The notes under the pieces are model-generated. The model worked only from the letters and a program-made list of their open reading frames with translations, was not told the origin of the DNA and did no database searches. A stretch of DNA of 64,000 nt, taken from Perkinsus olseni. Its lineage: Eukaryota > Perkinsozoa > Perkinsida > Perkinsidae. The stretch spans positions 1 to 64,000 of the forward strand of contig JABANP010000198.1 of NCBI GenBank assembly GCA_013115135.1, written 5' to 3'. Shown here piece after piece: positions 1 to 64,000 of the stretch. Position 1 is the first letter of the stretch; every line of letters starts with the position of its first letter. The translations under genes were made by a program, and so were the position numbers.

Positions 1-1959
1 TAGTCCCCCACCGAGAACTCAGAACTTACTGCAATGCGTGAGGGTATCTGCACCAGTCGAGGCCTTCTCCAGCCGCTGCATCCTTAAACCTCTGCAGAGA
101 GCGACTCTCCTGGTGGATTCTGTGGGGCAACGAGACTGGCCCCCTGAAACGAGGCGCCTAACGCTGGCCGAGGAGCTACCCGGGCAGTATGATCGAACTC
201 AGCCAGTGTGTACTCGGGTAGTGGAAACCCTAGTGCCCGACCATGAACTATGTCTCATTCTCGATAGCATCTGCCATTGGTAAGCAAAAAAAGAGAAAAT
301 ATAGTGGATTTCAACTACGCTTTCGCCCTTGACTCAACGCTGATACAACCGGCGTCAGCGTCACGCGATCGCTATATAGGGGAAATCGGAGAAGAGGGCA
401 GGCCGTATGACGGCGAAATTGCTCGTCATCGTTCATAACAAGGTGGAGCGTCCCTTGAATAGATGGCACCCCCTCGATTGCTCGCTACAGATTCGCTCAA
501 CTACAAGCTCCTGAATACCACATATCGCGCAGATTGAAAGAGGGCTATAGTGGGGTGTCCTAAGCAGTATGGGTCAGAACAAAATCTGGAAAAGGAGCGA
601 ATGATCACTGATAAGTCACGCACGAATCTTATGCTATACCTCCGATCGGTTGAGGCAGGGACGGCGTAGAAGGCGAAGCGCTCACCACATCACACTTGTT
701 AGGCATGAGACTTGCCTAGGTGCCTTGGTGCGGCGAAATTCAGAAGACCAGCCTGCGCGAGAAGGCAGCTGGTTCACCAGCTTTCCCAGATCTATTCAAG
801 ACCTATCGGGCCCATAGTCAAGGCAATCGGGACAACTGGAAAGCAATTGAAACTCAGAACGTGCTCTAAAGATAACACATGCATGACGCTAGATGCACAG
901 CGTGCGCATGCTCAAGACTGGAATAATCGAGCGGGGTCCGACGTATTGAATCCTATCGCATCATCAATCAGGAATCTTCATAACCAACGAGACCAATGAA
1001 GCTCAACCCCTCGGAAGTGAGGATGGGCCTCATATTGACCTGTTTCGTATCTCACTAGGCTCGACCTATGATGCTCATATCGACCTGTTTCGTATCCCAC
1101 TAGCTTCGACCTATGATACTAGGTCGGCCGGTTCGATGGCATTTGGGCATCACTACTCCCTTCGGCTTGCACCACTTAGGGTCATTGCTTATTCGCAGTG
1201 CGCTTAGATGTATCCTCTGACCACCTGGTGATCACCACCATACCTATATCAGTAGATCAGCAACAACAATGGCTCCCGGGGAAGCGGGAGCACACCCAAC
1301 GGCACATAGGAGCGTCGCAGGGTTCCCACCTCGTCCGCCCGACCAGGAGACCAGTTATGTCACATGGTTGACAGAAGCTATCCTGCGGGAAGTCCCTTTT
1401 TTCAGCCCCGATAATGCAGCGAAATTGAATACTCTACCAACTGGCCTCTTCGACGCCCAGGGAGTGGCCAGAAAGCAATTTTCTGTTGCGCAAGAACATC
1501 ACTCACTACACGTGCTTGACAGCGCAGAGAAAACACTAGACTAGAGAACCGGCAGGGCGATCGAGTGCGTCGCAGTGTCTTCCGTAGCCCCTTTCGCGAT
1601 TGCATAATAACGCTCTACCAGTCGCTTCTTTTCTTCATTTAGTTTTTTGTTCTCGTTCTTTGGAGGCTTGCTGACGTTTGACTCGCTACGATACCGCCTC
1701 AAAGGAAGCTAACATGTTTATCTTAAGAACATCTATATTCTTGCAATCGTTTCCGAGTTCTACCACCACGAAATTGGCGGAGATGATGTCGGCTTGCACT
1801 GACAACGAAGTGACTGCGTTAGTGATCACCCAAACCGATTAGACTAGCTTCGGAACACGATAAACAAGCCTGGAAGATCGGAAAGTAATCGGAGTATGTT
1901 GGAAACTAGAAGAGCGATTATGTTGGCTTGGTGGAGTAGTTAAATGATCGAGCGGTAGC
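1..1959. other. Gene-poor stretch
   Basis: I see no convincing gene here. Open frames are short, mostly lack an ATG, and resemble nothing I know. The only structure I can point to is the small tandem duplication at 1029-1118, listed separately. Confidence 0.5.
1029..1118. repeat. Two-copy 45-bp tandem duplication
   Basis: Copy 1 (1029-1073) and copy 2 (1074-1118) both run from CTCATAT to CGACCTATGAT with a few substitutions. It looks like a simple local duplication and no function is apparent. Confidence 0.75.
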
Positions 1960-2922
1960 TCACATCTTGATGACTACTTTGCCTCGGATTTTCCGACTGA
2001 CAATAGCGTCAACAGCCTCCTTGCATCCTTCGGCGGTGAATGCGACCTCCTTGATCTGAATGTGCAACTTCCCGGAGCTCACCATATCCGACAGGTCGTT
2101 GAGGTCTTTGGTGTTGCAGTCGACCAAAGCCAAGGAATAGTTGGGCCGTTGGACAGAGAAGGGGACCAAACGATCAACGAAGAATGCCATCCAGTCGTTC
2201 AAGTTAGTAGCATTCGTGCAGACATACATACCACCCTCCTTGAGAGTCCCACGGGCGGTGGGTTCATAGTTCATGTCTTGCATACTGGTGACACAGTCAT
2301 AGACCATATCAACGGTACCGGCTGGGCACTGGCCGTTGGGGAGCTGGAAGCCGTCCTTAGTGTAATCGAGGACCACATCGGCACCGAGGGACTTAACGTA
2401 ATCAGCGTTCCTTCCGCTGCAGACGGCATAAACCTTCGCACCGTGGGCCTTGGCGATCTGTACGGCACTTGCTCCGGTACCACCGCTGGCACCAATGATG
2501 AGGACACTCTTGCCAGGCGATAGAATGCCGTAGTCCCGCAAGGCTTGATAACCCACGAGAGTGGCGACCGGCAAGGAGGCGGCGACGACGGGTGACATGC
2601 CCTTCGGAATGCGGGCAATACGAGACACATCAGCCACGGTATACTCACAGAAGGAGCCTTGGCGAGCTACGCCATAGACCAGATCACCCTTCTTGTACTC
2701 ACCGGAACCAATGGTCACTTCTCCTGCAAAGTCAAAGCCGACAGGCCGACCAGGGCAGTCCTTCTGGACAATCGGTATGACAGGCAGGGCCAGATCAATG
2801 GGATTAATGCTAGCAGCTAGGACTTTCACTTGAACTTGGTCGGCTGCTGGGGTAGGGAGCGCAAGCTCCTGTGTGGACCACTTCACCTCGCTTTTCTCGG
2901 GAGTATAGATGCAAGCTTTCAT
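1960..2922 (-). CDS. MDR quinone/enone oxidoreductase, copy 1
   Basis: A 320-residue intronless gene of the zinc-free medium-chain dehydrogenase/reductase type (NADPH:quinone oxidoreductase, RTN4IP1 or chloroplast-envelope quinone oxidoreductase relatives). Such enzymes move hydride from NADPH to quinones or alpha,beta-enones. The N-terminal GroES-like domain carries QVQVKV, NPID and GFDFAGEV (residues 30-70). The Rossmann domain carries VLIIGASGGTG at about 140-150, then KSLGADVVLDY. The C-terminus ends in the usual RGKVVI. No cysteine or histidine ligands for catalytic zinc are visible. The frame is open for 24 codons further upstream, but the ATG at 2922 starts the MKAxxY sequence shared by all eight copies, so I chose it. 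The region from FDFAGEV to about MVYDC is nearly identical in DNA to copies 7 and 8. The true substrate cannot be told from sequence. Confidence 0.9.
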   Translation of the reverse strand: MKACIYTPEKSEVKWSTQELALPTPAADQVQVKVLAASINPIDLALPVIPIVQKDCPGRPVGFDFAGEVTIGSGEYKKGDLVYGVARQGSFCEYTVADVSRIARIPKGMSPVVAASLPVATLVGYQALRDYGILSPGKSVLIIGASGGTGASAVQIAKAHGAKVYAVCSGRNADYVKSLGADVVLDYTKDGFQLPNGQCPAGTVDMVYDCVTSMQDMNYEPTARGTLKEGGMYVCTNATNLNDWMAFFVDRLVPFSVQRPNYSLALVDCNTKDLNDLSDMVSSGKLHIQIKEVAFTAEGCKEAVDAIVSRKIRGKVVIKM

Positions 2923-4037
2923 AGTAGAAGCACTGATAACTACATGAAAGGGAGATGACAGATGAAAGAACGGGAGAACCAATCGTAATACCACCGAAAA
3001 CCTCGAGCGCTTGCACGATGGAAAGGCTGCCTCGTAGCCCTCTTAGCGTTCCTGGTGGGAAAGAGCGGAGCGAAGCTAACTTTGTTGGGGACACGTCACC
3101 CCATCTGCGCTAGAAGCCGATGGACTTCGCTGTCCATGGCCGCGGTCGGCGGGCGATGGAGCTCATTGGAGCGATCCTTCTGACGATATTGCCGTAGATC
3201 CCGTCAATCAGAGTCCTGTGGGAAAGAAGACGGGTGATTGCCATAGCGGTATGTGTCGCGAGGGCGCGATAGTATACGCTGGGGACTCGAGATGATTCGG
3301 TGACGTGTCTGTTGACCTCACTATGAAACCATACAGAAGTAACTGTCGTCAACCTTGAATCTCGAATCAACACGACTACACTGACAGTACCCATGTCGAC
3401 TGTGCTACAGTGTCACTGCTTCTATCTTTCCTCCTTATCCGAGTGTCAGTCCATCGTTCGAATCTCTCGATCGTGGACAGTTCATCTCCATCCTTTCCAT
3501 GGCCTCTTCAGCGGCGTTTTTCTATCAAAACGCGGGAGCTGAGATGGTGCTAGAGGGTTAGTGAGGTCCCGGAATCTTTCGCGGTGCGATAGAGTCAACT
3601 ATGACTCCCGCTGACGAGCTCGTGCTCGACCGTTCACGTGATGGGCAGACTGCCCAGGGCAGTTCTGACTGTAATATAATACGAGGCCTCATTGATCGAC
3701 ACAAGCTGCAAGGTCAGGGAAGACTCTGTCCTTGCCGGCTTCGACTAAACGTGTCCAAACTTTCACCCCTGAATCTCATCTTCATTTATCAATCGAAGTT
3801 GGCGTGAACAGCTCGAGTTTCTAACGTTGTTATCAAGTCTGCGAATTTGATTCTCTTCAGGACGCCTAGTGTATCGATTTACGTGTACATGCAATTGAAA
3901 GCTTCTTGCCATGATGATCTCATCCATCCAGTATTCGACTCAGCTGAGCAAAGATGATGATTATGATCATTCCTTATTTGAGCCCTGCCGCTAAAATGAC
4001 TTCTTTATCCGCCAATTGTATCCCCCCATCTCGGTCC
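2923..4037. other. Intergenic, no gene seen
   Basis: There is no convincing coding sequence between oxidoreductase copy 1 and the minisatellite. From about 3985 the DNA resembles a dispersed sequence at about 41.8 kb (shared CCGCTAAAATGACTT), which forms the left shoulder of the repeat array. Confidence 0.5.
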
Positions 4038-4609
4038 TATCCGCCAATTTGCTGATGTCTCAACAACAACAACAACTCGCTAATGTGATGATATCATCCT
4101 CGACCCCCATATAGGCTACGGCAACGGCAACCCTATCCGCCAATTTGCTGATGTCTCAACAACAACAACAACTCGCTAATGTGATGATATCATCCTCGAC
4201 CCCCCATATAGGCTACGGCAACGGCAACCCTATCCGCCAATTTGCTGATGTCTCAACAACAACAACAACTCGCTAATGTGATGATATCATCCTCGACCCC
4301 CATATAGGCTACGGCAACGGCAACCCTATCCGCCAATTTGCTGATGTCTCAACAACAACAACTCGCTAATGTGATGATATCATCCTCGACCCCCCATATA
4401 GGCTACGGCAACGGCCCTATCCGCCAATTTGCTGATGTCTCAACAACAACAACAACTCGCTAATGTGATGATATCATCCTCGACCCCCATATAGGCTACG
4501 GCAACGGCAACCCTATCCGCCAATTTGCTGATGTCTCAACAACAACAACAACTCGCTAATGTGATGATATCATCCTCGACCCCCATATAGGCTACGGCAA
4601 CGGCAACCC
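4038..4609. repeat. Minisatellite, 96-bp unit, six copies
   Basis: Six tandem copies begin at 4038, 4134, 4231, 4327, 4418 and 4514. Spacings are 96, 97, 96, 91 and 96 bp, and a truncated unit starts at 4610. Each unit begins TATCCGCCAATTTGCTGATG, has an ACA/AAC trinucleotide run that varies by one repeat, and ends GGCTACGGCAACGGCAACCC. Length differences come from one C in a C-run, one trinucleotide, and loss of a few bases at the unit end in copy 4. The flanks match a single-copy relative at 41.8 kb, so the array probably arose by expansion inside a dispersed element. Confidence 0.95.
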
Positions 4610-5030
4610 TATCCCCTAAATAGGCTTCCGAATGGTATAGTGCACTCTCCCTCGAGCACAATGCTGACAGGTTCCCCACCGGTCCCAGTTCTCGAGAATG
4701 TCGTTAACATCAATTCGGAGCTGCCTCCTAGGGCCCCCTCCGCTGGAAAGGTTCATTCCGAGCAAACGCGCTTCTTTCCTCTTGCTTTAGGTACTGTATA
4801 TCGGGTCCACTCCTCCTGTCGCCTCTTGCCCTGCTATCATTATTTCCTCCCATTCTTGCCAATAAATACTCTAGATATTCACCATACAACTCAACAGCAG
4901 AAGTACCAGAACATTACTGACTGATCAGAATAGTCTAACAAGTTCAACGACCTCTTGGAACTGCGAAACGCGAGGTCGGAGCAACGAACGACCTCAAAGT
5001 GTCTTAGCTAGAGAGATAGCCCTGGCACTC

Positions 5031-6017
5031 TTACTTGCCCATCTCGATGACGACCTTTCCCTTAGCCCTCCTGCTTTTCAGGAGCTCGTATGCTTTCCTG
5101 CAGTTCGCCTCGTTGAAGGACAAGTCCTCCTGGATATTGATCTTCAGTTTACCGTCCATCACCAACTGCGAGAGCTCATCCAAATCCTTAGGGTTGGTGT
5201 CAGTCCACAGCAAGGAGTAGTTCTTCCTTTGGACGTTGATGCCAGTATAGTACGACACAAGATACCTCACCCAATCCATGTTGCGCGGGGAGTTCACGCA
5301 AATGTACTTCCCACTAGCCTTCAGGGTCCTCCTCGCCGTGGGCTCGTAGTCAGGGTCCTCAGCGCTAGTGACCGAATCAAAGACCATGTCCACGGTTCCA
5401 ACGGGGCAGTCATCGTTGGGCAGCTCGAAGCCCTCCTTGGAGTAGTCCATCACGACATCAGCTCCTAGGGACTTGACAAAGTCGATATTGGAAGAGCCGC
5501 AGACAGCATAGACCTTGCAGCCGTTGGCCTTGGCGATCTGTACCACACTTGACCCAACTCCACCACTAGCGCCGATAACAAGGACGCTCTTGCCTTTGCC
5601 TTCAGTCTCACCACAACCACCGAGTCTTAGACCCTGCATGGCAACAAGACTAGCAACAGGCAACGAGGCAGCAATCTTGGGCTCGATCTGAGGAGGGACC
5701 CGGGCGATGTGATCAACATCAGCCAACGTGTACTCAGCTAGACAGCCCTTGAGAGCCTTGCCGAAGACCATGTCCCCTTCTTGATATTCACAACCATCAG
5801 TGGTGCGAGTGACCCGACCAGCGAAATCATAACCGATAGGCTGCCCCTTAACTTTGTCTCCGCGAGGGAAATGGGGAAGCTTATAGTCGATAGGATTCAC
5901 AGCGGCCGCGATGACCTTGACTTGAACCTGCTTTTTGTTCTCAGGCTCGGGCACGTCGAAGTTGTCGTGCCACAGGTATTTATCAGGATCTTCCTGTCCG
6001 TAGAGGAATGCTTTCAT
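5031..6017 (-). CDS. MDR quinone/enone oxidoreductase, copy 2
   Basis: A 328-residue intact gene of the same zinc-free MDR family. QVQVKV is near residue 31, GYDFAGRV near 66, the coenzyme loop VLVIGASGGVG follows a GKGK insertion, then KSLGADVVMDY, and the C-terminus is KGKVVIEMGK. It is the closest relative of copy 3 (7176-8159). Both carry the extra GCGETEGKGK segment before the Rossmann loop, the DPDKYLWHD N-terminus and the QRKNYSLLWT motif, so they are a recent tandem pair. Start: the first ATG of the frame, matching the MKAF start of the family. The stop is TAA. Confidence 0.9.
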   Translation of the reverse strand: MKAFLYGQEDPDKYLWHDNFDVPEPENKKQVQVKVIAAAVNPIDYKLPHFPRGDKVKGQPIGYDFAGRVTRTTDGCEYQEGDMVFGKALKGCLAEYTLADVDHIARVPPQIEPKIAASLPVASLVAMQGLRLGGCGETEGKGKSVLVIGASGGVGSSVVQIAKANGCKVYAVCGSSNIDFVKSLGADVVMDYSKEGFELPNDDCPVGTVDMVFDSVTSAEDPDYEPTARRTLKASGKYICVNSPRNMDWVRYLVSYYTGINVQRKNYSLLWTDTNPKDLDELSQLVMDGKLKINIQEDLSFNEANCRKAYELLKSRRAKGKVVIEMGK

Positions 6018-7175
6018 TAATAACAGAAGTTAACAAATCAATATCTGATGATAGATGTAAGTGAAATCTAAAGGCCATCGAATAGATATTCTATACCACA
6101 ACAAGCTGAACAGACTCGAAGACCAAGGACTACTCCCTGTTGTTGGCAAGCTAAATATCGGAGGCCGGCACACAACGGCTGTCTCCACTGAGAAGCTAGG
6201 CGAGTCGCTCTCGCAACACAAGGACATTTCTGCCGAGCCGACTCATCCATACACGCGCATGATTCAAAACCTGAATATTTGCAACGGCACTGTTAATTCA
6301 CTCTAAGTAGCTCACAAAAGTCGCGAGAACGGTGAAAGAAGCTTAACAGACACAAGAATGGAGTTTCGTCCTCATTATCTATAACGCAAGGGTTCAACGC
6401 TTAACCCAACGGGTTACGGCGTCAAGTACCGCTCATAACGCTCATAACGCGAAACGTTGTATACACACTGGCTGTAAAACGCGTGATCATTTCGCGCTTG
6501 GTGCTACGCCAAAGACTTACTAACTTTTCCACCATCAACCTCTCCTTGGATGGTCCGGCTGAGAGAACCGTGAAAGTCGTTCCTCAGCCATGATTGAGGC
6601 AAAGGCTGCTCCGAAAGCGAGGAAGGAGTCGTAAGTGAGTTCCCCTCACTGAGTCGTGTTACGTGCTTTACTGCCGTGAGTTTCCGGATTCAACACGATT
6701 TTGTGTTTGGCGATCTCGTGATGTTTATATCGCTGATCCTATCTTGCTCCGGTAAGAAGCTACGCTGAAGCTAAGCTAAGTGGCGGATGATAAAAAGACA
6801 GTAGATGAAAGATTGGATTCTTCATGGCAAAACTCGGGTGCTGTATTCTCAATTAGCCGGTCTCTTAACAGACTCATAAGTGGATGGTTCAGGGTGGCTG
6901 CAATTCAAGAAGCGCTATTGCCGGGTATAACGCGATCAGGGTGCTGTCTAGTGTTGATACCACATCATCTCGAACCCTTATGTTTTCCGATTCTTGCCAA
7001 CGAATCGTTCTTGATATCCGCCGTACAATTCAACAGTAAAGGAAGTATCAGAAGAATACTGACTGAGTGGAATACTCTAACGAGTCCAACGACCCCTCGG
7101 GAAAAACAAACGTGAGGTCGAACCTGTGAATGGACTCGAGTTCTCTTATGTAAAAACGATGATGGCGCCGTTACT
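6018..7175. other. Intergenic, no gene seen
   Basis: This is the upstream side of copy 2 and the downstream side of copy 3. Open frames are short with no recognisable motif. The 3' flanks of copies 2 and 3 share a stretch around ACTGACTGA...CTAACAAGTTCAACGACC, as expected if the duplication unit included downstream DNA. Confidence 0.5.
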
Positions 7176-8159
7176 CTACTTCTCCATCACGATAACGATC
7201 TTCCCCTTAACCCTCCTGCTTTTCAGGAGCTCGTATGCTTTCCTACAGTTCGCCTCATTGAAAGGAAGGTCGCTAATGTTGATCTTCAGTGTACCGTCCA
7301 TCACCAGCTGCGAGAGCTTATTTAAATCGGTAGGGTTCGTGTTAGTCCAGAGCAGGGAGTAGTTCTTCCTTTGCACGTTGATGCCGGTGTAGTACCATAC
7401 AAGGTACCTCGCCCAATCCATTTTGCTTGGGGAGTTCCCACAGATGTACTTGCAACCAGCCTTCAGAGTCCTCCTCGCCGTAGGCTCGTAGTTGGGATCC
7501 ACAGGACTAGTAACCGAATCAAAGACCATGTCCATGGTTCCAGCAGGGCAGTCTTCGTTGGGCAGCTCGAAGCCCTCCTTAGAGTAGTCCATCACGACAT
7601 CAGCTCCTAGGGACTTGACAAAGTCGATACTGGAAGGGCCACAGACAGCATAGACCTTGCAGCCGTTGGCCTTGGCGATCTGTACCACACTTGACCCAAC
7701 TCCACCACTAGCGCCGATAACAAGGACGCTCTTGCCTTTGCCTTCAGTCTCACCGCAGCCACCGTGTCTTAGAACCTGTAGAGAAAAAAGACTAGCAACC
7801 GGCAACGCGGCAGCAATCTTGGGCTCGATCTGAGGAGGGACCCGGGCGATGTGATCAACATCAGTCAACGTGTACTCAGCTAGACAGCCCTTGAGAGCCT
7901 TGCCGAAGACCATGTCACCTTCTTTATATTCACAACCATCAGTGGTGCGAGTGACCCGACCAGCGAAATCATAACCGATAGGCTGCCCCTTGACCCTGCC
8001 GCCGCGAGGGAGATGGGGAAGCTTATAGTCGACAGGATTCAAAGCGGCCGCAAAGACCTTCACTTGAACCTGCTTTTTGTTCTCAGGTTCAGGCACATGG
8101 AACTTGTCGTGCCACAGGTATTTATCAGGATCCTCCTGACCGTACACGAATGCTTTCAT
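7176..8159 (-). CDS. MDR quinone/enone oxidoreductase, copy 3
   Basis: A 327-residue intact zinc-free MDR reductase, very similar to copy 2 over its whole length. The DNA just before both start codons is also similar (TTAATAAT next to the ATG), so the duplication reached beyond the coding sequence. Motifs: QVQVKV, NPVDYKLP, GYDFAGRV, VLVIGASGGVG, KSLGADVVMDY and a C-terminal VKGKIVI. Differences from copy 2 cluster in the C-terminal quarter (for example ISDLPFNEANC against QEDLSFNEANC) and in the segment before the Rossmann loop (FSLQVLRHG). Start: the first ATG of the frame. Confidence 0.9.
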   Translation of the reverse strand: MKAFVYGQEDPDKYLWHDKFHVPEPENKKQVQVKVFAAALNPVDYKLPHLPRGGRVKGQPIGYDFAGRVTRTTDGCEYKEGDMVFGKALKGCLAEYTLTDVDHIARVPPQIEPKIAAALPVASLFSLQVLRHGGCGETEGKGKSVLVIGASGGVGSSVVQIAKANGCKVYAVCGPSSIDFVKSLGADVVMDYSKEGFELPNEDCPAGTMDMVFDSVTSPVDPNYEPTARRTLKAGCKYICGNSPSKMDWARYLVWYYTGINVQRKNYSLLWTNTNPTDLNKLSQLVMDGTLKINISDLPFNEANCRKAYELLKSRRVKGKIVIVMEK

Positions 8160-8343
8160 TAATAATGACAGAAGTAACTAATGAATATCTGATGATAGAA
8201 TGAAGACCAATGAGAAAACTACCAAGTAGGTACTCCATACCACAACAAGCCGTTGGGACTAATACCGGTGAATACTGATAATAGTGAACGGCTACTAACT
8301 CCGATCCTGTGACAATATCGCTCTTTAAATCAGGACATCAAGC

Positions 8344-8576
8344 GCACTGCAACTCAGTACAGCTTGGCTGTTTGAGACGGCGGGGCTCAATCAAAGAAAG
8401 GTGATACCGGACTCGAGAGGAGTTCGGGGAAAGTGGGTATTCAATAGCGTGACGAGGAATGCACGCGATTTCCGGGACGATTGGACGCACAAAGAGCAAA
8501 TGCGCACAAATAGCGAATGTTGGTAGCGACCTTGGGAGTTATGGCACACAGCAGCAGTTGAGGCAGTTGTCTCCAT
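8344..8576 (+). mobile_element. Copy of the 240-bp inverted-repeat element (R1)
   Basis: It begins near GCACTGCAACTCAGTACAG and runs through the family core TTTGAGACGG...GGGCTCA, GAGTTCGGGGAAA and GCGTGACGAGGAA. It is similar along its length to copies at 8595, 41263, 46491 (reverse) and 54615. The ends are worn, and there is no protein-coding capacity. It is best read as a non-autonomous, MITE-like element. Confidence 0.7.
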
Positions 8577-8594
8577 GGTTCAAGTTACTACTAC

Positions 8595-8876
8595 TGCACT
8601 ACAACTCAGTACAGTTGGGCTACTTGAGACAGGGCTCAAAGAATGGTAAAACCGGTCTGTGCTCAATAAGCGTGACGAGGAATACTCGCAATCGACGCGC
8701 AAAGAGCAAGTGTGGGTACGCAACAGCAACGAAGGTAGTTGTTATTACGGTCCCCCTGCGCGTGACGAGTAGTCTGGGCAATGGCTTTATTTCAAATGAC
8801 CCATCTCACAAGCTCTCTTTGGCCTTGTGCTCCACGTATGAGTAAGAAGACCACAACAAGTTGTCACTAAAGTGCG
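8595..8876 (+). mobile_element. R1 element copy carrying a nested insertion
   Basis: It starts TGCACTACAACTCAGTACAG and ends TTGTCACTAAAGTGCG, like the complete copy at 54615-54852. It is interrupted near its 3' end by about 116 bp (8743-8858) of a second repeat family (R3). The insertion is flanked by AGTTGT on both sides (8737-8742 and 8859-8864). Confidence 0.75.
8743..8858 (-). mobile_element. R3 short repeat nested in R1
   Basis: Read on the minus strand it gives CTTACTCATACGTGGAGCAC, AAGGCCAAAG and CCCAGACTACT, as in the copies at 16621 and 44155 (plus strand). The flanking AGTTGT repeat looks like a target-site duplication. It is too short to encode a protein. Confidence 0.7.
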
Positions 8877-9030
8877 CAAGCAGCCCTAAGGAACCCTTCC
8901 CATATACGTTAACGAATTCAAGAAAAATGCAACCAAAACATCCTCAACGGCAGAGAAAATTCACACTGAACATCTCACAGGAGTCGTGAAAACGCAGAAA
9001 GAAACTTAACAAACTTCACAATGAGGAAGC

Positions 9031-10005
9031 TCAGTTGCTCTTCTCAAACACGATCACAATCTTCCCTCTAGCGTGACGGCTTCTCTGCAACTGATAGGCC
9101 TTGGAGCAGGAACCCTCGCTGAACGGCAGCTCTTCAGCGAACTGCACACGAAGCTTCCCCTTGGCGGCGAGGTCACCGAGCTTGGCCAGATCATCATGAT
9201 TGAACTGAGCCACCCACATCGAGTACTGGGGCCTTTGGATGTTTCGTCCGCTGGCTCGGGACAACCAGAATTTCGCACGATCGAGCAGGCTGGGGGTCTC
9301 TATGGCGACATACATACCACCCTTCTTGAGAGTCTGTCGGGCGGTGGGCTCGTAGTTGAAGTCCTCGGGGCTTGTGACCGTATCATAAACGACGTCGATG
9401 GTACCAGCAGGGCAGTCCTCGTTGGGGAGTTTAAAGCCATCCTTGGTGTAGTCCATAACAACATCAGCACCCAATGACTTCACAAAGTCGCTGTTCTTAC
9501 CACTGCATACAGCATAGACCTTGGCACCGAGGCTCTTAGCGATCTGCACACCACTCGAGCCAGTACCACCACTTCCACCAATCACCAACACGTTCTTGTC
9601 AGCTTCAGTAACACCACCGTGTCTGAGGGCCTGCAAGCTGACCAGGCTCGCCACAGGTAGGGAGGCGGCGACCTTCGGGTCCACACCCTCAGGGACATGG
9701 GCTATCTCATTCACATCAGCGGTCGCAAACTCGGCCATAGAACCCGACTTGGTCTTGCCGAAGACGAGGTCGCCAACCTTGTAGTCACCCGAACCGATGG
9801 TGACACGACCAGCGAAATCGAACCCCACCGCTGTGCCTCGAAGCCAGCGAGAAGCCACGGGCATACCAGCTAAGCGCAAGTCGATCGGGTTGGTGGCCGC
9901 GGCGATGACCTTGACTTGAACCTGTGCTGCGGTAGGCTGAGGGACGACCTGGTTGTTAACCCAACCCATTCCTGACGGGCTAGAGTCGTAGACAAATGCT
10001 CTCAT
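9031..10005 (-). CDS. MDR quinone/enone oxidoreductase, copy 4
   Basis: A 324-residue intact zinc-free MDR reductase. QVQVKV lies near residue 27, GFDFAGRVTIGSG near 62, the coenzyme loop VLVIGGSGGTGSSG near 140, then KSLGADVVMDY, and the C-terminus is RGKIVIVFEKSN. The region from about 9312 to 9715 is almost identical in DNA to 10762-11165 of copy 5, yet the first 90 and last 80 residues differ clearly. That mosaic pattern is better explained by gene conversion than by simple duplication. The start codon is the first ATG of the frame (MRAFVYD). Confidence 0.9.
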   Translation of the reverse strand: MRAFVYDSSPSGMGWVNNQVVPQPTAAQVQVKVIAAATNPIDLRLAGMPVASRWLRGTAVGFDFAGRVTIGSGDYKVGDLVFGKTKSGSMAEFATADVNEIAHVPEGVDPKVAASLPVASLVSLQALRHGGVTEADKNVLVIGGSGGTGSSGVQIAKSLGAKVYAVCSGKNSDFVKSLGADVVMDYTKDGFKLPNEDCPAGTIDVVYDTVTSPEDFNYEPTARQTLKKGGMYVAIETPSLLDRAKFWLSRASGRNIQRPQYSMWVAQFNHDDLAKLGDLAAKGKLRVQFAEELPFSEGSCSKAYQLQRSRHARGKIVIVFEKSN

Positions 10006-10495
10006 TGATAGAGGAACTAAACAAATCTGATGATGACGGAAAACGAAGTGATTGAGATGAAGAATGGGGAAGACACCCAGCGTCGTTGAAAGAAGAGATT
10101 TTGGACCTCAGGATCGATTCTGGTACTGATTTTTTTGAGGTAAAAAGTGGTTCCAAAAGCATTTCTAAGCTCCAGGGTTGGTTTACTCAAAACTCCCCCA
10201 AAATGATTTCTCACTTTGCGGAGAAGACCTCCCATTATCAAGCTAACAGAACACAAGATACTCTCTGCTACTGTAACACAAAGACTGTCCCCATATGCTC
10301 AGGATATCTCATACCACATTTTCACCAACTAACACAACGTCCTTCATCTTCTTCATAGTAGTAATCCTCAATAAATAGAATCAACATTATAAGGTGTTTG
10401 ACAGGCCTTAAAGCGGCACCTCAGGCGGGGCATTCAGCCCAGCACGACGCAAGGAAGGATAATCCCCTCGCAAGCATCAGACCGCTGCCTGCCCT
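10006..10495. other. Intergenic, no gene seen
   Basis: A short spacer between copies 4 and 5. It includes GGATCGATTCTGGTACTGA, similar to GAATCGATTCTGGA segments near 22940 and 63470, so a small dispersed repeat may be present. No coding sequence is supported. Confidence 0.4.
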
Positions 10496-11464
10496 CTACT
10501 CCGCCATCTCAAGAATAATCTTTCCCTTAGCCCTGCGGCTCTTCTGCAACTCGTAGGCCTTCTTGCAGTTCTCCTCGTTGAAGCTGAGGACCTCCGCGAA
10601 CTGGATCTTGAGCTTTTTCTCGGCGACCAAGTTGGCTAGGAAGTCCAAGTCCTTAGTGTTGAAATCGGACAGGCACATCGAGTATCCCGACCTTTGCAGG
10701 TTGAAAGGCAGGGACCTTGACAGGAAGAATCTGAACCAATCCATGCGGCTGGGGGAGTTGATCGCCATGTACATGCCGCCCTTCTTGAGAGTCTGTCGGG
10801 CGGTGGGCTCATAGTCGAAGTCCTCGGGGCTTGTGACCGTATCATAGACGACATCGATGGTACCAGCAGGGCAGTCCTCGTTGGGGAGTTTAAAGCCTTC
10901 CTTGGTGTAGTCCATAACAACATCAGCACCCAATGACTTCACAAAGTCGCTGTTCTTACCACTGCATACAGCATAGACCTTGGCACCGAGGCTCTTAGCG
11001 ATCTGCACACCACTCGAGCCAGTACCACCACTTCCACCAATCACCAACACGTTCTTGCCAGCTTCAGTAACACCACCGTGTCTGAGGGCCTGCAAGCTGA
11101 CCAGACTAGCCACAGGTAGGGAGGCGGTGACCTTCGGGTCCACACCCTCGGGGACGTGAGCTATCTCAGCAACATTCGCCACCGAGTATTGAGCCAGAGA
11201 ACCTTGCACAGCCTTGCCGAAGACAACGTCGCCCTCCTTGAACTGGCCGGACCCAATAGTGACTTTCCCAGCGAAATCAATACCGACCGGACGACCTTTG
11301 ATCTGGCGGGACATGAATGGGACGTGGGGGAGCTTGTAGTCCACAGGATTGATACTGGCCGCGATGACCTTGACTTGAACCTGGGACTTGCCGGGCTTCG
11401 GCTTCGGCTGCTCGGCCGCCCAGGTCATCTCGTTGGTCTGAGGATGGTAGATGTAGGCTTGCAT
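10496..11464 (-). CDS. MDR quinone/enone oxidoreductase, copy 5
   Basis: A 322-residue intact zinc-free MDR reductase. QVQVKV near residue 29, NPVDYKLPHVP, GIDFAGKVTIGSG near 65, VLVIGGSGGTGSSG near 140, KSLGADVVMDY, and the C-terminus RAKGKIILEMAE. Its middle is nearly the same DNA as copy 4. Its C-terminal segment with LPFNLQRSGY instead resembles copy 6, so it is a mosaic of the two neighbours. Start: the first ATG (MQAYIYHPQ). Confidence 0.9.
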   Translation of the reverse strand: MQAYIYHPQTNEMTWAAEQPKPKPGKSQVQVKVIAASINPVDYKLPHVPFMSRQIKGRPVGIDFAGKVTIGSGQFKEGDVVFGKAVQGSLAQYSVANVAEIAHVPEGVDPKVTASLPVASLVSLQALRHGGVTEAGKNVLVIGGSGGTGSSGVQIAKSLGAKVYAVCSGKNSDFVKSLGADVVMDYTKEGFKLPNEDCPAGTIDVVYDTVTSPEDFDYEPTARQTLKKGGMYMAINSPSRMDWFRFFLSRSLPFNLQRSGYSMCLSDFNTKDLDFLANLVAEKKLKIQFAEVLSFNEENCKKAYELQKSRRAKGKIILEMAE

Positions 11465-12108
11465 GTTAAGATAGAGTTCACAACAACAACAAATCCTGGG
11501 GCTCGGGTAAGGCCACTTGCGTGCGTTTCGTTGGGATCGACTATTCCCTTTTTCGGTTGACCAGCTACGAGACCCTAGGTCGACTTTAAAGTCCTAAAAA
11601 ATCGCGAAAAAGTACGTAAAATATCCGCTGAGTATCCTTTCGAGCTGATAGAAAACGTTGCGAGCCTCGGAGCACCTAGTTAGACACCCTCTACTATCGC
11701 GAACCGACCTTCCGACTAGACGCTCCTGACCACCGAAACCTGACACGCCGCAAGAGTCTTCTTGTTTCAAAGCCACGAACGAACGCCGGAGACTCTGCCA
11801 CGAGACAAAAATTAGATACAGAATCAATTCTAAGATTTAGGGCCAGTCTCTCGAACTCCTCCTGCAGGGGAGCTCCGGAGAGAATAGCTCGACGAAGAAT
11901 CCGGCAGGAACAGCCGCCACCACAAGCACGACACAAAAATCTGTCTCCCTGGATTGGCCATGGGTCGACCTAAGATACCATCCAACGCCTAGCGAAGTAA
12001 CAACTCTGTGGTTCTATGAAGTAAGCAAATGAAATCGCACAGCCGATACGACAACAGCAGCGATAGCCTGCAGGAACCCCAGGCATTGCCAGAACATTTA
12101 TGCTACTT
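11465..12108. other. Intergenic, no gene seen
   Basis: No supported coding sequence. The first bases upstream of copy 5 hold an ACA/ACAACAACA run next to the start codon (about 11478-11492). Confidence 0.4.
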
Positions 12109-12291
12109 TCACAAGGTTAATGCACGGTAAGAGAAAACCACCGATTTGGTATCTTTATCAACCTCTAGCCAGAAATTGTCAACACTCATCACAACACAAA
12201 GATACTCAAGAAAATCTATGGTCTTATCATCATCATAATATTTAATAGTCAAATAATCCGACTTAGATGGCACGAGCAGGCCATACCACAT
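12109..12291 (-). CDS. Small open frame just after oxidoreductase copy 6
   Basis: A 60-codon ATG-started frame, MWYGLLVPSKS...RALTL, beginning 3 bp past the stop of copy 6 on the same strand. Composition is plausible (acidic, YYDDDKTIDF) but AT-rich compared with its neighbours, and I recognise no family. It could equally be 3' untranslated DNA. Confidence 0.2.
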   Translation of the reverse strand: MWYGLLVPSKSDYLTIKYYDDDKTIDFLEYLCVVMSVDNFWLEVDKDTKSVVFSYRALTL

Positions 12292-12294
12292 TTC

Positions 12295-13275
12295 TCACAA
12301 CTTCTGTTCCATATCGATCACAACTTTCCCCTTAACACGACGACTCTTAAGTAAATCAAAGGCCTTCCGACAGCCCTCCTCAGTAAAGGGCAGCACTTCC
12401 TGCAGGGGCACATTCAGCTCGCCATTCATCACCATACCAGCGAGAGTGTCCAAGTCCTGCGTACGGGCGTCGGAGGTGACCATAAAGTAGCCCGACCTCT
12501 GCAGGTTGAAAGGCAGGAAGCTCGACAAAATCGCCCTGGCCAAGTCTAGCTTGCTAGGGGAGTTGGTCGTGATGTACTTGCCACCTTGCCTCAGCGACTT
12601 CCTCGCCAGAGGCTCGTAGTTCATGTCCTCGGGACTCGAGACCGTATCAAAGACTACGTCAATGCTGTCCGTCGGGCATTGCTTGTTAGGGAAGGCGAAG
12701 CCGCTCTTACTGTAGTCCAGGATCTCATCAGCCCCCAGCGACTTAACAAATTCCTCGTTCTTGCCACTGCTAACGCCCCAGACCTTCGCCCCGAGGCTCT
12801 TAGCGATCTGCACACCCATACAGCCAACGCCACCACTGGCGCCGATGATCAGCACATTCCTCGTGGACTCGCTGATCTGCCCTTTACGAAGCGCGGCAAG
12901 GGCGGTAGTGCTCGCCGTTGGCAGACCAGCAGCAGTCGTGTGGTCCATGCCCTCAGGCACCTTAGCGATCCGGCTGGCGTCGGCAGTTGTGTACTCAGCC
13001 AGAGCCCCTTTGAAAGTCACCCCATAGACGATATCCCCCTCCTTGAAATCACCATTGGGGACGGTCACCTTACCAGAGAAATCGAAGCCTACCGGACGAC
13101 CCCTGAGCAGGTAGGAGCTAAAGGGAACCATCGTCGGCAGCTTGTAGTCCAACGGGTTCATACCAACCGCCATCACCTTCACCTGGACCTGCGATCGCCC
13201 GGGCTTCGGAATCTTAACATCACCCTCGTGCCAGGCCATATCGCCTGCCTTGTCGCCGTAGGTGAAGGCTTTCAT
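12295..13275 (-). CDS. MDR quinone/enone oxidoreductase, copy 6
   Basis: A 326-residue intact gene, the most divergent of the eight. The family landmarks are present: QVQVKV, NPLDYKLP, GFDFSGKV (Ser replaces the usual Ala), VLIIGASGGVGCMG and KSLGADEILDY, with RVKGKVVIDM at the end. It lacks the near-identical central blocks seen in copies 1, 4, 5, 7 and 8, so it has escaped recent homogenisation. The frame continues 26 codons upstream, but ATG 13275 aligns with the MKAF start of the other copies, and an AG (in CTGTGCAG) lies some 25 bases upstream as a possible splice acceptor. Confidence 0.88.
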   Translation of the reverse strand: MKAFTYGDKAGDMAWHEGDVKIPKPGRSQVQVKVMAVGMNPLDYKLPTMVPFSSYLLRGRPVGFDFSGKVTVPNGDFKEGDIVYGVTFKGALAEYTTADASRIAKVPEGMDHTTAAGLPTASTTALAALRKGQISESTRNVLIIGASGGVGCMGVQIAKSLGAKVWGVSSGKNEEFVKSLGADEILDYSKSGFAFPNKQCPTDSIDVVFDTVSSPEDMNYEPLARKSLRQGGKYITTNSPSKLDLARAILSSFLPFNLQRSGYFMVTSDARTQDLDTLAGMVMNGELNVPLQEVLPFTEEGCRKAFDLLKSRRVKGKVVIDMEQKL

Positions 13276-13349
13276 AGTAACAAAAGAATAGTTCCGCTGC
13301 ACAGAAGGATTCACGATGCCACCAGACACAACTCGGTTCGGCCAGAAAC

Positions 13350-14185
13350 TCATTGGTGGTCATCAACTTGAGGAAGGGACAGACCAACACTCGCAGCGGA
13401 CTTCTTCAGGTCCATCTCCTGCTCCGCAGGCACCGCTATGTCGTAGTAGTCCAGGAGGGATCGCAGAGACTTCACCGAGTTGACGTAGTCCAGGTACCTG
13501 GCATTCAACATCCTCTCACAAGGCACCTCCGAGTTGCATTAGACAGACTAGGAAGTCGAGCAGGCGGGAAGGCTCCGCTAAGGATGCAGTTTGTAAGAGC
13601 CAGAGCAGCTCAGCCTTAAGTAATTAATGGGGCGTGTCGGCATCAGTGAGTTACATAGGGCAAAGCACAGACGCTATCCGCTAGCCGGAGACGAAGATAG
13701 TCATTCACAATTTGTGAAGGATGTAAAGCCCTTGTAGCCGCTAGTAACTTTCTCATACCCTCAACACGACCAAAGTGTGTTCTACGCTTATAATTCTGAT
13801 ACAACAAAACCAAAACCATAAGAAACCCCTCCAGTTTCGAAGCTGTGAAAATCATTAGTAATCACAACCGACAACTTTCCCCGCTCGCCATTCGGCAAAG
13901 TATCAGGCATCAATCACCGCTGAGCATGATCTCACCCCTCGACCCGTACTACATTTCCTGGCGCCCTACGCCGGCATTGCCGCCCACAGCCTTCATCCAG
14001 AGACTCTCCCGCTTAGCCTCCTCACGGTCGACCCTCTCTTCCCCTTCTCTCAGCCTCGCAAATTCCCTCTCCCTCTCCGGATTCTTAACGATGCCCGCTG
14101 CTTGCAACTGCCCGACCGTCGCGAACGGCCGTACGGGGAACCGGAGAACCAACGGCAGGCCTTGAGTAGCGACTCGGGTGAGCAT
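13350..14185 (-). CDS. Predicted small mitochondrial protein, two exons
   Basis: Exon 1 is 14185-13953 and exon 2 is 13512-13350, joined by a GT-AG intron in phase to give 131 residues. The N-terminus (MLTRVATQ, then LRFPVRPFATVG) is rich in arginine and small hydrophobic residues without acids, like a mitochondrial targeting peptide. A charged helical stretch PEREREFARLREGEERVDRE follows. The second exon reads LNARYLDYVNSVKSLRSLLD and ends at TGA. I do not recognise the family; a small subunit of a mitochondrial complex is a guess. The exon 2 acceptor (GTGAGAG) has a poor pyrimidine tract, so the join needs transcript support. The gene lies 75 bp upstream of copy 6 on the same strand. Confidence 0.5.
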
Positions 14186-14303
14186 CTTCGAACTTCTCAA
14201 GAAAAGCAAGGCGATCTGTTTTATTAACAATAACCGCAATTTCCGATCAACTCACACAACGCATGAGCTTTCGCAAGAAGCTTAGTAGGTGAAGATGATG
14301 AAA

Positions 14304-15482
14304 TCACTCGACAACAGGCAGCTGCTTCTCCATCGTGTAAGCGTCCTTGGGGTCAAGGTCAGGGTAGTAGCCCGGGACCTCGGCCACCTTCTCGAAACCG
14401 TGCTTCTCGTAAAACGATATCGCTGAAGCGTTATTTATCTGACAGGGGGAATGGTAGGAAATCCAACCGCAAAGATTCCTAGCAGCAAAAACACAAACCA
14501 CGTTCTAGGTTGCTCAGTGTTGCGTAAGTTAGCCTTAGCGCTCATCACTAATGTACGTGATGAGCGACCGACCTGCCTCAGAATCCACCCCGAGTTACCT
14601 GGACGTCGAGAGAGATCTTCACAACCTGACCGGCGAGGCCAGTTTCCTCGGCACGGTGCTGTCCATGATGATGGCTGGCTGATCGAGCCTTAGCCTCGCG
14701 CTCCAAGCGTAGGGCCTCTGTCCTCTTCTCGAGGTCCTCTTGGAGGGCATTGAGGAGAGTAGTGGCTACTCGACACCGTCGGAACATTGGTAAAACCGAA
14801 AGGGTCATGATGTACCTGTTGGTGAGGTCTGGACGGAGCATCCATCTATGACAACAGAGACAGCGCGGACAATGATAACAACAATGACGAGAGCACGAAG
14901 TTGGTGTCACCAACAGCAACGAGAACTGATAAGACTCTCAAATTCATTTACCGGTACTACTCTTGCCGCTACCTTCAAGAGAACAGTGAGAGGATAACCG
15001 ATAATTACTACCAGCGGATGATTGCTGCCACCATCAGACCCTCTATTACATTTTCATGCCTTGTGAAGGGTCCTTAGGGTCAACCGCCATCATTCGGCAT
15101 CCGATAGAGCCGACCAAAACGTCGCACATGTATGCGAGTTTAACAAAGCCGCCGTTGTCCTTGAACTTGAGGAGGCCCTCATAGAGATGGTCGCCGTAGC
15201 GCACCGGGAACGTCAATTGATTCAGCAGCTTCACTTGGGCGATGTTCTGAGCAGCAGAGAGAAACAACATCAACGACGAGGCCGATCCTGAGCGTCAAGC
15301 CCGTTGGGAACTCAGAATAAACTTTTACACGTCAAATGCGGTTGAGTGAAGGCCCTCACCTTGTCAGTCAGGTCCACCAGTATGAGGCGAAAAGGGGGCT
15401 TTTCGAGAGACTCGAGGACGGCATTGGATCGGAGTTCTGCAGGGGGCAGTTGGGCATCGGTCACGGCAGTCGTTGAGGGCAT
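14304..15482 (-). CDS. NAA50: N-alpha-acetyltransferase 50-like (GNAT)
   Basis: Four exons (15482-15360, 15246-15050, 14815-14599, 14438-14304) join in phase at GT-AG introns to give 223 residues. Landmarks match NAA50, the catalytic GNAT subunit that acetylates nascent N-termini and acts in sister-chromatid cohesion: VKLLNQLTFPVRYGDHLY (substrate side), KLAYMCDVLVGSIGCRM, YIMTLSVLP (core strand), and NNASAISFYEKHGFE with YYPDLDPKDAYTMEK at the end. Two oddities stand out. The acetyl-CoA loop, usually R/Q-x-x-G-x-G/A, reads RRCRVA at residues 119-124, with Arg for the first Gly. A 30-residue charged insert (EKRTEALRLEREAKARSAS...) extends the helix after it. The 40-residue N-terminal extension is unusual for the family. 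Confidence 0.8.
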
Positions 15483-16620
15483 AGCAGAGCAAGGGCAAGA
15501 AAAGAACACCTGGATGATGAAGATGCTTTATCGACGTTCTTGAGAATCCTCGGACTGCTGTATGCTCTCCTCAGTCTCGAGAGGCCTCCGCGATCGAGGC
15601 CTTCCCTGAGGACTTGGAAGCCGCGTCAGAAACCACTCCCTCAAGGGCCCCTACACATAAAAATTTAGATCCTCGAGGAAGCTTCAACCGGTTTTTCAAA
15701 GGAATTCGATGGTCCAATTTCGATCGCCGATATTCTCTATTTGTTCAGCTCACGTTTACGCGGGGGGCTGAGCGGCGCTCGATGCAGAGCGCTGTGGCAG
15801 TGGGCCTCTACTGTAGCGTTCTGCCTCGAAGTGGTAGCAATCCTGTGGAAAGACGGGGAATCGCTGTCGAGACCCAATGCTGCTGATCAGCGATTCCTCG
15901 CGGCAGATTTTATGCTATATGGTGGAACGGATGGATCCACGATCACACCTCGGAAGGTACCAGGTTCGATTCATGGAGGCGTTACATTTTCAACCGCATG
16001 GTGAGAAGAATCGTATTTTTCTTCGATCGTTCCATCGAGTGCCATCTCGATGATCCTCGGGCCCTTTCGGTAAGTGTTAAACACGTCATCACACGGTGAC
16101 CAATAGTATGACATAGAGCATAACCGCCTAGTTCTGAGATGAGGATTTGGGAGACGGTGAACGCTCAGACTGTGGCAGGCCCCGATGGTGCTCCCGAAGT
16201 CTCCGTCGGGAGTCCCGACTCGGGACAGAAGGCCGTTACCAATGCAGCTGGTTAGCAGCTACTCAACGCTACGGGGAGTGAAGTTCGCTCCTACTTCGAA
16301 TCGGTCCGTCCTGTGCTGAGAGACGTGGCGATTGTTGTACGATGTACAGCACGATGTATAAGGAAAGCTTCTTCTGTGCTGTGAATCGAACTGGCTAGCC
16401 GACTCCACAGTGCAGTGATGCTCAAGCACATCAGCAAGTGCTCCCAAAGGCACTTTACGGATCATCATGGCCGCATACTGTTGCATGAACAACACAACTC
16501 CCACTCGACTGGCTGGTCCGCATGACCTGACCCGCTTGGGGGGACTGCGGCAATCCGAGTCTAACTAATGACGGCAGTATCTGTCCCTGAAGACAGTCGT
16601 GGATGTCAGAGTGTTGTATT
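15483..16620. other. Intergenic, no gene seen
   Basis: No supported gene. A tRNA B-box-like sequence (AGGTTCGATTC) lies at about 15962-15972 without the rest of a tRNA. Confidence 0.4.
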
Positions 16621-16735
16621 CTTCTTACTCATACGTGGAACACAAGGCCAAAGGGAGCTTGTGGAATGGATCTAATGAAAGAGCTATTGCCCAGACTACT
16701 CTGCACGCATAAACATAGACGGAGCGTAACACAGA
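16621..16735 (+). mobile_element. R3 short repeat copy
   Basis: Contains CTTACTCATACGTGGAACAC, AAGGCCAAAGGGAGC, CCCAGACTACT and ACGCATAAACATAGACGGAG. It is similar along its length to the copies at 8743-8858 (opposite strand) and 44155-44275. It is not flanked by R1, so the family moves on its own. Confidence 0.7.
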
Positions 16736-17345
16736 GCCAGGGCACGCTAGTACGCAAGTTTGTCCCCGCGACCAGGGGGTTCTGCAAACCTCCCGAGGCT
16801 TCTCTACGTCTCTTGTATAACTGGTCAGGTCCCTCACCCACAAACCTGATTGCCTCCATCAAAGTTGAACATTGGTAGAAGATCACAGTATTCAAACTGC
16901 CTAAATACGAACCCGTAGAGTTCCCTTCCCCTGGCGCACTTGGTTCATGTCATTGTCTCCTGCAACGGAGCCGCAAAGACGCTTTCGGTGGGGACGGTGA
17001 GCACTCTCTGCATATATTGCGGCATCAGGAAGGTTAATGACGGAGAGCAGTGATGCTCTATCGAGCTCATACTCAGGAAACGGCCGGTTTAGTGCTACCG
17101 TTAACGATGAATGTCCACCATTCGGGTGGGTGGTGATGGCGCGTTCCTCTTGCACATGCGTGCTACCCACAGCCGAAAGCTGAGCCGTCGCGGTGGACTC
17201 TCAGCGGCTTATCATCGCTGCTACTACTGCTCTTCGAAGCCAATTCTGGCAGCCAATTCTACCGCCCATTCACTCGACGGTGCTCACGAAGAAGTACGAC
17301 CGCTAGCCCCACATGGCTCCGCAACTCTCAGTTTTTTCTTCTAGA

Positions 17346-18308
17346 ATGAAGGCTTTCGTTTACAGTCCAGACGACGGCAGCATAGTCCCTTCTAAGAGCG
17401 CCTTGTCCATTCCGAAGCCCTCGGCAGGCCAGGTCCAAGTTAAAGTCATCGCCGCTGGGGTCAACCCCGTTGATGTTAAGTTCCCCAATATTCCGATCGT
17501 TGGGAAGACCGCCAAAGGGCGGGCCGCCGGTTTCGATTTTGCAGGAGAAGTGACCATTGGTTCCGGTGAGTACAAGAAGGGTGATCTGGTCTACGGCGTA
17601 GCTCGCCAAGGCTCCTTCTGTGAGTATACCGTGGCTGATGTGTCTCGTATTGCCCGCATTCCGAAGGGCATGTCACCCGTCGTCGCCGCCTCCTTGCCGA
17701 TAGCCACCCTGGTTAGTCTACAGGCTCTGAAGCAAGGTGGCGTTTTGGCTCCCGGCAAGAGTGTCCTCATCATTGGTGCCAGCGGTGGTACCGGAGCAAG
17801 TGCCGTACAGATCGCCAAGGCCCACGGTGCGAAGGTCTATGCCGTCTGCAGCGGAAGGAACGCTGATTACGTTAAGTCCCTCGGTGCCGATGTGGTCCTC
17901 GATTACACTAAGGACGGCTTCCAGCTCCCCAACGACCAGTGCCCAGCCGGTACCGTTGATATGGTCTATGACTGTGTGGTAGCCCCAGGGGAAACAAACT
18001 ATGAGCCCACTGCTCGGCAGACTCTCACCAAAGAGGGGATGTACATCGGTGTCAATGGCTCGGAGCCTGATGACTGGCTGGCGTACTTCATCGAACCTCG
18101 TGTACCCTTTCCCGTTCAAAGACCTAACTACTCCGTGGTCCTCGTTCAAGTGAATACCGAGGAGCTCGTTGAGCTCACGTCTCTGGTCACAGCTGGGAAG
18201 CTGAAGGTCGATATTCAAGAGCTGCCTCTTACTGATGAGGGCATCGACACAGCTGTGAAGGCCATTAGGGGCCGTCGCATTCGCGGTAAAATCGTTATCG
18301 TCGTGTGA
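17346..18308 (+). CDS. MDR quinone/enone oxidoreductase, copy 7
   Basis: A 320-residue intact zinc-free MDR reductase, the first of two on the plus strand. An ATG 11 codons upstream is in frame, but TTTTTTCTTCTAG directly precedes the ATG at 17346. That is a strong splice acceptor, so translation most likely starts at MKAFVYS, as in the other copies. Motifs: QVQVKV near residue 27, GFDFAGEVTIGSG near 60, VLIIGASGGTGASA near 140, KSLGADVVLDY, and the C-terminus RGKIVIVV. The DNA of the central region differs at only a few positions from copy 1, although that copy lies 15 kb away in the opposite orientation. Confidence 0.92.
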   Translation: MKAFVYSPDDGSIVPSKSALSIPKPSAGQVQVKVIAAGVNPVDVKFPNIPIVGKTAKGRAAGFDFAGEVTIGSGEYKKGDLVYGVARQGSFCEYTVADVSRIARIPKGMSPVVAASLPIATLVSLQALKQGGVLAPGKSVLIIGASGGTGASAVQIAKAHGAKVYAVCSGRNADYVKSLGADVVLDYTKDGFQLPNDQCPAGTVDMVYDCVVAPGETNYEPTARQTLTKEGMYIGVNGSEPDDWLAYFIEPRVPFPVQRPNYSVVLVQVNTEELVELTSLVTAGKLKVDIQELPLTDEGIDTAVKAIRGRRIRGKIVIVV

Positions 18309-19092
18309 GTCTCGGTGTACGCGCGCTGAGGCGGAGCGTTCCAGCCCGTGGCAAAATGCCCTTCTGTCGCGCTTCTGGTGTTCTGGTTATTATTATCCTC
18401 ATGAGTTTGTTGATCGTTCCCATTCTCTTCTCGGGGAGCGGAAGCCGGGGAATCTTCCGCGGCTTCGAGGCTTCTACTTTTCGTTTACATAAGGCGAGCT
18501 TTATTTCCTACAGCTGCTTGCGTTATTCCAGTTAAAAAGTGTTCGGAAAACTGAACACTTGCACCGATCCAGCATGGCTTGTCGGGGCGCCAAAGGAACA
18601 GACAGCAGGGAAGCAAGGATTCTCACGCGGGTCAACATGCACCCATCGAGGTAGACCACCTGTAGAGGAGGGTCAATCGCGAAGGTTGTTGTGCCATTCG
18701 GGTGTATCGGGTGACATAGAACGCACACATAGGAAGAAGCGTGGTAAGCCATGTAAGGTTTCCTGGCTTCTCGAACTGACTACTCGAGTGGTAGGTGTCA
18801 CCATGGTTGGTGTCACCACCAGCCAGTGGTGAACGTTACTGAAGCAGCAGGCAACAGATGTTTTCAAAATCATTTAGATGACTCGGACTGGTGCGAACCT
18901 TCCCCAATACTTTTTCGGACTGAGCCGAGTGGCGTGTCTCTCCGCAGTGAAGGCCAGTATCAGCACTACAAGGCCCCATTGCACATGGAAACTGGGGACA
19001 GAGCGCCGAAAAGAGCATGTGTGCATGCGTGCTACCGCCGGAACCCTCCGCTTAGCGGCTGATCTACTGGCCTCTCAAGTTACTTACTGGTG
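18309..19092. other. Intergenic, no gene seen
   Basis: Spacer between copies 7 and 8. Frames are short and unrecognisable. GGTGTCACCATGGTTGGTGTCACC at about 18797 is a small direct repeat. Confidence 0.45.
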
Positions 19093-20046
19093 ATGAAGGC
19101 CTGTATCTACAGACCCGACGACGGAGAGATCGTCTTCTCCAAGGAAGATATGCCGGTCCCTCAACCGTCCGACGGGCAGGTCCAGGTTAAGGTTCTCGCA
19201 GCCAGCATCAATCCGGTCGACCTTGGTCTTCCGCACATGCCAATTGTCAAGCAAAACGCTGTTGGCCGACCGGCAGGTTTTGACTTTGCAGGAGAAGTGA
19301 CCATTGGTTCCGGTGAGTACAAGAAGGGTGATCTGGTCTACGGCGTAGCTCGCCAAGGCTCCTTCTGTGAGTATACCGTGGCTGATGTGTCTCGTATTGC
19401 CCGCATTCCGAAGGGCATGTCACCCGTCGTCGCCGCCTCCTTGCCGGTTGCCTCTTTGGCTAGTCTACAGGCTCTGAAGGAGGGCGACGTCTTGGCTTCC
19501 GGCAAGAACGTGCTGATACTCGGTGCCAGCGGTGGTACCGGAGCGAGTGCCGTACAGATCGCCAAGGCCCACGGTGCGAAGGTCTATGCCGTCTGTAGCG
19601 GAAGGAACGCTGATTACGTTAAGTCCCTCGGTGCCGATGTGGTCCTCGATTACACTAAGGACGGCTTCCAGCTCCCCAACGACCAGTGCCCAGCTGACAG
19701 CATAGACGCGGCCCTCGACTGCGTGAAGACCCCGAACTACGAGCCCTCCGCCCGGAAGGTCCTCAAGAGAGACGCCAACTATGTCGCCCTTGGATCAGAC
19801 AGTCTCACAGACCGACTGGCCTACTTCATCGAACCCTTAGTGCCATTCCCTGTCCAGAGGCCGAACTATCGTCAAGTCCTTGTTCAAGTGAACACCGAAG
19901 AGCTCAACGAGCTATCCTCATTGGTGGTCTCGGGCAAACTCAAGGTTACGATCGAGGAGCTGCCCTTCACTGAGCAGGGTTGCGCTGCAGCAGTGAAATC
20001 TATCAAGGGCCGTCGCAACCGCGGCAAGGTCGTCATTGCTATGTAG
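19093..20046 (+). CDS. MDR quinone/enone oxidoreductase, copy 8
   Basis: A 317-residue intact zinc-free MDR reductase, starting at ATG 19093 (MKACIYRPDDG). Motifs: QVQVKV, NPVDLGLP, GFDFAGEVTIGSG, VLILGASGGTGASA, KSLGADVVLDY, and the C-terminus NRGKVVIAM. The block from GEVTIGSG to SPVVAASLP and the block from GASGGTG to about NDQCPA are shared almost exactly with copies 1 and 7. Between and after them it diverges, including a short deletion where others read VTSPED (here VKTPNYEPSAR). This is a clear mosaic. Confidence 0.92.
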   Translation: MKACIYRPDDGEIVFSKEDMPVPQPSDGQVQVKVLAASINPVDLGLPHMPIVKQNAVGRPAGFDFAGEVTIGSGEYKKGDLVYGVARQGSFCEYTVADVSRIARIPKGMSPVVAASLPVASLASLQALKEGDVLASGKNVLILGASGGTGASAVQIAKAHGAKVYAVCSGRNADYVKSLGADVVLDYTKDGFQLPNDQCPADSIDAALDCVKTPNYEPSARKVLKRDANYVALGSDSLTDRLAYFIEPLVPFPVQRPNYRQVLVQVNTEELNELSSLVVSGKLKVTIEELPFTEQGCAAAVKSIKGRRNRGKVVIAM

Positions 20047-20779
20047 GGGTACCGCTAGTTTGGAGCATCTTACCTCAGAAGGAGCGTCGCCTTCCGTTCA
20101 TCCGATCAACAGTTGTTTGTTGTGAAATGCCTTTTCCTGCATAGGGGCAGTGTGGTAGTGATCGCAAAATGTGCACTTCCAATTTTTTCGTTGTTTTGAC
20201 CCGTGGGTTTTGCGTTCGACGGTCACCGAGCTGGGGCCTATTTCACACGGCCTCCACTAACATGCCACTACCACTAAGGGGCGGATTTTCCAAAGTGACA
20301 CTTATTGCGTAGGACCTTGGATCAGATGACTTGGTCACTTAGCGACGGTTAGTTTAGGGGCCACTTGAGTCAAGTGGCCCTTAAGGATCACTTTTTTTCA
20401 GTCAGTCTGGCTTGTCTGGCGCTGTTGCTTAGTCGCTGCTTCCGCATCTTTGGTGCGATGGGAGAGCAGCCGACCGTTAGCTCAGTATCACAAACCTGCG
20501 GAGGATCGATCCGCACACACGTCATTTTGTGTTGAGGGACAATTCGGAGCGGTTTCAGGGAGGTCCGAAGCTCCCTTGCGAATTCGGTGAAGTGGTTGTG
20601 AATCAGATGGACGAACAATTAAAGGGACGAACAGGTTAGCGCACGCCCAGACAATAGATAAAGTCCTGAGGACGAACATCTCGAATGGACGAACACTGAG
20701 ACGGACGAACAGCTGACTGAGAAAGTGTAGCCGACACAAGGTGCAGACGCAGTTTACTGCCAGCTGTGTTCGAGATGTT

Positions 20780-20842
20780 TTGGTCTAGCGGATACACGTG
20801 TAGCTTTTCATCAGGAACGCCCAAGTTCGATCCCTGCGAATT
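20780..20842 (+). other. tRNA-like sequence (A and B boxes)
   Basis: TGGTCTAGCGGATACACG resembles a pol III A box and AGTTCGATCCC a B box, about 45 bases apart as in tRNA genes. No acceptor stem can be drawn, so it is a tRNA-derived or SINE-like remnant, not a functional tRNA. It lies inside the 1.27-kb element. Confidence 0.4.
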
Positions 20843-21030
20843 GTCATTTAACTTCTGGAGCTATTGGCGAAGGCAGTTGTGCATAAGTTATGCTGCTTGA
20901 GGAGCTGAAGTACTGGTCTCGAGCCGATAACAGCCACGGAGCCATGAAGCGCACTGCGGCAAGCCGAGGGCTCCACTACCGGAGGAAAACACACACTACG
21001 GTTCAATGACCGATGATGTATCAAGGTATT

Positions 21031-21091
21031 TTTGGTCAAGTGGATAAGGGTCGCTACTGACAACCCGAGAACCCTGGTTCGAACCACACGG
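21031..21091 (+). other. tRNA-like sequence (A and B boxes)
   Basis: TGGTCAAGTGGATAAGG is a good A box and GGTTCGAACC a perfect B box. The stems between them do not fold as a canonical tRNA. It is the second such module in the element. Confidence 0.45.
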
Positions 21092-21137
21092 ACGGCACTG
21101 CTACACACAGGTTGACGACTCGCGCGCGGAGCGCGCG

Positions 21138-21194
21138 GGCTTGTATTGACATGCCTTTCGCGAGCGGCTCGCGAAAGGCATGTCAATACAAGCC
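21138..21194. repeat. Perfect 27-bp inverted repeat, 3-nt loop
   Basis: Arms 21138-21164 and 21168-21194 are exact reverse complements around CGG. The arm begins GGCTTGTATTGACATGCC and is preceded by a CG-rich alternating tract (CGCGCGCGGAGCGCGCG). A perfect hairpin this long suggests very recent origin or active maintenance. Confidence 0.95.
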
Positions 21195-22419
21195 AGAGCC
21201 GAGTGAAAAACCCGAATTTGGGGCGTGCGGGAAGAAATTTAGTTGTTTTGGGGCGTGCGCTAAGTTGTTCGTCCAGTTGAGTGTTCGTGCCATCGATTAG
21301 GCACCGGTGAAGTAACGGATGTTTTAGGCGACACTCAGTGCTTGTTTCGTGCATGCGAAAACCACTCAGCCTCAGACGGCACTAAGCTCAACGTCACTTA
21401 GCGCTTAGTGGCCACTTAAGTGGCCCCTTTCGTTAAGGGTTCCTAAGGTAAGGGATCCTCTACTAAGTGACCACCCAAGGGAGGTCATGTGAAATAGGCC
21501 CCAGGGAAGCCCGAGATCCTAACACTGGAATTTTAGGAGTTGCTGTCGTGAGTTCACTTGGCACTTAGCGTCAGGGTTTATCATTACTGGACCGTCGCCA
21601 CAACGCTCACTGTGGCCTGATAGAACGATTTCTGAGGAGAATACGCTGGCAAGCTCACCCCAGCCATGGTCAGTGTGGTGACTACACTGACAGTCGTTGT
21701 TAACTTCAATGAACCGCTCTCCCTCTTTATCAATCTCAACAAATCATCCAGCCCTTCGGCGAGGCTAGAGACGTCGAGCCGGTAGTGCGAGGATTGGAGG
21801 AAGTCGGTCGAAGCCTCAGAGCAGGAAGACGTGATGACTAATTCATGTATTGCTCGTTATTAAGGACACTTTCAATCTGAGCCGGTAGTGCGCAGCCACA
21901 TAAAGCGGGGCTTTGAGGATGGTTCCTTCAAGAGCTAGAGTTCACTTGTTACCAACCGTGGCCATCTTGGCGCCAGTTTCCCCTCTCCTCTGTCTCGTGG
22001 TAGCCGATGCCGACGTCTTCGTCCTCATCAGTCGCGTCCGAGATGCTGTCGATGCCTTCGGCCCTTCTACGGTGGAAGTTCTACCGTTAAACCGATCGTC
22101 GAATTTTCAGTTATTGGAAGGTCATCTCAGTTAATGATTCGCTCGTCTGCGTTAAGGACGCTCTCATCAACAGCCATCCGGGCATGCCGAGTACCCGTAT
22201 TAACACAGCTGGGACGCGGAATGAGATTCTTCACGAGGTAGGTCGACCGTGTCTTCCGCAAGTGGAAAGATTCTTATCGTTCTTTCTCCCATATGAGTAC
22301 CTCTACTCAACGCTCTTGCAGTCAAACGGAAATGACATTTATTGTGATTAATGGCTTCAATCGAGTTCGGGTTCCCTGTACAACTGACGTGCTTGCGTGT
22401 CTGATCGTCCTCCTTTCAG

Positions 22420-25400
22420 TGAGGCCGATGATTCCCTGGAGTACGACCTGGTAGTGGTAGGCGGTGGTCCGGCGGGGCTCTCAGCCGCCATACGAGCCAA
22501 GCAGGTACTACCATCGGGCTGGCTATCTGGTTCGGTTCACCATCGGATTTTGCGTCTGTTGCGAGAGCTTCCTACTAGCGCTGGAATTCCCTCTACCTGG
22601 TGATTCTTCCCCGAAATCGTCAATCAGAAATCTCCTTATGAGCGATCGAGCAGTATCGAGAATTCTGTCGCGTCGGGCCACCGGCAGCAGGAACGCAGAG
22701 GATTAATGGCCAATTATTGACTGTTGATGAACATCACCCGGACCTTCGGTATTATTCAAACAGGGTTAACGGGGATGTTGACTTCATAGAGTAAAAAGTT
22801 CTTCCGTCATATAATATACCCTGGACAGTGGTGAATGTAATAAAAGTGTTATATATTGATAGAGACGAGGATGAAATACCATAACGGATGTAATAGGGAA
22901 GATACTCCAAACCCACTAGACTTGATTCTGGAACTCAGAATCGATTCTGGAATTGATGTTTACAATAACATAATATAACTTATTCGCAGTATGCCTGTAT
23001 ATGAAATGGTCTTTAACTCAGTGGCCATAATCCCTTCGCTGCATCTTTGGTGTCTATCAGTTGGACTCTAACCTGTCGGTATGCGTACTGGAGAAGGGTT
23101 CGGAGATCGGCGCCCACATTCTGTCCGGCAACGTCTTCCAACCTACGGCACTGGACGAGCTCATGCCGGACTGGCGACAGGTCAGTTCATAGTGATGGTC
23201 ACGGCGAATCTAGTTTATTGTGATTTTCAGGAAAATCCTGCCTGGGCGCAGACCCCCGTTACTCATGATGATTTCGTGTATTTTCCCACCGCCAAGTATG
23301 CTATCAAATCCCCCTTTCTACCATCGGCTATGAGCAATCATGGCAATTTCATCATCTCTCTGGGTGATATATGCCGATGGTTGGGCGAGAAGGCGGAGGA
23401 CTCGGGTGAGGGGCGCTGGCGATTATTAGCTTATCAGATACTGTCCGATCAAAAAATGGTCCACAGGTGATCTCGTCTATCGGAAGTTCGTGTATTAGAA
23501 CGGGAATTTCTGATGTGGGCAATTTTTTTGACCGAACTGTTTATCAATACCTCTATAAACAGTGAAATATCTAGATTTTTTCGGTAGGCCATAGTGTAAT
23601 TTGTTATCATATTATTTTTGTGTATTGCAAGAGCGAGGACGAGTTGGTGTCAGGCGTTGAGATATACCCAGGATTCGCAGTGTCGGAAGATCCCGTTATC
23701 GACGACAAGGGCCGCATGGTGGCTGTCAAGATCCGCGATCAGGGTGTGGCTAAGGACGGCCATCATAAATCTAATTATGAGCCTGGTGTTAAGATATATG
23801 GTAATTCGAGGGAGCGTCTTCATGGTCACATCTGCTAGGAATGATTAGGAGAATCCCGAAATTGATCTCTACTGAAGTCGAACGTCACGGATTGGTTTTG
23901 CGCTTGTTAAGATGAGATAACTTGATAAGTTATCCCAGATAAGTGCCTAATACTAGGCTCTGTAATCGTGGTAGTATCATCGTTGCCTGAGATGAATATC
24001 AGTGTTGAAGTATCTTGGCTCATCGTATGGCTTTCGTTAGCTCGTGTAGGGCGTTCCGCTTGAAAGTCTGTTTAGACCTTACCGAAGCGAACACAACTTC
24101 ATCGTTCGGCTACTTTGGCCCGTTTCAGGTCGACAGATTATTCTGGCTGAAGGTGCTAGAGGTTCTCTCTCGCTAGAGGTAGCCAACCGGTATAATTTGT
24201 CGGCTGGCAGATGCCCACCTAAGTTCAGCCTAGGCGTGAAGGAAGTGTGGAAGGTCGACCCTGAGGTAGTGGCGCTGCTCTCCTGTTCGACCAGTCCAAG
24301 ATTCGCGTATCTTTTCCAGGTTAGCAGGCCCGGGCACGTTACTCATACGGTCGGGTTCCCTATGGACTACATGACCTATGGTGGAGGGTTCATATATCAC
24401 ATGAAAGGTGACATATATTGAGATGGTTCGGAGTTGCGAGAATCTTTCTGATTGTCTCAGACAACCTCGTTCACTTGGGGTTCGTAACGGGTCTGGGCTA
24501 CACCAATACGAATAGATCGCCTTACATGGAGCTGCAGAAGTAAGAGTGCGTTCGGGCCATCACCGTCACGCGCTGGGGAACAGGTACAAGACGCATGAGA
24601 TGCTTCGAGGACTGCTGGATGGCGGAAAGTGTGTTGGCTATGGCGCTCGGGTGATCAACTGCGGTAGTAACGAAACGGGCGGGGGCGGGGGTTACTGCGT
24701 GCTGTATGGTACGCCCTTTGTGGACGAGCAAATCGGGCAGCTCCCAGCGTTTGTGGCTAGGCTGGTATTGAATTGTGTTGGAAGTGGTCTATGTTGGCCA
24801 AACCGTCCACTGGGCGTCTCAGATCGAGCTCGCATTAGAGAGGTCATCACCGAAAGACCGATCTTAGTTGATTTGCCTCTAGACGAGATCGAGCATAGTA
24901 ATGAGTACGCGGTGGACTGATGTGATTTCAGTCACATAGAATTTGCGCATCAGTGATGTAATAAATCGTGGACGGTCCACCCATGGTAGATGAGTCGCCA
25001 TTGATGCTTCCTTAGGTGGGTATCAAGCCCTACCTTCGGTGGCCTTCCCAGGCGGAATGCTCGTCGGAGACGCTGCTGGATTTCTCAATGTTCTCAAGAT
25101 AAAGGTAGTAACACTGTCCAATACCAGGGAAAAGTTACACTAATCTCTGCCGTGCTTCATCTCTCACGATTTGACGTGTCTCTCGAGAGACAGCTGAGTG
25201 AAAAGAGACTCATCGATATGGTGAGGAATTTCCGCTTTTATTAATTGCTGAGTTGTTCGCTTGACGCCGTTCGATCCGGCGGCTTAAAGTTCTCGGCTGT
25301 TCTCGGTTCACACTTTCCCGGAAATTCTCCGCTTCTAGTGAATGAAACCTCGAGCTGAGAATGCTTTTTTCGATAGCGAAGATGTTCATTCAGGGTACTC

Positions 25401-28400
25401 ATACAGCTATGAAGACCGGGATGTTAGCTGCAGAAGCAGCCGTAGCTGATATCAATGATGGAGCACAGCCTGGCCATGTATCATCAAAATACGAGCACGC
25501 TGTGAAGGACAGTTGGGTGCACAGGGAGTTATACGTAATACTCATCTCTAGCTGGCGCGGTACTAGGGCGGGGTTGGGGCCTGATTCCAGTAGTGTAGTC
25601 CCGAATCACGACAGATCTGGATCGTAAGGAACCCGTTCTTCATTTTAATTGAGCATTCATGCGCCGTTAATTTTTGGGCTTCCTAATTCTCTCTCATCTT
25701 CGTGCTCTCCTGTTTCTTCCATTCGATAATCAACTTTGTTATTTTCCTTCGACAATTGAGGCAGTCTCCACTATATTATTCTTTCACGGGTTTCAAGTCC
25801 GTGGAACTTGCGACCCAAGAGTTCTCGCGTTAGCGGGTTACAGCAGTCAGCAACTCGATAGTTCATGCGAGTTTAGATCTAGACTTGTATGCAGGCGCTC
25901 TTAGTGGATCTCCGCTCTTTCAGGGCGTTCGCAATATCCACCCGGCTTTCAAAACAGGCCTGTTCTCGGGGACTGGGGATATGGAGCTTTCTGGTTAATG
26001 AGCAAAGGGGAGAGAACCATGGACGTTTAGGTATGATCCGGCATGGACGTCGGCATACTCCGCTTCGACAATCTTGCTTCAGGTGGTCTAAAGATGATGC
26101 GGCTAGAACGCGTACACAGGCTAAGTGTAAAGAAGTGGCCTACCCGAAGCCTGATGGTAGTTAGGGGGTTTGCCGACGTTATTTTCTTAATCAATGGAAC
26201 TTCCATTATAAAAGTTCCGAAAACGATCCAGTAGTACCAGTTCATGGTCTTTCCGGTGTCGACATGGTGGATGAATTCGCCTGCATATCCCACTAGCTGT
26301 CGGCCGAACTCGAGGGAGCCGTGGTGACTCAGGCTGAATCTCTCAGCATGTCGAAGCGTGGATGGAATTGAATAGAAATGATCGGTAGTCCTCGAGAGGC
26401 TCCAAGTTGGAACCACCAGCTTTGGCAGAGGTTCCACCTCTCGGTAGATTTAGATCCGTTGATCCCGAGCATCGCAGAAGTTGTGCGTACTTTTTGCCAG
26501 CAGGCTGCTGGTATGAGATATTGAGGTCGAAACGCGGACATGAAAAAAAGCTGCCGGCTCGTAGTTCTCCCACAGTTCCCTCGCCAACATACGTCGCTGC
26601 GCGTCGCTACGTGGCCCTGCCCTGGGTCCCAGACTGGGACGCCCAGTGTCTGGGGCTATAGATTATTGTGGGACGTCACGATGTGTGAACCGCGGACAGC
26701 CGCGGCGTTAACCGGCACCGCGGTCACTCCCATTTCATTCAGCTCGGCTGAACTGGCCTTCACAGACGTTGATAAGCAGTATACTTCTCTTGTCGGCGAT
26801 GGCCGAGTTACGTTTGGCACCCAGTATTTGAGAGTCTACGACTCCTCGGAGCGGTTATGAAAAGGAGGTTGCCGGTGGTTATCCGTACAGGAGATTCCGT
26901 TGGGCGGCATGACTAGAATAGTTAAGGAGGAAGCAGTAAACGTCCTGGCAGCCACCAGACTCGGATGCGTACCCTTCGTACACATCGAGGGGTGTCGCGA
27001 AATGTTTGCCTGGTTGACGACATGCGGCGTGGAGTGACGAACTAACGCATCGCTAAGAGCATTCCGTTCCCGAGGAGACATGACCCCCCTTACTAACCGA
27101 GTCGGTTAGTCGGTTAAACCGATCATCACTTACTCCCATGCCTTGCGATCTTCGACGCTCTGTCGAGACGTGGCTGCGATCCAGTCGGGCCCGCCGGCTT
27201 GGTTAGTTACGGCTGTTTTAGCAGCTCCCACCGTGCATCATCGACAGTCCTCGTCTTTTCCCAGAGTCCTTGATCCGTCAGACAGGGATAACTCTCGAGG
27301 AAAGGATGAGTCGAACGGGTAAAGAGGGCATGAGGCACGGGAAGAGATGATTCATGGCTTTATGTCGTTCAAATGTGGTGGCCGGTGTTAACGTCCGGGC
27401 TGATGGTATCACTCTGACGCAGGTCGCGGAATACCAGCGGCCAGCAAGTTGCAGCCCAGTGCAGATTTACGCGGTTTTCATTGTGTGTTGCTTCTCTGAG
27501 TTGCGTATCAATATGCCTCGCTGTTCGCGCGACTTACTACGCTACCGCCGTAAGTTACGGCGGTAGCGTAGTAAGTTACGGCCCGTAACGGCCGGATGGC
27601 TCCGCCGTGGAAAGTTTCCGCCGGAAGCTCCGCGTTCACCGGGAACTCGCATCGGGTTGCGAATCGCAGTTGCGATGTAAGCTCTTAAACGAATGCCATA
27701 GCCCCTCGCGACGAGAAGTCTTTCGGCGGTCGAAATTCGACCATTGTCTATGTGTAGGTAAGCTCACATTCGACCTGACGGACCAACTGCCATTAACGGG
27801 AGTTGATCATGAAGCTGATCAACCGTCACATCTAAAGATCAAGCCAGGAATGGAGAAGGTTCCGAAAGAGGTAGCAAAATCCAAAACCTTTGGATTCCCG
27901 ATGCCAACGGGCCGATGGTGGGAGTTTGTGCGTGGTCATTGCCCACTGGGCCACCGCCGCGCTGGGGGTGTCACGCCCCCAAGAATACTTCGCAAGCACA
28001 CGCCCCGGGTGTGTTCTTGCGAAGTGTTCTTCAGTACTGAAGACTACTGACTACTGTACAGATAGACTGCAGTCTATCTGAGTCTTTTAGAAAGAGTCTC
28101 CCTAGTGCTTTCACGAGACTGTGGCATACGAACTTCCAGGTAGTCTATATACCACTGTCTCGTGGGAGTTTCTTCCCATCCAATTCCTAGGGCCTAGGGC
28201 CGGTGGTTGGGTGAGTTTGCAGACTCCTTCAGGTTTCCTTCGCGCAATATGACGGTCCGGAGCAGCGGTTCTGTCCGGCGAAAGTTTATGAATATGATGA
28301 GAAGGGAAACCTGACTATTAATGCACAAAACTGCATCCACTGCAAAACCTGCAGCATAAAAACTCCCGGACACTTCATACAGTGGACTGTGCCTGAGGGA

Positions 28401-28430
28401 GGCGGAGGACCGCAGTATGGTAGTATGTGA
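22420..28430 (+). CDS. ETFDH: ETF-ubiquinone oxidoreductase, 14 visible exons
   Basis: Inner mitochondrial membrane flavoprotein passing electrons from ETF to ubiquinone. Exons: 22420-22504, 23061-23180, 23231-23405, 23654-23800, 24129-24265, 24320-24407, 24461-24539, 24584-24663, 25016-25104, 25394-25534, 25924-25961, 26083-26156, 27758-27870, 28233-28430. All joins are GT-AG and in phase (about 520 residues). Seen: FAD fingerprint [68 protein letters not shown]. At the C-terminus, the 4Fe-4S ligands are RFCPA plus NCIHCKTC. The start codon and targeting-peptide exon are not identified; they lie upstream of 22420. The join around 25962-26082 is uncertain: this model drops about 25 residues where relatives have the membrane-binding segment. 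The intron after 26156 is 1.6 kb; several others are only 44-54 nt. Confidence 0.82.
27532..27576. repeat. 22-bp perfect palindrome in an ETFDH intron
   Basis: Arms 27532-27553 and 27555-27576 are exact reverse complements with one base between. The arm begins ACTTACTACGCTACCGCC. It lies in the 1.6-kb intron and continues into further GTTACGG repeats. Confidence 0.95.
27981..28080. repeat. Cluster of three palindromes in an ETFDH intron
   Basis: First, 25-nt arms 27981-28005 and 28007-28031 (22 of 25 pair). Second, CTTCAGTACTGAAG at 28029-28042. Third, a perfect 22-bp palindrome at 28059-28080. A further 13-nt inverted pair lies at 28112-28124 and 28152-28164. All sit in the last intron (27871-28232), which is therefore mostly hairpin-forming. 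Confidence 0.9.
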
Positions 28431-29221
28431 GAAGCGTACGCCCAGATGATCGATTGTTTGGTAATCGCCTCATTGATAGGCATTCGTTATTGTTCTCTTT
28501 ACTGGGTGCAAAATATTTTTTCGATCATTTGTTTGGGGTTGTGAGTGATCGCTCAGGGAATTGAACCTGGGTCAGATTGTGGATGAGCCACCCTATTGAG
28601 CGTTTCGTTTGTGGTTTCTACCGGAGATGCTGTTGGGTTGACAGTGGAAAGGGGGAATTCTGAGGTGCTCCTCAACACCAGCTTCTATACTCGCGACGTT
28701 GTACATTCGTTAGAAACGAATCGTCACTGGGATACCCTGATTGGTCGATTCTTTGGGATCCTTTGTAGCGGGTCTGGCGTCCAGGTTGGATGCTGCCGCT
28801 CAACCACCAATGAAGCCACGAACGGCGTTTAGTTTCTGGAACCTCTGCCAGTTTATTTTTGCTGAAAGTATAATTTCTGAAAATTCTGGTAGTTTCGTTT
28901 GCAACTTCTGCCTTAAAGCATTGTACTCGCGCTGACTGAGCAGAGGTATATGAATTGGAGGCCTAATCCTTCGTCTCAGTTATCATCCATCAATACGTAT
29001 TGATGCCAATCAAGCCCTCCTATTTGATCATAGAGTTGAGGATAGGAAATCTTGGAACAATTTCCGTGGAAAGATGTCCGATGATTATAGGAGGAGTCGG
29101 AAGATGATGATTGTTGAAGGCGGTGTGAGCGTCGAAGTTACTTCATGATCGCTTGTGACAGGTAATGAACAGCAAATAATTCAAAATCATGGCCATGAGC
29201 GGCATTGTGGCAGTGTCCCCG

Positions 29222-29296
29222 CCCACACACCCGCTCTGTCTATCCGTTCGTTCTCACAACTTACGAGAGCGAACGGATAGAGAGGGCTTGTGTGCG
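29222..29296. repeat. Imperfect long hairpin
   Basis: Inner arms 29239-29255 and 29265-29281 (TCTATCCGTTCG...) pair at 16 of 17 positions. The outer CACACAC and TTGTGTG extend the stem. It resembles the hairpins in the ETFDH introns in size and design. Confidence 0.8.
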
Positions 29297-29700
29297 TCAC
29301 AATGACTTGTGAGTCATATAAATTTAGATTCTGACAAAATCATTTTGTCCGAGGACTGATAGTTCTCGATCTCAGTTTCATTCCTTGCTTGATTCATCTT
29401 CAGGAGGTCACCACAACTTGTGGTCCGCAATCTGAATCATAAACCGTAAATGTCATCGGTGTTCAGTCTGAACAGTTCAGAGGAGTCCTCTGAGAGGACC
29501 ATAGATTGCCAATCTAGGATTGGATAGCGGGCGGCCAAGATATTGTACAGGTTCGTGAAGGGTCGGAATCCATGAGCCCACCTGTGTCACCAGGGAGCGA
29601 TGCTTCCGGAGCATTGAATGCTCACCTTTCTCATCTTGATATAAACCCTCTCGCAGTCACTGGGGTCGGGAGTGGCCTGCTTAGCGGGTGCTGTCAGTTG

Positions 29701-30270
29701 GTGTGGGTGCGAGATGTTTGTCGAATGGATGCCCGTCGATTCGCAAGGTACCGGGCGACGGCCTCCCCTAACCCAGCCAGGATGATGCAGGTGCTGGATG
29801 ATGTGATGAGGTTCCTTGTTGGGCTGGCGTCCCACAACGAAGGGCTGTGCAGTGCGCTGGCCCAGCGCCGCTGGGCCACATGGCGCGTGGGATGCATTTG
29901 GCGCGCTCAGTGTATCTTACACTGTGTATGCACACACCCACGAAGACGCAAAGATTAGTGACATTTTCAGCTTGATGCACACTCTATCCGCCTGTGGGAT
30001 AATCTGTGGCGAGAATCGGGTCGATGGCCTGTGGCCAAGCATCGGAAGCTACAGGGATGCATCTGGGACCGTCCACCTGGTGAATAAAGCATTCAAGTTG
30101 ATGGGTGCTGCGATATGGGCAGTCTCCGACCGTGGCGCTGAGGTGAATGGGAACAGGCAGCCCACAGTGTCAGTGGCGTCGAGTGATGATGAGGTATATC
30201 TTTTGGTATCTGAGCCGCCTGGTAGGGACGGGATGGAACCCGGTGGAAGTACAGCGCCCGACAGCCTGTC
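29701..30270 (+). pseudogene. Coding-like region with a frame break, family unknown
   Basis: One frame reads RFARYRATASPNPARMMQVL...SHNEGLCSALAQ to about 29870. A second frame then reads AWDAFGALSVSYTVYAHTHE, DIFSLMHTL, LWPSIGSYRDASGTVHLVNK and PTVSVASSDDEVYLLVSEPP. The composition and hydrophobic spacing look like a real globular protein. The last part is reminiscent of the C-terminal beta domain of some glycoside hydrolases, but that is weak. The switch of frame near 29870 has no convincing intron, so this is either a pseudogene or contains a sequence error. Confidence 0.35.
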
Positions 30271-30839
30271 GGCGATAGCGCAAGTTGGGTTCGGGCAGTT
30301 ACTACACGGACAGCCAGATCCTCGTATGTCGACTGAAGGCTGCCTAAATAAGCCTAAACAAGTGACCTGAATAAGCTCGACGTGGGAGTGTATGAAGCTA
30401 ATAGGTTGCGAAAAATCTTACGCCGCCTTTCTGACACTGGCAGCTGTGTTTGCTTCATTACCGGAATCGGTAACCCCGCCGACCGGGCAACGAGGCCTGG
30501 GAGGGGAGGCATGAGCTCGGAGGAGTTGCGACGAGTGTTGAGAACCTCCACATCTCAGCCTTAGATCCCAATTTCGTAAAACGCTGTACTTCGATTCCGC
30601 TCTCAGCGGGCTGCTGAGCCCTGTTCTTTTGAAGACGAACCATTCGTGAAGGCAACCCAGGGTCTGGGTTGCCTCGGTCGCTTCCTGGGTCCCAGGCACG
30701 GCGCAAGAGCCTACGGCGTCCCGTGTTCGACTGGCGTCCAGCTAACGGCCTGCACGGTCTTACACCCGTTAGAGACCGCGACCTGGTCGCCGCCATAAAC
30801 TGTGGCCCGCTCAGTATGCTGAGAGTTCCGCTCCAGCCT

Positions 30840-31014
30840 GGGGCCTCCAGGGTCGGGCCCAACTTGTGGCGCGGGCGAAGTATCGAAGGGATCTCAAAGG
30901 GCTAACCCATACTGGTACATCGGCCAGACGATAGAGCTACATTATCAGAAGCAGTATGTTGCTGAGTTCAACGAGCGCCTGAAGAAGTACAAAAAGGGAA
31001 GCCCACAGGCCTGA
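30840..31014 (+). pseudogene. Coding-like 3' fragment with a one-base frame slip
   Basis: QGRAQLVARAKYRRDLKG runs up to about 30902, and ANPYWYIGQTIELHYQKQYV then continues in the neighbouring frame to FNERLKKYKKGSPQA and a TGA at 31012. The slip is at AAAGGGCT, where one extra G would restore the frame. The fragment probably belongs with the 29.7-30.3 kb region. I do not recognise the protein. Confidence 0.35.
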
Positions 31015-31479
31015 AGAGAGCACAGCAACCTTGGTAATCCTCTTGACCGCGCAGTGCAGGGTCTCTCAGATTGTTTTGGTTCAGCCGTAGTTGCGTCACC
31101 ATGCAGCAAGTGAGAAATGAGTATGGATATCCTTTATGTAACATGACATGAATCATGTTACACTTCATACATACTACTGATCTTGCCGCAAGATTCTTGC
31201 GTTTGTCTGCTAGAAGTACGAAGAGAATATCTTGCGACAATACCCGAGTACGACGGCAAATACTAAATGTAGAAAACGCGAACACTGTTTGCTCTTCTCG
31301 GTTCGATCTCAGGGCAGACTCTGCCCGGCTGAGCTATTAGTCCGTCGTTTTCCTGAATGATCGGGGAAAGTGAGCTACCGCGACTTCCTTTTCTCGTATC
31401 TCATCCTCGTTCAACGGCTCACGAAGTTTCTTCTTTCAGGGACGGAGATTGACCTTAGCGGAGACTCCATGAGATAATT

Positions 31480-31860
31480 TGATTCAAAGGCAACTTCGCG
31501 CAGAAAAGATGGAAACCTAATTATGCCATTTCCGTAACAGTTCGGGTATACTTCGCAGCTCGAGCAGTTCGTTCGTGCTACGAGTGGGATGGGACTAGTT
31601 CGTGACGAACTTACTCTGTGAAGTTCGTAATTCGTAGAAGACGTTCCGCAGGGGCAGTTTCCCTCTGGAGAGTACTCGGGCCAACAGTCGGGTCCTCGAC
31701 TATCGACTGCAGTTGTCTTCTTTATCAAACTCATCAATAATGGTTATGCTCTACATCGAGGGTCTGGATCAAGGCGTCCGCGAAGGCTGACGAAATCAAG
31801 GAGCGGTTCGCCACAAATTGTTCCTTGGGGTAGGTCTTTGGGGGTCGAATCATCTAGGAC
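31480..31860 (+). repeat. Duplicated segment, copy A (frame-broken)
   Basis: It shares CAAAGGCAACTTCG, CCTCTGGAGAGT, AGTTGTCTTCTTT and CTCATCAATAATGGTTAT in the same order with 33580-33880. The small ORF starting at the shared ATG (31742) is broken here by a short deletion, giving an early TGA after 16 codons. Confidence 0.75.
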
Positions 31861-33579
31861 GTCAGTACAAGCGTCATAAGTCATATCTTACTGTGTTTTT
31901 GTACTCCCGTGGTTGAAATCTATGTTCCCGAAAATATGGTCTTCGAGCTATCAGCGAGGGTCGATGATCGCCTTATCAGGAGCCTTGATTCAGGAGCGGA
32001 TCGGGAGCCAGCGTCGAAGAATTTCTTTGATGCGCGCTTTGTGTGCTCCGGCTCCAGGCTGGAGCTTCCACCTCAGGGTGAAGAGAGCAGACCAAGCGCA
32101 CGTTTTCTCCGGGAGACCGGCATTTCCTACATATGGAGTTCCTTAGAGGAAGATTGCTGATCTGTCCTCTCCGGATCGTCCGACGAACAATTGAGATGTT
32201 AGCCTAATCGCCACTGTTCGATGATCGAACTTCGATCGCTGAGCCGCGCTCGAAGACCAAGGAATTGCCGATTCTCAGGATTAATCTTGAGAGGTATAAC
32301 TCGATTGAACCTGTGGAGAATAGTTAGGTAGGGAGAAGCACAAGCATTGATCGCCAAGCATGAACGCCTTCGTATGGACAAAATTGGAGACGGTCGGACC
32401 TGCCGGGGCCGTGAACGACGGCCTTGGACGGTTGAAATGGATCGATCGACTTATAGGTCGATGGACTGGTCGATGCTATTAAGAGGCCGGATGCGTCCAG
32501 TGAACACTCTGAGCAGGTGCTGAGGTCAGCCATCTGCGTGTGCCTGATGGGCAGTGAGTCTGTGTTGTGAGGTTCTCGCGGCAAGGGCGTCTGCGGAGGG
32601 ATTGCCTTGGTCTCGGAGCAGACTCATTAGTATTATGAGTGCTATCATCCTCAAAATCCACTTCGACAGCATAGTCATGCGCAGTTGCCCGCAACAACTG
32701 ACTGCAGCGCGTATGATCAGCTCTTTCACCGAATCATGACAGCCTGGTCTCAGGAGGGTGAAGTTTCCCATCTTGTACGTGGGATGGGTGGTGAGCAGCC
32801 TCTGGAAGGCATTCAGTCCACTTCACAACTTCGCAGTTGACCCGCGCAATGATGACCTACGGCTTTGGTCGTCTACCAAAATATCTCGGAGTCCTTGCAG
32901 GGTCATGTCATCACCAAAGCAAGAATTCCTGCTGTCTCTTTATGTTCCGAAACGACATGTGGTGGGAGATCAGACAATGCGTGGGTTTCACCTAGTCGTC
33001 CACAGTTGCGAGCGTGGTACTGCGAGCCGAAGAAGAACTCATGCGCAATGCTGGCGCAAGATCCCCGAAGGAACTATGCAGAAAAGAGAGTTTGACCGAA
33101 GCGAGTTCGCCTGTGAGACCTTCGAGAGTGTCTGCATGACTGGGCGATAAGGCCGTTATCGAGAAGCAAGCTATCGATAAGTGTGCGCGATTCAACATGG
33201 TATGTTTCATGCCTATTAGATCACTTAGTCTTTGTTATCTGTTGGTAGTGGGGCGCAAAGAAATCCTCCGCAAATTTCCGAAAACGACGATGAGAACAAA
33301 CTTGAAGGGAATTCGAGCTCTGAGCCGATTAAAGCTCGGTTTTTTTTCAAGTTCTTTTCGATTGGAATAATCGCTTTTTTCGGTTGGATTGTCCAACCGA
33401 TCTAACGGCGAGTCACTCTCCTTTGATGATTGAAGTGGCAGCGCTCGTGGCCGCAGAGTTTCGCTCTCGTCTCTAATTTACGTTCTACAGTTTATAGTCT
33501 ATAAATGAACACTAATTGTAAATTAGTGGAAATTCTCTGTAAATTACCGATTTGTCTGTCAGGTTCGGACATCGACGTT

Positions 33580-33880
33580 TGCGGGGACTTCAAAGGCAAC
33601 TTCGTCGTCGAGCAGAGTTGAAGGTTCCGCACTTCAATCTTCATAACAGTTCGTGCGTCCTTTCCCCTCTGGAGAGTCAATAGGCCACTAGTCGGGTCTT
33701 TGTGATAGACCATCTTATGTAGTTGTCTTCTTTTATCTAAACTCATCAATAATGGTTATACACTACATCGAGGGTCTGTACCAAGGCATGTCCGTGAAGG
33801 CGGATGAAATCAAGGAGCGGCTCGCCACTAATTGCTCCTTCTGTCGAGGGGTAGGAGGTTGGGGGCAAGTCTTCGACGGG
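33580..33880 (+). repeat. Duplicated segment, copy B
   Basis: Partner of 31480-31860. Both copies lie in the same orientation about 2 kb apart. This copy keeps an open frame from the shared ATG (33752). Confidence 0.75.
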
Positions 33881-33904
33881 AGCGAAACGCTTCTGCAAAA
33901 TTAG
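33752..33904 (+). CDS. Small ORF in duplicated segment B
   Basis: A 50-codon ATG frame (MVIHYIEGLYQGMSVKADEI...RLATNCSFCRG...) that stays open here but is broken in copy A. It could be the first exon of a longer gene: GTAGGAGG after CGAGGG offers a donor. No family is recognised. Confidence 0.25.
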   Translation: MVIHYIEGLYQGMSVKADEIKERLATNCSFCRGVGGWGQVFDGSETLLQN

Positions 33905-34799
33905 ATTACATAGTGTTTAACGTTATGTTCGTCTTTGATCATCCCGTAAGCCCAGTTTCAGACGCTCAATCGAAATAAAGGACACCATGTGAAGGGAAGG
34001 GTCTAGATCGTACGAAAGTCGGGTATTGTCAAGTATCGACAATACGTCAATAATTGCTGTATTGCTGTATTGCAATACTGTATTGCTCACGCCAAAAATG
34101 CGTTCAGTAGAATCATGGAGGTGTAGTAATGTTGCTCTGTCACACAGCCCGTGTGTCACCGGTAGTCCGAGGCTTCAGTGGCGCCATGTGTTCAGGATGT
34201 GTTGTCCTTCCTCCGACCATCGTCGTCATCATCATCCGAGCCGAGCAGCGGCATCTCCAGCAAAGTCCAGGGGTGGTATAAGGATACTGCCGGTGGTATG
34301 CGGCACTCCCCGTTACCTTCACCAAGGAGGAAGCTGCTGCCGTCAACGACAATGGAGGGGACTGCTACACTTGCAGGATGGTGAGCCTCTGCTGGACTTA
34401 TTTTGGGGGAGCTCTTCCGTTTCTGTTCTCTCGTCAGAGTTGGTCGTGGTCCTTAGGTTGGGTTCGCCACCTTCACAGCAGCATCAGCCTATTGTTTAGC
34501 AGAGGCCAAGAGGAGTGCAGGCGCTGGACGTAAGTTCCAGTCCTCGTCATCCCTCATCCGGTCGAAGTTCCGCTGGTCGGGGCGAAAATGAGAAGCTGTG
34601 ACGCCGCGAGATATTCAGAATTGATTTCGTCTACTGCGAGAGTAGGGTACCGGACTACAGCTGGAGTCTGTTAAACAGACTCTGTTTACCGGAGCAGATT
34701 TGGTTGGTTATTTGCAACGGCATCCGAGGTTGACGCGGGGATCTTGCAAGTATCCCTATTACGATACAAATATCAAAAATTAGTTGCATTAAAAATTTT

Positions 34800-34840
34800 G
34801 TCACCGCCGGGATTCGAACCCGGGATCGACTCGGGTCCTC
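34800..34840 (-). other. tRNA 3'-half-like sequence
   Basis: On the minus strand a perfect T-arm (CCGGG, loop TTCGAAT, CCCGG) is followed by CGGTGAC, like a tRNA 3' end, and then an AT-rich stretch with a T run. I cannot find a pairing 5' acceptor strand, so I do not call a tRNA gene. Confidence 0.4.
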
Positions 34841-35138
34841 CATAGCTGTAAATAGAGACTCCTACCACAAGCACCCTTCCTCTCCTTTACAGGTCGGGTA
34901 TTCCGGGGTCTCAGCGGTCTCTTTGCCGCCCTCGCCCTCGTTCGGGGCTTCACACCAGCACGCCCGATCGATGTCTCAACGCTTAATGTAGTCGATAAAG
35001 CAGTACCAACTCCTGTCGTCTCACCACTGGCTGGAGGGGGGCGGTCCGAGTAGACTAATACTGTGCAGCTCAGCGTTGGTGTGACTGGAGTTGGCCGGGA
35101 GATGGTCGCTTTAGGAGGGCCTTGTTCCTTCTTTCAGT

Positions 35139-36893
35139 ATGATTGGTAAATGCAACCGCGGTCTATCGACGACTCTGATGCGTCTCCTTCACACCAGTTC
35201 AAAGCGGGTGGGCAGTCGGAGTTTACTACTCGAAATCGGCGGCTGTCGAGATCCTGAGACGCTAGGGGATGTAATTCATCGGAAAAATGCGGATTTCGAG
35301 CGCATCCACTGGATCACCGCACTGCGAAGATTCGCCCAATTGAATCCTGACCATCTCTCCTCGGACACTCGGCTCACTCTCAAGGTATGCCTCTCCCTGC
35401 CGGTCCGGAATTTGGATTTTCGAGCGGTTTCGGACCTAGTCTGGGCGTTGGGGACGCTGGGCTCATCCCGCGCCGCCGCGCAGCCGTTTGTCGACCATTC
35501 GGTTCGCCTTGTGCGCCTCTCGGCTGCCTCACCGGATCTGCAGAGGGTCGCGGCTCTCCTGGTGGGGATCGCCCGAGGGAAGTTCGAGCGGGGCTGTTTG
35601 ATGCTGGCCCTAGAGGATCGTCTCTGTTGCGATGGATCTTGGAAAGGCCGCGATGTGAGCCTCTGTCTGTGGGCGTTGGGAAGATTCTCGTACGAAGGGA
35701 AGTTGGTGGATGTACTGGCAGACTGGGTGACGCAAGCGGGGCCCTCGGGGATGAGCGAGCAGGATTGGAGCGTTGCCCTGTTCAACTTGGGCCGGCTCGG
35801 TCGATTTGACCTCGCGCTGGTGCCGAGGGCCAGCGGTCGTATGAACGACTCTCGGAACATAGCGACACTATTGTGGTCAGCTGGTCAGGCGGAAGGAGGT
35901 GCTCGAATTTTGTGGCGCGCGGTCAAGGATCATTATGATGTTCTGTCGGACCGCCTGTTACCGGCGGACATTCCTCAGGTTATGTGGGCACTCACGAGAA
36001 TCGACAACTCGAAAGCACTCGGGACTTTGGCGCTCCGACTTGCCGAGAAATTAAAGAATAGTAATTGGGTACCCATGAACCGCCTAGAGATCAATAACGT
36101 CGCCTATGGTCTCCATTGGACGGGCGTGATGGACTTGCCTCTGTATCAGTGGCTACACGCGTTGATGTCAGCGCATTTAGTCAAACTACCAGCTCGGAAG
36201 GCAAGCTCAGGGGTGATGCGAAGGATTCCTGAGGAGGTAGTAGACGGGACGACGGAGCCATTGGTGGTGTACAGCGGACTGGGTGGGGTGAGTATTGTGT
36301 ATAAGCCTAACGCTTGGACGACTGAGATGACGCAGAGCTTCTTGGGGGAATCTTTGGTACTTGCGCATCGGATAGATTTTGGAACATCGGGGCCGCTGAT
36401 GGGGACGACGTCGGGAGCGGAGGAAGCGGTATTGGCGTTGCAGCAGCAGGCGGGTTTGGTGGTTAAGAAATACTGGTGTTTGGTGGAGGGAATTCTGATG
36501 GAAAAAGAGGGAAAAATCGAAGCGAGGATTGAGAATCTGGAGACTTGGTGCGTCGTATCTGAGGATGGCAAGCCGGCTGTGACGAAGTATACTGTGAGGA
36601 GAGAGTTCAAATCCGTGGGGGTGTCTTTGGTAGAATGCCGCCTGCTGAGTGGGCGAAAGCATCAGATCAGGGTTCATATGGCCTCGTTGGGCCATCCGCT
36701 TGTAGGCGATCCATGGTATAATTCGGAGACGAAACTCGACCTAAGCGCGGGGAGAATCTTCTTGCACTGTCATAAGCTAGAGTGGTACGACCTTTATTTG
36801 GCGGAGGAGCGGTATGGGGTGGAGGTGCCGTTGCCGAGGGATCTCAGGGATGTCATGAGTCGAGTTGAAAGGCTGGAAAATTCCGTCGGATGA
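35139..36893 (+). CDS. Helical-repeat/RluA-type pseudouridine synthase fusion
   Basis: A 584-residue single-exon gene. The ATG sits one base after CTTCTTTCAG, a strong splice acceptor, which fixes the start. The N-terminal 330 residues are alpha-helical repeats with recurring LVWALGTLG, LCLWALGRF and VMWALTRID motifs, like the HPR/FASTK-type RNA-binding repeats of alveolate organelle proteins. The C-terminal 220 residues form an RluA-family pseudouridine synthase. HRIDFGTSG places the catalytic Asp at residue 413, LLSGRKHQIRVH lies at about 503-514, and GHPLVGDPWY follows. The likely role is isomerising uridines in mitochondrial or plastid RNA, with the repeats giving target choice; that is inference. 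The first 20 residues (RGLSTTLMRLLHTSSKRVG) fit an organelle targeting peptide. Confidence 0.85.
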   Translation: MIGKCNRGLSTTLMRLLHTSSKRVGSRSLLLEIGGCRDPETLGDVIHRKNADFERIHWITALRRFAQLNPDHLSSDTRLTLKVCLSLPVRNLDFRAVSDLVWALGTLGSSRAAAQPFVDHSVRLVRLSAASPDLQRVAALLVGIARGKFERGCLMLALEDRLCCDGSWKGRDVSLCLWALGRFSYEGKLVDVLADWVTQAGPSGMSEQDWSVALFNLGRLGRFDLALVPRASGRMNDSRNIATLLWSAGQAEGGARILWRAVKDHYDVLSDRLLPADIPQVMWALTRIDNSKALGTLALRLAEKLKNSNWVPMNRLEINNVAYGLHWTGVMDLPLYQWLHALMSAHLVKLPARKASSGVMRRIPEEVVDGTTEPLVVYSGLGGVSIVYKPNAWTTEMTQSFLGESLVLAHRIDFGTSGPLMGTTSGAEEAVLALQQQAGLVVKKYWCLVEGILMEKEGKIEARIENLETWCVVSEDGKPAVTKYTVRREFKSVGVSLVECRLLSGRKHQIRVHMASLGHPLVGDPWYNSETKLDLSAGRIFLHCHKLEWYDLYLAEERYGVEVPLPRDLRDVMSRVERLENSVG

Positions 36894-37424
36894 TTTTCAT
36901 GTTTCTGGAACTTTGATTTTGGTATTTTGTTCAACACTGCCTTGGCTACGGTCGGGGGAAGGTTGTTGTCTGTTTGCCCGGTTAAGGGTGTTTCGCTTGT
37001 GACTCGTGAAATCTACCATCTTGAGACCTTTATATTTTCGCTCCCGCCCAAAAAGGGTCCGAGGGGGAGAGAATGTGGTGCTCCCCTCGCTATGATCGAG
37101 AAGAGGGCAACCACCCTGTTCGGGTTGCCGCGGACGAGGGGGACGATGATCGAAATAATACGGACAACTTTTGATTCATGGTGGAGGTCGCTCGGGCGTT
37201 GTGCAGGACAGTCGGGGTGTCTCTACAGCGGTCTGCTGGCGAGATCGATTACTGCAGCATAGAGTAAACTCGGAAGGTTATGAACCAAATGCTTCCCATG
37301 TACAGGAAATCTCATGAACTTCCGCGTGCATATGTCTCGAGTATCCCTAGGATTTCGCGAAAAGTTGGTATGCTGCAGTTCATTTTCATTAAAGGGGCGT
37401 CGTTAACTAAGTCGTTGCATCAAT
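36894..37424. other. Intergenic, no gene seen
   Basis: Spacer between the pseudouridine synthase and YJU2 genes. There is no supported ORF. An AG at ACTAAG, about 15 bases before the YJU2 ATG, could serve as a trans-splice acceptor. Confidence 0.4.
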
Positions 37425-40311
37425 ATGACTGAGCGTAAGGTGATGAACAAGTATTACCCGCCGGACTTCGACCCGTCGAAGCTCCTGCCGATGAGGATGG
37501 TCAAGAAGCCCCGGGTCGAGCAAAGAGGTAATACAGGACTACAACTTAATTTGGAAAATAATCTGTAATATCAATTTTGCCTCCGCTACTCGGAGCTTGA
37601 ACCTGATCTATCAACATGCTATTCGTTGCAGTGATGTTGATACACCAAAAACTCTGACCGTCGACCGAAATTTCATGATAAAATTATAAAATTTTAGTAG
37701 AAAACCGAAAAAAAATGGAATAAAATAATTGAAATTTGCCAAATAATTTCGAAGATCAACTTAGTGGAATGCACTGAAGGGCGGGTTGTCGTATTCTGAC
37801 ACCTCTAGTTGCGATTTTGCATCCGCTGGTTGGCGCTCTGTCAGGTCCGAAATGTATGAACATCCGAATGATGCTTCCCTTTTCGATGTGCTGCAGTCAC
37901 TGTGGGGAGTACCTGTACATTGCTACTAAGTTCAATAGCAGGTAATCGAAAGGTCGCCGGATCGATCCCCGGTACTGTCGTTTTTCAGATGTCAAAAACT
38001 GCCGGAGAAGAGTTCTTTAGGGCTGAATGTGTATCGCTTCTACGGCAAGTGCAAACATTGTCTAGGTAGGGCATACTTGTATCGCGCATGGGTCAACCTA
38101 AGATTCCTTTCGCTTTCCCAGGCGAGTTCTCATTTCGCACGGATCCTGAGCACTCTGACTACGTACTTGAGACAGGGGGAACGAGAACGTAGGTGGTCGC
38201 TGCTTCTCTGGTGTGACTCGTGGTGAACGGAAATGGGAAGAAGGGTATAAAGTCTCTGTCGGATGGAGTTGACTGTGTACATTGATAGGGTGGAGCGTAT
38301 ACATAAAGGGCAATCGTCAGAGTTGTCGTCTGCCCTGCGAGTCTCGACGCACCGTAGCTCACGACGGCACCTTCTGTATTGGGCACCGTAGTGGGCAAGC
38401 GTGTGTATACAACTTACTATTGGTTGGTAGCCTGTGCTGCTGCTTGCGGGCGATGTTTGTCTGTCTGTTTGGCTGGTTGGGGCTATTGATAAACGTTTCA
38501 CTCGCGGTCCGTATAATTCCGTAATAAGACGTGTATAATTCCGTTACCACTAAAAAGAGGGCAATCGTCGTAGACTGAGCAGTTCTCGACATCTTCGAAC
38601 TTCTTGTGAGGGCTGCTATTGGAAAGAATTTCGTGAGGGGTCGGTCGGATGGAGAGGACCATCATCAGTCGGTCATCAGATACGAGGGCTTTAAGGATGC
38701 TGATTTCGCGGAGGCAGAGGTCTCTCATCGCAAAACTGGAGAGGAGAATGGTAGATGGGAACTTTGGTGACGCTTGGAGAAAGCTAGAGGTGTCAGAATC
38801 CGAGACCAAGGCCATGGAGAATAAGATCTATGACACCGCGGAGGAGATGCGACGACTGGACGAGTTGGATGAGCTCAAGGCTGTCAATCGCAGGTAATAG
38901 AAGAGGGAGGGGACAGCCGAGGTGCATCTTGGGAATACTAATTGCTTGTTCGTAGCGGATATGCGGGCTAAGCAGCTTCGGAAAGCACGGACGCTGAGGG
39001 TATGTCGAGCTTGACTAGTGTTCCAGGCAAGCTTCTACTGGAGTCTTTGTAGAGGGTTGACATAGAGATCGAAGCGTATCCCCTTATGACACTTATCAAA
39101 TACACCTGCCGTTGAGTATCTTGACTCCGTCATCTGGGGGAGAGCCAACAGTGCTAGAATACCGGCTGGAAATGTATACCCTTGCCAGGCAAGCCCAACG
39201 CGACCAGCTGATCTCGTCAGCGTTGGACAAGTTGTTCGACGGGGACGTCTCTGGAGGGAGCAGCTCGTCGTCCGCCGTTAAAGGGGAGAAGAAGGAGGAA
39301 GGTGCTGCTGTGAAGCAGGAAGGGGAGGGTGACCATGAACAGGGCGCCGATGATAAAGGTGGGGAGTCCCCACTGGGTACGGGGATCAACTGGGGAAGTA
39401 TGAGACTGCTTTAGAAGTCAAGACATTGATAATAGAAGATCATCTTCCTGAGACGGCTCTCATACTCTTGCTGACGAGTGTGGCTGTATAGAAATTTTTG
39501 TATAATTTTGGTGGCACGATTCTGCTTCGACGCGGTTCGTAGCTGAGCTGGTGTTTCGGCTATGGGTCCCTCTCTTAGACTGAAGTATTCGATCAAAGTG
39601 ATACCTATGTCGACCCAACAACGCTAGAGGTCCGTCAATGTTCGTGCTGCTGGCGGGCGATCTTGGTACTGAGGTCGCCCGAGCGTTAGAGTAAATAGAG
39701 CAACTCCCCACCTTACGGGGATTTATTGGGAAAGTTGTGGTATGCTGAGTTGATAATATTCTCAACCCCCTCAGCCACTCCTCTCCTGAGAAGCGTTCCA
39801 TCGTCGATAGCCGCCCCTTAGATACCGCCGTGGCCGAAGCCGTCTTCAAGGGGGATCTGGAATGGGAGCGCATCGAGGTGATCTCTGATGATGAGGAAGG
39901 GGAAGGATCAACTGAGGGGAATAAGACCAAGTCAACCTCATCTGTCAAGGATGTAGGATGCGTCGCTCCGCCGTTTTCATGTCAATTTTTTCGCCTAGTT
40001 GTCCTCCTCTCCCCCGCCGCCTCCTGTCCACATTGCCGATGAGGTCGAGGCGGCAGCGGCCAAGCGGAAGGCGGCTATGCCCCATATGGTATTCAAAGCT
40101 AAGTCGAAGGCGAAGGCCACTCCAGCTGCTGAGGGTAAGCCTGAGGTCCCGGGTTCGATCCCAGGCACCGACTATCCAGAAGAGGTCCGAATCGTGTTGC
40201 TCTTGCTCAGCTCCCCCTCTTCCTGTGAGTCTCGGCGCGGCATTGGGAGGGTATGGATCGTCGTCGTCGTCGTCTTCCAGTGATGATAGTGGCTCTAACG
40301 GGGGTGATTGA
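37425..40311 (+). CDS. YJU2: YJU2/CWC16 splicing factor, 10 exons
   Basis: Branching-step spliceosome factor (CCDC94/Yju2). Exons: 37425-37527, 37845-37941, 37989-38065, 38122-38188, 38611-38750, 38788-38893, 39066-39397, 39750-39952, 39999-40134, 40211-40311. All joins are GT-AG and in phase, giving 453 residues. The N-terminus reads MTERKVMNKYYPPDFDPSKL, the family hallmark. Zinc-finger cysteines follow in CCSHCGEYLY and FYGKCKHCL, then FRTDPEHSDYVLETGGTR. The C-terminal half is charged and acidic, ending LGGYGSSSSSSSSDDSGSNG. The intron after 38750 is only 37 nt (or 44 nt if the next AG is used). The 38893/39066 join is the least certain, since a charged frame near 38960-39000 may be an alternative exon. 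The introns 37942-37988 and 40135-40210 contain tRNA T-arm-like sequence. Confidence 0.82.
37949..37979 (+). other. T-arm-like sequence filling a YJU2 intron
   Basis: AGGTCGCCGGATCGATCCCC and GGTACTG resemble a tRNA T-arm plus 3' acceptor strand, and they make up most of the 47-nt intron 37942-37988. No 5' half is present. Confidence 0.35.
40143..40172 (+). other. tRNA 3'-half-like sequence in a YJU2 intron
   Basis: GAGGTCCCGGGTTCGATCCC followed by AGGCACCGAC. The B box is perfect and the T stem has one mismatch. The first 16 bases recur at 57805. It lies inside intron 40135-40210. Confidence 0.45.
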
Positions 40312-40460
40312 TTATACACATCAGCCCGATGGGCGTCACTTAAACGTTTCATTTTATAAACCACGCAGTCTCGGTGTTAGTCAATAATCGTCCACCCTGG
40401 TCTGTTACACTTGGGTCACCTGATTGCTCTCACACAAGCAGCTTCTAGTTGATACGCTCA
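40304..40460. repeat. Segmental duplication, copy 1
   Basis: TGATTGATTATACA, AGCCCGAT, GCGTCACT, AACGTTTCA, CTCGGTGTTAGT and AAGCAGCTTCTAGT occur in the same order at 44940-45140. The similarity resumes at 40745-40800 against 45375-45445. It begins at the last codons of YJU2 and leads towards mini-protein gene A, so a unit of this DNA was copied about 4.6 kb away. Confidence 0.75.
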
Positions 40461-40940
40461 CAGACATCTCGCGATCGTTCCAGGGTGGGATGGAACGTGG
40501 CGGCGTTCCGAAGAGTATTCAAACTTGAACATGTCATGGCTGTGTTCTTACTACTACTGCATGGCGTGGGCTGCGGGAAATCGCTCTGCTTATGGCTTGG
40601 ACGGTAGCAGCAGATCGTTATTCACTCTGGTGAGGGTGGCAGCGAAAAGACTTGTGAGTACCGTCGAAGCTAGGGACTCCCTACTAGGGAGGATAACGGG
40701 TCAACGGTTAGCTATGCTGGGGATTAGATCAGAGGCCATCGTTAGCTATCACTCAACGCGAAGGAATAACATTGCTACAGAGACCAATTCTGATGACTAA
40801 AAATGACTGGTCTGACCGGTGAGTACTTCCATGTGGGAAGCCCTTCGGTGGTCGAGTGAAGGAGAAGGTGAAAAAATTTCCGTAGAGTCCAAAGACATCG
40901 ATACGAAGTTGAGCAGTAGAGGGCCTCGCCGAGGCTTGGT

Positions 40941-41129
40941 CTACCATTTCGGCTTGCACATGCAGTCGCGCGAGAGTGGCACGTACTGGCAGGAAAAACC
41001 GGAGGGGCAGTCGCCACATTTGCCCCCGCAAACGTTCCCCAGGGCACGGAGTCGGGCATCGCACTGTGGGAGGCCAGACAGCAGGGCGAAGTGGAAAATG
41101 GTGATGAAGGAGAGGTAAGTCTTAGCCAT
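40941..41129 (-). CDS. Secreted six-cysteine mini-protein A
   Basis: A 62-residue single-exon gene. Residues 1-25 (MAKTYLSFITIFHFALLSGL...) form a signal peptide, followed by the family mark QCDARLRALG. The mature tail has six cysteines spaced C-x3-C-x2-C-x5-C-x8-C-x-C (first Cys at residue 34) and ends KPKW. The frame is open upstream, but ATG 41129 matches paralogues B, C and D exactly. Upstream, CCACAG precedes GTTTTTAACATTACTATGG, a slightly diverged version of the leader in the other copies. The signal peptide is conserved and the mature loops vary, as in secreted effector or defence-peptide families. The fold is probably a small disulfide knot, the function unknown. Do not confuse it with the longer frames running through it. 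Confidence 0.75.
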   Translation of the reverse strand: MAKTYLSFITIFHFALLSGLPQCDARLRALGNVCGGKCGDCPSGFSCQYVPLSRDCMCKPKW

Positions 41130-41178
41130 AGTAATGTTAAAAACCTGTGGTGGATAATCGACAGCAGCCCGACTCAGT
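41130..41178 (-). promoter_or_regulatory. Conserved upstream cassette of mini-protein A
   Basis: On the minus strand: TACTGAGTCGGGCTGCTGTC, GATTATCCACCACAG, then leader and ATG. It aligns with the same positions before genes B, C, D and E. It probably holds the branch point and 3' splice site of an upstream intron or of spliced-leader addition. Confidence 0.5.
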
Positions 41179-41262
41179 ACCTCACAGTGAACCAGGTGCA
41201 GGCCGCCCCCAGAAGGCGTGACGTGACGGGGGCCATGCAGACAAGCCGGGCGAGCGAGGACG

Positions 41263-41500
41263 TGCACTATAACTCAGTACAGTACGGCTATTCGAGACGG
41301 GGCTCAAAGGAAGCCTTCCTTAGGAAGGTAAAGCGGTTTTGAAACCGGACTCGAGATGAGCTCGGGGAAAACTGACCTCGTTGCGAATTTAGCGTGAACG
41401 TAGGTTCAGCAGCATCACAAACAACGGACATGTTAACGGAGACGAACGCACGTACAGCGAGCAGCAAAAGCGCACAAAAAGCGAGGATGTCACTAAAGTG
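41263..41500 (+). mobile_element. R1 element copy
   Basis: It starts TGCACTATAACTCAGTACAG and ends near GTCACTAAAGTG. The core GAGACGGGGCTCAAAG is present, with a small local duplication (CTTCCTTAGGAAG) not seen in the other copies. It lies just upstream of mini-protein gene A. Confidence 0.75.
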
Positions 41501-41789
41501 AAGATGGATTTGCCAGGAAGTTATTCCTTATGGCTATACCATTTGTGGGAGCGCCTCAGCTCAACATGAGAGGGAAGAAGAGCTGTCGCGGCCGGCGGTA
41601 GACGACGACAGGCAGACGATTAGCTTTATGATGCACGCGTACGCAGTTGTGAGCTGACTCTACACCATTCAGAAATATATTTGGCGAGTGAGGCTGCCTT
41701 TACTGAGTATGCTCGAAATTGGTGTCCCTAGCGGCGGGATGGATCATGGAATTGCCTCATGGTAAGATAAGTCTAGGATATCATTGACC

Positions 41790-41945
41790 ATTGGTCCCGC
41801 CGCTAAAATGACTTTCTCATTCGCCTGATGTCCCTATTTCCATGGTACCGCCAATTCGCTGTCTCAACTCGCTTATGTGATATTCTCTGGCACGGAATAG
41901 ACGGCCTGACTCGCCAAATAGACTTGTGAATGGTATAGAACGAGA
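41790..41945 (+). repeat. Single-copy relative of the 4-kb minisatellite element
   Basis: It reads CCGCTAAAATGACTTTCTCA, GCCAATTCGCTG, TCTCAACTCGCTTATGTGAT and AATGGTATAG in the same order as 3985-4640, but with only one internal unit and without the ACA run. It shows what the element looked like before the tandem expansion. Confidence 0.7.
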
Positions 41946-42362
41946 CATGGCTGTGATCATATTGACTGTGAACGGCGGCTAACACTCGAGCTGCGACGGC
42001 AGTCCGCTGGTAGCCCTGTTGAAGGTGGGTGTATGTTGCTTCTCCGTTGTTGCTCATAGTCAACACAAGGCGAGGACGAGTGTAAAGTCTCCTACTTGGT
42101 TCTTTTCGGGGGGCGGGAGTATTAGCTATGCACGCATGCACAAGATGACCGACGCGCAATGAGTAACAGCGTATGAGGTGCCAAGAGGAAGACTTCGCAT
42201 CGCAACACTCATGCGAGGAGTCTCGTCGAAGCTCGACGGTCGAACTTAGGAAGAGAAACAGGTCGACTGTGGGTTATCATCTGTTCCGCGATGATGAGCT
42301 CACGGAGCAACCGATTATTGAAGTACATCCGGGCTCGTAGTGGATGCGCTCACCGACAATCT

Positions 42363-42398
42363 AGTAGGACCAGAACGGGCCATGATTCTGGTCCTACT
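42363..42398. repeat. 13-bp inverted repeat
   Basis: AGTAGGACCAGAA and TTCTGGTCCTACT, 10 bases apart, are exact reverse complements. It is a terminator-like or small hairpin structure in gene-poor DNA. Confidence 0.8.
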
Positions 42399-43160
42399 AC
42401 GACCCGTTGCGATGAGAGCTGCCTCGAAGGTGCAGCCTCGGAGTAGCATCAGTTGGGTATTCACTCTGGTCAAGGTGGGTGAAGGAGTCGGCGAGGGTGA
42501 CCCCTCCGAGCCGTGCTGAGAACACTGTTGCGAGTATCGTCCACCGATGAGCGAATTCACCGTTGGCAATGCCGGAGTTGATCGGAATAGATCAACTATC
42601 ACTTAGCGCAAGAGCATGATAAGGCTGCTACAGAGAACATTGGCACTTCGTTGTGAGTGGTCCGGTGTGGTAAAAAGTATCATGGTAATCGTGGCAGTCT
42701 AGTGGTTGATGAACACCACAGGGAAAGGAAGCGGAAGTTCATCTTCTCTGTTGGTGGCATGTCGCCTGGGACTGAACTCAGTGCCATTAAGGTCCCAAGA
42801 AAAGAGCTTACTTGAATATGAAGAAGTCAGGACTAGGAAAAAGTCTAGTGGTCGGACTACTTAACTGATCTCGGAGATGGCGCTTGCACGCTTATTCAGG
42901 TCTCTCCTTGGAGCGAGGTGGCGCGCAGGCCCCGTTGTCTAGACATAGACAACGAAGAAAAATATGAGACTCTTTTATCATAGACTATTATTCGATAGGG
43001 TCGACTAGTAAAATGGCCATTGCTCGGCCCGGGAAAAACGCGCGTGCACCACAGTAGCACGCGAACACATTGAGTGTAAAAGGAGAAAGACTCATATCAT
43101 ATCGCCACCGTCGTAGAACCGATGCCCTGAAACAATCTTCCATAACAGAGTGCAGATCAT
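42399..43160. other. Intergenic, no gene seen
   Basis: There is no supported coding sequence or repeat that I can assign in this stretch. Confidence 0.4.
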
Positions 43161-43299
43161 TGATTAGCGCTAACATTCTTGTCATGGTGCGAATCAGTTG
43201 GCAGTGGCATCTTCGGGCCGGATAAGAGATGAGGTCGACGGAGCGTAGTGGATCGCCATGTGGTCGCTGCTTTAGGCTGGGCTAATGCGACTTGCCATC

Positions 43300-43840
43300 G
43301 TGAAGCAATGATACTACAAAGGGTACTCGGGCTTGTCGAGTGCTTCCGACCGGAGTCTCCTCTGGATAAAATTGAAGAAATTAACGGAAGATTGTACGCA
43401 AGTCGCATGGACGTCGTAGCTCGAATCGCGGCGTCTCGAACGACTTCCGCCGCATCGCACTCAGCATCGATGAGTTCGAGCTCTGGTCTCAAGTAATTGG
43501 AGATGGGGGATGATCCGAGTTCGCCCTTGCACACGATGGCGCACTTGTCTTCAGCGTCTCCCGCCAGGACGGCACCACTATGACTGTCCCGGGGACAGTG
43601 TCCCCACCGGCAGGGTTGACAGCAAACTCCGCGGCCTAAACGACGGCATCCGCCGTTTCTTCGCTCTTAGCGGCCTTGCTGGCAATACTGGCAGCATCGG
43701 CCTCGCTGATGGCTGACATATCGGGGATCGTGCAGGGCGGCCGCATGATCATGCATCGCTGGCAGGCGGCAACAGCACGCTTGAAGCGGGTCGCTTCCCT
43801 GCAACTCTCGTAGCAAGAGAAAGAATCCCGATAGCCTGAC
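43300..43840 (-). CDS. Possible minus-strand gene, fragments only
   Basis: Two minus-strand stretches look coding. One runs from about 43835 to 43636: YRDSFSCYESCREATRFKRA, AACQRCM, AISEADAASIASKAAKSEE, stop. The other runs from about 43582 to 43300: GDAEDKCAIVCKGELGSS, YLRPELELIDAECDAAEVV, RDAAIRATTSMRLA. An intron of about 60 nt between them is plausible, but I could not find a join that keeps the phase. No start codon or family was identified. Confidence 0.25.
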
Positions 43841-44154
43841 CAGCACACCGAGCGTCCTGTGTAATGAAGGCCTTAGGCTTTACTGAGGGTGACCGTCGCA
43901 GCAGGGGACGTAGTCACACAATCCTGCACTACTCAAGCTAGTCGTTTCCGATGATGATACTAATCACCAACTTCTCGCGCGTCGCTCGTAGTGAACTGAG
44001 AGGCTCATCTCGAGTGTGAGTCCTTTTTGTACCCTTGCCATGGCACCATCAATAGCTGTGCTCTGTGACTACGTTGCAACGACCGTTTCACGGGGAAGAT
44101 ACGTTACACAGGGATCGGCAATTGCTGGTGCTCCGGGATTAGGCAAGGGTGTTA

Positions 44155-44275
44155 TGGTCTTCTCACTTGTACGTGGAACACGAGGCCAAAAGGGGCTAGT
44201 AAGATGGATCTTTATAACGATAGCTAATCCCCAGACTACTATTCACGCATAAACCTAGACCGAGCGTAACAGAGG
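44155..44275 (+). mobile_element. R3 short repeat copy
   Basis: TGTACGTGGAACACGAGGCC, AAAAGGGGC, CCCAGACTACT and CACGCATAAACCTAGACC parallel the copies at 8743 and 16621. It stands alone, without R1 around it. Confidence 0.7.
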
Positions 44276-44425
44276 GGCGGCCAGCGCAAAGCAATGGTAC
44301 AACCGAAACGAACGGTACTCGGACCTCGTGGGTCGCTCCGTAACGACTCACGAATCCTCTGGGGAATGGAGAAAATAGTTAATGGAAGACCGTCGCGGGA
44401 AGTTGGTTGTGGTTCTCGCAGAAAA

Positions 44426-44617
44426 CTACCAATTCGGCTTACAGATGCACCCAAGGGCTTCGAGAGAGAAGTCACAGATGTACCCGGTGGGGCATGTACT
44501 GCAGGTTTGTGGGCAGGCGGAACTCCCGAGGGCACGCAGGTAGGCATCGCACTGCGGGGGACCAGATAGCATGCCGAAGCAGATAATGGGGATCAGGGAG
44601 AGGTAAGTCTTAGCCAT
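44426..44617 (-). CDS. Secreted six-cysteine mini-protein B
   Basis: A 63-residue single-exon gene starting at ATG 44617. It has a signal peptide (MAKTYLSLIPIICFGMLSG), then PQCDAYLRALG, then a tail with the same C-x3-C-x2-C-x5-C-x8-C-x-C pattern (CPQTCSTCPTGYIC, then CIC), ending KPNW as in gene A (KPKW). Directly upstream TTCTAG precedes GTTATCATTAATATGG, identical to the leader in C and D. It lies 3.3 kb from A and about 1.1 kb from C, all three on the minus strand. Confidence 0.75.
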   Translation of the reverse strand: MAKTYLSLIPIICFGMLSGPPQCDAYLRALGSSACPQTCSTCPTGYICDFSLEALGCICKPNW

Positions 44618-44661
44618 ATTAATGATAACCTAGAATGAACAGCTGTCACCCCCGCTCAGTC
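44618..44661 (-). promoter_or_regulatory. Conserved upstream cassette of mini-protein B
   Basis: GACTGAGCGGGGGTGACAGC, TGTTCATTCTAG, then GTTATCATTAAT before the ATG. It keeps the GACTGAG-GGGG block, the pyrimidine-rich tract and the AG found before the other members. Confidence 0.5.
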
Positions 44662-44939
44662 CTGGGGGCGCTAGCTGGGGACGCTAGCAGGTAATTGGTG
44701 TACGCGAGCCCATGAGCGTCTATCGTGTCGTTGTTCGGTACGGCAGAGCTGGCTTCGAGGTCTGACGATAGCACCGTATCCAAGCTCTAAGCGCGCATCG
44801 GATAGAATTGTCTATGTAGATTCGGTACACGGAAGTGGTGAGGCCTCGGGGCTGGATGACACGTCTAGCGAGGCTAGTAGCCTGGTGTACGCGCCATGCT
44901 AGCGCGGTCACCGCGCCCGTTCGGGCCTCAAACAGGGGT

Positions 44940-45140
44940 GATCGATTATACAAATTAGCCCGATTAGCGTCACTGAACGTTTCACGTTATACACCACTCA
45001 CTGAGTGGTGAGCGAGTGGCATAAGAGTAGGATAGCCGGTGAAGACTGAGTGGCACTCGGTGTTAGTGAATGATCATCCACTTCGGCCTGTCACACTTGA
45101 GCAACCTGACTACTCGCTCATAAGCAGCTTCTAGTGGATT
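44940..45140. repeat. Segmental duplication, copy 2
   Basis: Partner of 40304-40460, with an extra insert around 44995-45050 (CACTCACTGAGTGGTGAGCG...). It lies downstream of mini-protein C, as copy 1 lies downstream of A. Confidence 0.75.
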
Positions 45141-45544
45141 CTGTTCGTGGTGGCCCTCCAGCTGAGAGGATAGCAAGCCTTCATCTCTGCGCGGGGCAAT
45201 TATTCTCTAATTGCCGCAGCCGCATTTACTCTCCTTTTGACCCCCGGCTTTCGGGTTGCCCCGGAAACTAGCCCAATCCTGTGCAGCAGCCATCGGGTTC
45301 CGGGAGTTTGGGCTTGTTTTTCGGCCTCGCAAGGACCGCTCAATCGTCAGCAATGGTAGATGAGATAGATCAAGGGTCATCATTAACCACCACTGAGCGC
45401 AAGGGAATGACGAAACTGCTACAGAGACTGACTTTGACTAAAAAAACAGTAAAGGATTGTCTTCGGCAGCTCCACTCAGTGCCTCACAGTGGACCTGGCG
45501 GAGGCGTGACGTAGACCATGGAAACGGGTCCGGGTGGGTGTGGA

Positions 45545-45571
45545 TGATGATGATGATGATGATGATGATAA
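45545..45571. repeat. GAT microsatellite
   Basis: About nine tandem GAT/TGA triplets, followed by AATTACTGC. It is a simple repeat downstream of mini-protein gene C. Confidence 0.95.
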
Positions 45572-45693
45572 TTACTGCATCTGGTGCACTCGTGCCTTTT
45601 GAGACCTTCTGATGGAGAGCCTCCTCTACGTAGAGAATGGAGGAAATCGTCCAGAACGGAAGAATCGCGGCCACGGCGTTGTGGCTCGCATGA

Positions 45694-45885
45694 CTACCGC
45701 TCATCTTCACAGATGCATTTGAAGATTTTGAGATTAAACCCACAGTCGTACTTGAGGGGGCATTTACTACAGGTGCCGGGGCAGAGAGATCTTCCGAGGG
45801 CACGGAGTCGGGCATCACACTGTGGGAGGCCAGATAGCAGGGCGAAGCAGATAATGGTGATGAGGGAGAGGTAGGTCTTAGCCAT
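45694..45885 (-). CDS. Secreted six-cysteine mini-protein C
   Basis: A 63-residue single-exon gene. The signal peptide MAKTYLSLITIICFALLSGL is followed by QCDARLRALG and a tail CPGTCSKCPLKYDC...CICEDER, keeping C-x3-C-x2-C-x5-C-x8-C-x-C. The mature tail is lysine-rich in the middle and acidic at the end, so its charge differs from A and B. The frame is open 15 codons further up, but ATG 45885 and the leader GTTATCATTAATATGG after TTACAG fix the start. The 3' flank shares the segmental duplication with gene A. Confidence 0.78.
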   Translation of the reverse strand: MAKTYLSLITIICFALLSGLPQCDARLRALGRSLCPGTCSKCPLKYDCGFNLKIFKCICEDER

Positions 45886-45930
45886 ATTAATGATAACCTG
45901 TAATGGATAGTCGACAGGAACCCCACTCAT
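45886..45930 (-). promoter_or_regulatory. Conserved upstream cassette of mini-protein C
   Basis: GATGAGTGGGGTTCCTGTCG, ACTATCCATTACAG and the leader GTTATCATTAAT. It is the closest match to the cassette of gene D. Confidence 0.55.
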
Positions 45931-46473
45931 CTCTCACAGGACTGAACTTGTTATCAGCTGGGAGGGGCGAACAAGCGATCTAAATGGCTCAGAGAGCATG
46001 CGTGTTGTCACTGATGTAGATGAGGTAATCTATAGTATTTGATATCATTGCCGCCCGACGTACAATGGTAGCTCTTTGCAGCGGCTTGGACGAGTACACA
46101 CGTGAGGTGAACGCGAGTATATAGCTGAACCTTAGATAGCTAAGGGCACGTGCCTCTCCTAGTTTGGGGCTGCTCACTTCTTCCTGGTCATCACTCTCAC
46201 CTCATCGGCCGACCTCGTTAGTGGCCTACCACCGCATATCGTCCGCTCGCGATACCACTACACAATTGGACACCGGAGCTGCTGCTTTGGTATACGCGCA
46301 GACCGTTCGTGCCAGCTCTACCAGTATGCGCGCCATCGCGATTCGTCAGTCAGCGTCCCCTCGAGCTTCCTTCGAGTAGAGCCGTCTCGAGTGACTTCCG
46401 CCACAGTCATCGATTCGCCTCCGATGAGGTCTCATCTCGAAAACCAGAGATGGGTGATTCTAGTTTTCCTCGC

Positions 46474-46528
46474 CACTCAGTTGCTGTCCCATAGTGCAAA
46501 GTTTGCACTATGGGACAGCTACTGAGTG
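46474..46528. repeat. 27-bp palindrome at an R1 end
   Basis: The arms on either side of the central base 46501 are reverse complements with a single mismatch. The inner 18 bases of each arm pair perfectly (GCTGTCCCATAGTGCAAA). It covers one end of the reverse-oriented R1 copy. Confidence 0.92.
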
Positions 46529-46720
46529 CAAACCACCTCCATTGCTACTGCGTAGCCACATTAAGCTTTGCTCGCTTACGTACGTTACTCCCAGTAAACA
46601 CGTGCGTTCCTCGTCGCGCTTTCGGGCATACGTCAACACCAAATCCGCGTCGATATCAGTCTTCTTCCTCTTGGAGTCCCGTCTCAAATAACCACACTGT
46701 TACTCAGTTGATAGTGCACT
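46491..46720 (-). mobile_element. R1 element copy, reverse orientation
   Basis: Read on the minus strand it begins AGTGCACTATCAACTGAGTA, continues GTGTGGTTATTTGAGACGGG and GCGACGAGGAACGCACGTG, and ends in TGCAAA at the palindrome. It is a full-length, diverged copy. The adjacent 14-bp inverted repeat at 46728-46758 lies right next to its other end. Confidence 0.7.
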
Positions 46721-46727
46721 GTCACAG

Positions 46728-46758
46728 TGCGAACGTGTGCACTGTGCACACGTTCGCA
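46728..46758. repeat. 14-bp perfect inverted repeat
   Basis: TGCGAACGTGTGCA and its exact reverse complement, separated by CTG. It abuts the R1 copy, so both ends of that copy are bordered by palindromes. Confidence 0.92.
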
Positions 46759-47443
46759 TGACCTCGCTCAGAATGTTGACTCGGGAAGCCGAGGGGAGTT
46801 GTGATTGTTGAGGCACACGGTCCATCTGTCCCCTAGCGCTACTAGCATCTGGTCCTTCTTCATTCGTAGAGATTAGGCTTCTAATCAGCATCACTCATGT
46901 CTGGTTTGAGTGAGAACAGGATTTCGCGGGTGTGACTCTCTTCTTCAGTCGTTGATACAAATTCGTAAAACAGCAGAACTGTCGACGTAAAGGGGCAGGA
47001 AACACCTTCAGCAGCACCGCCTCTCAGGCAGCATGCGCTACGAGTGATGAGTTTCCAGTGCTGCAGCCTTGAACCTTACATTAACATTTACAGTAACAAC
47101 AAGAGTACGAGAGCGGGCCACCGTGATAGTAGCTCCAACTGCATCCTCCGGTACGAACACTGTTCATTAATACCGATCTCGGTTGCCATTCATCGCTCGG
47201 CTGTAGACCATCTCATCCATCTCGTTAGCTCCCCGCAATGAGTCAGACCATCAGTGACTCCTGGCCGCGGGCTTCAACCCATCTCCCGATAGAGGTAAAG
47301 TACATGGAACAGGTAGACATGAAGAGAGGGCGAACGGAGACGTATGGAAATCAGTGTGGCTCGAGGGATATCAGAGGGGCGAGCGAAGGGTCCCTGAGCT
47401 CGTCAACGAAATTCCACCGGTCGAAGACTAAGCCTTTCAGGCA
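46759..47443. other. Intergenic, no gene seen
   Basis: No supported coding sequence before the signal-peptide exon of the next gene. Confidence 0.4.
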
Positions 47444-48989
47444 ATGCGAACTCTCTTCGTCATCGCTCTTAAGTTCATACTCGCTGTGCATACCGTTGGA
47501 GCCTTAGAGGCGTGGAAATCGACGAAGGCGTTCCTAAAAACTAAAAAGAGCAAAATTTGGAAGTCGATTAGAGTAAGATACGGTTTAAGGTCGCATCATG
47601 CGAAGTTCTGTACCACCGATGGTAGGGGACTCGGAGCAAGACTCGGGGCGAACTCGAAGGTCCTGAGGGAGAAGGCACTCAGCTCCAGCCGCTGGAGGAG
47701 AAGACAGCTGCTCCCGTCATCCCATCAAGGATGGTGGTAGGAGCGGCAAGTGTCACGACTTGGTGGCACCGTCTATTTTTCCTAGGGCTTCTGCGCTCTC
47801 GCTTACACCTGCCCGCTGGGCTCTGAGAACCGGGACTTGGTAGGCCGTGAACGATCCGGCTCCGTGGCAGGGTGTGCTTCAGGGGGGCATCGTCGCTTAT
47901 GCTAAGGAACTTGCTTACGGCGAAGGCGCGTCTCCGGTTGAATACGCTCTGGACTACCTCTACTTCTGGGATAGCGTGTAAGAGCATGGGCACGGCCTCG
48001 CTAGAAGCTTTCTAGAGGGGCGCGTGAAGTGTTGCTAGTAGCGCTTCTAAACTCGGTTTACGAGAGTCGGAGCGCTGACCGCCCGAACGTCTGTACATGA
48101 TGTTTGTGAATTTCCCCTGATTCTGGGATGACGAGTTAGGAAGATAAGAGGCTCTCCGATCGGTGCATCCCTCAGGCAACACAGCAAAGACATGAGCCGC
48201 GTGAATGTGCTTCTTGACCTCTCTGATATCATACCGCATGGGCAAGCTAAGATTCCAAAAGATACGTGCCATGAACAAATGAAAAATTGGGCTGCGAAGG
48301 GGCTGCAGCGGGTTCAGCAGGAGGGGAGCAAGCCGGCTTCCGAGTACCTAGAAAACGGGCGAGCTTCACCGCCGAAACCGACTGAACTTATTGAGCACTT
48401 CGCTTCGCTAGAGCAGGAGGCCGCGAAGGGCTATTACGAGGGGAAAACAGCCGCGGGGTTCCTTTGGGGCTTCGTGCATGATGAGTTGAACGAACAGAGA
48501 AAGGAAGGCGAGCTCTTCCTGTGTCCAGCCGTCACTGCAGTAGGACCGTATTCTGGGAAGTCTCTAGGAAACCTATCTGCCTTCAGAATGTTGGAAGCGA
48601 CAGCGTGACGATCACTCTTGGAGCGAAGGGATCGGGAGAGTTGAAAATACACGAAATAGAGATCATCGGGTCCAGGTGAGGAAGACGAATGGCGCTTCTC
48701 CAGCAGGCAACCCTCGGACTGAGAGGCGACAGCTTTTCTTGTATTCAGGGTGTGGAAGTGGGGCGACGTGCATGGCAACAACGTGGATATGCTCCACAGG
48801 ATTGAAGGGAGCGCTACTCGCGTGAAGGGACCTCGAGGCGTGGAGACTTGCGAGAAACAACTACTCGAGTACGGAAAGGCGGTCAGGAAGCAGAAGAAGC
48901 CAGCTGAGAAAGATGATGTTGATGAGCGGGAGAGGCAGTTGCAGGAGACTGTCAAGTTGATTTATGATACTCTGATCGATGGCATATAG
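47444..48989 (+). CDS. Novel secreted protein, four exons
   Basis: Exons 47444-47572, 47844-47977, 48185-48604 and 48749-48989 join in phase at GT-AG introns (271, 207 and 144 nt) to give 307 residues. Exon 1 is a signal peptide (MRTLFVIALKFILAVHTVGA) followed by a lysine-rich stretch. Exon 2 reads VNDPAPWQGVLQGG and VEYALDYLYFWDS. Exon 3 holds LLDLSDIIPHG, IEHFASLEQEAAKGYY, FLWGFVHDELNEQ and LFLCPAVTAVGPYSG. Exon 4 reads VWKWGDVHGNNVDML and ends in a charged coiled-coil-like helix (DDVDERERQLQETVKLIYDT). I recognise no family. If exon 4 is not used, exon 3 ends at TGA 48606. It lies among the mini-protein genes, which suggests but does not prove a secreted-protein neighbourhood. Confidence 0.55.
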
Positions 48990-49757
48990 ATGTTGCTGTA
49001 CGTGAATGTCCTCATGTTGGTGTAATGGTAGATGTGACGCAGTAGTTGCGTGCAGTGGTCACCCTGATGCGATGGCTTCAGGCAAACTTCGCCTCCCTTC
49101 CCGGTTACCGAGCTTGAGGCGATCGTGGACGTCCCTCACCCCTGGTTGTGACGCACAAATCACAACTCAGGTGACCTAAGCTCTCTTCAACGCTGCTGGG
49201 TTGACGCGCGTCCACTTTACCGAGAGTAGCTAGCGCGTAGCCCAATTAGCTGTGGCAAGCTAAAAATACGCTTCTCGCCAGCTATATGGAAACAATTGCA
49301 CTCTAGTGACGATATAGTGGCGCCTATAGTATGCGCTATGTAACAGCTACAGCCTGGTTCGGTACTACTCAGCTGTTAGTTCACTGCTACTACGTATCAT
49401 TAGTATCAGACAGCCGTCTGACTTCACTATGCGCCTTGCACTCGCGTGCATGAGTATACGTGCTACACTAAGCTCAGTTTGGCTCAGTAAGCTGTAAATT
49501 ACACTATTGCTTAGCTCCCATCCAGGCTAATTTTACCTCTCTTTGAGCCCCGTCTCAAATAGCCACACTGTACTGAGTTTTAGGGCACAATAGTGACGAA
49601 CGTACGACTGGGCTGCTCGACCAAGCTCCTAAGGTTCATCACGGCTCTAAGGGGAAACGAAAACGCCTCTCTAGACGAGAGGGTTCGAGTAGCGGCTATT
49701 CAGTAGCCACCTAGCACTCAGTTGTACTGCGTACTCTTCCTCATTCCTGTTGAGAGA
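48990..49757. other. Intergenic with an R1 fragment
   Basis: No gene is supported. At 49545-49600, reading the minus strand, GTACAGTGTGGCTATTTGAG and ACGGGGCTCAAAG mark a truncated R1 copy. Confidence 0.5.
49545..49600 (-). mobile_element. R1 element fragment
   Basis: About 55 bp match the 5' end of the R1 family (GTACTGAGT, GCTATTTGAGACGGGGCTCA on one strand or its complement on the other). The rest of the element cannot be recognised. Confidence 0.65.
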
Positions 49758-49804
49758 GACTGAGTGGGGCTGCCGACGACTATCCTTCACAGGTTATCAT
49801 TAAT
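49758..49804 (+). promoter_or_regulatory. Conserved upstream cassette of mini-protein D
   Basis: GACTGAGTGGGGCTGCCGAC, GACTATCCTTCACAG, then GTTATCATTAAT and ATG. It is almost the same as before gene C, even though the two genes are on opposite strands. Confidence 0.55.
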
Positions 49805-49987
49805 ATGGCTAAGACCAACCTCTTCCTCATCACCATTATCTGGTTTGCCCTGCTATCTGGTCCCCCGCAGTGCGATGCCCAACTCCGTGGCTTGGGGAAG
49901 CTCGTCTGCCCCCATTTCTGTGCGCTTTGCCCCCCTCCTCGTAGATGTGTCTATGATGCTGATATTTTCGATTGCTTATGCCTCTGA
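49805..49987 (+). CDS. Secreted six-cysteine mini-protein D
   Basis: A 60-residue single-exon gene on the plus strand. The signal peptide MAKTNLFLITIIWFALLSG is followed by PQCDAQLRGLG and a tail CPHFCALCPPPRRC...CLCL with the C-x3-C-x2-C-x5-C-x8-C-x-C pattern. The mature part is shorter at the C-terminus than in A-C. The start is fixed by the shared leader GTTATCATTAATATGG after TTCACAG. It faces genes A-C in the opposite direction. Confidence 0.78.
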   Translation: MAKTNLFLITIIWFALLSGPPQCDAQLRGLGKLVCPHFCALCPPPRRCVYDADIFDCLCL

Positions 49988-50799
49988 TTGATTCACTGTG
50001 GCGCTGTGCACCCGGGCGGGGGGCTGCCAATTTTTTAGCCAGGCGTCGCATACTATCCATGCTGGTCAGTTTTGTTCGATTCTCTCATCAAACGGTTCTC
50101 GCGCATGAGCAAGCTTTAGTGGGGCAGGCAATGCCTGCCAGGCATCAGGCATCATTCTAGTAGCAGTGCTGATTCGGGTTCAGGATAAGTTAATCACGCT
50201 TAGCCCTAAAATGCGACTAGCCGGGCGTCACCGACGAATGCACTTGGTCGAAGTAGCGATAGCATTCATTGTCTATGGGGGGCTCTGCAGAGGAGGTATC
50301 TTTCCTACGCATCATCAACATGAGAGAACCTAAGATTCGCTTCGACTGTGTACAGTGTATAGCCCCATGCGTGCTTATTCAATGATGTTGTTGGGAATAT
50401 TTTGTTGGTTATTCAATGACGTGTGCGTGTGTACCGAGATAGACTCTCCTCAGGGTTCATAGTGGGAGTTCACAGCGCAGAACGGGAAAAGCTAGTTCCA
50501 GATCGAAATCAAGTGCCTGCCTCTAGTCTGCTCGATCGCCTAAAGTGTCACCAGAGCCGGTGAAAAGTCGCGCCACTCGCTGGCATCAGTGTAATCGGGC
50601 AGCCCTCCTCGGAAGTCTCAAGACTGTCCGCTGTGTTCGAACTTATGGCTCATACCGTCGATACTACTGTATCGTAGGGATGCTTTCAATCAATGCGAAA
50701 GTCGGTGAGCAGTAGGCAACATGCCGCGGAAATGATCCGTGCTGCATTCAGGTGTACACGAACACTGTCACACTGAGCGGCCCTAGTGTTGCGAGGAAA
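49988..50799. other. Intergenic, no gene seen
   Basis: No supported gene between mini-protein D and the decayed copy. Confidence 0.4.
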
Positions 50800-50843
50800 C
50801 GCTCGGGGCTGCTGGCCGCCGCCCCTTCCGAATTATCTTATAT

Positions 50844-50975
50844 ATGCTTCGAGCCTACCTCTCTCTGATCACCATCATACTCTACATTACCGTTTTAGTG
50901 CAGTTCAGAATGCAAGTGCCTCCCCCACGCGGGGTACGCGTGTCGTCCTATGAAGGCGTACGAGCACATAGCTAA
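50844..50975 (+). pseudogene. Decayed mini-protein gene (copy F)
   Basis: ATG then LRAYLSLITIILYITVL, matching the family signal peptide (AKTYLSLITIICFALLS), then a 25-codon tail without any cysteine pattern and a TAA. Upstream, GGGGCTGCTGGCCG and AATTATCTTATATATG match the family cassette and leader, but the splice acceptor AG is replaced by CCG. Loss of the acceptor, of QCDxxLRALG and of the cysteines marks it as a relic. It is too short to be found by length-filtered gene calls. Confidence 0.65.
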
Positions 50976-51525
50976 ATCTTCGCTTGCTAGCTGATCAACA
51001 CGAGATGGTCTGCTCTGAATCAGAGCCTTTGGTCTCGAGCCTGGGCGACATAAAAATCATTCGAGTGCGAGAATTTCCAACAGTCAGTACTGTCGGTGAG
51101 ACAGAGGCAGAGACAATGCTCGAAGCTGGTGGTGTGAGAGAAAGAAGGGGGACCCTTCGAGGTGACTGGGCAGCACAGCGACGCGGCGCAGAGGCTGCCG
51201 TGGACTGAAACAACGACTACACGACAATCTGGGTGAATGATTGAGGCCCTCAATTCGAGGGAGTTATCGACGATATGATAGCTCCAACCGGCAGCTATAC
51301 TGGCACAACTCTGAAAAGACGCTGCACGCGCGATGATATCCGTGCATAGGACGCCATTACTATATAGTAAGTCGGTATGAGGCATTCAACCTGAAGCGGA
51401 ACGGTAAGGTACGAGCGCGGAGAGCATCGACCACAGCGGCCAAAAAATCCTCCCTGTCACGATGGGAGTGACCACCAACTCAGACCATCAGGAAGTGACA
51501 AGAAACTCTACAACACACCATGTCA
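50976..51525. other. Intergenic, no gene assigned
   Basis: A plus-strand frame around 51003-51208 (MVCSESEPLVSSLGDIKIIR, then VREFPTVSTVGETEAETMLE) has coding-like composition, but it has no recognisable family or splice context. I leave it unassigned. Confidence 0.3.
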
Positions 51526-52128
51526 CTAGTCGAGCATATCTATCGTCTCCTTCTTCACCGCCGAGGCCCCGCGCTGGGCGGCAATCCGAGAGCTTCGACG
51601 AGTCTTCGACCCGGAGGCCTCGGTTTTCACTACCACCACTTCCGCTTCAGCTGGCGAGGACTTTCTGCTGGTCGCATTGCTCTTGGTTCTGCCGCTGGCT
51701 GCTGCTGACTTAGCCGCCACTCTCTTGGACTTGTCAGTCTTGGCGACCTTGGCGGCGGTGGTCTGGCTTCCTGTGGACTCCAGTGTCCTTTTGGGAGCAA
51801 CGGACAAGTCGATCGCAGCCATCTCCTGAGTGTCTTGTGAAGGGCTGGGCGGGCTCGTGCTGACATAGATGTTGATGGTGGGCAACTTCATGGTCCCCAC
51901 CACCGCCCGACGAGCCAGCTCCACAGCATCCTTCCAGGAATCTCTGTGGAAGAGGCATCTGTCGCCAACATCATCGACATAGGTGAAGTCCAGCTTCGCT
52001 TCGCCGCCCAACTCGGGCCACTGATCGGCCACAATCCCGACTAGCTTAGCGTGAGTATCGACAGAGTCCGGCAGCAGGCGTCGGGTCTTCTGGTTCCGGA
52101 AGTGGAACTTAAGGGCGACTTCGACCAT
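51526..52128 (-). CDS. PB1-like domain protein with basic C-terminus
   Basis: A 200-residue single-exon gene starting at ATG 52128. Residues 3-92 read like a PB1 (ubiquitin-fold) domain: ALKFHFRNQKTRRLLP, a central helix (DTHAKLVGIVADQWP), KLDFTYVDDVGDRCLFHRDS with the acidic turn, a helix DAVELARRAV, and a closing strand TINIYVST. PB1 domains pair with each other in signalling and autophagy scaffolds. The rest is lysine, serine and alanine-rich (KTDKSKRVAAKSAAASGRTK, then GSKTRRSSRIAAQRG), which fits nuclear targeting or nucleic-acid binding. The domain call is by pattern, not by a search. It may be a small nuclear adaptor; no partner is visible nearby. Confidence 0.6.
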   Translation of the reverse strand: MVEVALKFHFRNQKTRRLLPDSVDTHAKLVGIVADQWPELGGEAKLDFTYVDDVGDRCLFHRDSWKDAVELARRAVVGTMKLPTINIYVSTSPPSPSQDTQEMAAIDLSVAPKRTLESTGSQTTAAKVAKTDKSKRVAAKSAAASGRTKSNATSRKSSPAEAEVVVVKTEASGSKTRRSSRIAAQRGASAVKKETIDMLD

Positions 52129-52551
52129 GTGGGACTCCCTTCACTCAACTACCATGCGACAGCTATTGCCCCGAGAAGCGAAAACATAGAAGTTCGGGCG
52201 TTCAGTCCCAGGATGGTTGTCGTCCGCGTCTCGATGTTCTCACTGGCTCTCTCTCGTGAACTGCTCCGTGCGATAGAGCTTCACTGTTGTCCGGAGCAAT
52301 TGTGCTGATCACGCGGAAGTGAGTGCTTCAATGTCCTGATGAGCTACATCTTACAATCCACCCGGGAGCGTTGTCTGGCGTTCGAAAGCCGACCGCGATC
52401 ACAGTGCAATCCTAGTCTGCTTTTGAACAGCCTCGCTAGCTGAGGTCCACGTAGTGAAAAGATATCATCAGAAGTCCAGTACCCTATGCGATGGAGCCTG
52501 TTAACTTTCACAACAGTAGCTTCAACAGTTGGAGCGTCCCCAAAAACAGCA
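52129..52551. other. Intergenic, no gene seen
   Basis: Short spacer between the PB1-like gene and the terminal exon of the next minus-strand gene. Confidence 0.4.
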
Positions 52552-53628
52552 TTAATGGCCTATTGCTACCGAACTCGCGTGGGGCCGTTCCAACAGGTGT
52601 TCTCTCACGTCCACCAGTTCGTCAGCCGGTGGTGTGTCTCTCGAGTAGATCATTGTCATGAACTCGGTGGTGATGCACTCCGCAAGCCAGGCACTATCCG
52701 GCAAAAAGTCGCTCTCAATCATGGAGTACCTTATAGGAGTGTCGCTGAGTGGGTGTATTTCCCCTTATCATTCGAAGTTTGCGTACTCTCTCGACTTTCG
52801 CAGCTGTTCACCGCTGTTCACGGCTGTTTTCATTTTTTGCCGCTGGAGGGAGAAGCCTGCCTTCATCCCTCTACTACGAAACTCTTAGAACTCACTTGCA
52901 TGTGCATATTCACTGCGGTTTCAGCTTCGCAGTAGCTTCGACCCATTATCCACTCGTAGAAAACAACAGCTTAGTTTAAGTATACAAAATAATGAGCACG
53001 ACATGAAGCAGGGTTAGGAGAGAGCGATAAAGCTCTCCACGTTGACGATAAGCTACGGGTTCTGTGGACGATGCTGCCGAAGTACAGCAGACGCAGACCG
53101 CAGAAAGAGGCGCACGCCAAAATCTTCCGTCAAGGGAGGGATGTCTTGCCCCGTTATTTCTTCTAGAGTATCCAGCTCGTCAATCAACTGCGATATAACT
53201 ATCACGCATTTCTCTGTGTCGTCTGGGTCCGTGCCGTACTCGAGGCTGTTGATGCACTCATCAGGGGTGTCGAGCAGTCCCGCTGCTTCGAGCTTCTTAC
53301 CAAATTTTTCGCAACTCTCAGATCTCCAACGCAAACGAACAGTGTGAACATTGAGGTTGCTCACGAAGGGGTACTCTCGGACGTAATAGGGCAACACGAC
53401 TTGTATGACCCCAAAGTCGAGCCCTTGGAAAAGTATATGGACCTCATCCACGCCACTCGAGTTTGTGAATCTTACAGCCACGCTTTGATTCTGCGACCTT
53501 ACAGCGAAAACTCGACCGGAGAGAGAGGGAGAGTCGGCGTCGTTCCTTGGTTGCAACAATGGCTGGCCGCTTGACGGCAGCACCCCCAGGAGCAGTGGCA
53601 GGGCAACGATGCTGATGGTGGCAGCCAT
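52552..53628 (-). CDS. Novel secreted protein, two exons
   Basis: Exon 1 (53628-53057) and exon 2 (52744-52552) join in phase through a GT-AG intron of 312 nt to give 254 residues. The protein starts with a clear signal peptide (MAATISIVALPLLLGVLPSS) and has N-glycosylation sequons (NQS, NSS). Exon 1 continues VAVRFTNSSGVDEVHILFQG, VLPYYVREYPFVSNLNVHTV, RLRWRSESCEKFGKKLEAAG. Exon 2 adds DTPIRYSMIESDFLPDSAW, CITTEFMTMIYSRDTPPAD and ends AIGH. If unspliced, exon 1 would end at a TAG 4 bp past the donor, giving 191 residues. I do not recognise the family. Confidence 0.55.
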
Positions 53629-54614
53629 TCACAGAGGACAGAATTCTTCAGGAAAATGGGGATGTGCTCTGTGGTGCCTTAAGATGAACCGTTTATAGAC
53701 TCGTACAACGAAGAGCTGCAAGCCAGGCGATACCGCATCATGCGTTTGCCATCAAGCCGAGACGGGACATCGAATCGCACGGGAATTCCGTATGTCGAGC
53801 GATGCAGGCCGGTCACGGGTCCGCCGCCACCGCTGGCTCTGAGAGCGTAGGGCGGCACCGGCGAGCTCGGAGGGGAAAGACCTTCTGTACGAAATCGGGA
53901 CGACGATTCGACAATACGTAGCCTAAGGCAACTGCTAGCATTAGCTTATACAAGAGCAACGCGACCGGCCACTACACTGAGACCACTGGTCTGAGCCTCT
54001 CAGACCCGTACATGGTTCAAGTTAGCAGCGAGCACGCTCGAGAGTAGCATGGTCCCTTCTGTGGCCTTCTTTTCGTAGTGGAATTGCGCTTGCTCTGTGC
54101 CAGTATTCGCTCCCGAGTCAAATGCTGATCTCGCCGCAGACTATCCTCAACGTCTGCTTGTGCAAGTATTTCCAATGGCGAGCCAAAGCAACTGCAACAA
54201 TGGTGTGAAGAAAGAGCTTCTCGGTTCCTTACACAAGATATTGTGTTTCCCTAGTTAAAACGGCGTTTGCGTCAAACTTACACACACCAGATGGTGATCG
54301 AGCGTCGCTCGACGAGCGAACTCACACCGGCGCACACAGTATGGACGTCGCCCGAAAAGGGCTTGTTGGTGTTGTTTCTCATGGAGAACGGGAAGTCAAG
54401 ATACGTCGAAAGGTTTATCATAAGTTCTCCTCGGGGGTATTAAGTATTGGCTGTGCACGTCTGCACAAGAGGATCAGCGCATAAGAGTAACAGCGGCACA
54501 CCTCTCGAGTCTTCGTGTCCCCGCGTCACGACGCTTTGTGGGTGCATCATGCAGTAAAGAGGGTATGCTCTACTGCTACATAGACCTCTAGCGCTATGAT
54601 GCTCCGTGCGCACC
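53629..54614. other. Intergenic, no gene seen
   Basis: No supported gene or repeat that I can assign. Confidence 0.4.
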
Positions 54615-54852
54615 TGCACTATAACTCAGTACAGTGTGGCTATTTGAGACGGGGCTCAAAGAAAGGTGAAACCAGACTCGGGAGGAGTTCGGGAAAACTG
54701 ATCTAGTTGTTGGATTAATGGTGAACGTATGTTCCATAGCATGACGAGGAACGCACGTGTTTGCTGGGACGAACGTACGTACCACGAGCAAAGGCGCACA
54801 AAGAGCAAGGTAGGTACGTAGCAGCAATGAAGGTAGTTGTCACTATAGTGCA
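54615..54852 (+). mobile_element. R1 element, best-preserved copy
   Basis: A 238-bp unit with inverted ends TGCACTATA at 54615 and TATAGTGCA ending at 54852, flanked by CACC on both sides (a possible 4-bp target duplication). It contains the core GAGACGGGGCTCAAAG and GCATGACGAGGAACGCACG. It encodes nothing. Inverted ends, small size, several copies and a target duplication fit a MITE-type DNA element. Confidence 0.75.
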
Positions 54853-55014
54853 CACCATATCGCCTCAGCTGACAAGCCCCTGCGCTGCGTGATCGAGATG
54901 ATAGCTATGCACTCGCGTATGACCGACGGCCACTCCACCCAGGCCTTGCTCCTCATGTTGCATTCGGTTGTAGAATACAATCCTACTTCCATGCTCACTC
55001 TCCTAGTCTTGTGA

Positions 55015-55060
55015 GGGACTGTGTACAGCCGATGGCTGTCCCTTACAGATTATCATTAAT
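55015..55060 (+). promoter_or_regulatory. Conserved upstream cassette of mini-protein E
   Basis: GGGACTGTGTACAGCCGATG, GCTGTCCCTTACAG and the leader ATTATCATTAAT before the ATG. It is the most diverged of the functional cassettes, but the acceptor and leader are intact. Confidence 0.5.
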
Positions 55061-55255
55061 ATGGTTCAGACCCACCTCTCCCTAATGGCTATCATCTGCT
55101 TCGCCGTGCTATCTCGCACCGCGCAGTGCGATGGCCACCTGCGTGCTCTAGCTGGTCCATATAGTTGTCCTACGAGCTACTGCAGCGGCCCATGCCCCTT
55201 GGGTCAATATTGCCAGCTTCAATGGTACGGTGAATGTCACTGCGTTGACCTCTAG
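55061..55255 (+). CDS. Secreted six-cysteine mini-protein E
   Basis: A 64-residue single-exon gene, the most diverged member. The signal peptide MVQTHLSLMAIICFAVLS is followed by QCDGHLRALAG and a tail with six cysteines spaced C-x4-C-x3-C-x5-C-x7-C-x-C (CPTSYCSGPCPLGQYC, then CHC). One loop is one residue longer, the next is one longer and the fourth one shorter, so the disulfide frame is kept while loop sizes drift. It is 14 kb from gene A on the opposite strand. The ATG directly follows the family leader. Confidence 0.75.
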   Translation: MVQTHLSLMAIICFAVLSRTAQCDGHLRALAGPYSCPTSYCSGPCPLGQYCQLQWYGECHCVDL

Positions 55256-55753
55256 CCGTAACTTGTCACAAGGTCGGAAGACTGAACGCGCGCGCATCAG
55301 CGTGGATTCTCCTAAATCCCTCATTCTAGGCTTAGGAATCGAATAAAACACCGCAAACATACCGTCACCAATATTAACAGCCGATCGTGTTGTAGCTGAT
55401 TTGTTGAATAAAGCTGATACCCGACGGACCCTCATTTTTAAATCACCGTGGCATTGAGTTCTGCAGTAGGGCGAGCTCCCAAGCATCGTAAGGGACACTG
55501 TGTGTCCCTGTGGACTCTTGCCACTGTCAAGCACTTGGATTGTTGATAGCGTTCACTTGCCAGCACAGTTCGAGCTGTGTGGCGTCCAGAATCAGTCGAG
55601 GTCTCAACAGCAGCGGTGGTCCGCGTCAACATTGACTGAATATCTCGTCAACGCTTCCATTTCAAGCCAAGGGAGAGTCCCCGCACAGCCGCGACGGCCC
55701 CCTACTGACAACTAAACACCGTCAAGTTCCAGACAGAACGTTCGACAGTATGT
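55256..55753. other. Intergenic, no gene seen
   Basis: Spacer between mini-protein E and the 3' end of the SET/MYND gene. No supported features. Confidence 0.4.
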
Positions 55754-57020
55754 TCAAGCCTTTCTGGCCTTCTTGCTGCATCGCTCACACTGACACTCAA
55801 AGCCATAAGCAGCAAGTTGCTTCTGCCTTTCCTCGGTGGACTCCTCCTCGACGTCACAATAGCTGATCGTCAGCTCTACACCAGCAGCGATCGCAGCCGA
55901 CTCTGATACGTTCGCCACCAACGTCACTCCATCACCGGAGAACTCTGTCTCTAGGTTGGGTCGGCAAGAGTGGTTCACACAAGCTAGAAGGGGGAAGACC
56001 GCCCAGCCTCGGTAGTGCGGACACAACGTCCGACTGTCAACGACAACACCCTCGCCCAAATCCACTTGGACAAAATCGTCGCCGTCGTCCTCGTCGTCTG
56101 CAGCCTCGGGCTTGGCCTTCTGCACGAGAGCCCGTAAAGTGGTGAGGTCGGCGTCCGTCTGGGAGATGGCCAGAAGATACTCCGTCAGAGGGTTCGGGTA
56201 GGTGACCATGATGGCGTTGCGACAGAGCTTGCCCACCAGGCCGTTCAGTCCTTTGAAAGTGCCCAACTTCTTCGTCTCGTCGTCCGCCTTGTCCACTAAC
56301 CCTGCCATCGCCTTCGAGCCCTTCTCGAGCGTATTTTTGCAGTCCTCGATGAAGGTCGCAGCTTCTTTCTCGTCTTCAGGTATATCGACACACTCCCAGT
56401 AGCTCTGGTCACCACCACACAATCTCCTCACACCTTCCCTCAGCCCATCATCAGCACCGGAGAATCCTAGGATGACCTTTGCCGCCAACAAAAGATACTC
56501 CATATCGCCCTCCTTCGCCACCTGCCGGACCCTGCTACCAGCCCTCGCTCTCCCATAACGGACGATGTACATTTTCAAACCCACCACGGCAATGTTGGGA
56601 ACAGAAAAACAGCACCTCTCCGTCGGCTTGCCAAAGACACGGCGTCTCATCAGTCAGCCTAGCTGCCTCCCCGGGGACTTTCGGTAGCTCCGGAATGAAG
56701 AGAAGCTCGTGGATCATCTCCTCATCGCCGTCGTTGAAGACCTTCGCCATCTCACTGCTGCTCACCATGCCCAGCCCATACTTCAACTGCAGCTGCAGCG
56801 ACCCCAAAAACCGGCCGCAAGTCTCACAGACGCAGAGAGGGCGATCGAAGGCCCGTACCAAGGCACCGAGGAGGGGTCGTTCGGCCCAGAGTGTTTCACC
56901 GGCCTCTAGGGGCTCTGTGGCGTACAGGCCCATGCCGCGATCATCGCTGTGCTCAGCCTTAACGTGAAGGTCCTCGCTTCCGATGCTCGTGATGAGGTCA
57001 GTGTAATAGGAGTTTGACAT
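55754..57020 (-). CDS. SET and MYND domain (SMYD-like) methyltransferase
   Basis: Exon 1 (57020-56581) and exon 2 (56531-55754) join across a 49-nt GT-AG intron to give 405 residues. The SMYD layout is complete. The N-terminal SET part is SDDRGMGLYATEPLEAGETL with WAERPLLGAL. MYND zinc-finger cysteines follow (LCVCETCGRF, then FFCSQHC). After a helical insert, the catalytic SET core reads CVNHSCRPN with Asn-His-Ser-Cys at 333-336 and LTISYCD around 368-373. The post-SET cysteines are FECQCERC (393-398). SMYD enzymes methylate lysines on histones or cytosolic proteins such as chaperones; the substrate is unknown here. An acidic loop EAADDEDDGDDF sits before the core. The start is ATG 57020; two non-ATG codons upstream are in frame. 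Confidence 0.82.
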
Positions 57021-57863
57021 AAACACGGACCTTCAAGACTAATCCCGATACTCGCGAACGCCTTTTCAACAGGCTAAACTGATCCCCTACAGAAAGGTAC
57101 GTCGGTGGAGCTAGTCTAACTGAGCCGCACTCTCAGCGTTGGACGCACACGCACACTCGCGAACGCAAAAAAGGAGGGAATCATGAAACACGCGGCCATT
57201 GATCATACAGAAACACCATCACTCGACTTTTTGCATCCTCTCCACCTCCGGCGTGCCAGCATGATTGAAGATGCCCGGCCTGAGGAGAGGAGTATCCGAG
57301 GTTGACGCGAGGCAGAGGTGCTCACCAGAAGCCTGAGTATCGGAATCTGGGCTTAGCCTCGGCGGGGAAGAAATCCGATGCCACCAGCTGTCTGAGGGAC
57401 AACAACACAAGGCAGGAGATGAGACTCCAATCTTCAGTGGGCGTGAAGGCCTGTGGATGCGGTCACGGTGTAAAGGAGCTGATACGTTCATAATGGTACT
57501 GGCACGTAGTTGGAAAAACCATCCCGAGAATTAGTGACATGCTCGGCCACTTAGAAAGGCAACTTCCCCTTACCGTCTCTCGTAGTGTTGATGTCTAATT
57601 CTGTAACGCCATCTGTGGTCGTAGCGGAAGGTCAACACTCGACGCCGATGGACTGTTCGCCTGGGGAAGAAAAACATAACAGCATCGCTCCGCTGAGGAG
57701 GTGACCTACCAAGTAGTCTTTTTCTTAGGGGCAGCCAAGTCACGAGTATTGAGAAGGATACGACCCAGCGAGAACATCGGCGGGGAGAAGGCTGGGAGCT
57801 ATCGAGAGGTCCCGGGTTCGACCCCTGCATACAACACAACATTTTTCATGAACAAAACGATTC
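57021..57863. other. Intergenic with a tRNA-like remnant
   Basis: No supported gene. GAGGTCCCGGGTTCGACCCC at about 57805 is a tRNA B-box/T-arm-like sequence sharing its first 16 bases with the one in a YJU2 intron (40143). It lies about 30 bp past the cyclin H stop codon. Confidence 0.5.
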
Positions 57864-59569
57864 TCAACTCGCAGGTTCGTCCTCGTCACCGCTGATACTG
57901 GGGCAAACAGAGGAAGCATCGGGCGAGGACAGAACAGAGGGCGCTGGAGGGGGCGCCGTTTCTTTCTTCGATTTCTTCGCCTTCTTGCTCCCTCCCTCTT
58001 TGCTCTTGCTACTTTTCCTCTTCGACCCTTTCCTTGAACTTGCCTGTCCGCAGCAACGTGAGGGCGAACCCAGTCGTGCCGATTCTTACTCGGGACTCGT
58101 CGCCGGCCAGCGTGCGGAGGCGAGTGCGCTCAAACTTCTGTCGATATTTAACCAATTGCATCATCAAAGTCGGGTCGAACATCATCGAATCCGATCGATT
58201 CCGTTCGAAGTCGGTGAACAGGATGGTGATCTGAGAGTTAAAATGGAACGTTCGATGTAGGCCTGGCTACTTACTTCGTTCAAGGTCTTTTCCAACTCAT
58301 CCGCGCTAGAGCCTTCCTCTGCTCCCATGTCCGCAATAATCTTGGACACAACCTCGAGACCATCCCTCGTGGTCGAGTCCGACACAATTGTGGGCCAAAC
58401 GCTTCCAACGGAGCAGGCGGCCAGGGTTCCAGGCGGGAACGCCGCAACGGCATCGCAATACCTGCAGGAAAGCGAAAAGTGAATATGTGGAACAGATGCG
58501 GGGCCCCTGAAGCATCCATCCAAGGGAGGCCATGCCCTTACGGCCATTTTGAAGTTAGCAGCTCCGATGCATGCCGGAAAATGCGCTCCGCCGTTGGCCG
58601 ATCCAGATGGTTGCCAGACACGAGTCGACGGCAGAGGAGCAAGAGAGGAGGCCAAGGCTGGTCGACAACTAAATCGTAATTCAAGCCGCTGAGGAGGTCC
58701 AGCTCAACCTGACAGAAAAGATCAGCTTCAGGAGCTCATAGGGTCTCATGAAAACATCACCTCGGCGAGAATCTTCGGGTCGACCACGTATTTACTTCCA
58801 CTGGAATCGGCCCCTTCAGGCATGAGCATCAGTCCGCGTACGTCAGTGTCGTGAAACTCCTCAGTCTTGCAGGCGAGAGATACGCAGCAGAATATCACGA
58901 CCAAAGGGTCAAACTCCAACACTGAGTGGCTGAGAAAAGTGGAACTACACGTTTACCTCCCCTAGTGAGCTATCAGTGACATCGTGTCCGAGTGGTTAAG
59001 GAGTTGGACTTGAAATCCAATGGGCTCAGCCCGCGCAGGTTCGAATCCTGCTGATGTCGTATTACCGCGTGAAAAATCTTCGAAAGAACAAATTCGCTGA
59101 GAAGATGACTTCCGGTTCAATCCGTGTCCGGAATGACGGAGCTGTCATATTAAGATGCTGTTTCCGCAGTAGATCCGCAACGTGATCCAGAACCTACAGC
59201 AGACATGCCCAGCCGCAGCGGGTGAGAGCTAAAGCACTGACGTAAGTCTCATGAATGGGCTCGAGTAGGACTCCACCTTGCGCATCGGCCGACTTCTTCT
59301 TAGACTGAGGTACAAACAACTACCAAAGACCGACCACACTTACATCAGCCTCCTCGCCAACAGCTGATCGTCCAGCAGCTCTGCAGCATTCCCCCACCTA
59401 CACTAGACTGCGACTTCACAATCACTGCAGTTGCGCGTTGATTCGCCGCCGCTCTCTTCGCCCTCAACTCATCCACAGGCATCGGGAAGTGCAACACCTC
59501 GTGATGATGGTGATGGACATGATGATGCTCATGAGCTGCCTCCCCCTCTGGTGGGGGCGAGCTAGCCAT
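57864..59569 (-). CDS. CCNH: Cyclin H-like, eight exons
   Basis: Regulatory cyclin of the CDK-activating kinase and TFIIH. Exons: 59569-59404, 59276-59242, 59193-59066, 58929-58761, 58708-58542, 58461-58275, 58230-58090, 58043-57864, all GT-AG and in phase, giving 390 residues. The cyclin-H N-terminal block reads LHFPMPVDELRAKRAAANQR, then VLLEPIHETY. The first cyclin fold contains VIFSANLFFRRFFTR and VIFCCVSLACKTEEF. LLSGLNYDLVVDQPWPPLLL and YCDAVAAFPPGTLAACSVGS belong to the second fold. The C-terminal tail is basic then acidic (KGSKRKSSKSKEGGSKKAKK, then SGDEDEPAS). The N-terminus has an unusual histidine run (HEHHHVHHHHHE). The intron 59065-58930 holds a tRNA gene on the other strand. Cyclin C or L relatives are less likely because of the N-terminal block. 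Confidence 0.83.
58978..59059 (+). tRNA. tRNA-Ser (anticodon TGA)
   Basis: An 82-nt class II tRNA. The acceptor stem GACATCG pairs with TGATGTC (one G-T), with discriminator G. The D arm is TCCGAGTGGTTAAGGAG. The anticodon stem-loop is TTGGA-CTTGAAA-TCCAA with anticodon TGA (reads UCA). A long variable arm (GGGCTCAGCCC) is typical of serine, and the T arm is GCAGGTTCGAATCCTGC. There is no intron and CCA is not encoded. It lies entirely inside a 136-nt intron of cyclin H, on the opposite strand. Confidence 0.95.
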
Positions 59570-59690
59570 TGCACAACAACTAACCGCCTACTCCGTGATA
59601 CAGCACGGACAACGACCTCGTTGTCTTTTGCCTCCACACCTCCAACTGAACTCAATTCAGCAATGCTTAGAAACACATCTTCTTAACACG

Positions 59691-62600
59691 TTAATCGTCG
59701 GAGTCCTCCTCCGCCGCCGGAGCGTCCACATCCATCATCCCTCGCAACGTCGACGCGAACTCATCCACGTTGTCGGCCTCCAGAGCGCCGTTCGAGTTCA
59801 CTGAGCCACCGAACTGCCATAAAAGCCCGACATGAAGAACCTCACCTATGCATTGGTCGAGGCCGCCCGTGGTCTTCAATTTCCGTAACTCCGACAAGCA
59901 ACGAGTAACTGGGGACAATGATCGAACGAATAACATTGCACCACCCTTGAACAGCTTCTCCCCAACCACCTTGACGACGACAGCCAGGACCCATCAACTG
60001 AAGGGAGGTCTCCACGGACATCACATGGGCATCATCATCGAGGCCAAGATACTGTCGAGGGAAATGATCGGGCAGCGTGACCTGATACAGACGCAGTTCA
60101 TATCCTGCAACACCGGCAGAAAAACTAATCTATCTACCGTGGTTTACACAAACCAGTTTGAGTTGGTAAACATAATAGGTTCACCAAGTGTTTTATATTC
60201 ATTATGAAGTTCAATCAAGCATTCCCCTCATTGAAGGATGTGCCTTCATTCATACAAAGCCCCTGACTTGTGCGAATTTTCCACGACTGATCCCCCTTCT
60301 CTGTGCATTCCTACGCTCAACCACTCAATAAAGAAACTCCTTACGATCGACTATTCCCTCAAAAGTTGTCTTTTATCGCTCATTCCCAACCGTGGTAAGA
60401 CCTTCCTACCGCATCAGCCGTGTATCTCCACTGCCCTTCACCACCACCAAGTACACCCCAATCCGCCAGACAACTTCGGCCCCGCAGTGCCGTCTTGTAG
60501 CTCGACTCTTCATTCTTAGTGTATTGGGAGTACGCTAGTGCAGCGAGGGAGAGAGCTACAGGCGCGGATCGCCTGACAATGAGCAGCTTCCCTCAGCCGT
60601 GATAAGGCCAACATCATCGATAACAACGACACTCTCGGCGAATTCATTTTACAGACTACCTATCGGAGCGCTACTCTCCGTTCCCAACAAACGTACCTAA
60701 ACTCATCGCTCTTCAAAAGAGATCGGCGCTAGTCTGACTATGCTGTCTTCGGCGTCAGAAAACTTACTCACACACTATCGTCACATTACTGCAAGTTCAA
60801 CGACCACATCCTTTTAAAAAAATCGATGAATAAATCGCAGAACGCTTAGAAATTGAAACGACCGGGTCGCGGTAGCCGGCACATTCAAATCGAAGCCAAT
60901 TCGCGACGACCAAGTCCAACCATCCCCCCTCAGCTGAGAAGCGAAGAGACGGATAGCAAATTCAAGAAAGCTCATCAACTGTGGAAGGGCAAGGCCTCTC
61001 CTACCGGTAAAGCCCCTCATTGTCGAGGATGGACCCGAAGGGCTGCGATGAAGGGAGGCATCCAAGCACATGGAGAGGGCTGCTCTCAGTGGGCAAGCAT
61101 CGGCTGATAGAGTAGGCGAAATTGAGGCCTACTCAGACGTGATCCGTGGGAAATGTGGTATGAAATGTTATTACACCAATGTGTAGCCTCAGTGCCCTTC
61201 CCGAAAGTCTCTATTGGTAGTAAAATGACATCTTTCTTCGGTGCCTCCTCTGCCAACCATTCAAATGCCGTCGTGCAGAGACCCGTAAAGGAAGTAGACA
61301 CGTCATAAAGTATCTGAAAAGACCCATTAGTAATAACAGCGTTCATCCTCCCGGAATTCCAAATTTGCCATGACGATCAGAAGGGATCTGCAGCTATTAC
61401 TACTGCTACCAAGACACGCGATATCGTAAACCGACTCTCAGAACATTAACGCCCTCGTTTCCTACGACCGAACGAACAGGTTCACTAACACTACAGAGTT
61501 CATCTAATATCAACTTTACTTGTCCATTTCATAACAACCGAGACGATGCTTCAAGGTTGCTTCGCGAAGGGACGCTCTTCATTCCCGCGCGCCACGAAAT
61601 CCCCTGATCAGCGTTGGCAATGAACCTACCTGCACAGTACCCAAACGATCGCATCCTTCCAGTAGCCTCCGCAAGGACGTCTCCGACCAATCAGTATGCG
61701 GCGAATAATAATAAGCATCCTCTTTAGTACCATAATCGCCGGGGGTAAAATGAGTATCTTTCAACCTCAAGATGAACCATAGTACGCTAAAAGCATATCT
61801 TTCAGAATTCCGATCATAGCAAGCCGCGCCCACGTTCACAACAATAGCATCACTCAAACGCCACGATTCGGTTCAAACCTTCATGAGTACATTCAGGAAT
61901 ATAAAAGCGCCGCCGAGAGAAGCAGCCTTTTCATGTCGAAGAGACGTAATCCACAATGACAAAGCACGCAGGGAGGCCCACTAAGTTTTTTAACGATATA
62001 CTCATGAAGAGCATGGATGGGGTGATGAGTGTAATATCATGTGAAACTCATAACTAATGAAAATCTAATTCATTCTTCTGGTGGACGTCTAGGTAGCATC
62101 ACTACCTGCCTACTGATTACTATTAATTACCATTCAACAATACGTCACTAAGTGAGGACAGCGAACGCGACTCACTTCGAAAAAATAATTCCTATTTTCA
62201 CAACGACGAGGTCCCATAATGTCGCACTATTTCCTTTCACAGTCGATAGTAACCTCGCCGAACCGAAGGCGGAGCGTACGGAACCAAAAACATGGGAACC
62301 AAAAAACGAACGATCAATAGTTGTGATCTACAGGCTACCACTCATAAGCTTTGCGAGCGAAATTCCCAGCGCACAGTCCATCAAAATCCCCTTCCTATTA
62401 CAGCAATTCTCCAGAGGGGTACTCATGTAGTTGGTCCAATACATGTCCCCTCCTCCATCAGCATCATCCCTCCGATACACCTGCACCCTCGATGCTTGCT
62501 CATCGTAAACTCGACTGAACTCATCGGATTCCAACTCGGGGTTCCCTTGACGCGACATGGCGGGTCCTGCATGATGATCGATATGAAAACTTTATGCCGT

Positions 62601-63348
62601 GCTTCGAGAATGGTATAATAATTTTTAAAATAATTCACGACCAGACGAAGCCGGTTCACCATGCGCTCTTAGATCGGAAAAATTACCGGAAGTCTACGAA
62701 AAAAAGCGACCAAAATTTCCGTAGCCTCCGGCAGAATCATATCTAATGCTCGCCCGAGTAATAGATAGTCACCGGTTGCAAATCCGAGATGGATCATATA
62801 TTTGAAATAAGGTAAGATTTAGCGGCGAAACCGCCGATCGGTGCGGCAGAATTTGAACGGTAATGCACATTCAACCATACCTCAGAAGGAGCTCGCAAGT
62901 GAAATCGGAACATGGCATAGCGTTTTTTCCTCCCACAGCTCTTGGCAGAATTATCAGATATCAGTCTGATATCATATTGATTTTGAGACTAAGATTTATA
63001 TCTGAACTCCACACGGAAGGCGTCCTCAAGAGGGCGACTTCCTATGGTAGGACTGACTTTATCGCCCCCCCCCTTCGGTACAGAAGACGGGCCATGAAAG
63101 ATGACGATGTACTTTACAATTTCTATAGAACGCATCGTCATGACCAGCCATTCCCAGCTACTACCAAGCGCCCTGTTGAAGTCGCATATAAAGACTCGAG
63201 GCCGATCAATCGACCTGTACTGCGGTTCCACAGCCTCCTTATCATCAGATCTCTCTAGGATATTCCAATACTGGGCACCCACATGATTCGACGCCCGGCC
63301 GAATTGCAATGTTATCATCTGCGACCGACTCTCTCGCTCTTTGGACAT
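59691..63348 (-). CDS. MSTO1: Misato/DML1-like protein, multi-exon
   Basis: A tubulin-like protein for mitochondrial distribution. The gene span is supported but not every exon. N-terminal exon from ATG 63348: SRSQMITLQFGRASNHVGAQ, YWNIL, then PRVFICDFNRALG up to a GT at about 63188. A middle exon near 62560-62390 reads ADGGGDMYWTNYMSTPLE. An exon ending at 61630 reads SETSLRRLLEGCDRLGTVQ and splices in phase to 61313, ILYDVSTSFTGLCTTAFEWL. Near 60110-60030 is GYELRLYQVTLPDHFPRQYL. The last exon reads VTRCLSELRKLKTTGGLDQC and ALEADNVDEFASTLRGMMDV, and ends in an acidic tail at TAA 59691. The exons between 61313 and 60110 and around 62900 are not resolved. ATG 63318 is an alternative start closer to the usual family N-terminus. 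Confidence 0.65.
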
Positions 63349-64000
63349 GATGAGGGGAAGTCAGTCTAAGAAGAAAAGAGAGAGGTTATATATCTGAAAA
63401 TTTCGGCGCATACTTCGTCGTGAAAGCAAGTGAATCAGGGGTCGTTCAATACACCAATTCTGAAACTCAGAATCGATTCTGGAAGCGCATCATTTCACGT
63501 ATGAAAATCTTTTCTAAAAGTCTTGAACGGGGGGGTGTAACTTTGTCCAAGGGCTTCTCTCACACTTGGCAAATTGGGCAATATCCTGTCGTGTTTGCCC
63601 GTAGGAGAAATGAACCATAGAGGAATATATCCTCATGCAAGAATCAGAGGTAATTTCGTGAAGAAACGAACCCTTCCCGAGTCACCGTCCACGATACTCG
63701 ATTCGTTGAGGTAACGGTAGAGCCATTCTTACCTCAGTTAATACCATCACTTTCACAACTCACAGCCCAGCATGTCTCGAAGGTGTAAGACTTCTGCTAT
63801 AAGTATCAATCCGTTCTATCATAGAACTTCTATGACCCTGGTGATTGTCGACTCCGGATGGCACATCAAAGAACAGCGTGCTGGTATCTTTATCTTTTCA
63901 AGACACTTTCACACCCGGCCACCCAGGTTTACCAACACATCTCACAGGCACTCGAGATGCAGTTTCCGAGAGCGAAGCGTGTGAAGATTGTTATTGAAGA
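63349..64000. other. Window edge, no gene seen
   Basis: No supported gene. CTCAGAATCGATTCTGGAAG at about 63466 repeats a sequence found near 22932 (ACTCAGAATCGATTCTGGAA) and, more loosely, 10107, so a small dispersed palindromic repeat is present. Confidence 0.4.

What the first reader, a model, noticed from the sequence alone, without database searches (positions are those of the whole stretch)
40941..55255. A family of secreted six-cysteine mini-proteins spread over 14 kb
Five ORFs of 60-64 codons (40941, 44426, 45694 on minus; 49805, 55061 on plus) share a nearly constant signal peptide (MAKTYLSLITIICFALLSG), a QCDxxLRALG mark, and a variable tail with C-x3-C-x2-C-x5-C-x8-C-x-C (slightly shifted in the fifth). 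The constant leader with variable mature part is seen directly. That such a pattern is typical of secreted peptides under diversifying selection (effectors, defence or mating peptides) is general knowledge. The function is unknown and I recognise no described family. Most are too short for standard annotation.
Basis: partly seen in the sequence, partly recalled or inferred. Interest (0 to 1): 0.92.

Follow-up and report, generated by a model that had tools for sequence, protein, structure and literature searches.

The report
Clam parasite peptides sharing one leader
A single-celled clam parasite carries a few dozen tiny, probably secreted proteins that share nearly the same leader but have different cysteine-rich bodies, and the leader seems to be copied between genes rather than kept constant by selection.

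Summary
The five ORFs exist as described. They belong to a larger family: 38 intact ORFs (alleles included) and at least 3 degenerate copies on 13 contigs of a 61.5-Mb genome that I identify as Perkinsus olseni. No Pfam match for the five. A profile search found three relatives, all 'hypothetical, partial': two P. olseni, one P. marinus. Each gene has a shared cassette (about -30 to +90: probable splice acceptor, 12-nt 5'UTR, signal-peptide-like leader, LRAL) followed by a short mature part, with exactly six cysteines in 34 of 38.

The inferred diversifying selection is mostly not supported. Between 23 loci the leader is conserved even at synonymous sites (pS 0.35 against 0.73). Between alleles it diverges like the flanks (4.7% against 5.5%, p 0.44), while the mature part is the most conserved (2.5%, pN/pS 0.30). 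I therefore infer non-allelic gene conversion of the leader and purifying selection on the mature part. One small class shows excess nonsynonymous change, and the best single conversion tract is only moderately significant. Secretion is inferred from sequence; a host-directed role is a guess; no expression data were seen.

The parts
40941..41129 (-). member 1, 62 aa, Cys spacing 3-2-5-8-1; leader = 41055-41129
44426..44617 (-). member 2, 63 aa, spacing 3-2-5-8-1; leader = 44543-44617
45694..45885 (-). member 3, 63 aa, spacing 3-2-5-8-1; leader = 45811-45885
49805..49987 (+). member 4, 60 aa, spacing 3-2-5-8-1; leader = 49805-49879
55061..55255 (+). member 5, 64 aa, spacing 4-3-5-7-1; leader = 55061-55135; its allele on C98 differs at 7 of 75 leader bases
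45886..45900 (-). member 3: CAG + 12-nt conserved 5' UTR (GTTATCATTAAT); probable splice acceptor
   Evidence: splicing itself is inference
44618..44632 (-). member 2: TAG + same 12-nt 5' UTR
49790..49804 (+). member 4: CAG + same 12-nt 5' UTR
55046..55060 (+). member 5: CAG + near-identical 12-nt 5' UTR
41130..41145 (-). member 1: diverged form of the same acceptor/UTR block (not among the 18-mer matches)

Best explanation
The five ORFs belong to a Perkinsus family of small, probably secreted, disulfide-rich peptides. About 23 loci were distinguished here (38 intact ORFs with alleles), with presence/absence differences between haplotypes and some degenerate copies. The coding region is uninterrupted: a shared cassette of about 110-120 nt (probable splice acceptor, 12-nt 5' UTR, hydrophobic leader ending near CDA, then QLRAL) is followed by a variable mature part of about 34-44 residues ending in or near C-x-C. 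Shown: the family and its spread, protein-level constraint on the mature part, leader conserved between loci even at synonymous sites but not between alleles, and leader distances uncorrelated with mature distances over 23 loci. Inferred: the leader cassette is repeatedly homogenised between loci by non-allelic gene conversion, while each mature type descends on its own. Inferred with less certainty: the mRNA is trans-spliced at the conserved AG, the peptide is secreted and cleaved near CDA, and it acts outside the cell, most likely on the mollusc host.
For: Family; leader-specific 18-mer 36 matches against 0 reversed control, 29 of 36 at intact members. Relatives in P. olseni and P. marinus. 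Paralogue leader pS 0.345 against mature 0.734 over 23 loci; leader/mature ratio for alleles against paralogues 1.03 against 0.47 synonymous (P 0.02) and 2.71 against 0.49 nonsynonymous (0 of 20,000 draws); Mantel rho -0.06, p 0.70. Allelic leader not conserved relative to flanks (p 0.44), mature strongly so (p 5e-6). In 9 of 20 alleles the leader is nearer a paralogue than the own allele, mature 4 of 20. C98:57866 is paralogue-like at six of six informative leader sites and allele-like at the later informative coding sites. The P. marinus relative: mature 21/25 with C515_18098 but leader 13/25, best leader 21/25 with a member whose mature part matches 6/25. Mosaic identity in 4 of 6 compared pairs of a neighbouring oxidoreductase family.
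Against: The tract in C98:57866 rests on 6 of 11 informative sites inside the coding region (contiguity p 0.013); the upstream sites lie where the two loci already differ, so the smaller figure overstates it, and the direction (which allele was converted) is not settled. One allele pair has an identical leader (0/75, member 1, p 0.042 below its flanks) and another (member 4) is below its flanks, which are poorly aligned. Shared variants between loci do not separate leader from mature part (30 of 35 and 28 of 29, expected 19.7 and 23.0). Within classes leaders are somewhat closer (0.151) than between classes (0.219), and over all 38 sequences, alleles included, leader and mature distances correlate weakly (rho 0.086, p 0.02). 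Mature dS between paralogues is near saturation. No transcript, splice junction or protein was seen.
Confidence: 0.65

Rival explanations
1. One reading: the leader is kept constant by selection for secretion and the mature part is driven apart by diversifying selection, as in venom or effector peptides.
For: Only cysteines and a few sites are conserved between classes. Class II: pS 0, pN 0.063 at non-cysteine mature sites.
Against: Low synonymous divergence of the leader is not explained by selection on its amino acids. Allelic mature pN/pS 0.30 and least divergence of all segments.
Confidence: 0.12
2. The leader DNA is constrained in itself (RNA signal, codon use or regulatory element), without conversion.
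For: The last 10 bases before the ATG are very conserved (identity 0.85) and likely functional. Member 1 has an identical leader in both haplotypes.
Against: Between alleles the leader diverges like the flanks (4.7% against 5.5%) and allelic pS is equal in leader and mature part (0.057, 0.055).
Confidence: 0.15
3. Leader shuffling: the cassette was recently joined to different mature sequences by duplication, rather than homogenised in place.
For: Cross-class similarity stops near codon 30; one leader relic stands without a mature part (C140:55742).
Against: Mature parts share a common cysteine frame, so the whole genes look homologous; allele-level differences in the leader need recent exchange.
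Confidence: 0.2
4. Peptides act as self-signals (Euplotes-like pheromones) or as antimicrobials rather than on the host.
For: Small, cysteine-rich, variable, as Euplotes pheromones in another alveolate group (PMC9229436 passages).
Against: Many loci, not alleles of one locus; net charge mean +0.8, range -3 to +4, neither uniformly acidic nor strongly cationic.
Confidence: 0.3
5. A dispersed repeat with chance ORFs.
For: Copies are dispersed; an unrelated repeat of about 240 bp lies near several.
Against: 38 open copies that keep the cysteine frame although mature DNA differs by about 50%, synonymous excess, a mature type shared with P. marinus.
Confidence: 0.02

Closest known systems
Hypothetical partial proteins FOZ61_007584 and FOZ63_019529 (P. 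olseni) and PMAR000574 (P. marinus)
   Same: Same leader; mature subtypes matching C140 members, C113 and C515_18098 respectively by eye and for P. marinus
   Different: Partial gene models without a named function
Conotoxin-type hypervariable secreted peptides (recalled; no paper read)
   Same: Conserved leader, cysteine frame, variable mature part
   Different: No long pro-region; no general sign of diversifying selection here; no sequence relation tested
Euplotes pheromones (PMC9229436, passages)
   Same: Small secreted disulfide-rich proteins of an alveolate, variable outside the cysteines
   Different: Those are acidic, have a pro-segment, and are alleles of one mat locus; here many loci, near-neutral charge, no clear pro-segment
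Myticin-C of mussels (PMC3164099, passages)
   Same: Peptide family for which recombination or gene conversion is proposed
   Different: A host peptide; diversity there is highest in the mature part; no sequence relation tested

Membership tests
Any Pfam-A family | profile match above the curated cut-off | tested here: not met
   5 window members scanned; 4 with no match at E<=1, 1 with E 0.42, below cut-off
Conotoxin-like hypervariable peptide family | leader far more conserved than mature part between paralogues | tested here: met
   nt distance 0.226 against 0.500 over 38 sequences
Conotoxin-like hypervariable peptide family | positive selection on the mature part | tested here: not met
   overall; exception class II, 4 sequences
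Conotoxin-like hypervariable peptide family | secretion of the mature peptide | not testable with these tools
   no proteome; hydrophobic leader by eye only
Euplotes pheromone | alleles of a single locus | tested here: not met
   10 members on one contig, many with collinear alleles on C98
Euplotes pheromone | acidic mature protein | tested here: not met
   net charge -3 to +4, mean +0.8
Euplotes pheromone | helical fold | tested here: inconclusive
   model of member 2 has a C-terminal hairpin but mean pLDDT 59.8
CS-alpha-beta defensin or toxin (motif recalled) | C-x3-C between Cys 2 and 3 and C-x-C at the end | tested here: inconclusive
   23 of 38 have both; the window's 3-2-5-8-1 members do not
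CS-alpha-beta defensin or toxin | fold match to solved structures | tested here: inconclusive
Spliced-leader trans-spliced gene | spliced leader joined to the mRNA at an AG acceptor | not testable with these tools
   AG at -14/-13 in 27 of 38; no RNA data

The most novel reading that the evidence does not exclude
The shared cassette is a recombination handle: its short homology (acceptor, UTR, leader, LRAL) lets genes exchange pieces between loci and haplotypes, so that the parasite re-sorts its secreted peptide repertoire by gene conversion, an antigenic-variation-like system built on a secretion leader.
Probability: 0.12. Interest if true: 0.85.

Novelty: new variant of a known kind. Interest (0 to 1): 0.6.

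Why it matters
It gives a compact list of candidate secreted peptides, almost unannotated, in a mollusc parasite. It also shows that 'constant leader, variable mature part' need not mean diversifying selection: comparing alleles with paralogues reverses the usual conclusion here. If conversion is as common as two unrelated families in this window suggest, gene trees of Perkinsus multigene families may be mosaic.

Tried and rejected

Papers: ten searches listed, by title and abstract start, no paper on this family; four of them listed only part of what they found, and only open-licence PMC papers are held. Seen: outline and part 1 of one section of PMC9399869; passages of PMC9550989, PMC3101222, PMC2868825, PMC13388995, PMC9229436 and PMC3164099; all others as listings.

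Dropped before counts: L030 (another small family) and C515:6579 (no start) from the alignments from then on; C53, C61, C660, C54, C468 and C113 from the class I-IV set of 32; C515_708, C515_8242, C515_22515, C622 and C857 from the 23-locus set as probable extra haplotype copies (my choice). One search stopped on a division error and was redone. In one search three members with a short leader were cut 3 residues late, so their mature lengths read 37 instead of 40.
Full report
What it lies in. The window is C110:1-64000 of a eukaryotic genome of 61,483,535 bases in 968 contigs. The spliced-leader sequence of dinoflagellates and Perkinsus (recalled) has 137 matches at up to one mismatch, against 0 for the reversed control. 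The protein at 35115-36890 is 98% identical over 99% of its length to P. olseni FOZ63_000157 and 73% to P. chesapeaki FOL47_010582. I take the genome as Perkinsus olseni. Contig C98 is collinear with C110 from about 38.6 to 84 kb at 88-98% identity, as a second haplotype; C515 resembles a third partial copy of the 71-84 kb part with extra copies of some blocks.

Observation. All five ORFs exist with the stated leader, mark and cysteine spacing. None of the five has a Pfam match above cut-off.

Size of the family. One member as query gives 35 genome matches at E<=0.001. A five-member profile over the fetched loci plus one member first seen and read gives 38 intact ORFs on 13 contigs (listed). 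At least three copies are degenerate: C515:6579 without a start, C515:20959 broken by a frameshift, C140:55742 with a leader but no mature part. Counts are lower bounds, since the genome tool scores only its best candidates. Spacings: 4-3-5-7-1 in 14 of 38 and, with one extra Cys, in 2 more; 3-2-5-8-1 in 9; 4-3-6-7-1 in 5; 4-3-6-6-1 in 2; six others once each. Exactly six cysteines in 34 of 38. Two members of C98, near 41.0 and 45.7 kb, lie in stretches of about 1.9 and 0.6 kb that C110 lacks, so gene content differs between haplotypes.

The cassette. Before the ATG most members have (C/T)AG|GTTATCATTAAT or close forms. With the ATG this 18-mer has 36 genome matches at up to 2 mismatches and 0 for the reversed control. 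By position, 29 of 36 lie at intact members, 2 at degenerate copies and 5 elsewhere; three of those five were read and hold no member, two were not fetched. Ungapped identity of the 5' flank is 0.26-0.30 beyond -40 and 0.85 in the last ten bases. DNA matches between classes mostly run from -12 to -30 down to about codon 30. AG stands at exactly -14/-13 in 27 of 38. I read it as a splice acceptor, probably for the spliced leader; a short cis-intron is possible, since Perkinsus introns start at 39 bp (PMC3101222 passages).

Is it coding? In ten allele pairs the mature part has 14 synonymous and 15 nonsynonymous changes on 253 and 905 sites (pN/pS 0.30; synonymous excess p 0.0015). It is the least diverged segment between alleles: 29/1149 (2.5%), against leader 35/741 (4.7%), 5' flank 228/3649 (6.2%) and 3' flank 187/3902 (4.8%); mature against flanks p 5e-6, leader against flanks p 0.44, leader against mature p 0.013. 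So the mature part is under purifying selection between alleles, and the leader shows no special conservation there.

Why the leader is constant between loci. Over 23 loci the leader has pS 0.345 and pN 0.230, the mature part pS 0.734 and pN 0.471. Selection on leader amino acids does not lower pS. Constraint on the leader DNA would, but alleles should then be conserved too, and they are not: allelic pS is 0.057 in the leader and 0.055 in the mature part, and allelic pN is higher in the leader (0.045 against 0.017, Fisher p 0.0016). The leader/mature ratio differs between alleles and paralogues: 1.03 against 0.47 for synonymous (P 0.02) and 2.71 against 0.49 for nonsynonymous change (0 of 20,000 draws). 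Leader and mature distances are uncorrelated over the 23 loci (rho -0.06, p 0.70). In 9 of 20 alleles the leader is nearer a paralogue than its own allele; mature 4 of 20. The clearest single case is the allele of member 5 at C98:57866. It agrees with the paralogue at C98:69527 (about 12 kb away) at six of six informative sites from +12 to +90 and with its own allele at informative sites from +139 on. Inside the coding region this is 6 of 11 sites in one run, p 0.013; the p 2e-5 counts upstream sites where the loci differ anyway and should not be relied on. Which of the two alleles received the tract is open. The P. marinus relative shows the same uncoupling: mature 21/25 with C515_18098 but leader 13/25, while its best leader match (21/25, C98_48824) has mature 6/25. 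Eight oxidoreductase ORFs at 1960-20046 give a parallel: in 4 of 6 pairs compared, blocks of 93-100% nucleotide identity stand inside flanks of about 40-77%; the other two pairs show no such mosaic.

Results against this reading. Shared variants between loci do not separate leader from mature part. Leaders are somewhat closer within classes (0.151) than between (0.219), and over all 38 sequences with alleles leader and mature distances correlate weakly (rho 0.086, p 0.02). Member 1 has identical leaders in both haplotypes. Class II has pS 0 and pN 0.063 at non-cysteine mature sites (4 sequences), a hint of diversification in one corner. Mature dS between paralogues is near saturation, so those ratios are rough.

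Function. A hydrophobic leader ending near CDA, a short cysteine-rich mature part, expansion, haplotype differences and degenerate copies fit extracellular peptides. Net charge averages +0.8, against a uniformly cationic antimicrobial family. The model of member 2 (six-row alignment) suggests a C-terminal hairpin (strands 46-51 and 56-61, that part at pLDDT 74-80) but is weak as a whole (59.8) and matched nothing. A host-directed role is the most likely single guess; self-signalling and antimicrobial roles remain open. No paper on the family was listed by ten searches of the open-licence library (see Tried and rejected).

Noticed in passing
window 1960-20046: Eight medium-chain (zinc/quinone-type) oxidoreductase ORFs (one of them scanned with Pfam) with mosaic nucleotide identity in 4 of 6 pairs compared: 93-100% blocks inside 40-77% flanks, as expected from gene conversion.
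   Followed up: partly
window 54612-54860; also near 41260, 46566, 49531, 8344 and 8595: Dispersed repeat of about 240 bp, 42 matches listed genome-wide with 345 first-look candidates; several copies lie near members of the peptide family.
   Followed up: partly
L030:2656-2844 (C11:61298-61486): A second small family of cysteine-rich peptides with a hydrophobic leader and an SLRGLDG mark; six genome matches at E<=1, three of them on C11.
   Followed up: partly
C268:207896-235713 and C41:105064-118486: Arrays of spliced-leader matches, often about 1.6-1.75 kb apart on C268 and 3.35 kb on C41.
   Followed up: no
C515:1-28000 against C110:71.5-84 kb: C515 matches C110 at 91-96% but holds some blocks twice (C110:76636-77420), as if a third haplotype with local duplication.
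   Followed up: partly
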